Positions 1 to 55,543 of a stretch of 55,543 nt of DNA are shown in pieces. A model generated the notes under the pieces. The model made no database searches, was not told the DNA's origin, and saw only the letters and a program-made list of their open reading frames with translations. Position numbers and translations under genes: made by a program. Origin of the DNA: a marine bacterium B5-7 (GTDB taxonomy: Bacteria; Pseudomonadota; Gammaproteobacteria; Arenicellales; CAJQKF01); the NCBI GenBank assembly GCA_021604525.1, contig BQJD01000024.1, positions 1 to 55,543 of the forward strand, read 5' to 3'. How positions within the stretch are numbered: the first letter of the stretch is position 1; every line of letters begins with the position of its first letter.

Positions 1-1
1 C

Positions 2-1489
2 ACCAACACGGTGATCAATAACTCTCTGGTTTATGATGAAACCGTCTCGTTATACGACGGCCAGGTCGTGACCAGCAGCTACGACTTCGGTAGTTACAAA
101 AACTACGGGGTGGTGGAAACCAATGCTCGACCCGTCATCGCACCAAGTGCCCAGGTACAGGACACAGCGGTTGTCACCTTGTCCAGTAGCAATACATTCA
201 ATCGTTTCGAAGTGATAAGCCAGGGTACCAATAGCCCGGGTATTTTAAGTGATGGTGCAACTACGGCTAACTTTATTACCAATAATAAAGTGCTAACTTC
301 AGCAGATGGATCAAATTCGATCAGGATCATTAATAGTCTTGCCACTAACACAATCGCCAATAATGTTTTAACGACCAGCTCGGACTTCACGCCCAATATC
401 TGGATTACCCGGAATATGGGTGAGACCATTGTTCGTAATAATGACCTTACCACCAGCGGTCTTCAAACTTTTGGGGGTGTGTTGGCGACATTTAATGAGG
501 CAGATGTCCTGGTCGAAGATAATACGATTACCAGCAACCTGACTTCTGATGAAGATAACTATGGTATCGCTATGGCAGATAATGTTGGTGATATGAGAGC
601 TATCAACAATACTGTTTATGCAGCAGGTCCCGGGACCGATGGTATTCTTTTCCAGAGGAATACGGGGCAGGTGGATGCATCTGATAACGTGGTTGTCACA
701 AAGGGGGGTAGTGCCGAGGGTATTAAGGTTGAAGCCCACACAGGCGATATCAGAATCACCGGTAACGATATTAATGTTACAGATCCCGACGATTTTAATG
801 GCCCTCAGGCGGATATTTCACCTAAGGGTATCGAGGTTCTGGCGGTCTACGCTAATGGGTCTGGTCCTACTACCATATTGATTGATGACAATACCGTACA
901 AACCCACGGAGAAGCCATATCTGCACCTGGGTTCGAGCGTATGGGTATACGTGCTGTGTTGATAGATGCTGGTGTTGACTTAACGATAAGTAATAACAAT
1001 GTCACTAACGAAGCGGGCTTCAGAGCAATTGGTATCTCCGTTGAAGCAGCCGATGGTGGTGTCGATGTATTTAATAATGTTGTCAGTACCGATGGTGATC
1101 AATCCAGTGGGATGTGGCTGTCACAAAATACAGGTTCACTGCGTATTTCTGACAATGAGATAACCAGTATTGGCGCAGCAAGCGGTATTCTTGCAGCGAG
1201 AAATACAGGGTCTGTAACGCTATCTGGAAATACCATTGTTGCGCAAAATGGTGATGCGATTTCCATTACTTTGGACGAAAATCAAACCAGCTCCTGTTTT
1301 GATATCCAGGCCAACACGTTGACCGCAACATCTAATGCTATCGGGTTTGCCTCAATGTCTATTCCATTGACGCTTGAGCCCGGGGTTGCCCAAGGAAGTG
1401 AGAATGCGCTAAGGAATGCAAATACATTTAATTCGGGTGACATTGGTTATGCCAATCTGTCACCGGAGTATGGTGCGATTTGCCCGTAG
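2..1489 (+). CDS. Right-handed parallel beta-helix repeat protein (5' end missing)
   Basis: The frame is open to the left edge, so the true start lies outside the window; the GTG at 11 is only the first possible start seen. About 495 residues are visible. They are rich in Asn, Thr, Ser, Gly and Ile, with recurring short strands of the type I-x-N-N-x-V/I-x-T spaced about 20-25 residues apart. This is the pattern of parallel beta-helix (PbH1-like) repeats found in pectate-lyase-like and surface or secreted proteins. There is a single Cys pair near the C-terminus and no membrane anchor or autotransporter domain in the visible part. Function cannot be assigned: it could be an adhesin-like or polysaccharide-binding extracellular protein. 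The gene is followed directly by a strong terminator. Confidence 0.6.
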   Translation, partial: TNTVINNSLVYDETVSLYDGQVVTSSYDFGSYKNYGVVETNARPVIAPSAQVQDTAVVTLSSSNTFNRFEVISQGTNSPGILSDGATTANFITNNKVLTSADGSNSIRIINSLATNTIANNVLTTSSDFTPNIWITRNMGETIVRNNDLTTSGLQTFGGVLATFNEADVLVEDNTITSNLTSDEDNYGIAMADNVGDMRAINNTVYAAGPGTDGILFQRNTGQVDASDNVVVTKGGSAEGIKVEAHTGDIRITGNDINVTDPDDFNGPQADISPKGIEVLAVYANGSGPTTILIDDNTVQTHGEAISAPGFERMGIRAVLIDAGVDLTISNNNVTNEAGFRAIGISVEAADGGVDVFNNVVSTDGDQSSGMWLSQNTGSLRISDNEITSIGAASGILAARNTGSVTLSGNTIVAQNGDAISITLDENQTSSCFDIQANTLTATSNAIGFASMSIPLTLEPGVAQGSENALRNANTFNSGDIGYANLSPEYGAICP

Positions 1490-1515
1490 CATAAACAACT
1501 ATAGAGGATGTAACC

Positions 1516-1548
1516 CTGCGCCAGGCTTCATGCCTGGCGCAGCTTTTT
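1516..1548 (+). terminator. Rho-independent terminator after the beta-helix gene
   Basis: A perfect 11-bp stem, CTGCGCCAGGC paired with GCCTGGCGCAG, closes a 5-nt loop (TTCAT). It is followed by CTTTTTGT. It lies 26 bp after the stop codon of the beta-helix gene. Confidence 0.9.
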
Positions 1549-1618
1549 GTACCGTACAAAACTTTTAAAATAGTGAATCGCCAACGTCAGGAGAAACGTT
1601 ATAAAAGGGAGCTTGTCC

Positions 1619-2626
1619 TTACATGCCAAACGTCAACGGTTCTTCGTCCATCAACGCCGCCTGCTCACGCAGATCAAGTATATGCTGCTGCCAGGCCCGT
1701 TGAGTGTTGAACCAGGGGAATGCACGCGGAAACGCTGGATCGCTCCAGCGCCGCGCCAGCCAGGCGTAGTAATACAACAGACGCAACGTGCGCAGAGCCT
1801 CTACAAGGTGCAGCTCCCGTGTTGGGTAGTCCCGAAAATCGCTGTAGCCAGTTAGCAGGGCATCCAGTGCTGCAGTGCGGTCGGGGCGGTCACCGGACAG
1901 GAACATCCAGATATCCTGGGTCGCGGGCGCCATGCGTGCATCGTCGAGGTCAACAATGTGCGGGCCGTCGTCCGTCCACAGAATGTTGCCGATATGACAG
2001 TCGCCATGTACCCGCAACAGAGAGATTTCACCGGCGCGCTCGAAGCAGTATCCAACGCGCTCAAGCAGATCCTCAGCGAGTGAACGATAGGGGATTTCAA
2101 GGTCTACCGGCAGCATGCCGCATTGGAGTATGAAGCGGTAGGAGTCCTCACCAAAGGTCGTGACATCGAGAGTCGGCCGATGCTTGAATGGCCGCGTGGC
2201 GCCGACGGCATGGAAGCGACCAAGAAAACGACCCATGATTTCCAGTTGATCTAGATCGCCAGGATCCGGTGCGCGGCCGCCGGCGCGAGGAAACAGTGCG
2301 AAACGAAATAGCCCATGATGGTGTAGGGTGGTATTACTGTCGTCGACCAGTGGTGCCACAACGGGTATTTCTTCATCCTCAAGTTCGCGGGCGAAGTCGT
2401 GCTCCTCGCCGATAGCAGCGTCACTCCAGCGATGCGGCCGGTAGAACTTGGCGATAACAGGCTGAGCATCTTCAAGTCCCACCTGATAAACCCGGTTTTC
2501 GTAGCTATTGAGGGCCAGTAACCGACCGTCGCACTGATAGCCAACGCTTTCCACCGCATCGAGGATTTGATCAGGACCGAGCTCGCTGTAACATTTCGCC
2601 TCGTCGTCGATTTGTAGGGTTTCCAT
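1619..2626 (-). CDS. srkA: SrkA/YihE-like stress response protein kinase
   Basis: 335 residues, the usual length for the SrkA (YihE/RdoA) family, an APH-fold Ser/Thr protein kinase linked to envelope stress and suppression of programmed cell death. Visible motifs are the N-terminal N-S-Y-E-N-R-V-Y-Q-V segment, the nucleotide-binding VIAKFYRP lysine region, the catalytic HGDCHIGNI loop (HxDxxxxN) and the metal-binding VDLDDARM motif. No signal peptide or membrane segment, so it should be cytoplasmic. It is alone on its strand. The next gene, the SDR, ends about 200 bp upstream, so it is probably not part of the amine operon. A choline or homoserine kinase-like small-molecule kinase is the alternative, but the motif set and length favour SrkA. 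Confidence 0.85.
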   Translation of the reverse strand: METLQIDDEAKCYSELGPDQILDAVESVGYQCDGRLLALNSYENRVYQVGLEDAQPVIAKFYRPHRWSDAAIGEEHDFARELEDEEIPVVAPLVDDSNTTLHHHGLFRFALFPRAGGRAPDPGDLDQLEIMGRFLGRFHAVGATRPFKHRPTLDVTTFGEDSYRFILQCGMLPVDLEIPYRSLAEDLLERVGYCFERAGEISLLRVHGDCHIGNILWTDDGPHIVDLDDARMAPATQDIWMFLSGDRPDRTAALDALLTGYSDFRDYPTRELHLVEALRTLRLLYYYAWLARRWSDPAFPRAFPWFNTQRAWQQHILDLREQAALMDEEPLTFGM

Positions 2627-2822
2627 TGCACCGGATTATCACACGCCTGCCACCGGCGGAGTAATCGCGGTGACAACACACCTCATACGAACCTTCCGTT
2701 GCAGCAGGATGCCTTGAATGTGACCGCTTATACCAACGTTCTTCCGCCATCGACAAACCGGGTTTGTCCGGTGATGAAAACCCGGCGCGTCGTGCCAGGC
2801 TTGTTGTGCCAGGTCTGTCGAA

Positions 2823-3527
2823 TCAGGGAAGCAACGCGCCCCCGTCGATATCGACGGTCGTTCCAGTGATGAAACGGTTGCGAAGAACAAATAACACACC
2901 ATCGGCTATTTCATCGGGCGTGCCGGCACGCGGTATCGGGAAGTCGCGAGTCATTTTCTCCAGGAATTGTTCGCGTTCTTCACCCTGCTGGGCAAACATC
3001 GGTGTGTCGATGATTCCCGGAGAAACCACGTTAATGCGTCGCGGAGAAATTTCGGGGGCGATTGCCCGGGCAAAACCTTCAACCGCATTGCCAACTGTCG
3101 ATATCGCACAAAATCCCGGTAGTGATTTGCGTGCCGGGAAACCACTGATGAGAACGATGGATCCACCATCACTCATATGCCGGGTACCGATTTGCACCGA
3201 ATTAACATAGCCCCACAGCTTTGCAAATGACCCTTGAAAGGCGTCCAGATCCATATCCATAAACGGGCCAATCGCGCGCTCACCACCCGTGGCCGCATTA
3301 ACGAGTATGTCGAATGGTGCGTGTCGGGCAAACAGCTTATCAAGTCCATCCCGATCAAGTACGTTGACCATCTCGCATTTAACGCCGGTGAGTTCGTTCG
3401 AGATTTGCCCACGCCGGCTGGCGGCAATGACTTCAACGCCACTCATATGCAGTGCTTCAACAACGGCAAGACCGATACCGGATGTGCCACCAAGTACAAT
3501 TGCTTTTTGTCCATCAAGATTAATCAT
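2823..3527 (-). CDS. Atypical short-chain dehydrogenase/reductase lacking the YxxxK catalytic pair
   Basis: 234 residues with an SDR Rossmann fold: N-terminal [14 protein letters not shown] (TGxxxGIG cofactor motif), NAATGG at the NAG position, a [10 protein letters not shown] strand and the C-terminal [10 protein letters not shown] and TVDIDGG segments. Where classical SDRs carry YSAAK, this protein reads FCAIS, so both catalytic Tyr and Lys are missing. A divergent SDR branch with a similar 'AIS' sequence exists, so this is probably genuine rather than a sequencing error. Activity may differ from normal dehydrogenases. The ATG overlaps the stop of the upstream aminotransferase gene (ATGA), so the two are probably translationally coupled. 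It is the last gene of the five-gene minus-strand operon. Confidence 0.8.
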
Positions 3528-4963
3528 GCAATTACCTCAGATGCAGACCACAACCCCTCCATTTTAAGATCATCTGTCGCGCGTTCAATTCCCTTGCGCA
3601 ACAGTGCGACCAGCGTATCCACCTGTTCCTTATTGATGACAAGTGGTGGTGAGATGACACACATGTTGATGAGTGGCCGAACGATAAGGCCAAGCTGCTG
3701 ACAATGCGCATCGATGCGGTTGCCAATATCATACGCCTTCGTCAGTGGCATGCGGGATTCCTTGCTGTTCACACACTCCACGCAAGCCATTAATCCCATG
3801 CCACGTACATCGCCAACGATAGGCAGATCATTGAGTGTGGCGAGTTGCTGTTGAAAGTACGGGCCGATGTCCTGTACGTGTTCTAGCAAACCATCGTCCT
3901 TAAGGATATCCATATTCTTAAGTGCGACCGCACACGCCACCGGGTGGCCGGAATAGGTAAAGCCGTTGGCGAAGGTCGCGCCGCGATTCTCGTTATCGCT
4001 CACTTCGGAAATGAGTCGGTCCGATATCGCAACTGCCCCAAGCGGTATGTAACCCGAGGTAATGCCTTTGGCGCAGGTGATGATATCCGGCACGATGTCG
4101 AATACCGTTTCAGATGCGAACATGTGACCGAGGCGACCGAATGCGGTAACCACCTCGTCACTGATGTATAAAACATCGTGGCGCCTGCACACCTCAAGAC
4201 AACGCCCGTGGTATCCCGGCGGCGGCACGATAACACCGCCTGATGCCAGTATCGGCTCTGCAATAAAGGCGGCGACGCGATCCGAACCCAACTCAAGAAT
4301 TTTGCTTTCCAGTTCATCAATGCGCTCATCGAGAAACGCCTCGACGGACATCCCTTGCACACGCCTGTAAGGATTTGGTGAGGACAGGTGATGGATCAAT
4401 CGAGTTTCAAAATCGAGATAGTTCTTGTCGCGCGCCTTGCCTGAACACGATGCCGCCAGATAGGTGCTGCCGTGATAGGCATCAGCCCGCGAGATAATCA
4501 GTTTTTTCTCCGGACGCTTCAAGAGATTATTGTAAAAAGCGACGAAGCGCAGCGCCGAGTCCACGGCAGTGGAGCCGCCGGTTGTGAAAAAGATGTTGTT
4601 GAGGTCACCGGGTGTGTGTTGTGCGATCCGACGTGCAAGATTGGCTGCTGGTACGTTGGACAGGCTCCATGGACTGTAATAAGCGAGCTGACGTGCCTGT
4701 TCTGCCATGGCCTCGGCCAGTTCGATACGACCGTGGCCGACATTGACGCACCACATGCCGCCCGGTCCGTCGATCAATCGATTGCCTTCGCTGTCGTAGA
4801 CATAGATACCTTCACCGTGTGTGATAACGGTTCGAGAATCGAGATGTCTGCGGTCGAAGCATTCCCACGGATGGATAACGTACTCGTCACGTTGCAATAT
4901 CGTGTCGGTATCAGGAAATGACGTTGACGCGGGTTCAAGCGCTTCTGTATTCGTGTTGCTCAT
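3524..4963 (-). CDS. Class III PLP-dependent aminotransferase
   Basis: 479 residues, the usual size for omega-amino acid:pyruvate or beta-alanine/GABA-type class III transaminases. The PLP site is clear: [15 protein letters not shown] holds the ring-stacking Asp, and [16 protein letters not shown] holds the Schiff-base Lys. [14 protein letters not shown] is the phosphate-binding segment. It would move the amino group of an amine or omega-amino acid onto pyruvate or 2-oxoglutarate in the cytoplasm. It is fourth in the operon, 52 bp after the GcvT-like gene and overlapping the SDR by ATGA. This suggests it deaminates the product left after N-demethylation. The substrate cannot be told from the sequence. 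Confidence 0.9.
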
Positions 4964-5015
4964 GACATGTGCTCATTGAATAATGATCGATGGATACGTA
5001 TTACGTTTGCGAAGA

Positions 5016-6209
5016 TCAGTGAGCACCGGCGGGTGTTATGCGGCGCCGGGGCGGATTGAAAAATGGACGTTCGACCACACGACAAGTCGCCTTGATGCGT
5101 CGCCATTTAAGTTCGCGCTGTACGTAGATATCCGCCCAGATACCGGCATGATCTGCATCGACATGGTGTTTGATCGAGGCAATGGCGATGCTTTTTTTAC
5201 AGGTCGGCGACCACATTGCCGATGTGACTACACCAATTTCGCGATCACGATGGTCATATAGCAATGCGTCGTTTGCGGGTTTGTTGCCGTCGACATCGAG
5301 ACCAACCAGTTTGAAGCGGCTGGTGCGATTTTGATGCTCGGCAAGCAGCGCACGACGCCCGTTGAAATGACCTTTGTCGAAATTCACCAGCCAGTCGAGA
5401 CCGAGTTCCAGGGGCGAGCGTAAGTTGCCGCCGGGTCGTGTCGCTCGACCGCCTGCCAGGAAGTCAACGTTGGCCTGGATAAAGCCGGCTTCAATGCGGG
5501 TCATCTCCAGTGCCTGCGATCCCATGGGTGTGATTCCATACAGGCGTCCGGCTTCCATTAATGCATCCCAGACATCCAGCGCATGGCGGTCATGGAACCA
5601 GAGCTCATAGCCAAGATCGCCGGTAAAGCCGGTGCGAGAGATGTGTATCGATGCACCATGTAGTTCATATTCGGCAAGGTCGAACGGGCGAAGATTTTCG
5701 ATCCCCGCAAACCCGGCGCTCTTGAGCACCGCGCATGATGTGGGCCCCTGCAATGCCAGTGCTGCGATCGATTCGGTGACCTCCGTTATGTCGACATCAA
5801 ACCCGAAAGCGCTATCCAGCAGCCAGGGCAGGTGACGTTCCTGGCAACACAGGCGGAATCGATTATTGGCAAATCGAAACACGGTGCCGTCATCGATGAG
5901 CATGCCGTCATCGTTGCACCAGGCGACGTAGGCAACCCGGTTAACGCCAAGACGACGAATGTCCCGTGTGAGTAATCGATTGAGAAACGCCTCGGCCGAT
6001 GGTCCTGTAATGTCGTATTTGGTCATCGGCGACAAGTCGAACAATGCGGCGCTGTTGCGTGCGGCAAAATATTCGAGTTGTACATCGGTATAAACCTGTA
6101 CGGTGGTGTAGCCGGACCAGTTCGCCCAATGATTGGTACGGCAATATGCCGAGGTGCGTGGATGAAACGGGGTGGTCAGAACCTGCGATTCGTAAGGTGC
6201 CATGATCAT
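5016..6209 (-). CDS. GcvT-family aminomethyltransferase / folate-dependent demethylase
   Basis: The start at 6209 is chosen because its ATG overlaps the stop of the upstream oxidoreductase (ATGA at 6209-6206); it gives 397 residues beginning MIMAPYES. An open frame further upstream only shadows the neighbouring gene. Family landmarks include LFDLSPMTKYDITGP near residue 60, the folate-side NDDGMLIDDGTVFRF segment, RTGFTGDLGYELW and a C-terminal barrel (SAMWSPT). GcvT-type enzymes pass methyl or methylene groups to tetrahydrofolate. The family also includes DMSP demethylase and the C-terminal parts of sarcosine and dimethylglycine dehydrogenases. No gcvH or gcvP is nearby, so a specialised demethylase is more likely than the housekeeping glycine cleavage T-protein. 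Confidence 0.85.
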   Translation of the reverse strand: MIMAPYESQVLTTPFHPRTSAYCRTNHWANWSGYTTVQVYTDVQLEYFAARNSAALFDLSPMTKYDITGPSAEAFLNRLLTRDIRRLGVNRVAYVAWCNDDGMLIDDGTVFRFANNRFRLCCQERHLPWLLDSAFGFDVDITEVTESIAALALQGPTSCAVLKSAGFAGIENLRPFDLAEYELHGASIHISRTGFTGDLGYELWFHDRHALDVWDALMEAGRLYGITPMGSQALEMTRIEAGFIQANVDFLAGGRATRPGGNLRSPLELGLDWLVNFDKGHFNGRRALLAEHQNRTSRFKLVGLDVDGNKPANDALLYDHRDREIGVVTSAMWSPTCKKSIAIASIKHHVDADHAGIWADIYVQRELKWRRIKATCRVVERPFFNPPRRRITPAGAH

Positions 6210-7771
6210 CGAAGCGATACCGAGGCAAGAATCCGGACGGCGGCATTGCGACCCGGAACACCACTGATACCACCACCGGGATGACAACCCGCGCCGCACA
6301 ACCAGATACCAGCAACAGGTAATTGATACTGTGCCAGTGCGGGGACAGGCCGTAGCATGAAAAACTGGTCGAGAGCGATCTCGGCGTGATGCCAATGGCC
6401 ACCGTGGTTACCAAGTCCGTGTTCTATGTCAGTGGGTAACAATACGCGGGATGCGGTGATGTGCGATTTGAATCCCGGCAACATAAGCTCGGCAATATTT
6501 CGGGTATTTTCAAGCAATGTATCGCGTGCCATGTTGATGTCGCCGATCATCTGATACGGTACGTATTGAACCAGTGCTGTGGCCAGGTGTTGCCGGCTCT
6601 CACGATCAGAGGCATCCAGCATTGTCGGCAACACCAGTTCGACCAACGGCTCAGCGGAAATGCGGCCATACTTGCTATCGTTGAAGGCGCGTTCGATGGT
6701 GTCCATGTCGGGTGCATAAATCAACCGTCGCTTCAATCCGAGCGCGGAAGCAGCGGCAAAGCCGGATAAATTGTCCAGCAGGAAATCGATGCGAGCCGTG
6801 CAGCCGTTGGAGCGGATGTTGCGCACACGGCGGACGAAGCCAGTATCAAGATGATCGGCGCCAACCAGATTAAGGCAAGTGGTGCGCGGGTCGGTGCTTG
6901 ATATGACGGTGGGTGCGGTGATTATCGTTCCGTCGTCGAGTTCAACGCCCCTCGCCATGTCGTTGTCAATCACGACACGCCTGACCAGCGCATTCATGCG
7001 AAAGGTTACGCCGCGTGATTCACAGGCTGATTGCAGTGCCGCACCCAGGGCGCTCATCCCGCCGCGAGGCAGGGCGATCTTGCCTTGTGAACCGGCGAGT
7101 CGCATCAACAGGGTTAGTACGCTGTTGGGAGAACGTGGCGCCAGGTGATGACCGAGTACCGCTTCGGCGGCGATAGCCGCTTTGAACGTTGGATTTTCAA
7201 ATTGCTCTTCGAGGACATCGAAAATATTGATAGCACCGATGCGTAAAAATTCACGCATCTCGCTTCTGCCGAGTCGACGAAGTTTCAAGGCAATCGCAAG
7301 CCAGGTTCGAGCGTTCGCGCTGTCACCGCCAAGACGGGGTGGGCTACGTCGTGCGATGTCGCTGATGATCCCTGAAAATCTGATCAGACGTTGACGGAAT
7401 TCAGGCCACTGTCGTGCATCGTCTTTACTGACACCCGCTAATGACCGTGTATCGTCATTACTCATTGCGTAGTCGATTCGCGAACCGTCGCGGTTGAAAA
7501 CGCTTGAGCCGATATCTTCAACGGCGTAGCTGAAACCATGTCTGGATAATTCGAGATCGTCAACGAGACTACGATCCAGCCCGTAGTCGAGCTGGGCGGC
7601 GAACGGTACGGACAGCCCGTTGAAATCGATCGGTCGCAACGCACCGCCCACCGCGTCTGCAGCATCTACAACCAGTACGCGACGGCGTGCCCGAGCCAGG
7701 TAGGCGGCACAGACCATGCCGTTGTGACCGGCGCCGATGACAATGGCATCGTAGTTGTAGCGCGTACTCAT
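6206..7771 (-). CDS. FAD-dependent oxidoreductase, PYROXD2/phytoene-desaturase-like (second of a pair)
   Basis: 521 residues from the ATG at 7771, which overlaps the stop of the upstream paralogue by ATGA. The longer open frame to 7858 adds a peptide that overlaps the upstream gene and is rejected. The N-terminal dinucleotide fold reads DAIVIGAGHNGMVCAAYLAR, followed by VVDAADAVGG. The C-terminus has LCGAGCHPGGGISGVPG, the second FAD contact typical of the phytoene desaturase/PYROXD2 group. Such flavoproteins oxidise C-C or C-N bonds, but most of this branch has no known substrate. About 40% of positions look shared with the preceding gene by eye, suggesting an old tandem duplication. It couples to the GcvT-like gene downstream. 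Confidence 0.85.
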   Translation of the reverse strand: MSTRYNYDAIVIGAGHNGMVCAAYLARARRRVLVVDAADAVGGALRPIDFNGLSVPFAAQLDYGLDRSLVDDLELSRHGFSYAVEDIGSSVFNRDGSRIDYAMSNDDTRSLAGVSKDDARQWPEFRQRLIRFSGIISDIARRSPPRLGGDSANARTWLAIALKLRRLGRSEMREFLRIGAINIFDVLEEQFENPTFKAAIAAEAVLGHHLAPRSPNSVLTLLMRLAGSQGKIALPRGGMSALGAALQSACESRGVTFRMNALVRRVVIDNDMARGVELDDGTIITAPTVISSTDPRTTCLNLVGADHLDTGFVRRVRNIRSNGCTARIDFLLDNLSGFAAASALGLKRRLIYAPDMDTIERAFNDSKYGRISAEPLVELVLPTMLDASDRESRQHLATALVQYVPYQMIGDINMARDTLLENTRNIAELMLPGFKSHITASRVLLPTDIEHGLGNHGGHWHHAEIALDQFFMLRPVPALAQYQLPVAGIWLCGAGCHPGGGISGVPGRNAAVRILASVSLR

Positions 7772-9354
7772 CGTTTCAGGTCCCGCAAAATCTCGCGCGC
7801 GGCATTCGCCCCCGGCGCGCCCATTACGCCACCGCCGGGATGGGTGCTGGAGCCGCACATATAAAGGCCTTTCACCGGGCTGCGGTATTGCGCGTAACCG
7901 GGTACCGGCCGGTTGAACAACAACTGATCGAGTGTTAGTTCGCCCTGAAAGATATTGCCTTCGGTCAGGCCGACTTCAGCTTCGAGTTCACGTGGTGTGC
8001 GGACTTCGACATCCAGTATCAGGTCTTTGAAATTGGGGCTGTACTCGGCAATACGGTTGATGACCGTATCGCGGAAAGCGTCACGATCGGCATCGGCCCA
8101 GTCGCGGCCGTGAATTTTTGGTGGCACGTATTGCACGAACACCGACATGAAGTGTTTGCCGGGGGGTGCCATGGTTGGATCTGTCATGCTTGGGATCATC
8201 ATGTCGACGTAGGGACGCTTCGACCAGGTGCCGGACTTCCAGTCGTCGTAGGCAATCTCCAGGTAGTCCATGCTGTCACTGACGTGCATGTCGCCGTATC
8301 GTGCCGGGCAGTCGGCTGGAATTGACGGGAACTCGGGCAGACCATCCAGGGCGATGTTGAGCTTGCCGGAGGAGCCTCGAATCTTGAAGTTTTTAACCTG
8401 CCTGACAAAATCGTCCGGCAGGTCCGATGCATCCATGCAATTCAAAAATGTTCGTTTGACATCCATGTTGGAGACGACATTGTTAGCGCGTATCTCGTCG
8501 CCGTTACTTAAGGCGACGCCACACGCCTTGCCGTTTTCAACGATGATCTGCGCAACCGGTGCATCGGTGCGAATTACCCCGCCGGCTTCCTGGAACGCTG
8601 CCGCCAGTGATTTAGACACGGCGCCCATGCCGCCGCGTGCATAACCCCACGCACCAATGTTGCCGTCGACTTCACCCATGTAGTGATGCAAAAGGACGTA
8701 GGCGCTACCCGGTGATTTTGGACCCAATGCCGTACCGATAATGGAGCTGCCGGCGAGATGCCCTTTAATGATGTCGGACTCGAAATACTGATCGAGAAAG
8801 TCGCCGCAACTCATGGTCCAGAATCTGATGGTGTCGTACATCCAGTCCTCGCCTTGTGCCGCGAAGCGACGACCGAGGTCTACCAAGCCCCTCAGATCGC
8901 GGGGCCGAAACGATGTCGGATCCGGCGGAGTCATCAACAAGGTGTCCTTGATGAAGCGGCATTGGCGCAGCACCTCCGCCGAATAGTCGTCATACGCTTC
9001 GGCGTCGCGGGCAGAGTAACGCGCCATCTCTCGGCGATTCTGATCGTGGTCGAGATACGACGCGAAATAGCCGCCATCCTCAGTCATGGTGACACTGCCT
9101 TCGAATGGGATCACCTGTAATCCATGGCGGGGAAGGTCGAGATCGCGCATGATCTCAGGGCGCATCAGGCTGCACACGTACGAGCAGTTGGAGTAGGTGA
9201 ACCCGGGGTAAAGTTCGCGGCTGACCGCGGCGCCGCCGATATACGGATTGCGTTCGACAACCACCGTTTTTACCCCGGCGCGAGCCAGATAGGCAGCCGC
9301 CGTCAGACCGTTATGACCGGCGCCGATTACCAGTGCATCGAAACGATCAGCCAT
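7768..9354 (-). CDS. FAD-dependent oxidoreductase, PYROXD2-like (first of a pair; operon leader)
   Basis: 528 residues. The N-terminal FAD-binding motif is DALVIGAGHNGLTAAAYLAR, then VVERNPYIGG. The C-terminus has GLYMCGSSTHPGGGVMGAPG. No signal peptide. It is the first gene of the minus-strand operon 9354-2823 and lies divergent from the TetR regulator, with 227 bp between the starts. Within the locus it is a candidate for oxidising a C-N bond of a partly demethylated intermediate, but this is inferred from position only. Whether it and its neighbour act as two separate enzymes or as a heteromer cannot be told. Confidence 0.85.
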   Translation of the reverse strand: MADRFDALVIGAGHNGLTAAAYLARAGVKTVVVERNPYIGGAAVSRELYPGFTYSNCSYVCSLMRPEIMRDLDLPRHGLQVIPFEGSVTMTEDGGYFASYLDHDQNRREMARYSARDAEAYDDYSAEVLRQCRFIKDTLLMTPPDPTSFRPRDLRGLVDLGRRFAAQGEDWMYDTIRFWTMSCGDFLDQYFESDIIKGHLAGSSIIGTALGPKSPGSAYVLLHHYMGEVDGNIGAWGYARGGMGAVSKSLAAAFQEAGGVIRTDAPVAQIIVENGKACGVALSNGDEIRANNVVSNMDVKRTFLNCMDASDLPDDFVRQVKNFKIRGSSGKLNIALDGLPEFPSIPADCPARYGDMHVSDSMDYLEIAYDDWKSGTWSKRPYVDMMIPSMTDPTMAPPGKHFMSVFVQYVPPKIHGRDWADADRDAFRDTVINRIAEYSPNFKDLILDVEVRTPRELEAEVGLTEGNIFQGELTLDQLLFNRPVPGYAQYRSPVKGLYMCGSSTHPGGGVMGAPGANAAREILRDLKR

Positions 9355-9520
9355 TGCATCGGGTTTCCACGGTTTTTAAGGAAGCAGCGCGGCGAATCAA
9401 AGGTTGGCAGCACACGCGGTAACTTGAATGTCGCTTTCGACTGACAGATGGCCGAATGACTGAACCGGGGCCAGTTGGATTCGGCTTGAATGAGGCCGGA
9501 TTCACGATTTCAATCTTGAT

Positions 9521-9534
9521 TGAATGCTCATTCA
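9521..9534. promoter_or_regulatory. Perfect palindrome in the divergent promoter region, candidate TetR operator
   Basis: TGAATGCTCATTCA has perfect 6-bp arms (TGAATG / CATTCA) around a 2-bp spacer. It lies 47 bp upstream of the TetR-family gene at 9582 and inside the 227-bp gap shared with the FAD oxidoreductase operon. The position and symmetry fit a site for the adjacent BetI-like regulator controlling both directions. No binding data. Confidence 0.45.
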
Positions 9535-9581
9535 GTGGATGATATCATGAGTTCCATGATGTGTAACCTGTTACCGATTCA

Positions 9582-10325
9582 ATGGGAATTTTCCACTGCG
9601 GCATGCCACAGAGCGATTTAAACTTGCATCAAAATTCCGTTAACCGAGATACGACTGCCAAGGAGTCATCGGAAAAAGACCTGGTGCGCACGCAAAGCCC
9701 TGCGAATTCACAGCGCACCCTGCCGCGGGAATTGCGCCGCCTGCAACTCATTGAATCCACCATCGACTGCATCGCCAAACGTGGCCTCACTGATACCCGC
9801 ATGGCCGATGTCGCAGCCGGAGCGGGACTATCGGTGGGCATCGTCAACTTCCACTTCGATAGTAAAACAACGTTACTGGCTGAAACTTTGCGCTACCTTG
9901 CGGATGAATATCATCAGGCCTGGATCGAGGCACGTAACGAATCTGATGAAGACCCGGCGAAGCAGTTGCTTTCTCTCACACGCATGAATTTTGAACCACG
10001 GATATGTAATCAACGTCGCATTGCCGTGTGGTATGCATTCTTTGGTGAAGCGCGTTCGAGACCGACATACAGCAACCTTTGTCAGCAGTTGGACGACGAC
10101 TATCTCGATCAGATGAGAACATTATTTGGCAGCTTGTTTGATGATGGTAATGAACGACGCGCCCATCGCGCTTCATTGATGTTAATGGCGCTTTGGGATG
10201 GGCTGTGGCAAAACATCCTGCTCAATCCTGATGTATTCAATACCGATGAGGCAGTACGTGCCTGTGAGCATTGGCTGGCCTGTATGTTGCCTGAGCATTT
10301 TAAACAGCCGGATAATTCCGCATGA
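9582..10325 (+). CDS. BetI-like TetR-family transcriptional regulator
   Basis: 247 residues. After an unusual polar N-terminal tail of about 45 residues comes a TetR helix-turn-helix domain (roughly residues 48-95): TDTRMADVAAGAGLSVGIVN followed by FHFDSKTTLLAETL. The C-terminal part contains RIAVWYAFFGEA and a helix AHRASLMLMALWDGLW, as in BetI-type repressors that sense choline or betaine-like effectors. A shorter protein starting at the ATG at 9603 is possible. It closely resembles the N-terminal half of the TetR-Rieske fusion at 15242, so the two are paralogues. It is divergent from the oxidoreductase operon and is the natural candidate to control it. Confidence 0.85.
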   Translation: MGIFHCGMPQSDLNLHQNSVNRDTTAKESSEKDLVRTQSPANSQRTLPRELRRLQLIESTIDCIAKRGLTDTRMADVAAGAGLSVGIVNFHFDSKTTLLAETLRYLADEYHQAWIEARNESDEDPAKQLLSLTRMNFEPRICNQRRIAVWYAFFGEARSRPTYSNLCQQLDDDYLDQMRTLFGSLFDDGNERRAHRASLMLMALWDGLWQNILLNPDVFNTDEAVRACEHWLACMLPEHFKQPDNSA

Positions 10326-10338
10326 CGGCTGACTTGAG

Positions 10339-10845
10339 ATGTCGGGATGTGTTAGCGCTATGGTCTTGAGATTGGCTGGTATTTTATTCCTTGTGTTAAG
10401 TGCGACTGCATCCTCCATGGCGAAGAGTCAAATCGATGCGACACTGGTCCAGGAATTATTGGCGGGACGGACAGCGGAATTTGAATCTGTACCCAATACA
10501 GATTCGACTCGGCAATGGCCGATGAGCGTGGTCTATCATGATGCCAACGGTCGGATCGCTGTTGCGAGGAAGGCGGGCGAACAGGCACTCATGGGGACAT
10601 GGTGGATCGAAGACGATGGTGCTTATTGTTATCGGCTGGTGGCGGATGAGCGAAGCCGATGCTTCATGCTCGACATAAACGGAACGAGTGTTTCGATACG
10701 TTCTCTCGCTGATGACGATGTATACCGGATTGCGCGATTTATTCCAGGCGATGCCTATCGACTACTGAATGGTGAAGCAACCAATGATGTCGGCTGCGAC
10801 TGCCGCATAACCGAGCGGCGCAAGCCACGGCTGCAAATTCGATAA
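10339..10845 (+). CDS. Small secreted hypothetical protein
   Basis: 168 residues. The N-terminus reads MVLRLAGILFLVLSATASSM after a short lead (alternative start at 10360) and looks like a Sec signal peptide, so a periplasmic protein of about 140 residues is expected. The mature part contains GTWWIEDDGAYCYRL and a CDC motif near the C-terminus, with four Cys that could form disulfides. I do not recognise a family; the GTWW-x(6)-YC pattern resembles small periplasmic proteins of unknown function. It starts 13 bp after the TetR stop, so it is probably cotranscribed with it. Confidence 0.6.
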   Translation: MSGCVSAMVLRLAGILFLVLSATASSMAKSQIDATLVQELLAGRTAEFESVPNTDSTRQWPMSVVYHDANGRIAVARKAGEQALMGTWWIEDDGAYCYRLVADERSRCFMLDINGTSVSIRSLADDDVYRIARFIPGDAYRLLNGEATNDVGCDCRITERRKPRLQIR

Positions 10846-10968
10846 GTTAACAGTAGACAAGCCCGTGAGGGCGGCATAATCTTTAACCGAGTGTATCAAC
10901 TGATGCGTGCGGGGATCGATGCGATCATTTGATTGCACTAACTATACTTAATCAACGGAGGAGTTGAT

Positions 10969-12090
10969 GTGAAACAGAATGACATGATTGCCGCACTACG
11001 CGGTGGCACCGTAACGAGACGAGAAGCTGTCAAGGCTTTGTCAGCCATGGGTCTGACCATGGCAACTCTACCCGGTATTGCCGGACGCGCCATGGCCCAG
11101 TCCGAACGAGGCACTTATTTTACCTGGGGTGGCTATGACGACACAGGGTTGTTCCCGACCTACATCGCCAAACATGGCGCGCCACCAAATTTTGTGACTT
11201 ACGGCGATGCCGAAGAAGGGTTCACCAAGATGAAGGCGGGTTACGTTGTGGACGTGGTGCATCCGTGCTCCAACGACATTCCACGCTGGAAGGAGTCGGG
11301 CCTGTTCCAGCCTATCGACACCTCGAAATTGTCCAACTTTCCTGATGTCTTCGAGCGTCTTGCCACGTTGCCGGGTGCGCGTGACGACGCCGGTCAATGG
11401 TACGTCCCGTTCGAGTGGGGCGCCACGTCGATCACCTACCGCACGGACCTCGTGGGTTCGGACCCTGGCGGTGAATCGTGGAACATGCTTTTCGATGAGC
11501 AATACAAGGGCAAGATTGCCGTCATCGACAGCGCAGCCGATACCTGGTGGTGCATGGCAATCCTTGCCGGCGTCGACATCAGCAAACCGCTCACCCCGGA
11601 GAACATCGAAAAGACTACCGAACTGATGCGCAGACTGCATCCTCAGATCCGCATGTACACCAATGACATGACATCCCTGGCGCAGTCACTGGCGTCTGGT
11701 GAAGTCGTCATGGCAATTACCTGGAATGAGGTTCCGGTGCAGCTCACCGGTGAGGGTGTGCCTGTGAAGTTCGCCGCACCGAAGGAAGGTGCGCTAACCT
11801 GGAACTGCGGCCTGATGATGCACAAGGATGCGCCTAACCCGGATGATGCCCATGACATCATTGACGCCATGCTGTCCGTCGAGACCGGCAAATACTGCAT
11901 TGAGGAATACGGCTACGGTCATTCCAATGCCAAGTCCTTCGATCAGGTCGATGCCGAGACCCTTGCCAGCCTTGGTCTCGATGTGAACCCCACCGACTAC
12001 ATCGACGCGGGTAATTTCATCTATCCCCAGACGGATGAGGTGGAGACGCAGATGAACCGCGACTTCGAAAGCGTGAAGACCGGTTTCTAG
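10969..12090 (+). CDS. Polyamine-type ABC transporter substrate-binding protein
   Basis: 373 residues from a GTG start; GGAGGAG at 10957-10963 gives a good ribosome-binding site, while the overlapping ATG at 10967 runs straight into TGA. The N-terminus has TRREAVKALSAMG and a hydrophobic stretch ending AMAQ, a twin-arginine-like or Sec signal with cleavage near residue 44. The mature part follows the PotD/PotF fold: GDAEEGFTKMKAG, PFEWGATSITYRTDLVG, WNEVPVQLTGEG. It should bind a cationic amine or betaine-like solute in the periplasm and deliver it to the permeases encoded next. The ligand cannot be read from the sequence. Confidence 0.88.
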   Translation: MKQNDMIAALRGGTVTRREAVKALSAMGLTMATLPGIAGRAMAQSERGTYFTWGGYDDTGLFPTYIAKHGAPPNFVTYGDAEEGFTKMKAGYVVDVVHPCSNDIPRWKESGLFQPIDTSKLSNFPDVFERLATLPGARDDAGQWYVPFEWGATSITYRTDLVGSDPGGESWNMLFDEQYKGKIAVIDSAADTWWCMAILAGVDISKPLTPENIEKTTELMRRLHPQIRMYTNDMTSLAQSLASGEVVMAITWNEVPVQLTGEGVPVKFAAPKEGALTWNCGLMMHKDAPNPDDAHDIIDAMLSVETGKYCIEEYGYGHSNAKSFDQVDAETLASLGLDVNPTDYIDAGNFIYPQTDEVETQMNRDFESVKTGF

Positions 12091-12114
12091 TACCGAGATG
12101 TACGACCAGCGAAC

Positions 12115-12133
12115 GGCGGGCGCAATGCCCGCC
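12115..12133 (+). terminator. Intercistronic hairpin between binding protein and permease
   Basis: GGCGGGC and GCCCGCC form a perfect 7-bp stem around GCAAT, with no T-tract after it. Hairpins here are common in ABC operons, where they protect the abundant binding-protein mRNA or partly stop transcription into the permease genes. It lies in the 84-bp gap before the permease start. Confidence 0.6.
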
Positions 12134-12174
12134 CTCGCAAAATCTGTCGCGTTACTGCACCCGGAACCGCGCTC

Positions 12175-13092
12175 GTGAATACGGTCGCGATCATAGTCGA
12201 GGCGCCGCGTGCCGGGTTTTGGCGTCGCTGGTTGATGCGTAGCGAGGCGTTGCGCGGTTATCTGCTGCTGTCGCCAACGCTGCTGGTGATGCTCGGTATC
12301 ATGGTCATTCCCATGGTGGGCATGGTAGTGCTGAGTTTCTGGACTCAACACGCCGGCAACACGTTCGACACCACCCTCACGCTCAAGAATTATACCGATG
12401 CGTTCACACGTGACATGTACCGTATCCTGTTCATGCGTTCGCTCGGCATATCACTGCTGACTACGCTGTTCACTGTTCTTTTGGCCTATCCGATGGCCTA
12501 CTTCGTGGCCTTTCATGTAAAACGGCACAAGATGGTGTGGATCATCCTGATGACACTGCCGTTCTGGACCAGTTATCTGCTCCGGGTGTTCGCGTGGAAA
12601 ATCATTCTCGGCTACAACGGCGCCATCAATTCCGGATTGATCTCCATGGGGGTCATAAGCGAGCCGCTGACCATCCTGCTCTACAACCCGACGGCCGTGG
12701 TCATCACGCTCACTCATGCGTGGGCGGCATTCGCTATTTTGCCCATTTATGTATCGCTGGAGAAAATAGACCGTTCGCTGCTGGAGGCTGCCACTGATCT
12801 GGGCGACGGACCCGTGGCGCGATTCTTTCGTATCGTGCTGCCCCTCTCGCTCCCTGGCATTATTGCAGCGTCGGTACTGATCTTCATTCCAACGGTCGGT
12901 GACTACGTGACGCCTTCCCTGGTCGGCGGTACCGACGGCTACATGATTTCCAATGCAATCCAGTTCCAGTTCGCGCGCGGCAACAACTGGCCGCTCGGCG
13001 CGGCGCTTGCGCTGTCGTCCATGGTGATCGTGACGGCCATCGTTCTGGTGTATGTCACCGTTATTCGGCGGCTGACGGCGCGCATCGGTTGA
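12175..13092 (+). CDS. ABC transporter permease, PotB-like
   Basis: 305 residues, GTG start. Six hydrophobic segments are visible, beginning LLLSPTLLVMLGIMVIPMVG. The coupling EAA loop is near residues 200-220 (LLEAATDLGDGP followed by FFRIVLPLSLPGI). This is the PotB/PotH subfamily of spermidine/putrescine-type importers. It partners the PotC-like permease encoded 9 bp downstream in the inner membrane. Confidence 0.9.
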   Translation: MNTVAIIVEAPRAGFWRRWLMRSEALRGYLLLSPTLLVMLGIMVIPMVGMVVLSFWTQHAGNTFDTTLTLKNYTDAFTRDMYRILFMRSLGISLLTTLFTVLLAYPMAYFVAFHVKRHKMVWIILMTLPFWTSYLLRVFAWKIILGYNGAINSGLISMGVISEPLTILLYNPTAVVITLTHAWAAFAILPIYVSLEKIDRSLLEAATDLGDGPVARFFRIVLPLSLPGIIAASVLIFIPTVGDYVTPSLVGGTDGYMISNAIQFQFARGNNWPLGAALALSSMVIVTAIVLVYVTVIRRLTARIG

Positions 13093-13101
13093 GGGCTAAT
13101 T

Positions 13102-13923
13102 ATGAGCGGCATCGGCAGAGAGAAAAACAGGCCGCTGGCAATTTATGCCGTGTTTTATCTTGCCTTTCTCTACCTCCCGGTACTGTTTCTGCCGGTCTTC
13201 TCGGTCAACGACTCGATCTATATTTCCTTCCCGCTCAAAGGCTTCACCTGGCAATGGTATGAGTCGATGATCGGCAACGAACCCATGCTGAACTCGCTGA
13301 TGAACAGCATTCGCGTAGCGCTGGCAACTGCAACTATCAGCACGCTGCTCGGCATTTTCGCCGCCAAGGCGGTGACTCGTTATACGCTACCTGGTGCAAG
13401 GCCGGTAATCGCCACCATCATGTTGCCGCTGGTAGTGCCGGAAATCATCCTCGGTACGGCATTATTGATTGTCATCATGCAGGCTGGCGGTACGCTATCA
13501 CTGTTGACCGTAACGCTCGGCCACATACTGTTGTGCGTACCGTTTTCCATGGCCGTTCTCATGTCGCGCTTTGAAGGTTTCGATCGCTCCATGGAGGAGG
13601 CCTCGGCGGATCTCGGCGAAAATGCCTGGTGGACATTCTGGCGAGTGACCCTGCCCATGGCGATGCCCGGTATTACGTCGAGTTTCCTCTTGTGTTTCAC
13701 CATCTCCTTCGACGAATTCATCATGGCATTCTTCCTAGGCAGTACCGATCCGACGTTGCCGGTTTTCATGTGGAACCAACTCAGGTTTCCGCAGCGATTA
13801 CCCGGTGTCCTGGCGCTTGGTTCATGCATATTGCTGGCATCATTTTTTGTGATTGCCCTGGCGGAATATTTGAGGCGGCGCAGTTCGTTTAATTCAGACC
13901 CGGGCGCTATAACAATTGACTGA
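13102..13923 (+). CDS. ABC transporter permease, PotC-like
   Basis: 273 residues with about six membrane segments, starting with YAVFYLAFLYLPVLFLPVF. The EAA loop reads EEASADLGENAWWTFWRVTL. The IFSFxxF-like segment before the last helices (CFTISFDEFIMAFFLG) is typical of PotC/PotI. It forms the transmembrane pore together with the PotB-like protein. Its end overlaps the start of the ATPase gene by 8 nt, so translation is coupled. Confidence 0.9.
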   Translation: MSGIGREKNRPLAIYAVFYLAFLYLPVLFLPVFSVNDSIYISFPLKGFTWQWYESMIGNEPMLNSLMNSIRVALATATISTLLGIFAAKAVTRYTLPGARPVIATIMLPLVVPEIILGTALLIVIMQAGGTLSLLTVTLGHILLCVPFSMAVLMSRFEGFDRSMEEASADLGENAWWTFWRVTLPMAMPGITSSFLLCFTISFDEFIMAFFLGSTDPTLPVFMWNQLRFPQRLPGVLALGSCILLASFFVIALAEYLRRRSSFNSDPGAITID

Positions 13924-15019
13924 CGCAATCATCAGCCTTAAGGGCATCACCAAATCGTTTGGCGCCTTCAAGGCTGTCGACAATATCAATCTTGATATCG
14001 CTCGTGGCGAATTCTTCTCCCTGCTTGGGCCGTCCGGCTGTGGCAAGACCACCTTGTTGCGCATGATTGCAGGATTCGAGATGCCCACATGCGGGGAAAT
14101 CCTCATCGATGGTGATTCGATGCAGGCTGTGCCACCGCATCTGCGACCTACCAACATGGTGTTTCAGAGCTATGCCATTTTTCCGCATTTAAGCGTCGGG
14201 CAAAATGTCGCCTACGGATTGAGAAAGGATCGACTTGCCCGCAGCGAGCTGGACCGCAGGGTGGCTGAATCGCTGGCCATGGTGAAGTTGACAGGGTTCG
14301 AGTCGCGCAAGTCGGATGAATTGTCAGGCGGTCAGCGTCAGCGTGTTGCCCTGGCGCGTGCCCTGATCAAGCGACCGAAGGTGTTGTTGCTCGACGAACC
14401 ACTGGGGGCATTGGACCGAAAACTTCGCGAGGAGATGCAGCTTGAGCTTAGAAGCTTGCAGCGTAGCGTGGGTATTACGTTCGTATTTGTCACCCATGAC
14501 CAGGAAGAGGCCCTGACGATGTCGGACCGGGTGGCGGTAATGGGCAGCGGTCGGGCAATACAGGTGGCCTCGCCTCGAGACCTGTATGAGCGCCCGAGTT
14601 CCATGGAAGTCGCCGGTTTCATCGGTAAGATGAATTTCCTCATGGCGCGACTGATCGGTTCCGATGATGATCGAATCCTGGTTAAGGCCGATGGGCTTGG
14701 GCAGGTTGCCGCCAATGGCGATAAGGCCCAATTGAATGGTGCCGAAGTGGTCGTTGCGGTGCGCCCGGAGAAGTTGGTGCTGCACACCAGCGAACCCGCC
14801 AGCGGCTCGCGAATAGCCTGTCATATGCACAATAGCGCCTATCTCGGCGATCGCAGCCATTACTTTGTCCAGGTGGATGGGCTTAAATCGCCACTTGCCG
14901 TATCCACCCAAAACGCCGATGCGATTGCCGCCAGTGAACTGGCGGACGGCGCCGATCTGTGGCTATCCTGGTCGGATGATGCCTTGCTGGTTCTGCCTGC
15001 CGACGAACCGGAAAACTAA
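13916..15019 (+). CDS. ABC transporter ATP-binding protein, PotA-like
   Basis: 367 residues. The start is TTG at 13916, which reads MTDAIISLKGITKSFG and overlaps the permease stop by 8 nt. Walker A is GPSGCGKTT (about residues 38-46), the signature is LSGGQRQRVALARAL, Walker B is VLLLDEPLGALD, and the switch His is in FVTHDQEEA. A C-terminal TOBE-like domain (about 240-367) includes VVAVRPEKLVL. It energises the importer encoded by the two permeases and the binding protein. It ends the four-gene transporter operon. Confidence 0.92.
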   Translation: MTDAIISLKGITKSFGAFKAVDNINLDIARGEFFSLLGPSGCGKTTLLRMIAGFEMPTCGEILIDGDSMQAVPPHLRPTNMVFQSYAIFPHLSVGQNVAYGLRKDRLARSELDRRVAESLAMVKLTGFESRKSDELSGGQRQRVALARALIKRPKVLLLDEPLGALDRKLREEMQLELRSLQRSVGITFVFVTHDQEEALTMSDRVAVMGSGRAIQVASPRDLYERPSSMEVAGFIGKMNFLMARLIGSDDDRILVKADGLGQVAANGDKAQLNGAEVVVAVRPEKLVLHTSEPASGSRIACHMHNSAYLGDRSHYFVQVDGLKSPLAVSTQNADAIAASELADGADLWLSWSDDALLVLPADEPEN

Positions 15020-15170
15020 TTAATCCCGCCTGTCAGGTGCGTGTCTCGTGCATGGATGCAGGTATTGCAAGACTCGCGCAATTATCGCCCTGAATACCGT
15101 AACACATCGATGATTTAGCTTGATTCGGAAACGTTCTGACCTCGTTTGATCTTATTGATTTATTCTCTAT

Positions 15171-15200
15171 TTGAACAAACGTTTAACAAAGTTGTATAAT
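15171..15200 (+). promoter_or_regulatory. Sigma70-type promoter with internal palindrome, upstream of the TetR-Rieske gene
   Basis: TTGAAC (15171-15176) as -35 and TATAAT (15195-15200, perfect consensus) as -10 are 18 bp apart. The palindrome AAACGTTT (15177-15184) lies in the spacer directly after the -35 box, and a separate GTTCA follows the -10. This is a good place for an auto-repressor, perhaps the TetR half of the protein encoded 41 bp downstream. The 222-bp gap after the transporter operon contains nothing else I recognise. Confidence 0.55.
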
Positions 15201-15241
15201 CGTTCAGAATTGTTGTTAAGCTATTTCTGCGAGCTAAGGTC

Positions 15242-17083
15242 ATGACTCAAGCCATTATACGAACTGCCGTTGACGATATTGACAGTCGTCAGGATCGGCG
15301 GGCACAGCTAATCGAAGCCACCATGGAGGGGATACGACAATTCGGAATCTCGAAAACAACCGTCGCCAAGGTCGCCACCTTGGCGGGCTTGTCGCCGGGT
15401 ATCGTCAATTTCTACTTCAAGAGCAAGGAGCAACTCCTTCTCGAAACACTGAAGAGCATCGCCAGTGAATACGAATCTGCCGTTGCCGATGCACTGGACC
15501 GGGCACGTGGTGCCGAGGAATCGTTACTGGCGATTATCGATGTCAATCTCGACGAGAAAATCCTCAATCCGAGAACTGCATCCGTGTGGTACGCATTTTG
15601 GGGGGAAAGTCAGGCGAGAGCGGATTACCTGAGAATATTCGGCCAGCGTGAAGCGGCCATGCAGGAACGTGTCTACTCGCTGTTTGAAGCGCTCAGCGAA
15701 TCCACTGAAAGAACGTCGATAAACGCTCGTGCCGTAGCCCGGGCTTTCGATGCCTTGATCGATTCATTCTGGGAAGACTGCATGGCGGACCCGCAGGGTT
15801 TCGATCGTGGCTTAAGTCGCGAAACATGCGTAGCCTATCTTAACAGTGTATTTCCTGACCGCTTCGCACATGACCAATCAACGGTCAGCGATCTGCCATC
15901 ATCGTCAAAGCGTCGCGGATCAGAAGACGCAAGTGTTGATGGCATGCTGACGACCTGGACTTATCGCAACAGTGAGTTCTTCGATGTCGAGATGGATACG
16001 CTGCTGAAACGTCAGTGGATGTTGGTCGGGCACATTAGCGAGATTGCCAACTGCGGCGACTATCTGACGTTCGATGTCGCGGGAGAACGCGCCCTTGTTA
16101 TACGTGATAAGAATGGCAAGCTGCAGGCATTCCATAATGTGTGTCAGCATCGTGGATCGCGTGTGGTGGAAGGCGAGCGTGGCAACTGCCCTCGCTCCAT
16201 CGTTTGTCCATTTCATGGCTGGACATATAACCTCGATGGATCGCTCAAGAATATTCCGGCGGCAAATACCTTTCCTGGTATCGACAAGAAAAAACACGGT
16301 CTTGTAGCGCTGGAACTGGAGGAATGGCAAGGTTTTGTGTTTGTGCGCTTTAAAAGCGGCGGCGTGTCTTTAGCCGAACAGTTAAAACCGGTTGAGCATC
16401 TGGTTGCCCCGTACCGCATGGCGGAGTTGCAACCCCGTTCGAAACGCTATCGAAAAGAGTATGCCTACAACTGGAAGATCATTCATGACGTCGATAACGA
16501 AGGCTATCATGTGCCCATGGCGCATCCGAGTCTTCAGCAACTATACGGCAAATCCTATAAGGATCTCGAGGTCGATGGCGTCGTGTATTCAACCGGCATT
16601 GTCGACGATCAACCGGCGCGATTGTGGAGTGTAAGCAACTATAAAAAAATACTGCCAAGGTTTGATCATCTCCCGGATGAGCATCAACGGCTATGGCTGT
16701 ATGTCGGCGTATTTCCCAACATGGTGTTTGCGATTTATCCCGATAGCGTCGAGTTCTATATGACTCTGCCGTTAAGCGTGGACCGCACTGCGATGATTGG
16801 TGCGAGTTATGTTCTGACTGACGAACGACGCGAAGTACGGGTGACACGTTACTTGAACGATCGCATTAATATGTTGACCGACAAAGAAGATCGTAATTTG
16901 TGCAAGTGGTTACAGGAGGGCGTACGCTCCAGCGTGTTTCCAATCAATATGCTGTCGGAACTCGAACACGGTGTCCTCGGCTTTCACCGCAGGATAAAGG
17001 AAAGAATACCGGTCGCACGACTTGCCGATGAACCGGCACCGGGTACTCTTAAGCAGGTGAATGACTTAATGCTTGATGGATAA
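15242..17083 (+). CDS. Fusion of a BetI/TetR regulator with a Rieske [2Fe-2S] oxygenase alpha subunit
   Basis: 613 residues in one uninterrupted frame. Residues 1-205 form a full TetR protein: HTH with TTVAKVATLAGLSPGIVN (39-56), FYFKSKEQLLLETL, and the BetI-like SVWYAFWGESQAR. A polar linker follows (about 208-233). Residues 236-613 form a Rieske oxygenase of the GbcA/stachydrine-demethylase type. Its 2Fe-2S ligands are C301, H303, C322 and H325; the mononuclear iron site is around HDVDNEGYHVPMAHPSL with H423 and H428, and D550 is a possible third ligand. Such oxygenases demethylate quaternary amines and need a reductase, and none is encoded in the window. An internal ATG at codon 235 (nt 15944) could give a separate oxygenase, but no convincing ribosome-binding site precedes it. 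A lost stop codon between two older genes is the simplest origin. Confidence 0.9.
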   Translation: MTQAIIRTAVDDIDSRQDRRAQLIEATMEGIRQFGISKTTVAKVATLAGLSPGIVNFYFKSKEQLLLETLKSIASEYESAVADALDRARGAEESLLAIIDVNLDEKILNPRTASVWYAFWGESQARADYLRIFGQREAAMQERVYSLFEALSESTERTSINARAVARAFDALIDSFWEDCMADPQGFDRGLSRETCVAYLNSVFPDRFAHDQSTVSDLPSSSKRRGSEDASVDGMLTTWTYRNSEFFDVEMDTLLKRQWMLVGHISEIANCGDYLTFDVAGERALVIRDKNGKLQAFHNVCQHRGSRVVEGERGNCPRSIVCPFHGWTYNLDGSLKNIPAANTFPGIDKKKHGLVALELEEWQGFVFVRFKSGGVSLAEQLKPVEHLVAPYRMAELQPRSKRYRKEYAYNWKIIHDVDNEGYHVPMAHPSLQQLYGKSYKDLEVDGVVYSTGIVDDQPARLWSVSNYKKILPRFDHLPDEHQRLWLYVGVFPNMVFAIYPDSVEFYMTLPLSVDRTAMIGASYVLTDERREVRVTRYLNDRINMLTDKEDRNLCKWLQEGVRSSVFPINMLSELEHGVLGFHRRIKERIPVARLADEPAPGTLKQVNDLMLDG

Positions 17084-17158
17084 TTGGAGCTTGTCTCAAA
17101 CTGAGCAAGCATTTAACTCTGTATGGGTGGGTTACAGCCAGTTTGAACCAGATTCTGG

Positions 17159-17941
17159 TCAGTCCGGTTTCCTGGCACGTAGATGATGAGGGCAGTGTTC
17201 GCCGGATTCGAGCACGGTCAGCATCGCCGTCCAGGTATCGATGTTGTGATCGACGACGGCCTTGCCAGCCGCTTCACAGGCGCGATCATAGAGATCGCCG
17301 GCAATAGCATCCCTCTCTCTTTGAGCGACATCGCGATACCAGACGTTGCGGTTGGTCAGTGATATCTCATCAAAGCCGGCTGCTTGAAGCGCTGCTCCAT
17401 AGCGATTCGGCGACGCCATGCCGAAGCTTAAACCTTCCAGTGCAATGTAGTGTTTCATCTCATCGGAAGGTTCGTCGTCATGACCGATCAGCCAGTCGCT
17501 GGCGATAAACCAGCCACCCGGTTTCAGTATCCGGTAAACATCGGCGAATAATAATTCCTTCTCCGGAATATGAATCATCGAGTCCTTACTGAAAGCGACA
17601 TCGAAGCTTTCATCATCATAAGGCAATGGCCCGGATTCGACTTGCTGTAGAGTAATACGATCTTCAAGGCCGTGTTTATTTACACGTTCGGCGGCGCGGG
17701 CCAGTACACCACGTTCGATATCTACGCCAACCACTTCGCCTGCGCCATAACGCTCCACCAATTCCATCGCGATACCGCCTGAACCGCAACCGATATCGAG
17801 GACACGTTTTCCGTTTAAAAGAAACTCACCTATGATGCGTGCGACTTCCTCCGATCCGCCAGGTGAGAGATAACCTTCTCCCCAAACGACTTCAAGAAAG
17901 TTGATCAGGTCGGTTGAATATTCTTCTTCAGCCTCGTTCAT
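17159..17941 (-). CDS. SAM-dependent methyltransferase, PEAMT/sarcosine-dimethylglycine methyltransferase-like
   Basis: 260 residues. Motif I is VLDIGCGSGGIAMELV, followed by VVGVDIERGVLARA (acidic residue of motif I post), then PYDDESFDVAFSKDSMIHIP and RILKPGGWFIASDW. The N-terminal FLEVVWGEGYLSPGGSEEVA is close to the YGxGxxSxGGxxxT signature of phosphoethanolamine and sarcosine/dimethylglycine N-methyltransferases. A nitrogen methyl acceptor is therefore likely. In a demethylation locus it may run in the methyl-accepting direction or make a methylated osmolyte; neither can be proved here. It lies 19 bp after the TMADH-like gene, so the two form an operon that converges on the TetR-Rieske gene. 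Confidence 0.82.
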   Translation of the reverse strand: MNEAEEEYSTDLINFLEVVWGEGYLSPGGSEEVARIIGEFLLNGKRVLDIGCGSGGIAMELVERYGAGEVVGVDIERGVLARAAERVNKHGLEDRITLQQVESGPLPYDDESFDVAFSKDSMIHIPEKELLFADVYRILKPGGWFIASDWLIGHDDEPSDEMKHYIALEGLSFGMASPNRYGAALQAAGFDEISLTNRNVWYRDVAQRERDAIAGDLYDRACEAAGKAVVDHNIDTWTAMLTVLESGEHCPHHLRARKPD

Positions 17942-17960
17942 GGTTGCTCCGATTGATGTT

Positions 17961-20012
17961 TTAAACGGTTACGATCTCACGACGCGGCATGATCATGGAT
18001 GGTTGTCCGCTTTGATGGCAATCCACCTCACGCGCGAAACGATGTCCGGCGTGAACCGCGTGGGCAATGAGTGCCGGCGCCAGACAGTCACCGATTCGTT
18101 CAATAGTTTGTATGCCCTCAGGGGCCAGTTCCAGGATTTCATAGTACAGCGCATCTACTGGCGTGCGCGAGGTCACCGTTAATAACGAAGTTGCATCGAG
18201 TTCTGTTGCCTTACCTGAAAACAGGCAGGCGATCGATGCAATCTGCCCATCATATTTATTTACCAGGTGATTAGGAATTACATTCACACCGAGCTCGATC
18301 AGGCGTGCATTGCTGCGATGTAGCTCATCGGTATAGGCGGTCCACTCGGCAGCCACGGTGCCGGTGGTCACCAGGGTGACGTCATGGCCATCCGCAACCA
18401 GTTGTTCCGCCAGTACCACCGCCATGTAGTAACCATCGTCATCATAGATAACCACCGGGCCAGCCGGTAACGGTTCAGCATTCATGTCCATGATGTCATC
18501 GGGAGTCAATATGCCAGGTAGATCAAAGCCGGTAACCGGCGTTCGATGTTCACGTCCAATGCCGTCACGTCGCCAGCGCGCGCCGGTTGCGATTGCAACT
18601 ATGGTTGCATCGAATTCAACGATATCCTGAGCACCCATCGGGCTTGCCAGGAACAGCTCAAGATTGGGTAAGTTGTTCATCAGTTGCAGGCGATGATCGC
18701 GTACCCGTGACCATGCGCCAAGACCCGGCAACGCCGACTCGCGGGTAACTCGCCCACCCGATGTATTGGCTGCGTCCGCCAGGGTCACCTGATAACCCCG
18801 ACGCGCCAACGTCACGGCGGCTTCAAGTCCTGCGGGTCCGGCACCAACTATCAGTACCGAACTGTCCGAAGCGGCCGGCTCGACTTTTTCCGGATGCCAA
18901 CCGCTGCGCCATTCCTCACCCATGGTTGGATTCTGGGTGCAACGTATCGGGTTGCCGCGTGAATCGGATGCATAACAAATATTGCAACCAATACATTCAC
19001 GAATCTCATCGATGCGGCCATCGCTAATCTTGTTGGGTAAAAACGGGTCGGCGATTGATGGTCGTGCAGCACCGATAAAATCGAGCACACCGCTTGATAT
19101 CATGCGCGCCATTGTATCAGGGGATGTAAAGCGGCCAACGCCGACGACCGGCTTGCCGACCAGCTCACGGACTTCCCGCGCGAAGCTCTCTTGCGCGCCT
19201 TCTTCAACAAATCGTGAACTACCCATATCCATTGAATAATCGTCAACGACCACATCCCAGATATCGGCCAGTGGTCCCAGCGATTCCATCATCGCTTTAA
19301 GCTCTTCACTGGATACATCGTAACCGCCGACATTAGCCATGGAAAACCGTATCGCCAGTGCCCTGTCAGGGCCAATGGCATCTCGTGCTTCAAGCAGCAG
19401 CTCGCGAACGATACGCATACGATTTTCAACAGAACCACCATACTCATCGACACGATGATTGGTCGACTTTGACAGGAAGTTGTTAAGCAGATAACCGTGG
19501 GTCGCGTATACATAGACGATATCGAAGCCGGCAGTCGCTGCACGTTTTGCGGCATCACGATGCCAGCGCCTGAGTTCAACGATATCCCGCCGATCCATGA
19601 CGCGGCATTGCACCGGGTCAGTTCTTGACGGAATGCTGACAAGGTCCATAGACGGTTGTCGACTGGCGAGATTGGCCACGTAATTGCCGCCATACCACAA
19701 CTCCACGCCTGCCAGTGAACCATGCTGTTTAACTGCCTCAACCATCAGGGCATTGGCCTTGATATCTTCGTTGTCCCACAGGCTGGCATAGGGATAGGGC
19801 GTGTCATCCGATGATGGATGAATCGAACAATACTCGGTATTAACCACACCCCATCCACCCTCGGCCTTGACGCCGCGCATTGCCGCAAGGGATTGAGGTC
19901 GGTCGCGTCCCATGCCGGTACAGTGCGGTACCTGGTAGAAACGATTGGGTGCGGTGACGGGGCCGATAGCCACCTGCTCGAACAGAACGTCGTAACGCGG
20001 ATCGCGGCTCAT
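17961..20012 (-). CDS. Trimethylamine dehydrogenase-family flavoprotein (DgcA/StcD/TMADH-like N-demethylase)
   Basis: 683 residues in three parts: an FMN TIM barrel of the old-yellow-enzyme family (1-330), a [4Fe-4S] site with C340, C343, C346 and C358 (CIGCNIC then RCTQNP), and two nucleotide-binding folds (VLIVGAGPAGLEAA near 388; VVIYDDDGYYMAVVLAEQLV near 510). VPHCTGMG places C31 where TMADH has the Cys that binds FMN covalently, and NTEYCSI keeps the Tyr of the substrate pocket (Y61). The two Trp of the TMADH aromatic cage seem to be replaced, so the substrate is probably not trimethylamine. Dimethylglycine and N-methylproline demethylases belong to the same family. Electrons would pass via FeS to an acceptor not encoded here. 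Confidence 0.85.
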   Translation of the reverse strand: MSRDPRYDVLFEQVAIGPVTAPNRFYQVPHCTGMGRDRPQSLAAMRGVKAEGGWGVVNTEYCSIHPSSDDTPYPYASLWDNEDIKANALMVEAVKQHGSLAGVELWYGGNYVANLASRQPSMDLVSIPSRTDPVQCRVMDRRDIVELRRWHRDAAKRAATAGFDIVYVYATHGYLLNNFLSKSTNHRVDEYGGSVENRMRIVRELLLEARDAIGPDRALAIRFSMANVGGYDVSSEELKAMMESLGPLADIWDVVVDDYSMDMGSSRFVEEGAQESFAREVRELVGKPVVGVGRFTSPDTMARMISSGVLDFIGAARPSIADPFLPNKISDGRIDEIRECIGCNICYASDSRGNPIRCTQNPTMGEEWRSGWHPEKVEPAASDSSVLIVGAGPAGLEAAVTLARRGYQVTLADAANTSGGRVTRESALPGLGAWSRVRDHRLQLMNNLPNLELFLASPMGAQDIVEFDATIVAIATGARWRRDGIGREHRTPVTGFDLPGILTPDDIMDMNAEPLPAGPVVIYDDDGYYMAVVLAEQLVADGHDVTLVTTGTVAAEWTAYTDELHRSNARLIELGVNVIPNHLVNKYDGQIASIACLFSGKATELDATSLLTVTSRTPVDALYYEILELAPEGIQTIERIGDCLAPALIAHAVHAGHRFAREVDCHQSGQPSMIMPRREIVTV

Positions 20013-20251
20013 CGGCGGGACTCAACAGTGGCTACAGAGTCGATATTATAACGTCATCTCATGCTCTAACCCGTCCGTCATTGACTTCCCATATGATAAT
20101 AGTTGAGATCCACTTTCTGCATTTCCATGAAAAAGAAAAAGCATCATCATTATTCTCGCCCACTAACAAGAAAGGTGAATGATATTGGTAATTTCTTCCG
20201 CCTTCAGGTTAGAACACATTTTGTGAATAACGCCTCGGAATTTTGTACGAA
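20013..20251. other. Intergenic region, nothing recognised
   Basis: The 239 bp lie between the TMADH-like gene start and the end of the MscS gene. An A-rich tract sits near 20127-20140. No ORF, hairpin with T-tract or clear promoter was found. A promoter for the minus-strand TMADH-methyltransferase operon must lie here. Confidence 0.4.
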
Positions 20252-21553
20252 TTAGTCTTCGACCGTATCGGTGGGTGGAATCAAATGGATATCCCGTTGC
20301 GGGAATGGAATCTCGATATTGTTGGCGGCAAACTTGTCCCACACTCGCAGGAGGATCTCGCTCTTGACGTTGGAAACACCATTTTGTGGATCGCGAATCC
20401 ATACGCGTATTTCGAGATCGATAGAACTGTCTCCAAAACCTTTAAGCAGCACATTGGTCTTCGGGTCGGATATGATTCGGGGTGTTTCGGCGGCGGCTTC
20501 GAAGCATAGCTCAATGGCCCGACGTGGATCGGAGCTATAGGAGATGCCGAGCGGTATCTTCAGTCGCACGGTGTCGTTGCTGTAAGACCAGTTAACGACT
20601 TGTTGGGTTATAAGATCTTCATTCGGTATGAGCCACTCCATGCCATCACGTGTGACCACTGATACATAACGTGCGCCCAGAGACTTTATCCATCCATAAG
20701 TCTCACCGACGCTGATAACATCGCCGGGTTTGATTGATTTATCTAGAAGGATGATGACCCCGCTGACCAGATTCGAAACGATCTTCTGCAGTCCGAAGCC
20801 GATGCCGACGCCGATGGCACCGGCGAGGAAGGCGAATGCAGTCAGTTCAATACCAACGACATTCAATGCAACGACCACCGCGATGGCTGTCAAGACTATT
20901 TTGAGGAGCTTGACGAATAGAACCTGAACCGTCGGTGTCAGGTTTTGACTTTCTGTGATGCGACGTTCGAGCAGGTTGGAAGCAACGCCTGCTACCCACA
21001 GCAACATCCCGAGCGCTAACACACCTTTCAGTACCAGCAAAGCCGAGACCCGCATGTCGCCGGCAGAGAAAGCCAGTTTGTCCAGTAGCTCAATGGTGTC
21101 ATCCAGAAGGCCGACAATATTCAGTGCCGCTACTGTCCAGGCGACCATTGCCACCACACGTGCCCAACCTGGATCACGTACTAGCCCGGTGGTCAGCCGA
21201 ATAACAACCCATGCAGTGAGCAGGCTGACGGTGATACGTAACAGATCATGGGGCCATTGCACATGGGAGGCGACCAGCAACGCAATCCACTGCAACATGA
21301 GCCAGGTTGCCGGCAACGTGATTGGCGCAGTAACTTTTACGACGCGCGCAGTCAGCTTTTCAAGCGTGCGCCGTTGGGATTGCTGCTCAAGAATGCGGCG
21401 CAGACGCGGCGCTATGAGCATGGCAAGCGAAAATAGAACCAGCACTACCAGTATCTGGATAAGATTCGCCCATGCAAACACATAGGATTCGAGCCAACCC
21501 TGGCCCGATTCCACGGTTGTTTCCCAGAATTTAAGGTCGATCAATTTATCCAT
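20252..21553 (-). CDS. MscS-family mechanosensitive ion channel
   Basis: 433 residues. Four to five N-terminal hydrophobic segments span roughly residues 28-250. They are followed by the MscS pore helix and beta domain: AIGVGIGFGLQKIVSNLVSG (Gly/Ala-rich TM3), then LLDKSIKPGDVISVGETYGW and LIPNEDLITQQVVNWSY. The C-terminal alpha-beta vestibule ends in PFPQRDIHL. Such channels release solutes on hypo-osmotic shock. That fits a cell that handles methylated osmolytes, though the link to the amine locus is only by proximity. Confidence 0.92.
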   Translation of the reverse strand: MDKLIDLKFWETTVESGQGWLESYVFAWANLIQILVVLVLFSLAMLIAPRLRRILEQQSQRRTLEKLTARVVKVTAPITLPATWLMLQWIALLVASHVQWPHDLLRITVSLLTAWVVIRLTTGLVRDPGWARVVAMVAWTVAALNIVGLLDDTIELLDKLAFSAGDMRVSALLVLKGVLALGMLLWVAGVASNLLERRITESQNLTPTVQVLFVKLLKIVLTAIAVVVALNVVGIELTAFAFLAGAIGVGIGFGLQKIVSNLVSGVIILLDKSIKPGDVISVGETYGWIKSLGARYVSVVTRDGMEWLIPNEDLITQQVVNWSYSNDTVRLKIPLGISYSSDPRRAIELCFEAAAETPRIISDPKTNVLLKGFGDSSIDLEIRVWIRDPQNGVSNVKSEILLRVWDKFAANNIEIPFPQRDIHLIPPTDTVED

Positions 21554-21633
21554 TTTCTATCCCGTCTGTACGACGTGGTAAGGACGGGCGAAATCACCCT
21601 GGTTTTCGCTACCATGTAGTTCGTGCCTGAAGC

Positions 21634-22611
21634 TTATATCCATTTAAGCCAGCGTAATACAATGAATTCGACAACGGCGAGAATGGGTATGGAGATTGCT
21701 ATAAGCGCGAACGACCATTCAGTATCCACACCTGGCATGCCGGCAACGTTGATTCCGAACAGCCCAGTCAACAGGCTCGGTGGTAACAGCAAGGCGGCGA
21801 CTACCGTTAATACATACATTGTGCGATTCATCCGTTCGTTCATACGGTTGTTAAGTTCGTCCTGGGCGACGGCGGCGCGTTCACGAATCGAATCCAGATC
21901 TTCGACGATACGCAGGGTTCGATCAGCGGTTTCGCGAAGGTATGCGCGATCAAGATCCGTCAGCCACTGTATCGGTTCGGTCTGGAATCGTGACAGTGCG
22001 TCCCTTTGCGGAGCAAGATAGCGTCTGAGATTGATGGCCTTCTGTCGAATATTCTGTAAACGCGATCGTAAGGATGTATCGGATGTTTCAATAAGTTCAG
22101 CCTGCAACTCATCGACCTTATCGTCCAGATCGTCAATGACGGGCACAATAGCCTGCATGAGCAAGTCGGAGATTCGCGACAGGAACTCACTGCTATTGTG
22201 TGGTCCATGGCCGCTTCGTAACTGTTCCTCGATCTGTGCGCCTGCCATCAGGCGACGTCGTCGCAAAGTGATGATGCGCTTCGAGTCAATCCACATATGC
22301 AGCCCGACCATGTCATCAGGCTCATCGTCAGGGTTCATGTTGATGCCCCGCATGATGACCATCAGACCGTCGCCGATGGCTTGTACCCGTGGACGGTTGG
22401 CCGTAGATATCAGCAGTGCACTTGCTGTAGCGTCATCCAGACCCGTGTATTCACGCATCCATTCATTTGCTTCGTCCCCGGTCCGGTCGAGGTGTATCCA
22501 TAGCACGCCGTCTTCGGGTTTCCATTCGCGAATATCATTCCAGTCGAGTGGGACTCCACCGCCATTCCCGTCGAGCTTATAGGCGAACAGCAATCCGTCG
22601 GTATGTTGCAT
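21634..22611 (-). CDS. zntB: CorA-superfamily divalent cation transporter, ZntB-like
   Basis: 325 residues. A long N-terminal cytoplasmic domain has coiled-coil character around residues 150-255. Two C-terminal membrane helices follow (YVLTVVAALLLPPSLLTGLF and WSFALIAISIPILAVVEFIV), joined by the loop GINVAGMPG. The usual CorA GMN reads GIN here, and the N-x-x-G-M/I-P-G loop is typical of ZntB zinc transporters. It lies 80 bp upstream of the MscS gene on the same strand. Cation choice (Zn or Mg) is inferred from the loop only. Confidence 0.88.
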   Translation of the reverse strand: MQHTDGLLFAYKLDGNGGGVPLDWNDIREWKPEDGVLWIHLDRTGDEANEWMREYTGLDDATASALLISTANRPRVQAIGDGLMVIMRGINMNPDDEPDDMVGLHMWIDSKRIITLRRRRLMAGAQIEEQLRSGHGPHNSSEFLSRISDLLMQAIVPVIDDLDDKVDELQAELIETSDTSLRSRLQNIRQKAINLRRYLAPQRDALSRFQTEPIQWLTDLDRAYLRETADRTLRIVEDLDSIRERAAVAQDELNNRMNERMNRTMYVLTVVAALLLPPSLLTGLFGINVAGMPGVDTEWSFALIAISIPILAVVEFIVLRWLKWI

Positions 22612-22835
22612 GGATCGTATCCCTCATTTTGCCGGTTAAGTGTTTGACACATTATTTGGTTCGGATGATTACCGCGGCGATAAAAATCAGTTGAGAACAG
22701 TTCCCATGATAACTTGTTGGCTTGGAAATACGGAATCCGTTGATTTTTGTTGTGTGTATGAATGTCCTTAAGTTTGTCGTTAAATATCGCAAACCGGATT
22801 CTTTGTGTTACCGTCTTATCCAAACGTACTTGATA

Positions 22836-23606
22836 TCAAATACGTTTGGCGTGTTCAATAACTGGCGTATTCACGCCATCAAGTGGCAACTCGAAGCGAT
22901 AGTTCACCAGATCGGCGCGATGCACCGTACGTCCGCTTAATACCCGGTCGCCACTGGAAGTCGCATAGGTCATACGACGTTCGAGTATGGGCGCGGTTGA
23001 TTCGATCAAAAGCAATGAAGCATAAAGATCTCCGGCCTGTTGTGCGCCAACTGTCCAACTGGCTTGTGCGAGGTCGACTGTATTCCGCAGTCTTTCTACA
23101 AAAGAACCGAGTGCCACTTTCTTGTTGAATGCTGCACGTCGCGCAACCGATCCGGCTATAAAACGTTCGTCAATGGCAATTGGAGAGGTGCCGATCATTC
23201 GTTGTCGTCGGATGGAGAGAACTTCGTCGTTTGGCTCGAGATCAAGACGCTGATGATCCTCCGGGCGTGCTTTACGCCAGACAAATTGGAGTAACCTGGC
23301 GCGTTGTTTGATGCCCTTCTCCATATACTGCCCGGCAATGTCCAGAGTTGGATCGAGTCGCTCGACGAATACTTTCTTGTTAACGAAAGTTCCCTGTCCT
23401 GAATGACGCTGGATCAGGCCTTCCTCGACAAGTTCTGCAATTGCCTGTCGTATGGTCATTCGACTAACGCCGAATCGCTCAACAAGTTCATGATCACCGT
23501 AGAAGCGTTTATCGGGATCGGGCCAGTTCAGTATTTCAGACAACAGCTTCATTCTGATCTGAACGAACAACGGAATCGGTGAAGTATGATCGAGAGGGAA
23601 ATCCAT
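22836..23606 (-). CDS. GntR-family regulator, HutC/UTRA type
   Basis: The start at 23606 gives 256 residues beginning MDFPLDHTSPIPLFVQI, the normal HutC-subfamily N-terminus. The upstream extension to 23756 runs through the promoter region and is rejected. The winged HTH spans about residues 12-78: FGVSRMTIRQAIAELVEEGL and QRHSGQGTFVNKK. The UTRA ligand domain follows, with SIRRQRMIGTSPIAIDERFI. It is divergent from the diiron protein gene with a near-perfect palindrome between them, so it probably represses that operon until a small-molecule inducer binds. Confidence 0.88.
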   Translation of the reverse strand: MDFPLDHTSPIPLFVQIRMKLLSEILNWPDPDKRFYGDHELVERFGVSRMTIRQAIAELVEEGLIQRHSGQGTFVNKKVFVERLDPTLDIAGQYMEKGIKQRARLLQFVWRKARPEDHQRLDLEPNDEVLSIRRQRMIGTSPIAIDERFIAGSVARRAAFNKKVALGSFVERLRNTVDLAQASWTVGAQQAGDLYASLLLIESTAPILERRMTYATSSGDRVLSGRTVHRADLVNYRFELPLDGVNTPVIEHAKRI

Positions 23607-23655
23607 GATGAGCAAGCTTTCCGTAATTTTGGAGATATTGTTCAAATGACGATTC

Positions 23656-23679
23656 AAATGTATAGTCAAGTATACATTT
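23656..23679. promoter_or_regulatory. Long perfect inverted repeat, candidate GntR/UTRA operator
   Basis: AAATGTATA and TATACATTT form perfect 9-bp arms around the 6-bp spacer GTCAAG. It is centred in the 137-bp gap between the divergent GntR gene and the diiron protein gene. The inner GTATAGTC and GTATAC resemble the T-G-T-x-x-A/T-A-C-A type sites of HutC-like regulators. Confidence 0.65.
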
Positions 23680-23743
23680 ATATGTGTGAATAAAGGGCAA
23701 CCCTTTAACTTATGCACGACATCACGAGTCGAGGAGAACGTCA

Positions 23744-24688
23744 GTGGACGCATCAATGCTTGAAGAAACGATTCAGAATCCGAACCCGTATCCGATTATT
23801 GGCGAGCTGCAGTACCAGGATGTCTGGAATTTGTGTCAGCAGGCGCGTGAACTGGCATGGGATGCTGATAAGGATATTGATTGGGTCGCGCTTAAAGATG
23901 AATTATCAATCTTGCCAGAGGAAGTTCGCGTGGCGGGTGCCGAGTGGTGGTCACTACGAGCATGGATGGAACATGGGGCGACACCCTATGGGGCGGAAAG
24001 ATACCGTCAGGCGGTTTATGAACATCTGCCATTTGAGATCAAGCAGCACGTGGCGAACTTCATCATGGAGGAATTGCGTCACCACGAAGCATCCTTTCGG
24101 ATAGCTGATGCGCTTGGTGGTTATCAACCGAGCCCGCGCAGTGACTATTTCAAACTCGTTATCCCAAAATTTCATGATGAGAAGGAAGAAAAACAAATGT
24201 CCTTCTATGCGGGCATGGCAGTCAATACACTATTCGAACAGCTTTCCGGAGAATTACTGGCTGCACGCTACAGGAACGCGCGCTTTGACGGGATAAAGCA
24301 TGCCTGCAAGTTGATCCTGCGTGATGAAGCCCGGCATGTACAGTTCGGACGGATTCTGATGAAACGGTTCTTCGACCAACTTGATGTCGAAGAGAAGAAG
24401 ATGCTCGGTAACAAGTTTGCCGGGAAATTACGCGGTAGTCTCCTGAACGGGGTTTATGCCGTAGTTAATTTGCCAGAGGACGAACGCAAACGTTCATCAC
24501 ACGCACGAGCCCTTGCTGCAGAACACGGCCTGGGTGCGACTTATCCAGACGAGGAAGTCGAAATTATTGCCACGGCACTGCAACAGATTCGCGATGACAT
24601 TGCACCATACGATGTGCCTATACCGCGTATTCCCGAGATTGAAGGTGAAACAGATCCACCCATGCAGCGTGCGGCGGCTACCTTATAG
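23744..24688 (+). CDS. Ferritin-like diiron carboxylate protein of unknown substrate
   Basis: 314 residues from GTG at 23744; GAGGAG at 23731-23736 is spaced 7 nt and decides this start over the ATG at 23756. The helical core shows diiron ligands: EEL-R-HHE near residues 109-115 (ExxxHxE), E near EQLSGE, and DEARHVQFG near residue 198. An earlier Glu in AEWWSLRAWMEHG may complete the site. This layout is that of ferritin-like oxygenases and oxidases such as AurF-type N-oxygenases, R2-like oxidases and other uncharacterised groups. It is the first gene next to the divergent GntR regulator. It may carry out the first oxidative step in the locus, but its substrate is unknown. Confidence 0.8.
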   Translation: MDASMLEETIQNPNPYPIIGELQYQDVWNLCQQARELAWDADKDIDWVALKDELSILPEEVRVAGAEWWSLRAWMEHGATPYGAERYRQAVYEHLPFEIKQHVANFIMEELRHHEASFRIADALGGYQPSPRSDYFKLVIPKFHDEKEEKQMSFYAGMAVNTLFEQLSGELLAARYRNARFDGIKHACKLILRDEARHVQFGRILMKRFFDQLDVEEKKMLGNKFAGKLRGSLLNGVYAVVNLPEDERKRSSHARALAAEHGLGATYPDEEVEIIATALQQIRDDIAPYDVPIPRIPEIEGETDPPMQRAAATL

Positions 24689-24727
24689 AAAATTATCCGG
24701 CAGACTGTAATTTATATTAATTGAGGG

Positions 24728-25111
24728 TCAAACTTTGGCGGCTTGCACTTCGACTTCCAGTTTGAGTCCAGGTATTACCAAAGCAGATACATATACAAGC
24801 GTCGATGCCGGACGGTGGTCACCGAGGTAACGGGTGCGAACTGTACCGTATGCAGCAAGGTCGGCCGGATCGACAAGATATGCGGTCATCTTGACGATAT
24901 CGGCGATACTCATATCTGCACTTTTCAGAATGTGAGTAATGTTGTCCCAGATTATTTCTGCCTGGGCTTCGGCGTTTTCCGCAACATTGCCTTCGATGGT
25001 TTTGCCGATCTGTCCCGACACAGTTAGCCAGCGTGCTCCGGCGCCGATCTCGATGGCGTGACTATAGGTCGATGCAGGTGCGGCGATAGTTGGTGGGTTG
25101 TGTATCTTCAC
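24728..25111 (-). CDS. RidA-family (YjgF/YER057c/UK114) protein
   Basis: 127 residues. The C-terminal block STLVYVSALVIPGLKLEVEV carries the expected P-G-x-x-x-E-V-E pattern, but the usual catalytic Arg-Ser/Thr pocket reads RPASTLVYVS, with the Arg kept. The N-terminal Y-S-H-A-I-E-I-G motif is present. RidA proteins hydrolyse reactive enamine or imine intermediates made by PLP enzymes and amine oxidases. Its place here suggests that the locus makes an imine. It is convergent with the diiron gene and 138 bp downstream of the alcohol dehydrogenase. Confidence 0.88.
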   Translation of the reverse strand: MKIHNPPTIAAPASTYSHAIEIGAGARWLTVSGQIGKTIEGNVAENAEAQAEIIWDNITHILKSADMSIADIVKMTAYLVDPADLAAYGTVRTRYLGDHRPASTLVYVSALVIPGLKLEVEVQAAKV

Positions 25112-25249
25112 GAGTATTCCTGTTCAATTGGCAATGGTTAATTGTGTACTGGTAAACGCATACCAGAATGATTGGCAGGATTGATCTCGTCGAACCGACC
25201 TTGGATCAGTGTGGTAAAGCATATAAAAGATCAATAAATTGAGCGTGTG

Positions 25250-26428
25250 TTACAGGGAAAGTTGTGGCTGGTTTCCAGCGGTGGGTGTACGCATGGCCTC
25301 AATAATTTTGCGTACCTGTTGTTCGTCGGCCGATCGCGGATTAACGCGAATCTGACCACTTTTCATGGACCCCGCAGCGACTGCGTCGCGTGCCTCGTCG
25401 CTGGTTACCCACTCATCCAGACTAATATCTAGATTGATTTCATAACGTAATCTCGACAGACCTGCAGCGGCGCTATCGGCATCCAGAAGCGTAGCGATAT
25501 CGGCACCTTTTCTACCGAGCTCAGGTTCGTTAAATGCAGTGGTCCAAGGTAAGGCCAGTGCGTTTGCCAACCCGTGCGGCACGTGATTCAGTGCGCCAAG
25601 AGCACCCGCAATTGCATGGGATAAACCGAGATGAGCGCTATTGAATGCAATGCCGGCTTGCATCGAGGCAACCAGGCAATTACCACGCGCGTTGATGTCA
25701 TTCGGTTCATGACAGGCCTCAGGCAGAGCACGGGCCAGGAGTCGAATTGCCGAATATGCAAATGGATCGGTCATCGGACCGGCAGCCTTCGATGTGTAAG
25801 CTTCCACCGCATGGGTCATGGCATCATACCCGGAGGCAGCAGTGACCGAAGGTGGTGCGGATGTTGATAGTTCCGGATCGAGAAGCGCAATTCGGGCACT
25901 CATTTCGCTTGAACGGAACACCATCTTGTAGTCCGTGCCACTTTTGGCCACGATGGCCGATTCAGATACTTCGCTTCCGGTTCCAGCGGTTGTTGGAACG
26001 CAGATAAACAGACTGTGATGAGGTTTCATGAACACCCCTACAGGTCCGGATATATTTTCGACCGGCCCGGGATTAGCAAGCAACATGCGGGCGACTTTGG
26101 CCGTATCCATAGCCGATCCACCACCAACCGCGATAATGAGATCGGCCTCGCTGTCTGCGAGTTTCGCGTGAGCGCTCTCCACCGTATCGGTATCCGGCTC
26201 CTGTTGCGGCACGCTGTGAAAAACCACATCCAGATCTTTTAACTGGGTTTGTAATCGACTTTCAACCTCTCCACCGATAAAAAACTCATCAAGCAATACG
26301 CAGGCTCGCCTACGTCGTTCGGCGAGGGCAATCCCTGCTATTGAATCGAAACATCCTGGCTTGAATTCGACGCGATGGGTTGCGTGTTGAAAGGAAAAAT
26401 TGGGGAATGTGGTGCTCATGCTAATCAA
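25250..26428 (-). CDS. Iron-containing alcohol dehydrogenase
   Basis: 392 residues with the group III ADH layout. The NAD-binding GGGSAMDTAK is near residue 97. The metal site is given by YDAMTHAVEAYTSK (Asp/His) and GLSHAIAGALGALNHVPHGLANALALP (two His). VPTTAGTGSEVSESAIV is the conserved TxxGTGSE segment. It should oxidise an alcohol (or reduce the aldehyde) with NAD(P). It sits 36 bp downstream of the aldehyde dehydrogenase gene, giving a two-step alcohol-aldehyde-acid route. Confidence 0.93.
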   Translation of the reverse strand: MISMSTTFPNFSFQHATHRVEFKPGCFDSIAGIALAERRRRACVLLDEFFIGGEVESRLQTQLKDLDVVFHSVPQQEPDTDTVESAHAKLADSEADLIIAVGGGSAMDTAKVARMLLANPGPVENISGPVGVFMKPHHSLFICVPTTAGTGSEVSESAIVAKSGTDYKMVFRSSEMSARIALLDPELSTSAPPSVTAASGYDAMTHAVEAYTSKAAGPMTDPFAYSAIRLLARALPEACHEPNDINARGNCLVASMQAGIAFNSAHLGLSHAIAGALGALNHVPHGLANALALPWTTAFNEPELGRKGADIATLLDADSAAAGLSRLRYEINLDISLDEWVTSDEARDAVAAGSMKSGQIRVNPRSADEQQVRKIIEAMRTPTAGNQPQLSL

Positions 26429-26464
26429 CTCGATAATGATATGGTGTCCGAATTCCGATAGGTT

Positions 26465-27946
26465 CTATTCATTCAAGTCAACGATAACCGACTTGGACTG
26501 CAGATAGGCATCCAGTCCTTCACTACTCAACTCGCGGCCATAACCGCTTTTCTTGAAGCCGCCAAAGGGAGTTTCAATTCCGACAACCGCTGGTGTATTG
26601 ATACTCACCGTACCGGCTTCGATTTCTGCAGCAACGCGGTGGGCACGACCCACGTCACGAGTCCAGATTGTTGCAGCAAGACCATAGTCGCTATCATTGG
26701 CAACAGCTACTGCCTCAGCTTCATCTGAGACCCTGATCACAGCAAGTACCGGCCCAAAAATTTCTTCACGAACGAATCGCATGGAATTGTTGGCATGATC
26801 GAAAACAGTCGCTTCTACAAACGGACCAGGTGTGTTTGCAGAATTGCCACCACAGATCAGCTCGGCACCTTCGATACGACCCAGGGCACAATAGGAGAGA
26901 ATATGATGCTGGGCTGTTTCATCAATCACCGGACCCAATCGCGTATCGGGATCGAGTACATCGCCGGTCTTCAGTTTTACCGCTTCATCGGCGAGGCGTT
27001 CGACAACTTCATCGGCAATGGATTCTGGCACGATACAGCGCGTTCTTGCGGCACACTTTTGACCGGCATGACCGAATACACCGGCTGCGGTTCCGGGAAT
27101 CGCACGATCGAGATTGGCATCTTCAAAAATAATGTTGGGTGACTTGCCCCCGAGTTCCAGGGTGATTCGTTTAATCCCATCCGCTGCCGCATGTGCGACA
27201 GTCTGTCCGACTTCAGTCGAACCGGTAAAACTGATTTTCGCGACATCCGGATGTCTTGTAATTCCCATGCCCACTTCGCTGCCAGGGCCGGGAATAACAT
27301 TCAGCACGCCATTCGGTAATCCCGCGCGATGAGCAAGATCAGCAAACAACAACGCTGTTAATGGTGTTGCACTGGCGGGTTTAACCACTACGGTGTTGCC
27401 GGTGGCGAGCGCCGGTGCCACCTTCCACAACATGAGTAGTAGTGGGAAATTCCAGGGTACGATTGCACCACATACCCCCAATGGTTCGCGTCTGACATAC
27501 CGATGTTGATTTGGGCCGGATGCGACCAATCGACCATCAACTCGATCCGCGAATCCTGCAAACCATTTCAAGACGCCGATCGAAGCCATGATGTCGATGC
27601 GTGCATCGGCCAAAGGTTTTCCGGCATGAACGGCCTCTAGAAGCATCCATGTTTCGGCCTCTGCTGCAAGGGCTTGTGCCATGTTATTCAGGTGTAGTGC
27701 ACGTTCGGCAGGCGATGCTTGCCGCCACCTTGAGAATGCGTGATTTGCTGAATCAATCGCTGTGCAGATGGTGTCGGTATCAGCCGAACCGACGGTTGTC
27801 ATAACGTTGCCGTTTACTTTGTCAGTTACGGTGATATGTCCCGGTGTCTTTGTGAACGCACCATCGATGAATACGCAACTCTCGATATTTCGATCAATGA
27901 GTGATTCAAACGATGAACGATCGGCTGGCATCTTGTCAGTTGGCAT
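26465..27946 (-). CDS. Aldehyde dehydrogenase family protein
   Basis: 493 residues, the standard ALDH length. Key sites are GAIVPWNFPLLLMLWKVAPAL with VVVKPAS (Lys), FTGSTEVGQTVA, ITLELGGKSPNIIFED (general base Glu) and GHAGQKCAARTRCIVPE (catalytic Cys in QKCAA), then VREEIFGPVLAVI. It makes an acid from an aldehyde with NAD(P) in the cytoplasm. It is most like betaine-aldehyde or gamma-aminobutyraldehyde-type enzymes by general pattern, but this is not firm. Cotranscription with the ADH gene is likely. Confidence 0.93.
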   Translation of the reverse strand: MPTDKMPADRSSFESLIDRNIESCVFIDGAFTKTPGHITVTDKVNGNVMTTVGSADTDTICTAIDSANHAFSRWRQASPAERALHLNNMAQALAAEAETWMLLEAVHAGKPLADARIDIMASIGVLKWFAGFADRVDGRLVASGPNQHRYVRREPLGVCGAIVPWNFPLLLMLWKVAPALATGNTVVVKPASATPLTALLFADLAHRAGLPNGVLNVIPGPGSEVGMGITRHPDVAKISFTGSTEVGQTVAHAAADGIKRITLELGGKSPNIIFEDANLDRAIPGTAAGVFGHAGQKCAARTRCIVPESIADEVVERLADEAVKLKTGDVLDPDTRLGPVIDETAQHHILSYCALGRIEGAELICGGNSANTPGPFVEATVFDHANNSMRFVREEIFGPVLAVIRVSDEAEAVAVANDSDYGLAATIWTRDVGRAHRVAAEIEAGTVSINTPAVVGIETPFGGFKKSGYGRELSSEGLDAYLQSKSVIVDLNE

Positions 27947-27973
27947 GATTCGGGTTTCAGGGATATATCTGTT

Positions 27974-28240
27974 TTATGTTTGTGTCGGGTAGCTTTCGAT
28001 TTCTTCAATCAGATTTCGCACCACAGGCATGGGACGACAATCCCGCAACATATCGAGAACGGCTTTACGATGTGTCTGCTTTGTGCGAATCGAATCGCGA
28101 TCTATGTTGCTGTACCCCTGCTTGTTCAATGCATCGATGACGATGATCAGAATTTCATCGCGCATATCACCTGTAGAAGGATGATCAACCTCCGGAAAGT
28201 CGATGCCGTTTTGCGGTGATGTCGGATCCTGATCATTCAT
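27974..28240 (-). CDS. Small hypothetical protein
   Basis: The ATG at 28240 gives 88 residues starting MNDQDPTSPQNGIDFPEVDH; a longer form to 28312 is possible but its N-terminus looks non-coding. The protein has an acidic, Pro-rich N-terminus and a helical C-terminal half (RDEILIIVIDALNKQGYSNI; HRKAVLDMLRDCRPMPVVRN). No family recognised and no signal peptide. It lies between the TRAP binding-protein gene and the ALDH gene, all on the same strand, so it is probably an accessory of this locus. Confidence 0.55.
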   Translation of the reverse strand: MNDQDPTSPQNGIDFPEVDHPSTGDMRDEILIIVIDALNKQGYSNIDRDSIRTKQTHRKAVLDMLRDCRPMPVVRNLIEEIESYPTQT

Positions 28241-28326
28241 ACTGTTTGTGGATATGTGTGGATAGCAGAGCCTTGGCACACCGGGATGTTTTCTTACAAC
28301 CCGGTATGACATGGCTCATTCGTTTA

Positions 28327-29325
28327 TTACTTGGTTTCAACAATAGCGGTGATACGATCCATGCCGCCAACTTTCCCTGCATACTCTTCCCAGAATGGTG
28401 CCATGGCATTCTGCCAGGCTTTTATATCTGGCTTAATCGCGGTCGCGCCACTGGCCACCGCTTTTTGCAATGACGCATCCTGTTCTGAAGCAGCCAGATC
28501 GTTGAAGTAGGGGATTGCTTCATCTGCCGCCTGCTGGAACACTTCCTGTTGTTCTGGCGTCAAGTTGTTCCAGTAATCTTCACCGAGATACATGGCACCG
28601 AGTGCCCAGATGTGATTTGTTTCAGTCATATAAGGAACTACCTCAAACAGCTTTAAAGCCTGGTATCCCGATTTGGTCATATCCATGTAATCCACCACAC
28701 CGGTCTGTAGTGCGTTATATGCTTCTGTAATGGGTACTGGTGTTGGATTCGCGCCTAGTGAACTCCATAGATCAATGTGAAGCGGGCTTTGCAGGACTCG
28801 CATTTTTTTGCCCTTAACATCTGCAGGAACCTTTATCGGTTCCTTGCTGATGACCTCTCGGGAACCGTAAATGATATAACCTAAAACCTTGAAACCCTGG
28901 GCTGCGTAGAGTTGTTTAAACTCATCCCCAATAGGACCATTCATGACGGTGTTGATGTGATTCGCGTCGCGGAACATGAATGGCATATCAAACAATGCGC
29001 CTTCGGGAACCCAGGTGGTCAGGTTGGCAAGTGTCGATAACGCACCCTGTATGGATCCTAACCGGATGCCTTCGGTGGTTTCTTTTTCGCCGCCGAGTGC
29101 TCCGTCGGTAACCACTTTTATATCAAACTGGCCCGGAAGTTTCTTATCGATGATTTCCTTAAAGCGAAACCATATTTTTGCTTGAGGTTTTTGCGGACCA
29201 TATATAACCGAGACTGTTAGCGGTTTTGCATCCGCAGCAAACACATTTGCCCCCAGCAGAAGACCGAGTGAGGCGGCCGTCGCAATTGCAACACGTTTTA
29301 GCTGTGTGTTTTGTACAAACTTCAT
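28327..29325 (-). CDS. TRAP transporter substrate-binding protein, DctP family
   Basis: 332 residues. Sec signal peptide VAIATAASLGLLLGANVFAA, with cleavage near residue 30. The DctP fold is shown by IRLGSIQGALSTLANLTTWV, the PADVKGKKMRVLQSPLHIDLWSSLG segment (the conserved Arg-containing ligand-clamp region) and YNALQTGVVDYMDMTKSGY. It would bind a carboxylate-bearing solute in the periplasm. The fused permease gene ends 55 bp upstream, so the two form one transporter. Confidence 0.92.
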   Translation of the reverse strand: MKFVQNTQLKRVAIATAASLGLLLGANVFAADAKPLTVSVIYGPQKPQAKIWFRFKEIIDKKLPGQFDIKVVTDGALGGEKETTEGIRLGSIQGALSTLANLTTWVPEGALFDMPFMFRDANHINTVMNGPIGDEFKQLYAAQGFKVLGYIIYGSREVISKEPIKVPADVKGKKMRVLQSPLHIDLWSSLGANPTPVPITEAYNALQTGVVDYMDMTKSGYQALKLFEVVPYMTETNHIWALGAMYLGEDYWNNLTPEQQEVFQQAADEAIPYFNDLAASEQDASLQKAVASGATAIKPDIKAWQNAMAPFWEEYAGKVGGMDRITAIVETK

Positions 29326-29380
29326 AGTATCTCTCCTCTCGTTTTGGTAGTTCGACTCTTAACTCTTGTGACTGGGCGAT

Positions 29381-31282
29381 TCACGTTCCATCGATCAGCC
29401 ATCCAAGTCCCAGTGATATGGCAGGTATGTAGGTGATTAAAAGCAATGCGCCGATTAATGCGGCAAGTAATGGTGTCATAGCGCGAAACACTTCATGAAC
29501 GGGTGTTCTTGATATGGTTCCGGTGATGAACGTCAACATGCCTACCGGAGGGGTGAGCCCTCCGAGCATCAGATTGACGACAATAACGATTCCGAAATGT
29601 ATGGGATCAATGCCCAGAGTTATCATTACCGGCATCAATAACGGCGTCAAAATCAAAATGCCGGCACCGATATCAAGAAACATGCCGAAGAACAGCATCA
29701 ATATGTTGACCAAAAGAAGGACTACCAACGTATTGTCGGAAATCGACGTCACATATTGGGTTATCAGTTGTGGTATTTGTTCGGTTACCAGTACAAAGGC
29801 AAAGGGCGCAGCCGCACCGATTAACAGTCCCACCATGGCAGCCTCGACAGCAGCGCCGCTCAAGGTCTTCCATAATTCCTTACTACCGTATTCACGGTAT
29901 ACGAACATGCCGAGAATCCACGAATAAACTACTGCAAGTACACCCGCTTCGGTTGGTGTGACCACACCAAAACGAATACCGCCGATTATCACGATAGCCA
30001 GACCCAGTACAGGCGTTGCCTTTATGAGCGCCTGCCATCGCTGTTTGGAATTTGCTCGTTCATTGGCAGTGCCATAGCCCTTCATGCGGGCAATGACATA
30101 CACGCATAGCATTAGCGATGCGATCATTACCAGACCAGGCAAGACACCTGCGATCCACAGTTTGCCAACCGAGAGGTTGGACGCGGCGGCCAGGATGAGC
30201 AGAGCGATTGATGGTGGAATGACATTAGGTAATGTGGCTGAAGCAGCCGTCACTGCGCATGAGAATGGCGCCGAATAACCGTGGCGTACCATTTGCGGGA
30301 CAAGTAATTTTGTACCGAGCGCTGCTTCCGAGTAACTTGAGCCGGAGATGCCCGCGTAAAGGCCGCTGGAAACGATGTTTACCTGGGCAAAACCACCACG
30401 GAAATGACCCACCAGCTTGAATGCGAAGTCCATTAATCGAGTGGTAAGTCCGCCGGCATTCATGAGTGCGCCTGCTGTGATGAAAAACGGTATCGCCAGT
30501 AACAGGAATTTGGTTGAGCCGTTTACCATGTTTTGCACGACCGCAGCAGGTGGTAATAACCCACCTGCCAGATTCGCCATGAATGCGGAGAACAACATCG
30601 CAAAAGACACAGGTGTGCCAAGGGCCATGGCAGCCGCGAATGCCAATATCATGGTCAGGCCGGGGTCCGATCCTGAGATTGAGATCATCCCGGCTTTGTT
30701 GACTACGCTGTAAATAATCAGTGCTATTGCAATGGCTAAAGGGCCACGCCAGGGAGCCCTGCCTTCGTCAATGCCGCGAACAGATAAGTAAACCAGGCCG
30801 AGCAGGCAAGTGAAGGGAATCAACGCAAACTTTATCCATGTCGGCATACCCAATGCATAATTGACGCCCCCCACCATCTGAATGATGGTCAAGCCGCCGA
30901 ACATCAGCATGATAGTGGTATATGCGATGATGACATCGCTCAACATCTCGGCGACTCGTTTAAGATAGGCGGGCAGTCGATCAACGATGAGCCCGATAGA
31001 CAAGTGCATTCGTGCCCGATGGGCCAGCGGAATGGCAAGGAAAATTACACCGATAAAAAGCCACTGTGCAGCTTCCGCAGCCCAGGTTATTGATCGGTTA
31101 AAACCGTAGCGTCCGATAACATTACTGAAGATGATAATGATCAGCGCTATTAGTGCCACTGTTGCCGCACCGCCGATAATACGATCCAGCCATTCGAGCG
31201 AACGCTGAACCACACCACGCAGGCCGCCAGCATATTCAGGCTTGTGATCGGGCTGGGGAAAAGGCTCAGCGACCAACCGCAT
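29381..31282 (-). CDS. TRAP transporter fused DctQ-DctM permease
   Basis: The start at 31282 (MRLVAEPFPQPDHK) is preceded by GGGGAGGT at 7 nt spacing and gives 633 residues; the longer frame to 31342 is rejected. Residues about 25-210 form the small DctQ domain with four helices (GFNRSITWAAEAAQWLFIGV is typical). The rest is the large DctM domain with about twelve helices, including SGSSYSEAALG and NLMLGGLTPPVGMLTFI. It drives sodium- or proton-coupled import of the solute bound by the DctP protein. The start overlaps the end of the Ggt-like gene by 17 nt, so translation is coupled. Confidence 0.92.
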   Translation of the reverse strand: MRLVAEPFPQPDHKPEYAGGLRGVVQRSLEWLDRIIGGAATVALIALIIIIFSNVIGRYGFNRSITWAAEAAQWLFIGVIFLAIPLAHRARMHLSIGLIVDRLPAYLKRVAEMLSDVIIAYTTIMLMFGGLTIIQMVGGVNYALGMPTWIKFALIPFTCLLGLVYLSVRGIDEGRAPWRGPLAIAIALIIYSVVNKAGMISISGSDPGLTMILAFAAAMALGTPVSFAMLFSAFMANLAGGLLPPAAVVQNMVNGSTKFLLLAIPFFITAGALMNAGGLTTRLMDFAFKLVGHFRGGFAQVNIVSSGLYAGISGSSYSEAALGTKLLVPQMVRHGYSAPFSCAVTAASATLPNVIPPSIALLILAAASNLSVGKLWIAGVLPGLVMIASLMLCVYVIARMKGYGTANERANSKQRWQALIKATPVLGLAIVIIGGIRFGVVTPTEAGVLAVVYSWILGMFVYREYGSKELWKTLSGAAVEAAMVGLLIGAAAPFAFVLVTEQIPQLITQYVTSISDNTLVVLLLVNILMLFFGMFLDIGAGILILTPLLMPVMITLGIDPIHFGIVIVVNLMLGGLTPPVGMLTFITGTISRTPVHEVFRAMTPLLAALIGALLLITYIPAISLGLGWLIDGT

Positions 31283-33080
31283 AGCCGATACCTCCCCGTG
31301 GATTCGCAGCGGCGCGAATGAGGCCGTCCTGCTCTCGTACAACCGCAGTCAGGCGGCCTTCCGACCAGGGGCCGCCTTCAACTATGAGGTGACCGCGTTC
31401 GGCAAGATCGTCTATAACCGATGATGCAAATCGTGACTCAACCACCAACTTGCCGGGTGAAGCCTGACGAGGATAAAAGGAATTGGGCCAGTGTTCCGAA
31501 TGAAAGCCGGGTGCTTCAATCGATTCCTGAAGACCGAGATCGTGTAGCAAATGGCGTAACAGGAAAACGATTTGCCATTGATCCTGTTGATCACCGCCAG
31601 GTGTACCGCAGGCAAGGTAACCACGCTGCTCGGCATCCAGCACCAACGTTGGTGTAAGTGTCGTTCGTGGTCGACGACCTGGCGCAAGACGTGAGGGAGA
31701 CTTTATATCGAGCCATGTCATCTGGGCGCGTGTACCGAGCGGAAAGCCAAGCTCCGGTATGGCCGGTGATGATTGAATCCAGCCGCCTGAAGGCGTTGCA
31801 GACACCATATTTCCGTGTCTATCGACTATGTCGATGTGACAGGTATCGCCGGCCACGCTGGCAAGATATTCGCTGGAAGCGAACTCTCCGGTGGTTGGCT
31901 CACCGCCACCGTAGGCCGACAGTAAACCTCCTTCCCGAAAGCGTGCCGTTGCCGCATCAATGTCGACCATGGCCCCATATCCATTAATGCTACCGGGACG
32001 CCAGAAATTATTGGATTCATCACCGATCATTCGTCGACGCTGTTCGGAATACTTCCTGGACAATAGATGGTCCATCGGTACGCTTCCGTCAACAGGATCT
32101 CCATAGAATGTTTCCCGATCAGCAAATGCAAGTTTCATCGCTTCAACAACCACATGGACAAACTCAGCACCATTGGTATCAAGATCGGTAATGTGGTCCG
32201 GATCCAGCAATGCGAGGGTTTGCAATAGGGCCGGACCTTGCGTCCAGGGTCCGCACTTGGCAATTTGCCATCCCGCATATTCCTGAATTACCGGCTGTTC
32301 GATGGTTGCCGACCACTTGCCAAGATCATCGCCACGAAGGAATGACTTGTGCGCGCGACCGGTTACATCGACGGCTGATTCCCTGCGACAAAAAGAATCG
32401 ATCGCATCAGCAACGAATCCATCCGACCAGGCATGTCGTGCAGCGTCTATTTTCTGTTCTCTGGTGGTTCCTGCAGAACGTGCAGTAACCACAATGCGTC
32501 GCCATGTTGCGGCGAGGGTCTGATTACGAAACAGAGAATCAATGGCGGGAATAGTATCGTTGGCAAGATACAGGGATTTGGATGTTGGCCAGTATTGACT
32601 GAACTGGTTGGCTGCGGCGGATAGCGTCGCCTGCAACCGGTCACTTACGGGTATACCCTGTTCGGCATAGTAAATCGCACATTCAAGAATGGTTTCGACA
32701 TCCAGTGTTCCATAGTCACGCAACATGAGAAGCCAGGCATCGAAGGCGCCTGGAACAACTGCTGGCAAAAGGCCGGTACCCGGAACAAGAGGTAGATCAA
32801 GTGCCCGAAACCGATCGATGGTTGCCATGGCCGGAACAGGGCCCTGTCCACACAAGGCGACTGTTGTACGATCCTCTGCGCGATGTAAAAGTGCGGATAG
32901 ATCGCCCGCCGGTCCATTCAAATGCGGTGAGACAACTTGTAGCACGAAGCCGCCGGCTACGCAGGCGTCGAATGCATTGCCACCCTGTTCGAGTATCCGC
33001 ATCGCCGCCTGGCTTGCGATCCAGTGGGATGAGGATGCGGCGCCAAATGTGCCGACAATCTCCGGCCGGGTGTGCTGCAT
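31266..33080 (-). CDS. Gamma-glutamyltransferase-family protein, cytoplasmic type
   Basis: 604 residues with the Ntn-hydrolase GGT layout. N-terminal half: SHWIASQAAMRILEQGGNAF and the GPAGD segment. The autoprocessing nucleophile is probably T413 in GDTCHIDIVD, where classical GGT has TTH. PSGGW supplies the oxyanion Gly pair. No signal peptide is present, unlike periplasmic glutathione-type GGT, so it works inside the cell. Substrate may be a gamma-glutamyl amide or a related amide. It leads the operon with the TRAP transporter, and three AACCAAT-type half-sites lie upstream. Confidence 0.85.
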   Translation of the reverse strand: MQHTRPEIVGTFGAASSSHWIASQAAMRILEQGGNAFDACVAGGFVLQVVSPHLNGPAGDLSALLHRAEDRTTVALCGQGPVPAMATIDRFRALDLPLVPGTGLLPAVVPGAFDAWLLMLRDYGTLDVETILECAIYYAEQGIPVSDRLQATLSAAANQFSQYWPTSKSLYLANDTIPAIDSLFRNQTLAATWRRIVVTARSAGTTREQKIDAARHAWSDGFVADAIDSFCRRESAVDVTGRAHKSFLRGDDLGKWSATIEQPVIQEYAGWQIAKCGPWTQGPALLQTLALLDPDHITDLDTNGAEFVHVVVEAMKLAFADRETFYGDPVDGSVPMDHLLSRKYSEQRRRMIGDESNNFWRPGSINGYGAMVDIDAATARFREGGLLSAYGGGEPTTGEFASSEYLASVAGDTCHIDIVDRHGNMVSATPSGGWIQSSPAIPELGFPLGTRAQMTWLDIKSPSRLAPGRRPRTTLTPTLVLDAEQRGYLACGTPGGDQQDQWQIVFLLRHLLHDLGLQESIEAPGFHSEHWPNSFYPRQASPGKLVVESRFASSVIDDLAERGHLIVEGGPWSEGRLTAVVREQDGLIRAAANPRGGIGYAVGR

Positions 33081-33118
33081 GATTGGCTCAGGATGTGGAA
33101 GTTGCTGATCAAAAATAG

Positions 33119-33156
33119 AACCAATGTATAAATTGGTTTCAATTTATGGAACCATT
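33119..33156. promoter_or_regulatory. Alternating AACCAAT / ATTGGTT half-sites, candidate FCD-GntR operator
   Basis: AACCAAT (33119-33125) and ATTGGTT (33132-33138) are perfect inverted copies 6 bp apart. A third, AACCATT, follows at 33150-33156. They lie 39-76 bp upstream of the Ggt-like gene start, where a repressor would block the promoter. The same half-site is found before the FCD regulator gene (33927-33933), consistent with autoregulation. Confidence 0.55.
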
Positions 33157-33216
33157 ATAGGCACGAAAAGAATCGGGCGTCAAAGCGCAGAACGGACGGT
33201 CATAAAAGCTGACCTT

Positions 33217-33900
33217 TTAATCCAGCAGGAGATTTTCCCGAACATGATTGAGGTGAGATGCAATCGCTTGACGGGCACGTTCGGCATCACGGGCACACAG
33301 GGCGTCGACTATCTCTTCATGCTCTTTTTGGTATTCCCTGCGGCGGTCATCGGTCAGTCCACGTCGTCGCAATGCGCCCCATTCGCCGGATCTTCGAATC
33401 CGATGCATGGTTTCAACGATGCCGATCAAATACTGGTTTTTGCTGGCGTTAGCGATTGCCCGATGGAATTTATTGTCCCAATGTTCGAACTCAGCCATTG
33501 TTCTTGCCTCCCCGCCGCGTGCTGTCAGGGCTTTAATGGCTTTAAGTTCAACTTCGGAGGCACGTGCAATCACCAACCGTGCAAGCAACGGTTCTATAAG
33601 TAGCCGTGCTTCCATCATCTCTTCCGGGCTGACTACATTTGCATCAACCCCATGTTGGTGGGAATTCGGCGTTGAATTCGAGACGAATGTACCGCGACCG
33701 ACATGGCGAATAATTTTCCCCTCGCTTTCAAGTTCGCTCAGGGTATTACGGACATTATTTCTGCCAATTCCGAACTGATGCGCCAAATCACGCTCAGGCG
33801 GTAAACGACTGCCGGGAGGGCGGGAACCGTCGTTTATGCTTTCAAGCAGCGCCCGACGCAGTGCAAGGGCGCCATTTCGTGATTCTTCTCTGGTTGCCAC
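33217..33900 (-). CDS. GntR-family regulator, FadR/FCD type
   Basis: 227 residues. The winged HTH (about 10-75) reads LPPERDLAHQFGIGRNNVRN then TLSELESEGKIIRHVGRGTF. The FCD ligand domain follows, with MMEARLLIEPLLARLVIARA, FHRAIANASKN and the closing helix EHEEIVDALCARDAERARQA. Several Asp/His residues at the usual metal site are kept. FCD regulators commonly respond to organic acids. It lies 137 bp upstream of the Ggt-TRAP operon on the same strand. The left 87-bp repeat starts 6 bp from its start codon. Confidence 0.9.
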   Translation of the reverse strand: MATREESRNGALALRRALLESINDGSRPPGSRLPPERDLAHQFGIGRNNVRNTLSELESEGKIIRHVGRGTFVSNSTPNSHQHGVDANVVSPEEMMEARLLIEPLLARLVIARASEVELKAIKALTARGGEARTMAEFEHWDNKFHRAIANASKNQYLIGIVETMHRIRRSGEWGALRRRGLTDDRRREYQKEHEEIVDALCARDAERARQAIASHLNHVRENLLLD

Positions 33901-33906
33901 GCTTAC

Positions 33907-33993
33907 TCACAAAGGGACCAATCGGGAACCAATATATCAAACATTGGATGATGTTGCAGTTTCGCTGTGTTCGACGCTATCGATTCAGGTGAA
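33907..33993 (+). repeat. Left copy of an 87-bp direct repeat flanking the hydrogenase block
   Basis: It matches 47418-47504 without gaps: 78 of 87 positions are identical, and 60 of 62 in the core at 33932-33993. It starts 6 bp from the FCD regulator's start codon and includes that gene's AACCAAT half-site. No other copy was seen in the window. Confidence 0.88.
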
Positions 33994-34197
33994 CAATCAC
34001 TTAATGGTCAAGTGGAATAGATGGGCGGTGGGTCGGTTCCTGCTCGACACCGAAGATGTTGAAGCGATCTTCACTCGTGTCACCGATATGGTTCGCACAT
34101 CCTGGCATGCCATGCTACGGCAGGCGAGCATAAGTGATCAGGATTACGAGGCGGTCCACGGCGCTATCTCTACGATGGCCTGATTTACGTATTGAAC
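33994..34197 (+). pseudogene. Possible C-terminal remnant of a HipA-like protein
   Basis: The open stretch reads WNRWAVGRFLLDTEDVEAI, then a helix with TDMVRTSWHAMLRQA and SISDQDYEAVHGAI, and ends at a TGA at 34183. In the next frame the reading continues as RYLYDGLIYV. The pattern of a helical segment followed by AF-x-Y-x-G-F resembles the end of HipA-type kinases, and the frame change suggests decay. There is no start codon of its own: the frame runs back through the repeat. Weak assignment. Confidence 0.3.
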
Positions 34198-34459
34198 GCT
34201 GACAAACATCTGACCATACCCGGATAATCCTGCTCTTCATCGACATCGGGCGATCACACGTCAATCATGTTGTGTGAGTCCAGGTATATCCTGCGGCAAT
34301 TCGGTGAAAGGAAGACAAGCCTTAATTGCCGCCGGTTTCTGGCTCGGCTTCATGTGAACATTTCCGTGTCTGATATGGATTCTCGTCCATGACCCTGCCA
34401 GCCACAGCAGCACAGCAATCTGCACGGGTTCAGTTCACCTGTTGTTTAGATCTTCGGTT
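34198..34459. other. Intergenic region, nothing recognised
   Basis: The 262 bp lie between the hipA-like remnant and the end of the ATPase gene. No convincing ORF, no hairpin with a T-tract and no promoter stood out. Confidence 0.4.
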
Positions 34460-37177
34460 TTATGCGGAGCGTATTCGGCGCAAGCGCAGGCGAAGCTGTT
34501 TCTCTGTTTCTATGGTCGCAAAAAGCACGACCCCGACGCTGACAATGATTACGCCATCCCAAAACGGTACCGCGACAGTGGCGAATAATGTCTGTAACGG
34601 TGGCAGATAGGTTATGGCGAATTGCGCGATGGTCACGCCGATGACCGTCGTCCAGACGACCTTTGTGCCTCTGACAGCTTTCCAAGTCAGCGATGTGCCG
34701 TAGATGTTCCTGATGAAAAACAGGTGAAATATCTCCATCACGACCAGCGTGTTGAGCGCTATGGTGCGTGCCAGCTCGACCGAATACCCTTGATCGACGG
34801 CGTAGGCATACATGCCGAAAACACCGCCCAGGAACAGGGTCGATACAAGAACGATGTGCCAGGCCAATTCGCCTGTAAGAAGCGGTTCATTCCTGGGACG
34901 AGGCGGGCGACGCATGGTGCCTGTCTCCGTTGGCTCGAATGCCAGTGCAATGCCGAGTGTGATTGCGGTAATCAGATTGATCCAGAGAATCTGGATCGGC
35001 GTAATCGGCAGAGTCATCCCGAAGAGCAGGGCCACGACGATGGTCAGGGCTTCACCGGAGTTAGTCGGCAATGTCCAGCTTATGACCTTCTTGATGTTGT
35101 CGTACACGGTCCGGCCTTCTCTAACAGCGGCTGCTATCGAAGCGAAGTTATCGTCGGCAAGGACAAATTCAGCAGCTTCTTTCGCCGCCTCGCTGCCTTT
35201 AAGTCCCATGGCAATGCCTGCATCGGCGCGTTTGAGCGCGGGCGCATCGTTAACGCCGTCACCGGTCATTGCAACGGTCATGCCATGGGATTGCAGCGCC
35301 ATGACGAGGCGTAGCTTGTGCTCCGGGCTGGTGCGGGCAAAGATGTCGGTATCGAGAACCACCGCCGCCAGCGCTGGATCGTCCATCTCGTCGAGATCGG
35401 CGCCGGTCAGAACCTTGTCGGGGTTTTGCAGGCCGATTTGTTTGCCGATGGCCGCGGCTGTGCCCTTGTGGTCTCCGGTGATCATCTTCACGCGTATACC
35501 AGCGACGTGACATTCCGCGATAGCCTTGATGGTTTCGGGACGCGGCGGATCGATCAGACCCACCAGGCCGATCAGTATCAGTCCTTGTTCGATATCGGAG
35601 AATTCGAGAACCGTGCGTTCCGGTGTCACCGGTTTGACGGCAAACGCGAGCACACGCTGCCCCTGTGATGCGATGGCATCGGCTTTTTCACGCCAGTACT
35701 TTTCGTCAAATGTTTCGGTGTTGTTGGAAATCGTGCGTTGTACGTCGCACATCGTGAAAATTTGTTCCGGGGCGCCTTTCACGGAAATAAACGCGTGATT
35801 TTCATGGTCATGGTTAAGCGTGGCCATGAAGCGATGTTTGGCGTCAAAGGGGATAACGTCGGTTCGTGTCCAACTTGCCTGTTCCTTGCGATTATCGATA
35901 CCGACCTTTCTGGACAGCGCAAGCAGGGCTCCCTCCATCGGATCTCCTTCGGCGGTCCACACACGGTCGCGCTCATGCAGGGAAGCGTCGTTGCATAATG
36001 CTGCTGCACGGCCGAGCTCATTCAAAATGGTATGTTTACACGCACTCACTGCGGCGTCGTTGAGCCTGATTTCTCCCTTTGGTTCGTATCCCGCGCCTCC
36101 AAGTGAGAAGATATGCGCCTCCGTTACCACGGAAACCACCATCATCTCGTTGCGCGTGAGCGTGCCCGTCTTGTCGGTACAGATCACCGATACAGAGCCC
36201 AAGGTCTCGATGGCGGGTAAACGCCGGACAATGGCGTTGCGCCGTGCCATGGCCTGGACGCCTACCGCTAGCGTGATTGTCAGGACCGCAGGGAGACCTT
36301 CAGGGATTGCGGCAACCGAGAGGCCCACCACAGCCATGAACATTTCAGAGAATTCGAAATGCTCGACGAAATACCCGAACACCAGGAGTACGGCCGCGAT
36401 CAGCAGGATGAGGACAGTCAGCCATCTCGCAAATATGTCCATCTGCTTGATAAGCGGCGTCGTAAGTATCTCGATGGTGGAAAGCATGCCGCTAATACGA
36501 CCGATCTCCGTGTTGGCTCCCGTGGCCACGACTACGCCACGGCCCAACCCGCTAGTCACGAGTGTGCCGCTGTATGCCATGCATCTCCTGTCACCGAGCG
36601 GGGCGGTTGCTTCAACAGGTCGCGTATGCTTTTCGGCGGGGATGGACTCGCCCGTGAGTATCGCCTCCTGAATCTGAAGTCCATTTACGCGAAGAAGCCG
36701 CAGGTCGGCCGGCACCTTGTCTCCGGCTTCAAGCAGTACAATGTCTCCGGGCACCAGCGCTTCGCCTTCAATTGAACGGCGGAGCGCGTCACGCAACACT
36801 GATGCTTTCAAGGCAAGCATACGGCGAATGGCATCCATCGCCTTTTCGGCCTTGCCTTCCTGAAAAAAACCGATAGCTGCGTTGGCGACAACGACGGCCA
36901 GAATCACCAACGTGTCGGCCAAGTGCCCCAGCGCCGCCGTAATGGCGGCGGAGCCGAGAAGGACGTAGATGAGGATGTTGTGAAAATGCCGAAGAAAGCG
37001 AATCAGCGGGCTTCGCTTTGCGGGTTCGGGCAGGCGGTTCTGACCATATGTTTCAAGACGCGTCGACGCTTCATCGGAAGTAAGGCCGTTGTTGTCCGCA
37101 TGGCAGGCATTAATGACATCTTCCGTTGTCATTTCGTGCCATATGTTTACCTCTTTATGTTCACTTTTTTCTATCAT
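34460..37177 (-). CDS. Cation-translocating P-type ATPase, SERCA/PMR1-like (P2A)
   Basis: 905 residues, the full length for the family. The actuator motif TGES is at residues 175-178. The fourth helix has PEGLP (292-296), typical of Ca/Mn pumps. The phosphorylated Asp is D335 in CTDKTGTLT. Later come KGAPEQ (nucleotide site) and MTGDGVNDAPALK (hinge). The C-terminal cation-ATPase domain has four helices. The N-terminal domain begins EDVINACHADNNGLTSDEA. It would export Ca, Mn or possibly another divalent ion. It lies 50 bp downstream of hypE and may be read from the hydrogenase operon. Confidence 0.92.
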   Translation of the reverse strand: MIEKSEHKEVNIWHEMTTEDVINACHADNNGLTSDEASTRLETYGQNRLPEPAKRSPLIRFLRHFHNILIYVLLGSAAITAALGHLADTLVILAVVVANAAIGFFQEGKAEKAMDAIRRMLALKASVLRDALRRSIEGEALVPGDIVLLEAGDKVPADLRLLRVNGLQIQEAILTGESIPAEKHTRPVEATAPLGDRRCMAYSGTLVTSGLGRGVVVATGANTEIGRISGMLSTIEILTTPLIKQMDIFARWLTVLILLIAAVLLVFGYFVEHFEFSEMFMAVVGLSVAAIPEGLPAVLTITLAVGVQAMARRNAIVRRLPAIETLGSVSVICTDKTGTLTRNEMMVVSVVTEAHIFSLGGAGYEPKGEIRLNDAAVSACKHTILNELGRAAALCNDASLHERDRVWTAEGDPMEGALLALSRKVGIDNRKEQASWTRTDVIPFDAKHRFMATLNHDHENHAFISVKGAPEQIFTMCDVQRTISNNTETFDEKYWREKADAIASQGQRVLAFAVKPVTPERTVLEFSDIEQGLILIGLVGLIDPPRPETIKAIAECHVAGIRVKMITGDHKGTAAAIGKQIGLQNPDKVLTGADLDEMDDPALAAVVLDTDIFARTSPEHKLRLVMALQSHGMTVAMTGDGVNDAPALKRADAGIAMGLKGSEAAKEAAEFVLADDNFASIAAAVREGRTVYDNIKKVISWTLPTNSGEALTIVVALLFGMTLPITPIQILWINLITAITLGIALAFEPTETGTMRRPPRPRNEPLLTGELAWHIVLVSTLFLGGVFGMYAYAVDQGYSVELARTIALNTLVVMEIFHLFFIRNIYGTSLTWKAVRGTKVVWTTVIGVTIAQFAITYLPPLQTLFATVAVPFWDGVIIVSVGVVLFATIETEKQLRLRLRRIRSA

Positions 37178-37227
37178 TACTTTCGATCTGTTTACCGGAA
37201 CAAATACGCGTGCTATTCAGGCGTTTT

Positions 37228-38277
37228 TCAGCAAATTCTTGGCAACAGTTCTCCCGCTGGCATGTCGAGTATCCTGCGCCCGCCGATCGCTGTTTGAAGC
37301 GTCACCAGGCCGGCTTCACCGTCTGTCACTCGGCCAATTACAACGGCAGCATCGTTGTGTGCCTTCATGATTTCTATCGCCTGCTCTTCATCACTTTTAG
37401 GCACAATGGCGACGAAGCGACCTTCGCAGGCAACTTGCAGCACATCCAGTCCCAGCACCTCGCAGGCACCGCGTACGCTTGCCGCCACGGGAATGTCACG
37501 TTCCACCACATCGAACTGCAAGCCGGCTGCCTGCGCCAGTTCGTTCAACACGGCGCACAACCCGCCGCGCGTTGCATCGCGCAGGCAATGCACGTCTATT
37601 CGCGCCGAAAGCATGGCAGATACGGCTTTCCACAGGGGCGCGCAGTCGCTTTCAATCAGTGTGGTAAAGGCAAGTCCTTCGCGCGCTCCCATCACCGCCA
37701 TGCCGTGTCGGCCAATATCGCCGCTGACAATGATGACGTCCCCTTTCCTGATGCACTGTGGTTTGATCCTGATCTCATTCTCGATCACACCGACTCCGGT
37801 TGTGTTGATATAGATGCCGTCGCCGTGACCGCGTTCGACAACCTTGGTGTCGCCGGTGACTATTTCCATCCCTGCCGCATTGGCAGCGACGCGCATCGAT
37901 TGCACCACACGCCACAGCGTTTCGGTTTCGAGCCCTTCTTCAAGGATGAAAGATACCGAAAGGTACAGGGGCCTTGCGCCGCACATGGCAAGGTCGTTAA
38001 CCGTGCCGTTCACGGCAAGCGCACCGATATCTCCACCGGGAAAGAACAGTGGCCGCACGACATAACTGTCCGTCGTTATCACCGGGCGACCATTCGGTAA
38101 TTCCAGCACGGCACCGTCATGCCCTTCGCGCAGCGTCGTGTTGTCGAACGCAGCCATAAAGACATCATTGATTAGCCGCTGCATCAGCCGTCCGCCGCCG
38201 CCATGCGCCAGCTTGATACGGGGGTGGTCAAAGAGCGGCAAAGGACAAGTTATCGCGAAAGATTTCGCCTCGATCAC
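37228..38277 (-). CDS. hypE: Hydrogenase maturation protein HypE (carbamoyl dehydratase)
   Basis: 349 residues. It has the PurM-like fold with [16 protein letters not shown] near the N-terminus, [20 protein letters not shown], and the invariant C-terminal PRIC whose Cys carries the carbamoyl group that becomes the CN ligand of the NiFe site. HypE dehydrates thiocarbamate using ATP and passes cyanide to HypC-HypD. The ATG overlaps the hypD stop (ATGA). Last of the maturation genes. Confidence 0.96.
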
Positions 38278-39368
38278 GCCGCCTTCTCCTTACGGTAGCG
38301 GTAATAGGCGGCGCAAGCACCTTCGCCGGAGACCATGGTGGCACCAAGCGGGTGATCCGGGGTGCATTGTTTACCGAAAGCCGGGCAGGCGGAGGGTTTT
38401 TTCAGTCCCTGGAGCACGAGACCGCTGATGCAGTCTTCGGGTTCCGCGATGTCCGTGTCGATGAGGCCGAAGCGTCGTTCGGCGTCGTAATAAGCGTATG
38501 TGTCACTCAGTGTCCAGCCGCTTTCGGCGATCATGCCGATGCCCCGCCATTTGCGAGGGATGACACGGAACACTTTATTTATCAGTGCCTGCGCTGCGGG
38601 ATTGCCCACATCGCGCACGGCGCGATCATACTGATTTTCAACCTCGGCACGCCCGTCCTCAAGCTGGCGAACGCACATATAGATGCCTTGCAGGATATCA
38701 ATAGGCTCGAACCCCGTCACAACGATGGGGATACCGTAGGTGTTGGCCAGAGGTCCATAGGCGTGCGTTCCCATCACGGTGCAGACATGCCCGGCGGCGA
38801 GGAAACCCTGCACGCGGTTTTCCGGAGACGACATGATCGCCTCGATTGCAGGCGGGACAAGGACGTGGGAGACGAGAACGCTAAAATTGTTCAGGTCTCT
38901 TACCTTCGCCATATGCACGGACATGGCGTTGGCTGGCGCGGTGGTTTCGAAACCGACGGCGAAAAAGACCACTTGTTTGTCCGGATTGTCAGTGGCGATC
39001 TTCACGGCGTCCAGCGGCGTATAGACGATACGCACATCCCCGCCCTCCGCCCGCACCGTCAGCAGGTCTTTGTCGGAGCCGGGCACACGCAACATGTCGC
39101 CGAATGAGCAGAAAATCACCTCGTCGCGCGTGGCGATCTCGATTGCCTTGTCGACCATTTCCAGCGGTGTCACGCAAACCGGGCAGCCGGGTCCATGCAC
39201 AAGTTCTATCTCGTCAGGCAACAGGTCCTGTATGCCGAAGCGCACGATCGCGTGCGTCTGACCGCCGCAGACCTCCATGATAGTCCAAGGGCGCGTCGCG
39301 GTCCGCGAGATGGCTTCCACGTATTTGCGCGCGGTCTCCGGATCGCGGTATTCGTCGACATATTTCAT
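38274..39368 (-). CDS. hypD: Hydrogenase maturation protein HypD
   Basis: 364 residues. Conserved landmarks are [28 protein letters not shown], the redox Cys pair region [10 protein letters not shown], and the C-terminal FeS ligands in [20 protein letters not shown] and [10 protein letters not shown]. HypD is the [4Fe-4S] scaffold on which Fe(CN)2CO is assembled with HypC. It overlaps hypC upstream and hypE downstream by ATGA at each junction. Confidence 0.96.
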
Positions 39369-39589
39369 TCCATCTCCTCCAATAAGCTGAAGGTTCTGTG
39401 CGCCGTATCTTCCTGCAGAACGCTGATCGCGATGCCGGCATGGATCAGAACATAATCGCCTACGACGGCCTCCGGCACAAAAGCGAGGCTTGCACCGCGC
39501 ACCGCGTCACCGAAGCGGATTTGCCCGCTGCGCGACAATGCGTCGTCCCCTGTGATACTGATAATTTCTCCCGGTACGGCCAGGCACAT
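39365..39589 (-). CDS. hypC: Hydrogenase assembly chaperone HypC/HupF
   Basis: 74 residues beginning MCLAVPGEI, with the essential Cys2 of the family. An OB-fold core follows ([36 protein letters not shown]). HypC shuttles the Fe(CN)2CO unit to the large-subunit precursor. It lies 17 bp after hypF. Confidence 0.95.
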
Positions 39590-39606
39590 GTTTCTCTTCC
39601 TCCCTT

Positions 39607-41880
39607 TTATAGCGTGTGAGCCATCGCCATGACCTGTCCCAAAGCCAGCCCGCCGTCGTTCGGCGGCACCTGGCGGTGCGTGTGCACCATGAATCCGGCC
39701 AGTTCCAGCGCATCCACTGCATATTCCAGTAGCAGTGCATTTTGGAAGCAGCCGCCGGTCAACAGCACCGTTTCCTCGCCAATATGGTTTGCGGCCCCCA
39801 CGATCACAGTTGCCAGCGTCGTGTGGAATTTCGCGGAAACAACGCTCGGTGCGACGCTGTTCTCAATGTCGTCCAGTATCTCACGAAGCATCGGCCGCCA
39901 GTCGATGACGCCTTTGTCGATTCTGAATTCATAGACTCCAATCGCGTCCGGCCCGGCGGCGAATTCCAGTGCCATTGCTGCCTGTCCTTCGAATGTATTG
40001 TCCGCGCAAACACCGGTCAGAGCGGCGACAACGTCGAAGATGCGTCCTACGCTGCTGGTTAACGGGCAGTTGATGTTTTTTTTCAATGCGGATTTCATAA
40101 GCCACGCGTCTTCGGCCGGTAGGCCGATATCGCTGTTGAATGCTTCATCTCCCTTAAGTGCATACAACATGCCGAGCGCGGTGCGTTTCGGATCGAGCAC
40201 AGCCGCATCACCGCCCGGCAACGGGAATGGCAGGAAATGCAGCACACGATCATAGCCGCCGGGTTCGATCTTGAGAAACTCTCCGCCCCAGATGGTGTTG
40301 TCGGTACCGTAGCCGCTGCCGTCCCATGTCACTGCGAGGCACGGCGGCTTCACCCCGTTTTCCGCCATACAGGCGAGGGCGTGAGCGTGGTGGTGCTGTA
40401 CGGCGATGACATTGCCGCCATGCGCTTGTGCCATCTGTGTGGAGCGGTAGTCGGGATGCAGGTCGTGGACGACATTTTCAGGTGCCGCCTTGTAGAGACG
40501 GCACAACTGATCCGCAGCCTCCCGATGCGCGGCGCAGGCCTTAGGTGTGTCAAGATCTCCGATATGCGGCGACAGGAAGACGCGATCACGCACAGCCAGA
40601 GCGACGGTGTTTTTCAGATGTCCGCCCGCGCCCAGCACCGGTACGGCGAACTTGTGGTGCACTATCACCGGCAAAGGCGCGTAACCCCGCGCACGTCGCA
40701 GCACGGTTGCACGACCGGCCATGACACGGAGAATGGAATCGTCGCAGCGCCCGGAAATCGGTCGGTCGTGGACAAGAAACAGGTCCGCGATGTCTTGCAG
40801 GGTTTCAACGGCTTCATCCTCGTCGATGCAGATCGGCTCGTCAGCGTGGTTGCCGCTGGTCGCGACGACAGGGAAATCCAGCTTCGATATCAGAAGGTGA
40901 TGCAGCGGGGTATAGGGCAACATAACGCCAAGATTAGGATTGCCGGGCGCGATGTTCTCCGCGATGCCGGATGAATTCATTTTACGCAGCAGGACAATGG
41001 GCGATTCAGCCGATGTCAGCAGCTTCTCCTCCTCGGCTATTACCATGCAGTCGCTGCGTACGGCCTGCAGAGACGGGTACATGAGTGCGAAGGGTTTGAT
41101 CGGTCGGTGCTTGCGGCGGCGCAGTTCCACGACCGCATCTTCGTTGCTGGAGTCACACACCAGGTGGAATCCGCCGAGTCCTTTGAGCGCCAGTATCTTC
41201 CCGTCGCGAACCGCCTGTGCCGCTTTCTGTAATGCCTTGTTCCGCTGCGCCATCAATTTGCCCTTCGCGTTGCGCAGTTGAAGCTGCGGCCCGCAGTCCG
41301 CGCAGGCGATCGGCTGCGCATGATGGCGGCGGTCTTCGGGATTGTGGTATTCGGCGCGGCAGGCGTCGCACATGTCGAACCCTGCCATAGTCGTGTTCAG
41401 GCGGTTGTAGGGTAGTGCCGTGATGATCGAAAACCGCGGCCCACAATTCGTGCAATTAATGAAGGGATAGTTGTGACGGCGGTCGGCAGGGTCGTTCATC
41501 TCACGCAGGCAGTCGGCGCAGACGGCGAGATCGGGCAGCATCAGTGCTGTGGGCTCTTCTTCACCCGCTTCGCTTGGGCGTATGACAAACTCATACCCGC
41601 CGTCGGTGGTCAGTGGAGTATTGTCCAGACTGAGAATTCGTGCATGTGGCGGTTTACGTTCTTTCAGCGCCTTCTTGAAGGCCTCAAGCGGACTCGATGC
41701 GCCCTCGATCTCGATAATCACACCCGCGGGCGTGTTCTGGACATAGCCCGAAAGGCCGAACTCCTGTGCAAGACGATAGACGAACGGGCGAAAGCCGACG
41801 CCCTGCACTGTGCCCTCGACAGTCAGGCATTCACGTTTCGCCCTCTCATCTTCGTTGTGCTGGACAAGATTGGCGGACAT
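39607..41880 (-). CDS. hypF: Carbamoyltransferase HypF
   Basis: The start at 41880 (MSANLVQHNEDERAK) gives 757 residues and lies 4 bp past the hypA stop; the frame to 42048 is a shadow over hypA. Domains in order: acylphosphatase (about 15-105, VEGTVQGVGFRPFVYRLAQE), two zinc fingers (CADC ... CTNC and CDAC ... CADC, about 120-205), a YrdC-like ATP domain (about 210-400) and a Kae1-like carbamoyltransferase domain with HHHAHALACMAE and LTGGCFQNALL. It makes thiocarbamate on HypE from carbamoyl phosphate. Confidence 0.95.
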   Translation of the reverse strand: MSANLVQHNEDERAKRECLTVEGTVQGVGFRPFVYRLAQEFGLSGYVQNTPAGVIIEIEGASSPLEAFKKALKERKPPHARILSLDNTPLTTDGGYEFVIRPSEAGEEEPTALMLPDLAVCADCLREMNDPADRRHNYPFINCTNCGPRFSIITALPYNRLNTTMAGFDMCDACRAEYHNPEDRRHHAQPIACADCGPQLQLRNAKGKLMAQRNKALQKAAQAVRDGKILALKGLGGFHLVCDSSNEDAVVELRRRKHRPIKPFALMYPSLQAVRSDCMVIAEEEKLLTSAESPIVLLRKMNSSGIAENIAPGNPNLGVMLPYTPLHHLLISKLDFPVVATSGNHADEPICIDEDEAVETLQDIADLFLVHDRPISGRCDDSILRVMAGRATVLRRARGYAPLPVIVHHKFAVPVLGAGGHLKNTVALAVRDRVFLSPHIGDLDTPKACAAHREAADQLCRLYKAAPENVVHDLHPDYRSTQMAQAHGGNVIAVQHHHAHALACMAENGVKPPCLAVTWDGSGYGTDNTIWGGEFLKIEPGGYDRVLHFLPFPLPGGDAAVLDPKRTALGMLYALKGDEAFNSDIGLPAEDAWLMKSALKKNINCPLTSSVGRIFDVVAALTGVCADNTFEGQAAMALEFAAGPDAIGVYEFRIDKGVIDWRPMLREILDDIENSVAPSVVSAKFHTTLATVIVGAANHIGEETVLLTGGCFQNALLLEYAVDALELAGFMVHTHRQVPPNDGGLALGQVMAMAHTL

Positions 41881-41884
41881 GACA

Positions 41885-42148
41885 TCAAGCCGCAATATCG
41901 ACGCTTTCGAGAAGGATGTCCTGGGCGTTCGGATCGTCCTGGTCATCGGACTGCTCGACGACCAGTTTCGCGCCTTCAGCAACCGTGCCGACGATGGCTT
42001 CTTCGAAATGCTCGTGGAAATGGTCGGGCGTGATGTGTGATAGAGCACCCAGCTTCACCTTCACACCGATAACCTTGTCTGCGTTCGCGTCCTTGGCAAG
42101 CTGCTCGATCTTGCGCAACAGGTCGGCCATCAGCGAAAATTCATGCAC
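41885..42148 (-). CDS. hypA: Short HypA/HybF-like nickel chaperone lacking the zinc finger
   Basis: 87 residues, against about 113 for usual HypA. The N-terminus [20 protein letters not shown] keeps the nickel-binding M-H-E and the family helix, and VIGVKVKLGALSHITPDHF matches the following strand. The usual C-terminal half with two CxxC zinc motifs is absent: there is no Cys in the protein, and it ends in an acidic tail after VEQSDDQDDP. Because the reading frame and the overlap with the protease gene (8 nt) are clean, truncation seems real. It could still pass nickel, but zinc-dependent partner contacts would be lost. Confidence 0.8.
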   Translation of the reverse strand: MHEFSLMADLLRKIEQLAKDANADKVIGVKVKLGALSHITPDHFHEHFEEAIVGTVAEGAKLVVEQSDDQDDPNAQDILLESVDIAA

Positions 42149-42617
42149 GTATGTTCTCCTTCAGTTCAAGTGAATCCAGAATTTCGGTAATCACTGCATC
42201 TTTTGCCTTGGTTAGAGCGGGCGACAGTTCTTCGCCTGCATCGAAACAATCTCCCTCGACGCCGATAAACGATATCTGCGGCGGCAGCTTATGTAGCGCA
42301 CGTGCCAGTTCGACGGCCTGAGGCACACCGAAGGCATGGGTAGAATACAGGTTGAATTCCTCAGGCAAGGACTGCTGGGCAAGGTTGAAGCGAAAGATTT
42401 TCCCTGCCTTTGCGCCCGACGACACCGCGTCGATCAGCACCACTTTCTCAACCCCCTGCCAGCAGTCCATCAGCGCAGCGGGTTCACCGTCATGCTCGAT
42501 ACAGTTCACGCTGGATAGCATCATGTTCGCCAGCTCGCTCGCAACGATGCAACCGAACGCGTCATCGCCGCGATAGCGGTTACCGATACCAATAACAAGT
42601 GTGTTCGCCTGTGTCAT
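42141..42617 (-). CDS. Hydrogenase maturation protease (HyaD/HycI/HoxW family)
   Basis: 158 residues. [20 protein letters not shown] holds the family's first metal-binding acid residue (the Asp pair after GNxxxGDD). [14 protein letters not shown] has the second Asp, and [14 protein letters not shown] supplies the His. It removes the C-terminal tail of the large subunit after nickel insertion; the substrate encoded next to it ends in a nine-residue tail. It overlaps the large-subunit gene by 4 nt and hypA by 8 nt. Confidence 0.93.
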
Positions 42618-43924
42618 CGGCGATCGATCTCCAACTTAAGAAAGTGAGTTGCGCAGGAAATACATGGGTCGTAATTGCGGATCGCCTGTTCGGATACGTA
42701 CTGGATTTCATCGTCCGACTTGTCCATGCAGGTCGGCACGAAACGCCGCAGATCATCCTCGATCATCTTCTGGTTCTGCGAGGTCGGCGGCACGATATTC
42801 GCATCCTTAATGATGCCGTCATCATCGATGGTATAGCGGTGATACAGCAGCCCGCGCGGCGCCTCCGTCGCGGCGTACCCGGTGCCAGCTTTCGGTTCGA
42901 CGGTGATGAACGATGTGTCAGGCGGTGAGTAGTTGTCGATTACTCGCAGCGCTTCGGTCACCGCGTAAAGCACCTCCACGGCACGGACGATGATGCTCTT
43001 GAACGGGTTGGTGCAGACAGGGCCGAGTCCGGCCGACCTCGCGACGTCCTGTATATCGGACAGCAGTCGATCAAAATTCAGTGCATATCTGGCCATCGGC
43101 CCGACATGATAGCTTTTGTTGCCCGGCTTCATCACGCAGTGCAGCGCGTTGCTGTAGTCGACATGCTGTTCCTCGAAATGATTGTCGTAATCTGACATGT
43201 CGATATCGAGACCCATGTTGGAGACGATGCGTCCCTCGTTCATCGGATATTCATCGCCATGACGCAGCGCGACGAAAGTGTAGTTCTGTTCGAATTCCGG
43301 GAAGTCGAGCGTCGCGGTCCATTTGACCGTTTCAAGGGCGAGGTCGCGGGCGTGCAGCAGTTTTTCACGCAGGCCCGAAAGCTCGCTGCGCGCAGGGGCG
43401 CGGTAAAACCCACCCACGCGGGCGTTGACAGGGTGGATTTCCCGCCCACCCATCAGGTTCATGATGTCGTTGCCCGTTTTCTTGAGAGCAAGTCCGCGCT
43501 TGACGGCTTCGGGGTGGTCTTTCGCCATCTCCACTGCGCTTGGATAGCCGAGGAAATCCGGCGCATGCAGCATGTAAACGTGGAGTGTGTGACTGGATAT
43601 CCATTCGCCGCAATAAAACAGCCGCCGCAATTCGCGCAGCGCGCCTTCAACGCGCACCCCGCAGGCATTTTCCATCGCGTGCACCGCGCTCATCTGATAG
43701 GCAACGGGGCAGATACCGCAAATACGGGAGGTGATATCCGGGGCCTCCCTGAAATCGCGCCCGCGCAGGAGTCCCTCGAAAAAGCGTGGCGGCTCGAAGA
43801 TTTTCAGCTTCACATCCTCAAGCACGTTGTCGCGGATTTTCAGGTACATCGCTCCTTCGCCCTCGACACGGGCAAGATAGTCGACCTTGATGGTGCGTGT
43901 GCCGCCGCCATGTTTATCGCTCAT
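42614..43924 (-). CDS. hydA: [NiFe] hydrogenase large subunit, group 3b (sulfhydrogenase alpha)
   Basis: 436 residues. Nickel ligands are C69 and C72 in the N-terminal RICGICPV and C421 and C424 in the C-terminal DPCISCATH. Cleavage after H427 would release [19 protein letters not shown] is the conserved Arg/Glu region near the site, and it lacks the insertions of membrane-bound uptake enzymes. No signal peptide in the partner, so the enzyme is cytoplasmic. It would oxidise or make H2 coupled to NADP(H). It overlaps the small-subunit gene by 4 nt. Confidence 0.95.
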
Positions 43925-44703
43925 AAGCTTTCTCCTCCGTGGCGGTCACCTTCCCGTCGGAAATCCGGATCTTCGGCGTTATAGGTTCTGAACATTCTTT
44001 GCAATTCCACCTTCGTTACGCCGAGTTCGCGCATCCAGATCGCCAGCGAAGATGTGTTCGGCGTTTCCATTGGTCCATAACAGCCGTAACAGCCGCGGTC
44101 GTAGGCCGGGCAAATTGCACCGCACCCAGCCTGGGTCACGGGTCCCATGCAGGGCGTGCCCTGCGCCACCATGATGCAGGCGGTGCCGCGTTTCTTGCAT
44201 TCGATGCAGACGCTGTTCAAAGACACATTCGGTTTGCGCTGATTCAAAAACGCGTTTATGACTTCAAGGAGCTGGTTCTTGTTGATGGGGCAGCCGCGCA
44301 GTTCAAAGTCGACATTCACATGCGCGGATATCGGTGTCGACGTGTCCAGCGTGCTGATAAATTCCGGTTTGGCATAGACGATATCCATGAATTCCTGCAC
44401 GTCGGTGAAATTGCGTAGCGCCTGTATGCCGCCTGCCGTGGCACAAGCCCCGATAGTGACAAGGTATTTCGACTGGCACCGCACCTCCTGAATACGGTCG
44501 CGGTCGTGCGGCGTGGTGATAGATCCTTCGACCAGTGATACATCATACGGCCCGTTCAGCACGGCGCGGCTGGCCTCGGGAAAATTGGCAATGGTAATGT
44601 GATCGGTGACGGCCAGCAATTCGTCCTCGCAGTCCAGCAGGCTGAGCTGGCAACCATCGCAGGACGCGAATTTCCAGACCGCGAGTTTCGGTTTTTCAGT
44701 CAT
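43921..44703 (-). CDS. hydD: [NiFe] hydrogenase small subunit, group 3b (sulfhydrogenase delta)
   Basis: The start at 44703 ([19 protein letters not shown]) shares one base with the hydG stop and gives 260 residues; the long frame to 45231 is a shadow over hydG. FeS ligands are visible in [26 protein letters not shown] and the C-terminal [34 protein letters not shown] and RGCYGCYGP. There is no twin-arginine signal, so the enzyme stays in the cytoplasm. It carries electrons from the NiFe site to HydB/HydG. Confidence 0.95.
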
Positions 44704-45548
44704 CACACTTCCCGTATTTTGAACAGCCGTTCGACGCGGTCGAAGGAGAACACCGGCCCGTCGTGGCATATGAAGAACGGCCCGTACTGACAACGTCCAC
44801 ACATTTTTATGGCGCATTTCATATTGCGTTCCATCGACACATGGATGTTGTCGGCGGTGACACCGAGATCGAGCAGCGCATAGGCAGAAAAGCGCATCAT
44901 GATTTCCGGTCCGCAGATCAGTGCGGTTGTTTTGGCCGGATCGACGCTGCGCCCTTTCAGCAGCTCGGTGACCACGCCAACCTTTCCCGGCCAGTCGCGT
45001 CCGGCGGTGTCGACGGTAACCGCAACGTCCATGGGCGCGTCTCTGTGCCAATCGGCGAGTTCCTGCTGGAAGACAATACTTTGTTGCTGGCGCGTACCAT
45101 AGAGAAGCGTGAGGCTGCCGTATTCGTCGCGGTTTTGTAACATGTGGTAGATCGACGGGCGCAAGGGGGCAAGGCCGAGTCCGCCCGCCATGACAATCAC
45201 GTCGTGTCCTTTCACCTCGTCGACCGGCCATGCACTGCCGAACGGACCGCGCAGTCCGATGGTGTCGCCTGGATTAACGGCGCACAGTGCCCGGGTGACA
45301 GAGCCTACGGCCATGACGGTGAAGGTCAGTTCCTCCGGTTTCGCCGGATCACCGCTGACGGAAATCGGCACCTCGCCGTGGCCGAAGATATAGATCATGT
45401 AAAACTGTCCCGGCATGAAGACACAGCCGCTCCCATCACCAGCCTGTTCGACGCGCATTGTTGTGCAGCCGGGGATTTCCTCCCATGTCTCGAGCACGCG
45501 GAAAGGATGCGGGTGCATCGGTGAGGCTATGTCAGCCTTCGAATGCAT
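44703..45548 (-). CDS. hydG: Hydrogenase FAD/NAD(P)-binding subunit (sulfhydrogenase gamma)
   Basis: The start at 45548 ([16 protein letters not shown]) is preceded by GAGAGGA at good spacing and gives 281 residues; a second ATG at 45518 lacks such a site. It has the ferredoxin-NADP reductase fold: [21 protein letters not shown] (FAD), [28 protein letters not shown] (NAD(P)) and [10 protein letters not shown]. The [2Fe-2S] ligands are in [20 protein letters not shown], as in PyrK-like proteins. It exchanges electrons with NADP(H). It overlaps the cNMP protein gene by 17 nt. Confidence 0.93.
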
Positions 45549-46023
45549 CCGTCGTCCTCTCGTTTGCATAGACATCCAGCATTTGCAGCCGTGCCGTCTG
45601 CAGGCGGTCGAGCATGACCTGCGCAAATCGTTTCATGAGTTGGTAACCGAGTTCGTGATCGGTCTCCGCCTTGCCGCGCAGGCATTCGCCGTTGAGTGCT
45701 ACGGTGGATACATTCGTCAGAGCGAGGGAGTCGAAACTGTTGCGATACGGTGGGAACAGCCATGAGTAACCGGTGATCCCACCCGCGCTGACGCGTGCGA
45801 CGGTCAGCGGACCTGATGCCGGGATATGGCTTTCGATTGCTACTTCCCCATCGCGGATCAAATAAAATGTATCGGCTTTCCCCCCTTCTTGCAGGAGGAA
45901 CTTGCCCGCCTTGAAGTGCACCAGCTTGCCACACCCCGCCACGGTTGCCAGATGTTCGTCCGACATGCCATCGAAGAAGGGGACTTCGGTCAGCAGGGTG
46001 TGTATATCGGTGATATTAGGCAT
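45532..46023 (-). CDS. Cyclic nucleotide-binding domain protein of the hydrogenase operon
   Basis: 163 residues. A single CRP-type cNMP beta roll covers about residues 10-120 ([40 protein letters not shown]), followed by a helix and no DNA-binding domain. The phosphate-binding cassette region ([16 protein letters not shown]) departs from the strict R-S-A consensus but keeps an Arg. Similar genes sit in group 3b hydrogenase operons of other bacteria, with unknown role, perhaps sensing a nucleotide or acting as a structural subunit. It overlaps hydB by 8 nt. Confidence 0.85.
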
Positions 46024-47161
46024 TGGCTACCTCCTTATTTTTTACGCTGTTGCGGATCAGGCGGACTTCCTCGGTCAGGTCGATGCCGACCGGGCACCAG
46101 GTGATGCAGCGCCCGCAACCGACGCAGCCGGACATGCCAAACTGGTCATGCCATGTGGCGAGTTTGTGAACCAGCCATTGCCTGTATCTTGACCGCGTCG
46201 TCGGGCGCACGCTGCCACCGTGAATGTAGGAAAAATCCATCGTGAAACAGGAATCCCATTCGCGCCAGCGTTCGGCATGGTCTCCCGTCAGATCCGTTAC
46301 GTCCTCGACCTTCGAACAAAAACAGGTCGGGCAGGCCATGGTGCAGTTGCCGCAGGCAAGACAGCGTTTCTCCAGCTCTTGCCACCGTTCATTATCGTAG
46401 TTGCCGTAGAGTAGATCCTTGATGTCGGAAATGTCGATATTGCGCCCCATCTGTTCCTCGGCGCGTTTTGTGCAACTATCGGCGGCGGCGATATTGTTGT
46501 TGCCTGCCTCCATATGCGGGATTTCAGCCAGCAGGGAGAAACCGTCCTTACTGCCGGGTTCGGCGACGAAATAATGGTCGTCGCCATCCAGTATCTCCGT
46601 TAAAGCAAGATCGTAGCCGCTTTCTGCACGCGGTCCGGTGTTCATGGATGTACAGAAACAGGTCTTCGCCGCCTGCCCGCAATTGACGACGATAACAAGC
46701 GCCGCATTCCGCCGCCCGACATACGCCGGGTCCGGGTGTTTTTCGTTCATGAACACCTTATCCTGCACCTGTATCGCGTGCAGGTCGCAGGCGCGTACGC
46801 CTATGAAGGCGAAGGGCTTGGCCGTGTCTTCCGCATCCTTTACCGTGAAGCTGCCATTTTCCGTCTTCTCGCCTTCCCAGAGCTTCGACCTTGGTGGGAA
46901 CAGGTATTTCTTCCACGAATGCGGACCGTTGTTGAAGCCAAACAGTGCGGTATCGTCATGTTGTTTCAGGCGGTAGGTTCCAGCATCCTGGTCCTCGGTC
47001 CAGCCTTCGGGTAAATCTTGAACACTGCGCAACTCGTCATAAACGATCGCGCCGTCGCGTACCGTAGGACCCACAGGCGCATAGCCACGCTCGATCAACA
47101 CGTCGAACAGCGACTGCAGGTCGTTACGCTTTATAACGAAAGTCTTGTCTGTCTTGGCCAT
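46016..47161 (-). CDS. hydB: Hydrogenase 4Fe-4S dicluster subunit (sulfhydrogenase beta)
   Basis: 381 residues. Two ferredoxin-type clusters are visible: [16 protein letters not shown] (about residue 270) and [16 protein letters not shown] (about 345). Other Cys are in [32 protein letters not shown], similar to coenzyme F420 hydrogenase and sulfhydrogenase beta chains. It relays electrons between HydG and the hydrogenase core. It is the first gene of the eleven-gene operon. An upstream TTGACG/TAGCAT pair on the minus strand (47247 to 47217) is a weak promoter candidate with a 19-bp spacer. Confidence 0.93.
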
Positions 47162-47417
47162 AAGTGCATTTAGCCCTCAGCATCACTGAATGCCTGACTA
47201 TTCCGTCCGCACAGCCATGCTAAGCGTTCTCTCCAGATTTACGTCAATATTCTGTTGGTTTATGAAACAGTTTTTGGCACGTATATAGCCCGAAAAATAG
47301 GTGGTTTTGGGAACCAATAAAATGTCAGAAAATGGTATTCGTTATCAGTGCACATTCCTAATTAAATTCAATAATGTGCAAGTATATGAAAACCATATAT
47401 CAATTAGATGCGTGAAA
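47162..47417. promoter_or_regulatory. Upstream region of the hydrogenase operon
   Basis: 256 bp that must hold the hydrogenase promoter (minus strand). A GGGAACCAAT element at 47309-47318, flanked as TTGG-GAA-CCAA, resembles the half-sites near the FCD regulator. No FNR box was seen. The AT content is higher than in the genes. Confidence 0.4.
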
Positions 47418-47504
47418 TCACAAAGGGGCAAATTAGGTATCGATATATCAAACAATGGATGATGTTGCAGTTTCGGTGTGTTCGACGCTATCGATTCAGG
47501 TGAA
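47418..47504 (+). repeat. Right copy of the 87-bp direct repeat flanking the hydrogenase block
   Basis: Gap-free match to 33907-33993 with nine mismatches, seven of them in the first 25 bp. It lies 17 bp past the stop codon of the nitrilase-type gene. The AACCAAT half-site of the left copy is lost here (TATCGAT at that place). Confidence 0.88.
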
Positions 47505-47521
47505 GTGAATTATTGCAAATC

Positions 47522-48373
47522 TCAGGATCGGCCCTGTTTTTCCAGTACGCCAAGACTGTTCAGATAGGAGTGATCGAACTTATCCGATTGGTACACATTG
47601 AAATCCACAGGTCGATCGCGAAAGCTCTTCAGTGGTTGTCCAAGACCGCGTAAACCGATTTCCCGCTCGCGACGCACTCGGGAAAGATTAATCTCAACAG
47701 GCATAATCTCCTCACCACTTCCGGCTTCGTGGATTACATAACCCGATGGGCCGACGATGATGGATCGACCATTACCCCATTCGCCAACGCCATTTATATC
47801 GAAGAAGTAACATTGGTTGATTGCTGCGGAGGCGCGCGCAATGGATAGCTCGACTTCGCGGTCGATAGTATCTGTCATGGAAGGATGAAGAATCACTTCC
47901 GCTCCCATGGACACCATCGTACGGGTCGTCTCCGGAAACCACATGTCATAACAAATCGACACACCGAAGCGGCCCACATCGGGTACATCAAAAACCAGGA
48001 AGTCGGAACCGGATTCGACCCCGATCTCATACGGCCTGAATGGAAACATCTTTCGATATCGGCCGATGACTGAACCTTCCGGGTTGATGACGCTGGCCGT
48101 GTTGTAGACGCGTCCTTCAAACATCTCGAATATGGAACCGGGTATCAGCCAGATGCCGTGGCGGTGGGCAATCTCACAAAACCGCTGTTCGGTTGGACCA
48201 GGAAAAGGCTGGGCGTTCGCCGGTGAAGGTCCAAGTGCCGCGAGCTCGCTGAACAGAATCATTTGTATCCAGGGAAACCGGTTGACGATTGCAGCGATGC
48301 GTCGTTCCATGACATCGATATTGTCAGCGAGTGAGACGTTTAATTGAACGCCGGCGATATTAAAGGGAACCAA
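47522..48373 (-). CDS. Carbon-nitrogen hydrolase, nitrilase superfamily
   Basis: 283 residues with the Glu-Lys-Cys triad: Glu in QMILFSELAALGP, Lys in RYRKMFPFRPYE, Cys in FGVSICYDMWFPETTR. A following EVILHPSMTD segment is typical. The exact group, amidase, carbamoylase or nitrilase, cannot be set. No signal peptide. It is on the same strand as the FCD regulator on the far side of the hydrogenase block, so it may once have belonged to the Ggt-TRAP-ALDH locus and supplied amide hydrolysis. Confidence 0.88.
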   Translation of the reverse strand: MVPFNIAGVQLNVSLADNIDVMERRIAAIVNRFPWIQMILFSELAALGPSPANAQPFPGPTEQRFCEIAHRHGIWLIPGSIFEMFEGRVYNTASVINPEGSVIGRYRKMFPFRPYEIGVESGSDFLVFDVPDVGRFGVSICYDMWFPETTRTMVSMGAEVILHPSMTDTIDREVELSIARASAAINQCYFFDINGVGEWGNGRSIIVGPSGYVIHEAGSGEEIMPVEINLSRVRREREIGLRGLGQPLKSFRDRPVDFNVYQSDKFDHSYLNSLGVLEKQGRS

Positions 48374-48793
48374 GAGTCATCTCCCGAAGGGTTTGCAGAT
48401 TTGAATCGGATATTAGTGTTTGAAGTCGCGAGGTATAAATATCAAACGCGTCAAAATCGCTTGGAGTGGTAATTATGCATTAATAGAAGCTGAGAAATAG
48501 GTGATTTGTGATCTGGTCGCAGGCTTTCCCTGGCGAACGGGAGAGTTAAGACTCTTAATCAATTAATCATCTGCCAGCTTGAAACCAGTGTATCAGCGGT
48601 GGCGAAAACAATAAAAAATGCAAGGAAAATATGACCGTGATCGTCCGGTCATATTACCTTGTAACAGATAAACGGGCTTTCGTAGTCTGGCTGCCTGGAT
48701 ATTGGCAGAACCTGCCATTCATGTCCGGATGCAGCACCCGGCCAGCCATGGCCGTGGATATCGACACGGAACTCGACTTCAAGGAAGAATCTC
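48374..48793. other. Intergenic region upstream of the RHS gene
   Basis: 420 bp between two divergent genes. It is AT-rich up to about 48640. AAGGAAG at 48781-48787 is the ribosome-binding site of the RHS gene. No other gene, repeat or hairpin with T-tract was recognised. Confidence 0.5.
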
Positions 48794-51700
48794 ATGCAAT
48801 CCATCCCCTTATCCAGGACGTCACTTCCTGCAACGTGTAGCGCTGTGCTGGCAACCGTCATGCAGTTGATATTGCTGTTGATGGCTGCACTGGTAGCGAT
48901 GCCTGTCATGAGTCAGGATAACGAACCCATCTGGCAAGCGGATTTGCTGCATATACCGGCTAGCAGCATGCAAGGTTATCCCGGTACCTGCTACTTTGAA
49001 CCGCTATGGGGAAATAACATGTTCGAGTTAGCCGAACTATGGCTGCCGAGTTATCTGGCGGTTACCGGGACACAGTGCTTTAAGCGCTGTCGTAACCCGG
49101 AGCGCATCGACTACAGCAGGCTCGGTGAAGATACGAATGGCTTCTGGCATCAGTCGCTCTGCACCGGCAACTACTATTTCCGAAGTGTCGAGCGCATCAA
49201 GAACCCGAAGCACTGTAATTCGGAACTGGCCAATGCGTCAGGGGGCACGCTATACGGTAATCCCTGCAACGCTGCGACCGGCGCGAAGATACAGGTGGAA
49301 ACCGACATTCAGCTATCCGGTCATACGAGTCTCGGCATCACCCGAACCTACTCGAGTCAGTTTAACGACCACGCGCAATATTTCGGCTGGAACTGGTCAA
49401 GTTCCCTGAGTCAAACCATCCTGCGCTACGGCGAAACCATCAACGAGGGGACAATCGCTGTGCTTCGCACCGGAGGCGGCCGCGCGTTTCCCATGATTCG
49501 GGAAAATGGCGCCTGGCGATTCGATGCTGATGTCACCCTGACTGTCACCGAAACGACCGACGGTCTGCTCATCAATCACCGGGATGGATCGACGGATCTC
49601 TACGAGCCGCTTGAGAGCACCACCACCCACTACCTGACTGAACACACAGACGCCCGCGGACTGAAGGCCCTTTACCGCTACAACGACCAGCGTCAGGTGA
49701 TCGACGTGACCGGGCCTTACGGTCATTCACTATCGATCACCTACACCGGTTCCAACATTAGCACCATCACCGATCCACAAGGCGGTGTCTACACTTACGG
49801 TTACGAGGCTGATCTGCTGACCTCGGTTACCTATCCGGATGGCGGTGTTCGTGTCTATCATTATGAGGACGACCGCTTCCCCCACCATCTGACCGGCATA
49901 ACCGACGCCCGGGACATCCGCTATGCCACCTTCAGTTACGATAACGAAGGCCGCGCCATCAGTACGCGTCATGCTATTACCGACAACGATGCTGCACAGG
50001 AGGAATTCACTTTCTCCTATGATTCGAACACCCAAACCACTGTCACCGATGCCGCCGGTACCCCGCGTATTCTGACTTTCGCCGATGTCCAGGGAGTCAA
50101 GAAGCTGACCTCGGCGGTCAATGGAATCGACGGCAGGGAACTCGTCAAGAGTTACGACACCAACGGTAATGTGTTATCAGTCAGGGACGAAGCCGGCCAG
50201 GTCACCTCATATACCTACAATGCCCATAACCAGCGCATCACACGCACTGAGGCGGACGGTACTGCTGAGGCCCGCACCACTTACTACACCTATCTGTCGC
50301 CAGAATCCAACAAGGTGATGCTTGAACAATCTGACAGCGTGTATGCGGGCTTCAAAAAGGAGACCGTAACCACTTACGATAACCAACTGAACCCGATATC
50401 CATCACTGTTCGCGGATTTGATCCGGCGGGCAATCCGGTATCCAGGACCACCGGCTACCAATACGACACTGAAGGACGCCTCACCGCAGTGGACGGATCG
50501 CGCACCGACGTAAACGATGTGACCACCTTCAGTTACTACATGTGTCAAAGTGGCAACGAGTGTGGCCAACTCGCCAGCCGGCACAACGCTGCCGGTCACA
50601 CAACGACTTTCGATGCCTACGACGCCAACGGCCGCCTGCTGCAGGAAACCGATCCCACCGGCGTTGTGACTACCTATGCCTATCATCCCAGGGGCTGGCT
50701 CCTGTCCCGTACCCGGACGTCGTTAACCGGCAGTCCCCGCACAACCAACTATACCTATGATGCCGCCGGTCAGTTGATCCAGGTTGTCCTCGACGATGGC
50801 ATGACCCTGACTTACCAGTACGATGCCGCCGGTGACTTACGGGTCATTGAAGACCCGCTCGGCAATCGGGTTGAATACCATTACGACCTGAAAGGCAATC
50901 GCACACAACAAGTCAGCAAAGATCCTGATGGGACATTAGTCCATGCCATTGCCATGGCCTATGACATTCGAAATCGCCTCTCTACCCTGACCCAAGGCAT
51001 TAACGACCCCTCCATTACCCACCATATTCAAGATCCGGTCGGTAAACTGACCCAGGAAACTGACCCCAATCAGAACCAGACCACACATCAATACGATCCA
51101 CTCAATCGTCTCACCGAAACCATCGACGCCCTTGCCAGCCAAACAACTTTTGGCTATGACATCAACGACCAATTGACCGAAGTCAATGCCCCGGGTGGCG
51201 CCAAGACTCATTACCACTATGACGACCTGGGCAATAAGCTCGAAGAGTCCAGTTCTGATCGCGGCATAACCCAATACAGTTATGATCAGGCCGGCAATAT
51301 GACGTCACTGGTCGATGCCCGCGGGATTGTCGTTCACTCAAGCTATGATGCCCTCAACCGACCGACAGCCATGGACTATCCCGGCAGTGACGAAGACCAG
51401 AATTTTGTCTACGACAACTGTATCAATGGCAAAGGTCGACTCTGTGTCATTAACGACCCCAGTGGCGAAACCCGTTTTGAATATGATGAGTTTGGCAATC
51501 TCCGCAGCGAAGTCCAGATCCGGCAAGGTGTTTCATACACCACTGGCTATAGCTATGACGATAATGATCGAGTCGCCAGCATAAGTTATCCCAGTGGTCG
51601 CGTTGTGACCTATCATCGTGACGCCCTCGGCCGTATTACTGGCATCGACACCACCCAAGGAGACGTTACAGTCAATGTGCTCACCCATCGGAGCTACAAC

Positions 51701-53143
51701 GCCAATCATCAATTCACCTCGCAAACCTTCGGCAATGGACTCACCGAAACACGGCGCTATGACACCCGCGCTCGACTCATCAGTCAACAAATGGGCGATC
51801 ACGAAAGCCGGGATTACAACTACGATGCGAATGACAACCTGCTTGAGATCGAGGCAGTTCACAGTCCCGATTATGAATACGATGCCCTCAACCGGCTGAT
51901 TGCCGAATTAATCAGTGACGCACTGACCGTCTATGACTATGACGCCAATGGCAATCGACTCATGAGAACCCGTGGCACCACCACGCCAGATCATCTCGAC
52001 GACTGCGATCCGGAACAAGGAACCTGCGATACAACCTGTACACCCGGTGCATGGTGTTTTGAAGCAGGAGAAAAACAACTCGACTATATATATGCTGAGG
52101 ACAGCAACCAGCTGATTCAAATCGGCAAGAAGTCCATTGAACTCGACCCCGCAGGTAATACCCTGAGCGACCGGGGCGGCAAACGCCGGTTTGAATACAA
52201 TAGCGCCGGCCACCTGAGTCATTTTTATAAAAACGGTGCACTAAAAGCCGAATACATATACAACGCCCGCCGCCAACGTACCCACAAAACCATTACCATA
52301 GACAGTGATGGCAATCCCATCGATCGGCGTTTTCAATATTTCCATGACCAAAATGGCCGCCTGATCTCAGAGTATAGAAACGGCAGTCCCTTGAGAGAAT
52401 ACCTCTGGGCCGATGACGTCCCGGTGATGCGAGAACGGGTTAAACATCCAGAAGATGTTAAAGAAAACCAGAACACGGTGTATATCACCACCGATCATTT
52501 AAATACGCCACGGCTTGGCACGAATGAAACCAACACCATCGTCTGGCGGTGGGATTCCGATGCCTTCGGCAAAGGTGGTCTGGATAAGGACCCGGATGAT
52601 GATGGACTAAAGCGCAACGTAAGACTCCGATTCCCAGGCCAATTTGCCGATGGTGAATCCGGGCTGTATTACAACTGGAACCGATATTATGATCCGAGGA
52701 CGGGGCGGTATATTACCAGTGACCCGATTGGACTGGATGGAGGGTTAAACACCTACGGGTATGTGTATCAAAATCCTTTACGACTGGTTGACCCAGAAGG
52801 TAAGCAGGCTGAAATTTCAGACACTATAGATAAGCTTGGCAATAGAGGTGAATTTTTTGGCGATCTTATCTGCGCTGGGTTTAATGCTATGTACATCGTA
52901 AGATTGAAAGAAGCGGAACGTAAAATAAAAAGTTACGCAAATTCTTTAGCGCCATGCACAAAAGGCTGTTCCCTCTTATGTGTTAAGAAAACCAGGCACC
53001 AGAATAGAGTTTGTACATCGGATGTGTTTTCTATAGTCGGAGACTGTCCTCTTTCGTTTGCAGTTTCAAGAGGCCCATTTTCCCATTTTTCTTGTCGCAA
53101 GCGAAGTCATACTGGGGGAGGGCAATGTTGTGGTAGTAATTAA
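48794..53143 (+). CDS. Secreted RHS/YD-repeat polymorphic toxin with Cys-rich tip
   Basis: 1449 residues. A hydrophobic N-terminal segment (about 15-40, LILLLMAALVAMPVMSQ) looks like a signal peptide. A DUF6531-like start, GNPCNAATGAKIQVETDIQL, is near residue 155. Many YD repeats (YDANGN, YDALNRL) build the RHS shell from about 230 to 1230. The RHS core with RYYDPRTGRYITSDPIGLDG ends near residue 1335 at DPEGK. The last 113 residues are a separate tip with nine or so Cys and no family I recognise, probably the toxin. Base composition turns AT-rich exactly at the tip, as expected for exchangeable cassettes. An immunity candidate overlaps the end by 14 nt. Confidence 0.93.
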   Translation: MQSIPLSRTSLPATCSAVLATVMQLILLLMAALVAMPVMSQDNEPIWQADLLHIPASSMQGYPGTCYFEPLWGNNMFELAELWLPSYLAVTGTQCFKRCRNPERIDYSRLGEDTNGFWHQSLCTGNYYFRSVERIKNPKHCNSELANASGGTLYGNPCNAATGAKIQVETDIQLSGHTSLGITRTYSSQFNDHAQYFGWNWSSSLSQTILRYGETINEGTIAVLRTGGGRAFPMIRENGAWRFDADVTLTVTETTDGLLINHRDGSTDLYEPLESTTTHYLTEHTDARGLKALYRYNDQRQVIDVTGPYGHSLSITYTGSNISTITDPQGGVYTYGYEADLLTSVTYPDGGVRVYHYEDDRFPHHLTGITDARDIRYATFSYDNEGRAISTRHAITDNDAAQEEFTFSYDSNTQTTVTDAAGTPRILTFADVQGVKKLTSAVNGIDGRELVKSYDTNGNVLSVRDEAGQVTSYTYNAHNQRITRTEADGTAEARTTYYTYLSPESNKVMLEQSDSVYAGFKKETVTTYDNQLNPISITVRGFDPAGNPVSRTTGYQYDTEGRLTAVDGSRTDVNDVTTFSYYMCQSGNECGQLASRHNAAGHTTTFDAYDANGRLLQETDPTGVVTTYAYHPRGWLLSRTRTSLTGSPRTTNYTYDAAGQLIQVVLDDGMTLTYQYDAAGDLRVIEDPLGNRVEYHYDLKGNRTQQVSKDPDGTLVHAIAMAYDIRNRLSTLTQGINDPSITHHIQDPVGKLTQETDPNQNQTTHQYDPLNRLTETIDALASQTTFGYDINDQLTEVNAPGGAKTHYHYDDLGNKLEESSSDRGITQYSYDQAGNMTSLVDARGIVVHSSYDALNRPTAMDYPGSDEDQNFVYDNCINGKGRLCVINDPSGETRFEYDEFGNLRSEVQIRQGVSYTTGYSYDDNDRVASISYPSGRVVTYHRDALGRITGIDTTQGDVTVNVLTHRSYNANHQFTSQTFGNGLTETRRYDTRARLISQQMGDHESRDYNYDANDNLLEIEAVHSPDYEYDALNRLIAELISDALTVYDYDANGNRLMRTRGTTTPDHLDDCDPEQGTCDTTCTPGAWCFEAGEKQLDYIYAEDSNQLIQIGKKSIELDPAGNTLSDRGGKRRFEYNSAGHLSHFYKNGALKAEYIYNARRQRTHKTITIDSDGNPIDRRFQYFHDQNGRLISEYRNGSPLREYLWADDVPVMRERVKHPEDVKENQNTVYITTDHLNTPRLGTNETNTIVWRWDSDAFGKGGLDKDPDDDGLKRNVRLRFPGQFADGESGLYYNWNRYYDPRTGRYITSDPIGLDGGLNTYGYVYQNPLRLVDPEGKQAEISDTIDKLGNRGEFFGDLICAGFNAMYIVRLKEAERKIKSYANSLAPCTKGCSLLCVKKTRHQNRVCTSDVFSIVGDCPLSFAVSRGPFSHFSCRKRSHTGGGQCCGSN

Positions 53144-53654
53144 AAATATATCTTCAATCGGCTTTTTAAGTGTATTGTTATTTGCTTGTGCTGCTTGTGC
53201 TGCTTCTACTATAGAGATTTTCTCTGGTTGTAATGTTGGGCAAGGTTTGGAGATTAAAAAGGTACTGACCTCTGAATATTATTTCAAACAAAGCGGTAAA
53301 AGCGAAGTATGTGTGCTGCGTGATAATTTTATTAGTGATTCTGATTTCCAATCTATTGAGATATTGTGGCAGGAAACAGGGGGTGTGGATGAGGCGTTCG
53401 AGGCTATTGATACTCTGATCAACATTCCTGGAGAAATAGTCGGGACTGATGGACCAACAATATCAATTAGACTAACTGAAGACGGAATTAAAGTCATGAG
53501 TGAGATGACTAGAAGATCAGATGTTATATATGTTGTTATTGACAATCTAGTTGTTACAAATGTGTCGATCTTCGAACCTGTTAATAATGGAGCACTTGAG
53601 TTGTATGGTATTGATGGTCCAGTTTATTCAGCTTTTAAAAAGGTAAAAAGATGA
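53130..53654 (+). CDS. Candidate immunity protein for the RHS tip
   Basis: The GTG at 53130, with GGGGGAGGG 7-8 nt upstream, gives 174 residues; the ATG at 53058 would overlap the toxin by 86 nt and is less likely. The N-terminus IGFLSVLLFACAACAAS is a signal peptide, possibly with a lipoprotein-type Cys. The mature part is acidic. No family recognised. The position directly after the toxin tip, the overlap and the AT-rich codon use support an immunity role in the periplasm. Confidence 0.6.
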   Translation: MVVIKNISSIGFLSVLLFACAACAASTIEIFSGCNVGQGLEIKKVLTSEYYFKQSGKSEVCVLRDNFISDSDFQSIEILWQETGGVDEAFEAIDTLINIPGEIVGTDGPTISIRLTEDGIKVMSEMTRRSDVIYVVIDNLVVTNVSIFEPVNNGALELYGIDGPVYSAFKKVKR

Positions 53655-53910
53655 TTTCTTATTTACTAATAGTCATTGGGAAAGGCAGTTTTTCTTAACA
53701 ATAAAATATGCGAACACTGATGATCACAAGGTAAATGCAGGCATTGATGCAAGCTGACATTAATTGATGTGTTTGCTACAGATTCGATGCGCTGGCATCG
53801 ACAGAAACTCCTTCTCCAAGATGGGGTGGAACACATTAGTATGAATAAAGATGAATCACGTCGAATGGTTGAAGACACTTTCGAAAAGGTATTTAACATC
53901 CGGAAGATAG
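53655..53910. other. AT-rich stretch with a small open frame
   Basis: An open stretch from 53758 to 53946 has an internal ATG at 53788 (MRWHRQKLLLQDGVEHISMN) and runs on into the IS remnant. It has no recognised family and may be debris of an older cassette. Nothing else is seen here. Confidence 0.3.
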
Positions 53911-54056
53911 AGCTGGACCCCATTGATTGGACAGTAACTGGACGATGATAAGTGCTTCCTCCATCATGAGCGAAAAGCTCAGGAGAGAAGCGATGAGACG
54001 CAAGAGACGAACCCATTCACCGGAATTCAAGGCCAAGGTCGCATTGGCGGCGATTC
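53911..54056 (+). mobile_element. IS3-family remnant: left end and start of orfA
   Basis: From the ATG at 53993 (after AGGAG) the frame reads MRRKRRTHSPEFKAKVALAA, a typical IS3-family OrfA N-terminus with its HTH start. Upstream, TGGACCCCATTGATTGGACA (53914-53933) may be the terminal repeat. The element breaks at about 54056, where the same frame passes directly into RHS sequence. OrfB and the right end are missing. Confidence 0.75.
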
Positions 54057-54538
54057 GAAGTGACCTGATTGGACTCTTGGGTGGAATTAACACATACGGA
54101 TATGCATTACAGAATCCGGGACGACATATTGATCCTCTAGGTTTATATATACCAACTAATTGGCCGGATAATTGTTTACTGATAATCGTTGACGACGATT
54201 CACTTGAGCGGCTGCGGCATATAACCGGCGATCCCTATGTATATAGCAGGGATATCCTTTTTACCGGGATACCTATAAGTCGGCGAAAGGGCGATACATT
54301 AAAAATTGGATTCGTTGCGAGATTGTTCTGAAAGCAAGTAACCTATAATTTTCGTCTGAATGTTACCGACATTGAGTACTATCTCGAATGCAAAGAAGTG
54401 GATGAATGCGGGAATGAGTCAGTGACGAGAGATCCTGGTCACCATTTTGAAGAGAATGAGTCGAGATTAGCCGACTCAATTATGAAATGGACGGAAATAA
54501 TTTTCAATGATGCAGATATTCCCGGAATTCGTCGATAG
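54057..54538 (+). pseudogene. Orphan RHS tip cassette broken by one in-frame TGA
   Basis: In frame with the IS3 orfA fragment come SDLIGLLGGINTYGYALQNP and HIDPLGLY, the end of an RHS core. A tip domain then reads on to a TGA at 54329-54331. In the same frame the coding text continues after it (KQVTYNFRLNVTDIEYYLEC and so on) for 68 more codons to TAG at 54536-54538. One nonsense change thus splits a tip of about 135 residues. The main RHS gene at 48794 ends its core with the same SDxIGLxGGxNTYGY text. No promoter or YD repeats remain, so this is a displaced cassette. Confidence 0.75.
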
Positions 54539-54541
54539 ATA

Positions 54542-54937
54542 ATGAGAACCATATATTCTGTTCTTGGCTTTGGATCACTATCGATAACACTATACTTCGT
54601 TTACGTGTTACTAACGATTCCAATGGGCAGGCTGTCAAATTATTTGTACCAGATGAATCCCATTATTGGGGAGATATTCTTGATGATTGATAGTCTTCTT
54701 ATACTTCTGTTCGTCTATTTTATACTCGGATATGTGCTGTGGAAATCATTAAAGCCATTTAGATGGGCACTGTGTCTTGGCGTATTCTCAAGCCTGATTA
54801 CTCTGATGTTTTTGAGAGTAGATATTTACGAAGAAAGCAATTTGCTTCTTACTAGAAAATACCTTTTGTATGTAATGCCCATGTTCGCGACAATCTTGGG
54901 CTGGTATGTGCTGTCTCGACGCAAACACTTAAGGTAA
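54542..54937 (+). CDS. Small membrane protein, candidate immunity protein of the orphan RHS tip
   Basis: 131 residues with four hydrophobic segments: GFGSLSITLYFVYVLLTI, IFLMIDSLLILLFVYFILGY, WALCLGVFSSLITLMF and LLYVMPMFATILGWYVL. The ATG lies 3 bp after the stop of the broken tip, the usual place for an immunity gene. No family recognised. Membrane immunity proteins often guard against membrane- or periplasm-acting toxins, but the toxin type here is unknown. Confidence 0.6.
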   Translation: MRTIYSVLGFGSLSITLYFVYVLLTIPMGRLSNYLYQMNPIIGEIFLMIDSLLILLFVYFILGYVLWKSLKPFRWALCLGVFSSLITLMFLRVDIYEESNLLLTRKYLLYVMPMFATILGWYVLSRRKHLR

Positions 54938-55003
54938 CTGGGTAAATCCAGAAACAAATCAGAAGATCCATCCTGATTTAAATCATCTGGATCCAAAAAG
55001 AGG

Positions 55004-55327
55004 ATGTTCAAAACTCTGTTTGTAAGCCTAACAGCGATCAAAGGCTGGTGTAGTCATCGAGTCGTTCCGGGATATGTATGGTCAGTTAAGTCAATGTCAG
55101 ATTTCAGTTTTATACTGGGTGGGTCCGAAATAGTTTCACTGATGGGATTTCATAATCTAAAGACAGGAGACTTTTCAGCCTATCTATATGTAATAAACAA
55201 TCCAGGAATTTGGGTTGATGCGGACGGCCTATTTCGTACTAAACAAGGTCATTACACGAATCATAGGCTACGAAAACCAGGATGCCTCGTTCACCTGATT
55301 TCAATTATGGTAGAGACGTACCACTAA
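55004..55327 (+). pseudogene. Third, strongly degraded RHS tip fragment
   Basis: The frame carries GDFSAYLYVINNPGIWVDAD then GLF near residues 56-78, which matches the end of an RHS core (Y-x-Y-V-x-N-N-P-x-x-W-V-D-P-x-G-L). The canonical DP is already changed to DA. About 30 further residues follow before a stop. Another frame reads GRDVPLKDKI, a TGA, then GGFLDLVGELSGYSDQLEEY, suggesting a frameshift and a nonsense change in the tip. The first 50 residues do not look like RHS. Confidence 0.5.
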
Positions 55328-55426
55328 AAGACAAAATTTGAGGTGGATTCTTGGATCTTGTTGGAGAGTTGTCGGGATATAGTGATCAATTGGAAGAATA
55401 TGATAGTCGAACCTGAATAATTCCGT
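55328..55426. other. Intergenic stretch, probable debris of the third RHS tip
   Basis: AT-rich; the broken frame from the RHS fragment runs on to about 55419. Nothing else is recognised. Confidence 0.35.
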
Positions 55427-55543
55427 TTAAACGGTTTGAACTCGATTTACGTAACGATCGGATGCAAACATCACGTCCATAACGTCTTTAAACAGCCGCA
55501 GAATCCAGGCGCAAAAAGACCGGGCCCGCAGCCAGGCCAGAAC
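55427..55543 (-). CDS. C-terminal end of an unidentified protein (5' part outside the window)
   Basis: The minus strand is open from the right edge to a TAA at 55429-55427. It reads AWLRARSFCAWILRLFKDVM then DVMFASDRYVNRVQTV. The Arg-rich helical text next to IS and RHS debris may be the end of a transposase, but I cannot name a family from 38 residues. Confidence 0.35.
   Translation of the reverse strand, partial: VLAWLRARSFCAWILRLFKDVMDVMFASDRYVNRVQTV

Follow-up and report, generated by a model that had tools for sequence, protein, structure and literature searches.

The window analysed here, a stretch of 55,543 nucleotides from the marine bacterium B5-7, contains an open reading frame in which a regulator of the TetR type is followed by a Rieske oxygenase. 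This raises the question whether the two parts really belong to one protein, and whether a catabolic enzyme might in this way carry a DNA-binding domain that acts on its own promoter. Such trigger enzymes are described as few, and E. coli is said to have five of them with a built-in DNA-binding domain (PMC8249747). A sequence-only reading of the window had proposed this role for the fusion. As judged by titles and abstract openings, no description of a TetR/BetI-Rieske fusion was found among the open-access papers listed.

Architecture of the fusion protein

The fused gene lies on the forward strand (15242–17083) and encodes a TetR (BetI-type)-Rieske oxygenase of 613 amino acids, and its frame runs from the TetR part into the Rieske part without a stop, as had been read from the sequence. 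All four Pfam domains of the protein exceed their gathering scores. The helix-turn-helix (HTH) suggested for the N-terminal part was recovered as a TetR_N domain (residues 23–68, 15308–15445; PF00440, 39.3 bits against a cut-off of 24) with the recognition helix SPGIVNFYF, and it is followed by TetR_C_6, a ligand and dimer domain of the BetI type (residues 92–204, 15515–15853; PF13977, 57.5 bits against 27). After a linker (residues 210–230, 15869–15931) come the Rieske [2Fe-2S] domain (residues 258–343, 16013–16270; PF00355) and the catalytic domain Ring_hydroxyl_A (residues 401–589, 16442–17008; PF00848), all on the same strand. Both the cluster ligands C301, H303, C322 and H325 and the histidine pair H423 and H428 had been placed correctly by the sequence-only reading, and together with E420 they are invariant in all 19 aligned fusions. 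H423 and H428 belong to the mononuclear iron site, for which E575 is an invariant candidate for the carboxylate ligand.

An AlphaFold model of the fusion (19 rows) reached a pLDDT of 83.4 and a pTM of 0.63. Residues 210–230 are disordered between the two parts (pLDDT below 50), which bears out the linker that had been expected there; among the fusions, it is flexible and variable in length. An internal start at codon 235, also suggested earlier, is not conserved, as methionine occupies this column in 5 of 19 rows. A free Rieske protein made from this codon is thus unsupported, and in the window no clear ribosome-binding site lies upstream of it.

Relation to known oxygenases and regulators

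The best solved matches in a Foldseek search were the chains 6zgp and 6y9c of the carnitine monooxygenase CntA (TM by target 0.81–0.82, 24–25% identity), and stachydrine demethylase (Stc2) followed at rank 13. These proteins are the closest solved relatives in sequence as well as in fold, and the histidine ligands of CntA align, as does its bridging glutamate E205 (PMC10952381), which corresponds to E420 of the fusion. However, identity is only about 25%, and neither CntA nor Stc2 has a DNA-binding domain. A Cys-X-X-Cys next to the iron has been described for some group V (quaternary ammonium) enzymes (PMC10952381); the fusion lacks this pair and has G421 and V424 at the corresponding positions 421 and 424. 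The highest-scoring NCBIfam equivalog was the GbcA model NF058607, with 146.7 bits far under its cut-off of 670, and an identity as glycine betaine monooxygenase was therefore rejected.

The regulator part resembles the choline-sensing repressor BetI, with which it shares the order TetR_N and TetR_C_6. Its score fell below the cut-off of the BetI model TIGR03384 (122.8 against 201.3 bits) and lay just above that of NF001978 (118.7 against 118). Palindromes over the -10 and -35 elements occur in both: BetI2 of Ruegeria is described as a BetI-family repressor with two palindromes in this position (PMC12442346). BetI differs in that it is not fused to an enzyme, and the betI1 box reported for Ruegeria, ATTGACG-CGTCAAT, is unlike the 6-4-6 site of the fusion described below (PMC12442346).

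Distribution of the fusion

All locus counts given here are inflated by near relatives; in the order of the window, 54 of 109 genomes matched the protein at E ≤ 1e-60, in 56 places, of which 36 include the TetR part (the match starting no later than query residue 18), 18 are limited to the Rieske part and two are partial (G039 and G044). Relatives thus occur both fused and stand-alone, and not always as two genes. Both congeners carry full-length relatives free of stops (73% and 72%), and two fusions of the order sit in one-contig genomes (G046 and G047). In a sample of the class, 6 of 369 genomes matched including that of the window, with fusions in the window's genome, G321, G448 and G228. 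Sampling of the phylum gave 22 matching genomes out of 398, the window's alone being fused; a profile search for a fused TetR domain in the loci of the other 21 found none, and in seven of these 21 TetR genes lie near the Rieske gene on other frames or strands. The best 80 loci of a scan of genome contigs included 13 whole TetR-Rieske fusions and one more cut by a contig end, labelled as gamma, alpha, one delta or just proteobacterium. Isolates are represented by Inquilinus limosus and Rhodospirillaceae SYSU D60014. The plasmid collection gave 39 matching records, none with a single place covering 80% of the query.

Some loci depart from the simple arrangement. In G228 (L178, 8669–12064) and G448 (L179, 8111–11289), the immediate neighbour of the fusion is another Rieske gene of this clade, which stands alone. 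At L172 (G096, 8170–10331), TetR and Rieske parts are found in overlapping but different frames, which represents either a broken fusion or an assembly error.

Could the long frame be an artefact of assembly or gene prediction that joins two genes? Many of the relatives are metagenome bins, and the different frames in G096 would speak in the same direction. However, the frame of the window crosses the junction free of stops and frameshifts, and the same stop-free junction recurs in many genomes, among them the congeners, 36 of the 56 places in the order, the two one-contig genomes and the two isolates, so that it is no sequencing accident. An artefact is therefore rejected as extremely improbable, and the TetR-Rieske fusion is real.

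History and selection

In a tree of TetR domains made by a quick method (57 rows), the 31 fused domains form one side of a branch with an SH-aLRT support of 92. This is consistent with a single fusion event, though no proof of it. The tree of Rieske parts (77 rows) is more complex: it takes 13 changes to explain the fusion label, both sides of the midpoint root contain fusions, and relatives without the TetR domain are interspersed among them. Both trees fit a history in which the fusion arose early and its TetR part was lost repeatedly, without any root being inferred from the trees.

Both halves of the fusion are under purifying selection. In three pairs, dS could be measured for both parts; here the TetR domain had dN/dS values of 0.148, 0.133 and 0.102, close to those of the enzyme part (0.179, 0.117 and 0.079). 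For the HTH, values of 0.032 and 0.033 were obtained in two pairs, dS being saturated in the third.

Within the family of the window, a gene of G003 (L162, 9442–10899) has about 100 residues in front of its Rieske part. By eye, this stretch looks like a shortened TetR remnant without HTH, and it includes TVATYLRNLFP, which resembles the end of a TetR domain; Pfam did not find a TetR domain in it.

A predicted operator pair over the fusion promoter

A palindrome in the promoter had been pointed out by the sequence-only reading, and AAACGTTT indeed lies at 15177–15184 between TTGAAC and TATAAT. However, two longer sites are present, the first of which has AAACGTTT as its core, and the predicted operator consists of both, each of 16 bp, and not of AAACGTTT alone. 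The first, O1 (TTGAACAAACGTTTAA, 15171–15186, forward strand), includes the -35-like hexamer TTGAAC, and the second, O2 (TTGTATAATCGTTCAG, 15192–15207, forward strand), contains the -10-like TATAAT (15195–15200), so that a sigma-70-like promoter TTGAAC-18-TATAAT overlies the pair. A promoter scanner gave 5 promoter-like sites in this region against 2.4 in shuffles, by which the promoter call alone is weak. The same 6-4-6 palindrome, TTGAAY-N4-RTTCAA, is found in fusion promoters in two copies 20 or 21 bp apart (start to start) and spans the -35 and -10 of most fusion genes. This pair is the predicted binding site of the fused TetR part.

The consensus was first spotted by eye in 35 promoters from loci that are not independent, and in this same set 27 of 35 fusion promoters reached a pair score of at least 20, compared with 0 of 5250 random stretches from the same loci, true sites being excluded from this null. 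Shuffled promoters never reached the score of their own locus in 27 of the 35 loci, and in the other eight, 1 to 17 of 100 shuffles did. With a matrix trained without the group tested, 34 of 35 fusion promoters exceeded all 1000 random stretches. In the whole genome of the window (4.41 Mb), a single pair match within three mismatches was found, at the fusion promoter and without mismatch, and a control pattern gave none. Palindrome symmetry without the consensus gave a signal too weak to use. Single sites were of no help for proposing a broad regulon, which was rejected: the one-mismatch pattern was uninformative, with 146 forward matches against 106 for the control in the own genome. Sites over the transporter operon are mostly absent.

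Operator pair and fused recognition helix

The pair follows the presence of the fused domain. A pair score of at least 20 was reached by 28 of 38 fusion rows, or more properly 28 of 37, since the contig of fusion row L069 lacks the promoter, versus none of 39 stand-alone Rieske rows, among them L060_S_1, a fragment of the L057 fusion, and one duplicate. With these two excluded, independent pairs taken from the tree agreed in fusion and operator pair in a mean of 5.1 of 7 cases and never showed the opposite (median p 0.0625). With the full matrix, a score of at least 16.5 is reached by 29 of 37 fusion rows, and the 38 stand-alone rows score at most 13.1, the 12 from the order of the window ranging from -14.5 to 9.4; the scores of the eight weakest fusions overlap with those of stand-alone rows. 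Of 43 distinct fusions, nine stay below the pair threshold, and seven of these, namely L064 and six with an alpha label (including L070 and L073), show no obvious decay of the helix. All seven exceed random stretches by the matrix.

The pair also follows the sequence of the fused helix. The sole promoter that failed in the group-left-out test, L157, belongs to the same gene as L052 (genome G065), and in this gene and its relative L051 (G058) the helices PAGSVRSHF and PPGAVKTHF replace the usual S-x-G-I-V-N-F-Y-F. At L051 and L052, where the recognition helix has diverged, the operator pair is absent. Eleven fusions of one genus with the helix STSIVNFYF carry a T as the fourth base of each of their four half-sites (NTGTAY), and this T is found in 0 of 23 other fusions with sites, including L033 and L038 of the same genus (STGIANFYF); this half-site switch, which goes with a Gly-to-Ser exchange in the helix, represents one lineage. 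As the operator pair tracks both presence and sequence of the fused DNA-binding domain, it supports the proposal of a trigger enzyme.

Similar sites occur at loci of related regulators. At rhizobial loci with a separate TetR protein (helix SRGIVNFHF), a single site of the TTGAATGAACGTTCAG/A type lies about 85 bp before the Rieske gene, and as far as the predicted sites tell, the fused regulator seems to recognise the same half-site, though in an operator with two copies of the palindrome. Sphingomonad loci L130, L132 and L138 carry a single palindrome of the TTATACGATCGTATAA type, another half-site variant, between divergent TetR and Rieske genes.

Gene neighbourhood and proposed pathway

Just upstream of the fusion lies an operon for a polyamine-type ABC transporter with a binding protein, two permeases and an ATPase (10969–15019, forward strand), which was assigned by Pfam for the binding protein and by the neighbour clusters c4, c2 and c1 and visible ATPase motifs for the rest. 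Further upstream, on the reverse strand, Pfam identified a class-III aminotransferase, a GcvT-like aminomethyltransferase and two FAD oxidoreductases (3524–9354), which are likely to catalyse later steps of the same pathway. Downstream, also on the reverse strand, a SAM-dependent methyltransferase-like gene and one for an OYE/TMADH-like flavoprotein (17159–20012; Pfam) were assigned to the pathway by position only.

A separate BetI-like TetR gene (9582–10325, forward strand) lies 5 kb from the fusion. Its product is 34% identical to the fused TetR part and has the nearly identical helix SVGIVNFHF, which makes it a possible cross-regulator. A single site, TTGAATGCTCATTCAG (9520–9535, forward strand), is located between the FAD oxidoreductase gene and this gene, and similar single sites precede its counterparts in both congeners.

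Across 35 loci, many of which are cut by contig ends, the polyamine-type ABC transporter is the commonest neighbour, its clusters c1 to c4 occurring in 28, 24, 21 and 20 loci, with c1 pooling several ATPases. The class-III aminotransferase is found in 17 of 35 loci and an FAD amine oxidase (c6, by Pfam of one member) in 7 of 35. Nearly the same gene set is found in Fuscovulum ytuae, where the Rieske oxygenase and the TetR protein are encoded by separate genes, and a Shinella locus resembles this arrangement. The neighbouring genes, matched by those of Fuscovulum ytuae, point to a pathway in which an N-methylated amine is imported and then demethylated and deaminated step by step. Literature on homarine and betaine pathways named no substrate, and a general Pfam scan named no choline dehydrogenase among ten neighbours. 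No reductase gene was recognised in the cluster of the window; the genome encodes five FAD_binding_6 proteins as potential reductases, none of them in the window.

Proposed mechanism and comparison with known systems

We consider it likely that the fusion is a CntA-like Rieske oxygenase that represses its own gene in the manner of PutA. This reading builds on what was computed, namely the fusion, its conservation, purifying selection on its two parts, and an operator pair that goes with the fused DNA-binding domain. DNA binding, repression, the ligand, catalysis by N-demethylation and any crosstalk between the halves are inferred, and repression by the fused TetR part is suggested by sequence only. 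Negative autoregulation is the most likely mode. In the absence of a signal, TetR dimers would occupy O1 and O2 over the -35 and -10 elements and shut off their own gene. The signal would probably be the substrate or the product, an N-methylated or quaternary amine imported by the neighbouring ABC transporter. Once bound by the BetI-type domain, it would cause release of the DNA, and enzyme and repressor would rise together until the substrate is consumed and the circuit resets.

PutA, the trigger enzyme of proline utilisation, is described as a single protein that acts as a catabolic enzyme and also represses both its own gene and a transporter gene, under control of its substrate (PMC8249747). 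Like PutA, the fusion combines a DNA-binding domain and an intact enzyme in one polypeptide and has a predicted operator at its own gene. The two differ in enzyme, cofactors and operators, and the transporter gene is a target of PutA, whereas the transporter operon next to the fusion is mostly without a site. The DNA-binding fold of PutA also differs from TetR. Another related case is BzdR, in which an HTH is linked to a shikimate-kinase-like domain reported to be without kinase activity (PMC3602430). The fusion likewise joins an HTH via a linker to an enzyme-derived domain, but its enzyme part retains the metal-ligand residues tested.

How far the two halves communicate is a separate matter. 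They might work without talking to each other, so that the fusion only fixes their ratio and lets them share a promoter with no allosteric link, as could be expected from the flexible linker of variable length and from stand-alone Rieske genes that keep the same half-site with a separate TetR gene in the cluster. We take this as a serious possibility, if somewhat less than an even one; that one fusion lasted across gamma- and alphaproteobacteria argues against it, though this is by itself no proof of a link. Alternatively, the Rieske half could be mainly a sensor whose cluster or iron site reports redox state, oxygen or iron to the TetR part, turnover being secondary. A redox centre covalently tied to a DNA-binding domain would suit such a role, but the catalytic ligands and the bridging glutamate are kept in 19 of 19 fusions and stand-alone orthologues occur in the same catabolic clusters, which makes a mere sensor unlikely.

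The operator pair could also serve a different regulator, for instance the separate BetI-like protein, with the fused TetR part left as a relic or oligomerisation domain. The nearly identical helix of that protein and the similar site in front of its gene fit this idea. It is, however, at odds with the low dN/dS of the fused HTH in the two measurable pairs (0.032 and 0.033) and with the loss of the pair together with the fusion (0/39 versus 28/38, or 28/37 as corrected) and its variation with the fused helix; moreover, most of the gamma fusion loci fetched have no second TetR gene within about 10 kb. We therefore regard it as improbable. The reading of the fusion as an autorepressing oxygenase is supported by its recurrence, by the selection on both halves and, as far as the predicted sites go, by the conserved operator pair over its own promoter. 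The covalent link between regulator and enzyme and the trigger-enzyme role proposed from the sequence are both supported; in this role, substrate or iron-sulfur state might act on repression, as that proposal suggested.

A further step from the autorepressing oxygenase, which we put forward tentatively and consider rather doubtful, is that sensor, repressor and enzyme form one allosteric machine that grips O1 and O2 as a higher assembly. CntA is described as a head-to-tail Rieske trimer with threefold symmetry (PMC7948474). Only a larger assembly, such as a hexamer, would allow twofold TetR dimers and a threefold Rieske trimer to form in the same particle. A particle of this kind could hold O1 and O2 together, which lie about two helical turns apart, and substrate or reduction of the cluster could change the assembly so that the particle lets go of the DNA.

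Significance

The fusion would be a trigger enzyme of a known kind with a new combination of domains. If the proposed role is true, it adds a TetR-type trigger enzyme built on an oxygen-activating iron-sulfur enzyme and spread across gamma- and alphaproteobacteria. Losses of the TetR part, the lineage with a diverged helix and the lineage with a switched half-site provide natural controls, in which the fusion was kept, retuned or abandoned. The operator would also help to identify the effector of this uncharacterised Rieske clade and, through it, perhaps the substrate. If the allosteric machine were to hold as well, a metalloenzyme would signal its own workload to its own promoter.

Other features of the window

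Two further regions of the window were recorded. A frame of 314 residues lies at 23744–24688 and has no Pfam match. On the reverse strand, a hydrogenase-like cluster (37228–47161) contains, by Pfam, HypF (39607–42048), a NiFe large-subunit-like protein (42614–43924) and a 4Fe-4S dicluster protein (46016–47161), and by eye the neighbouring genes are HypD- and HypE-like.
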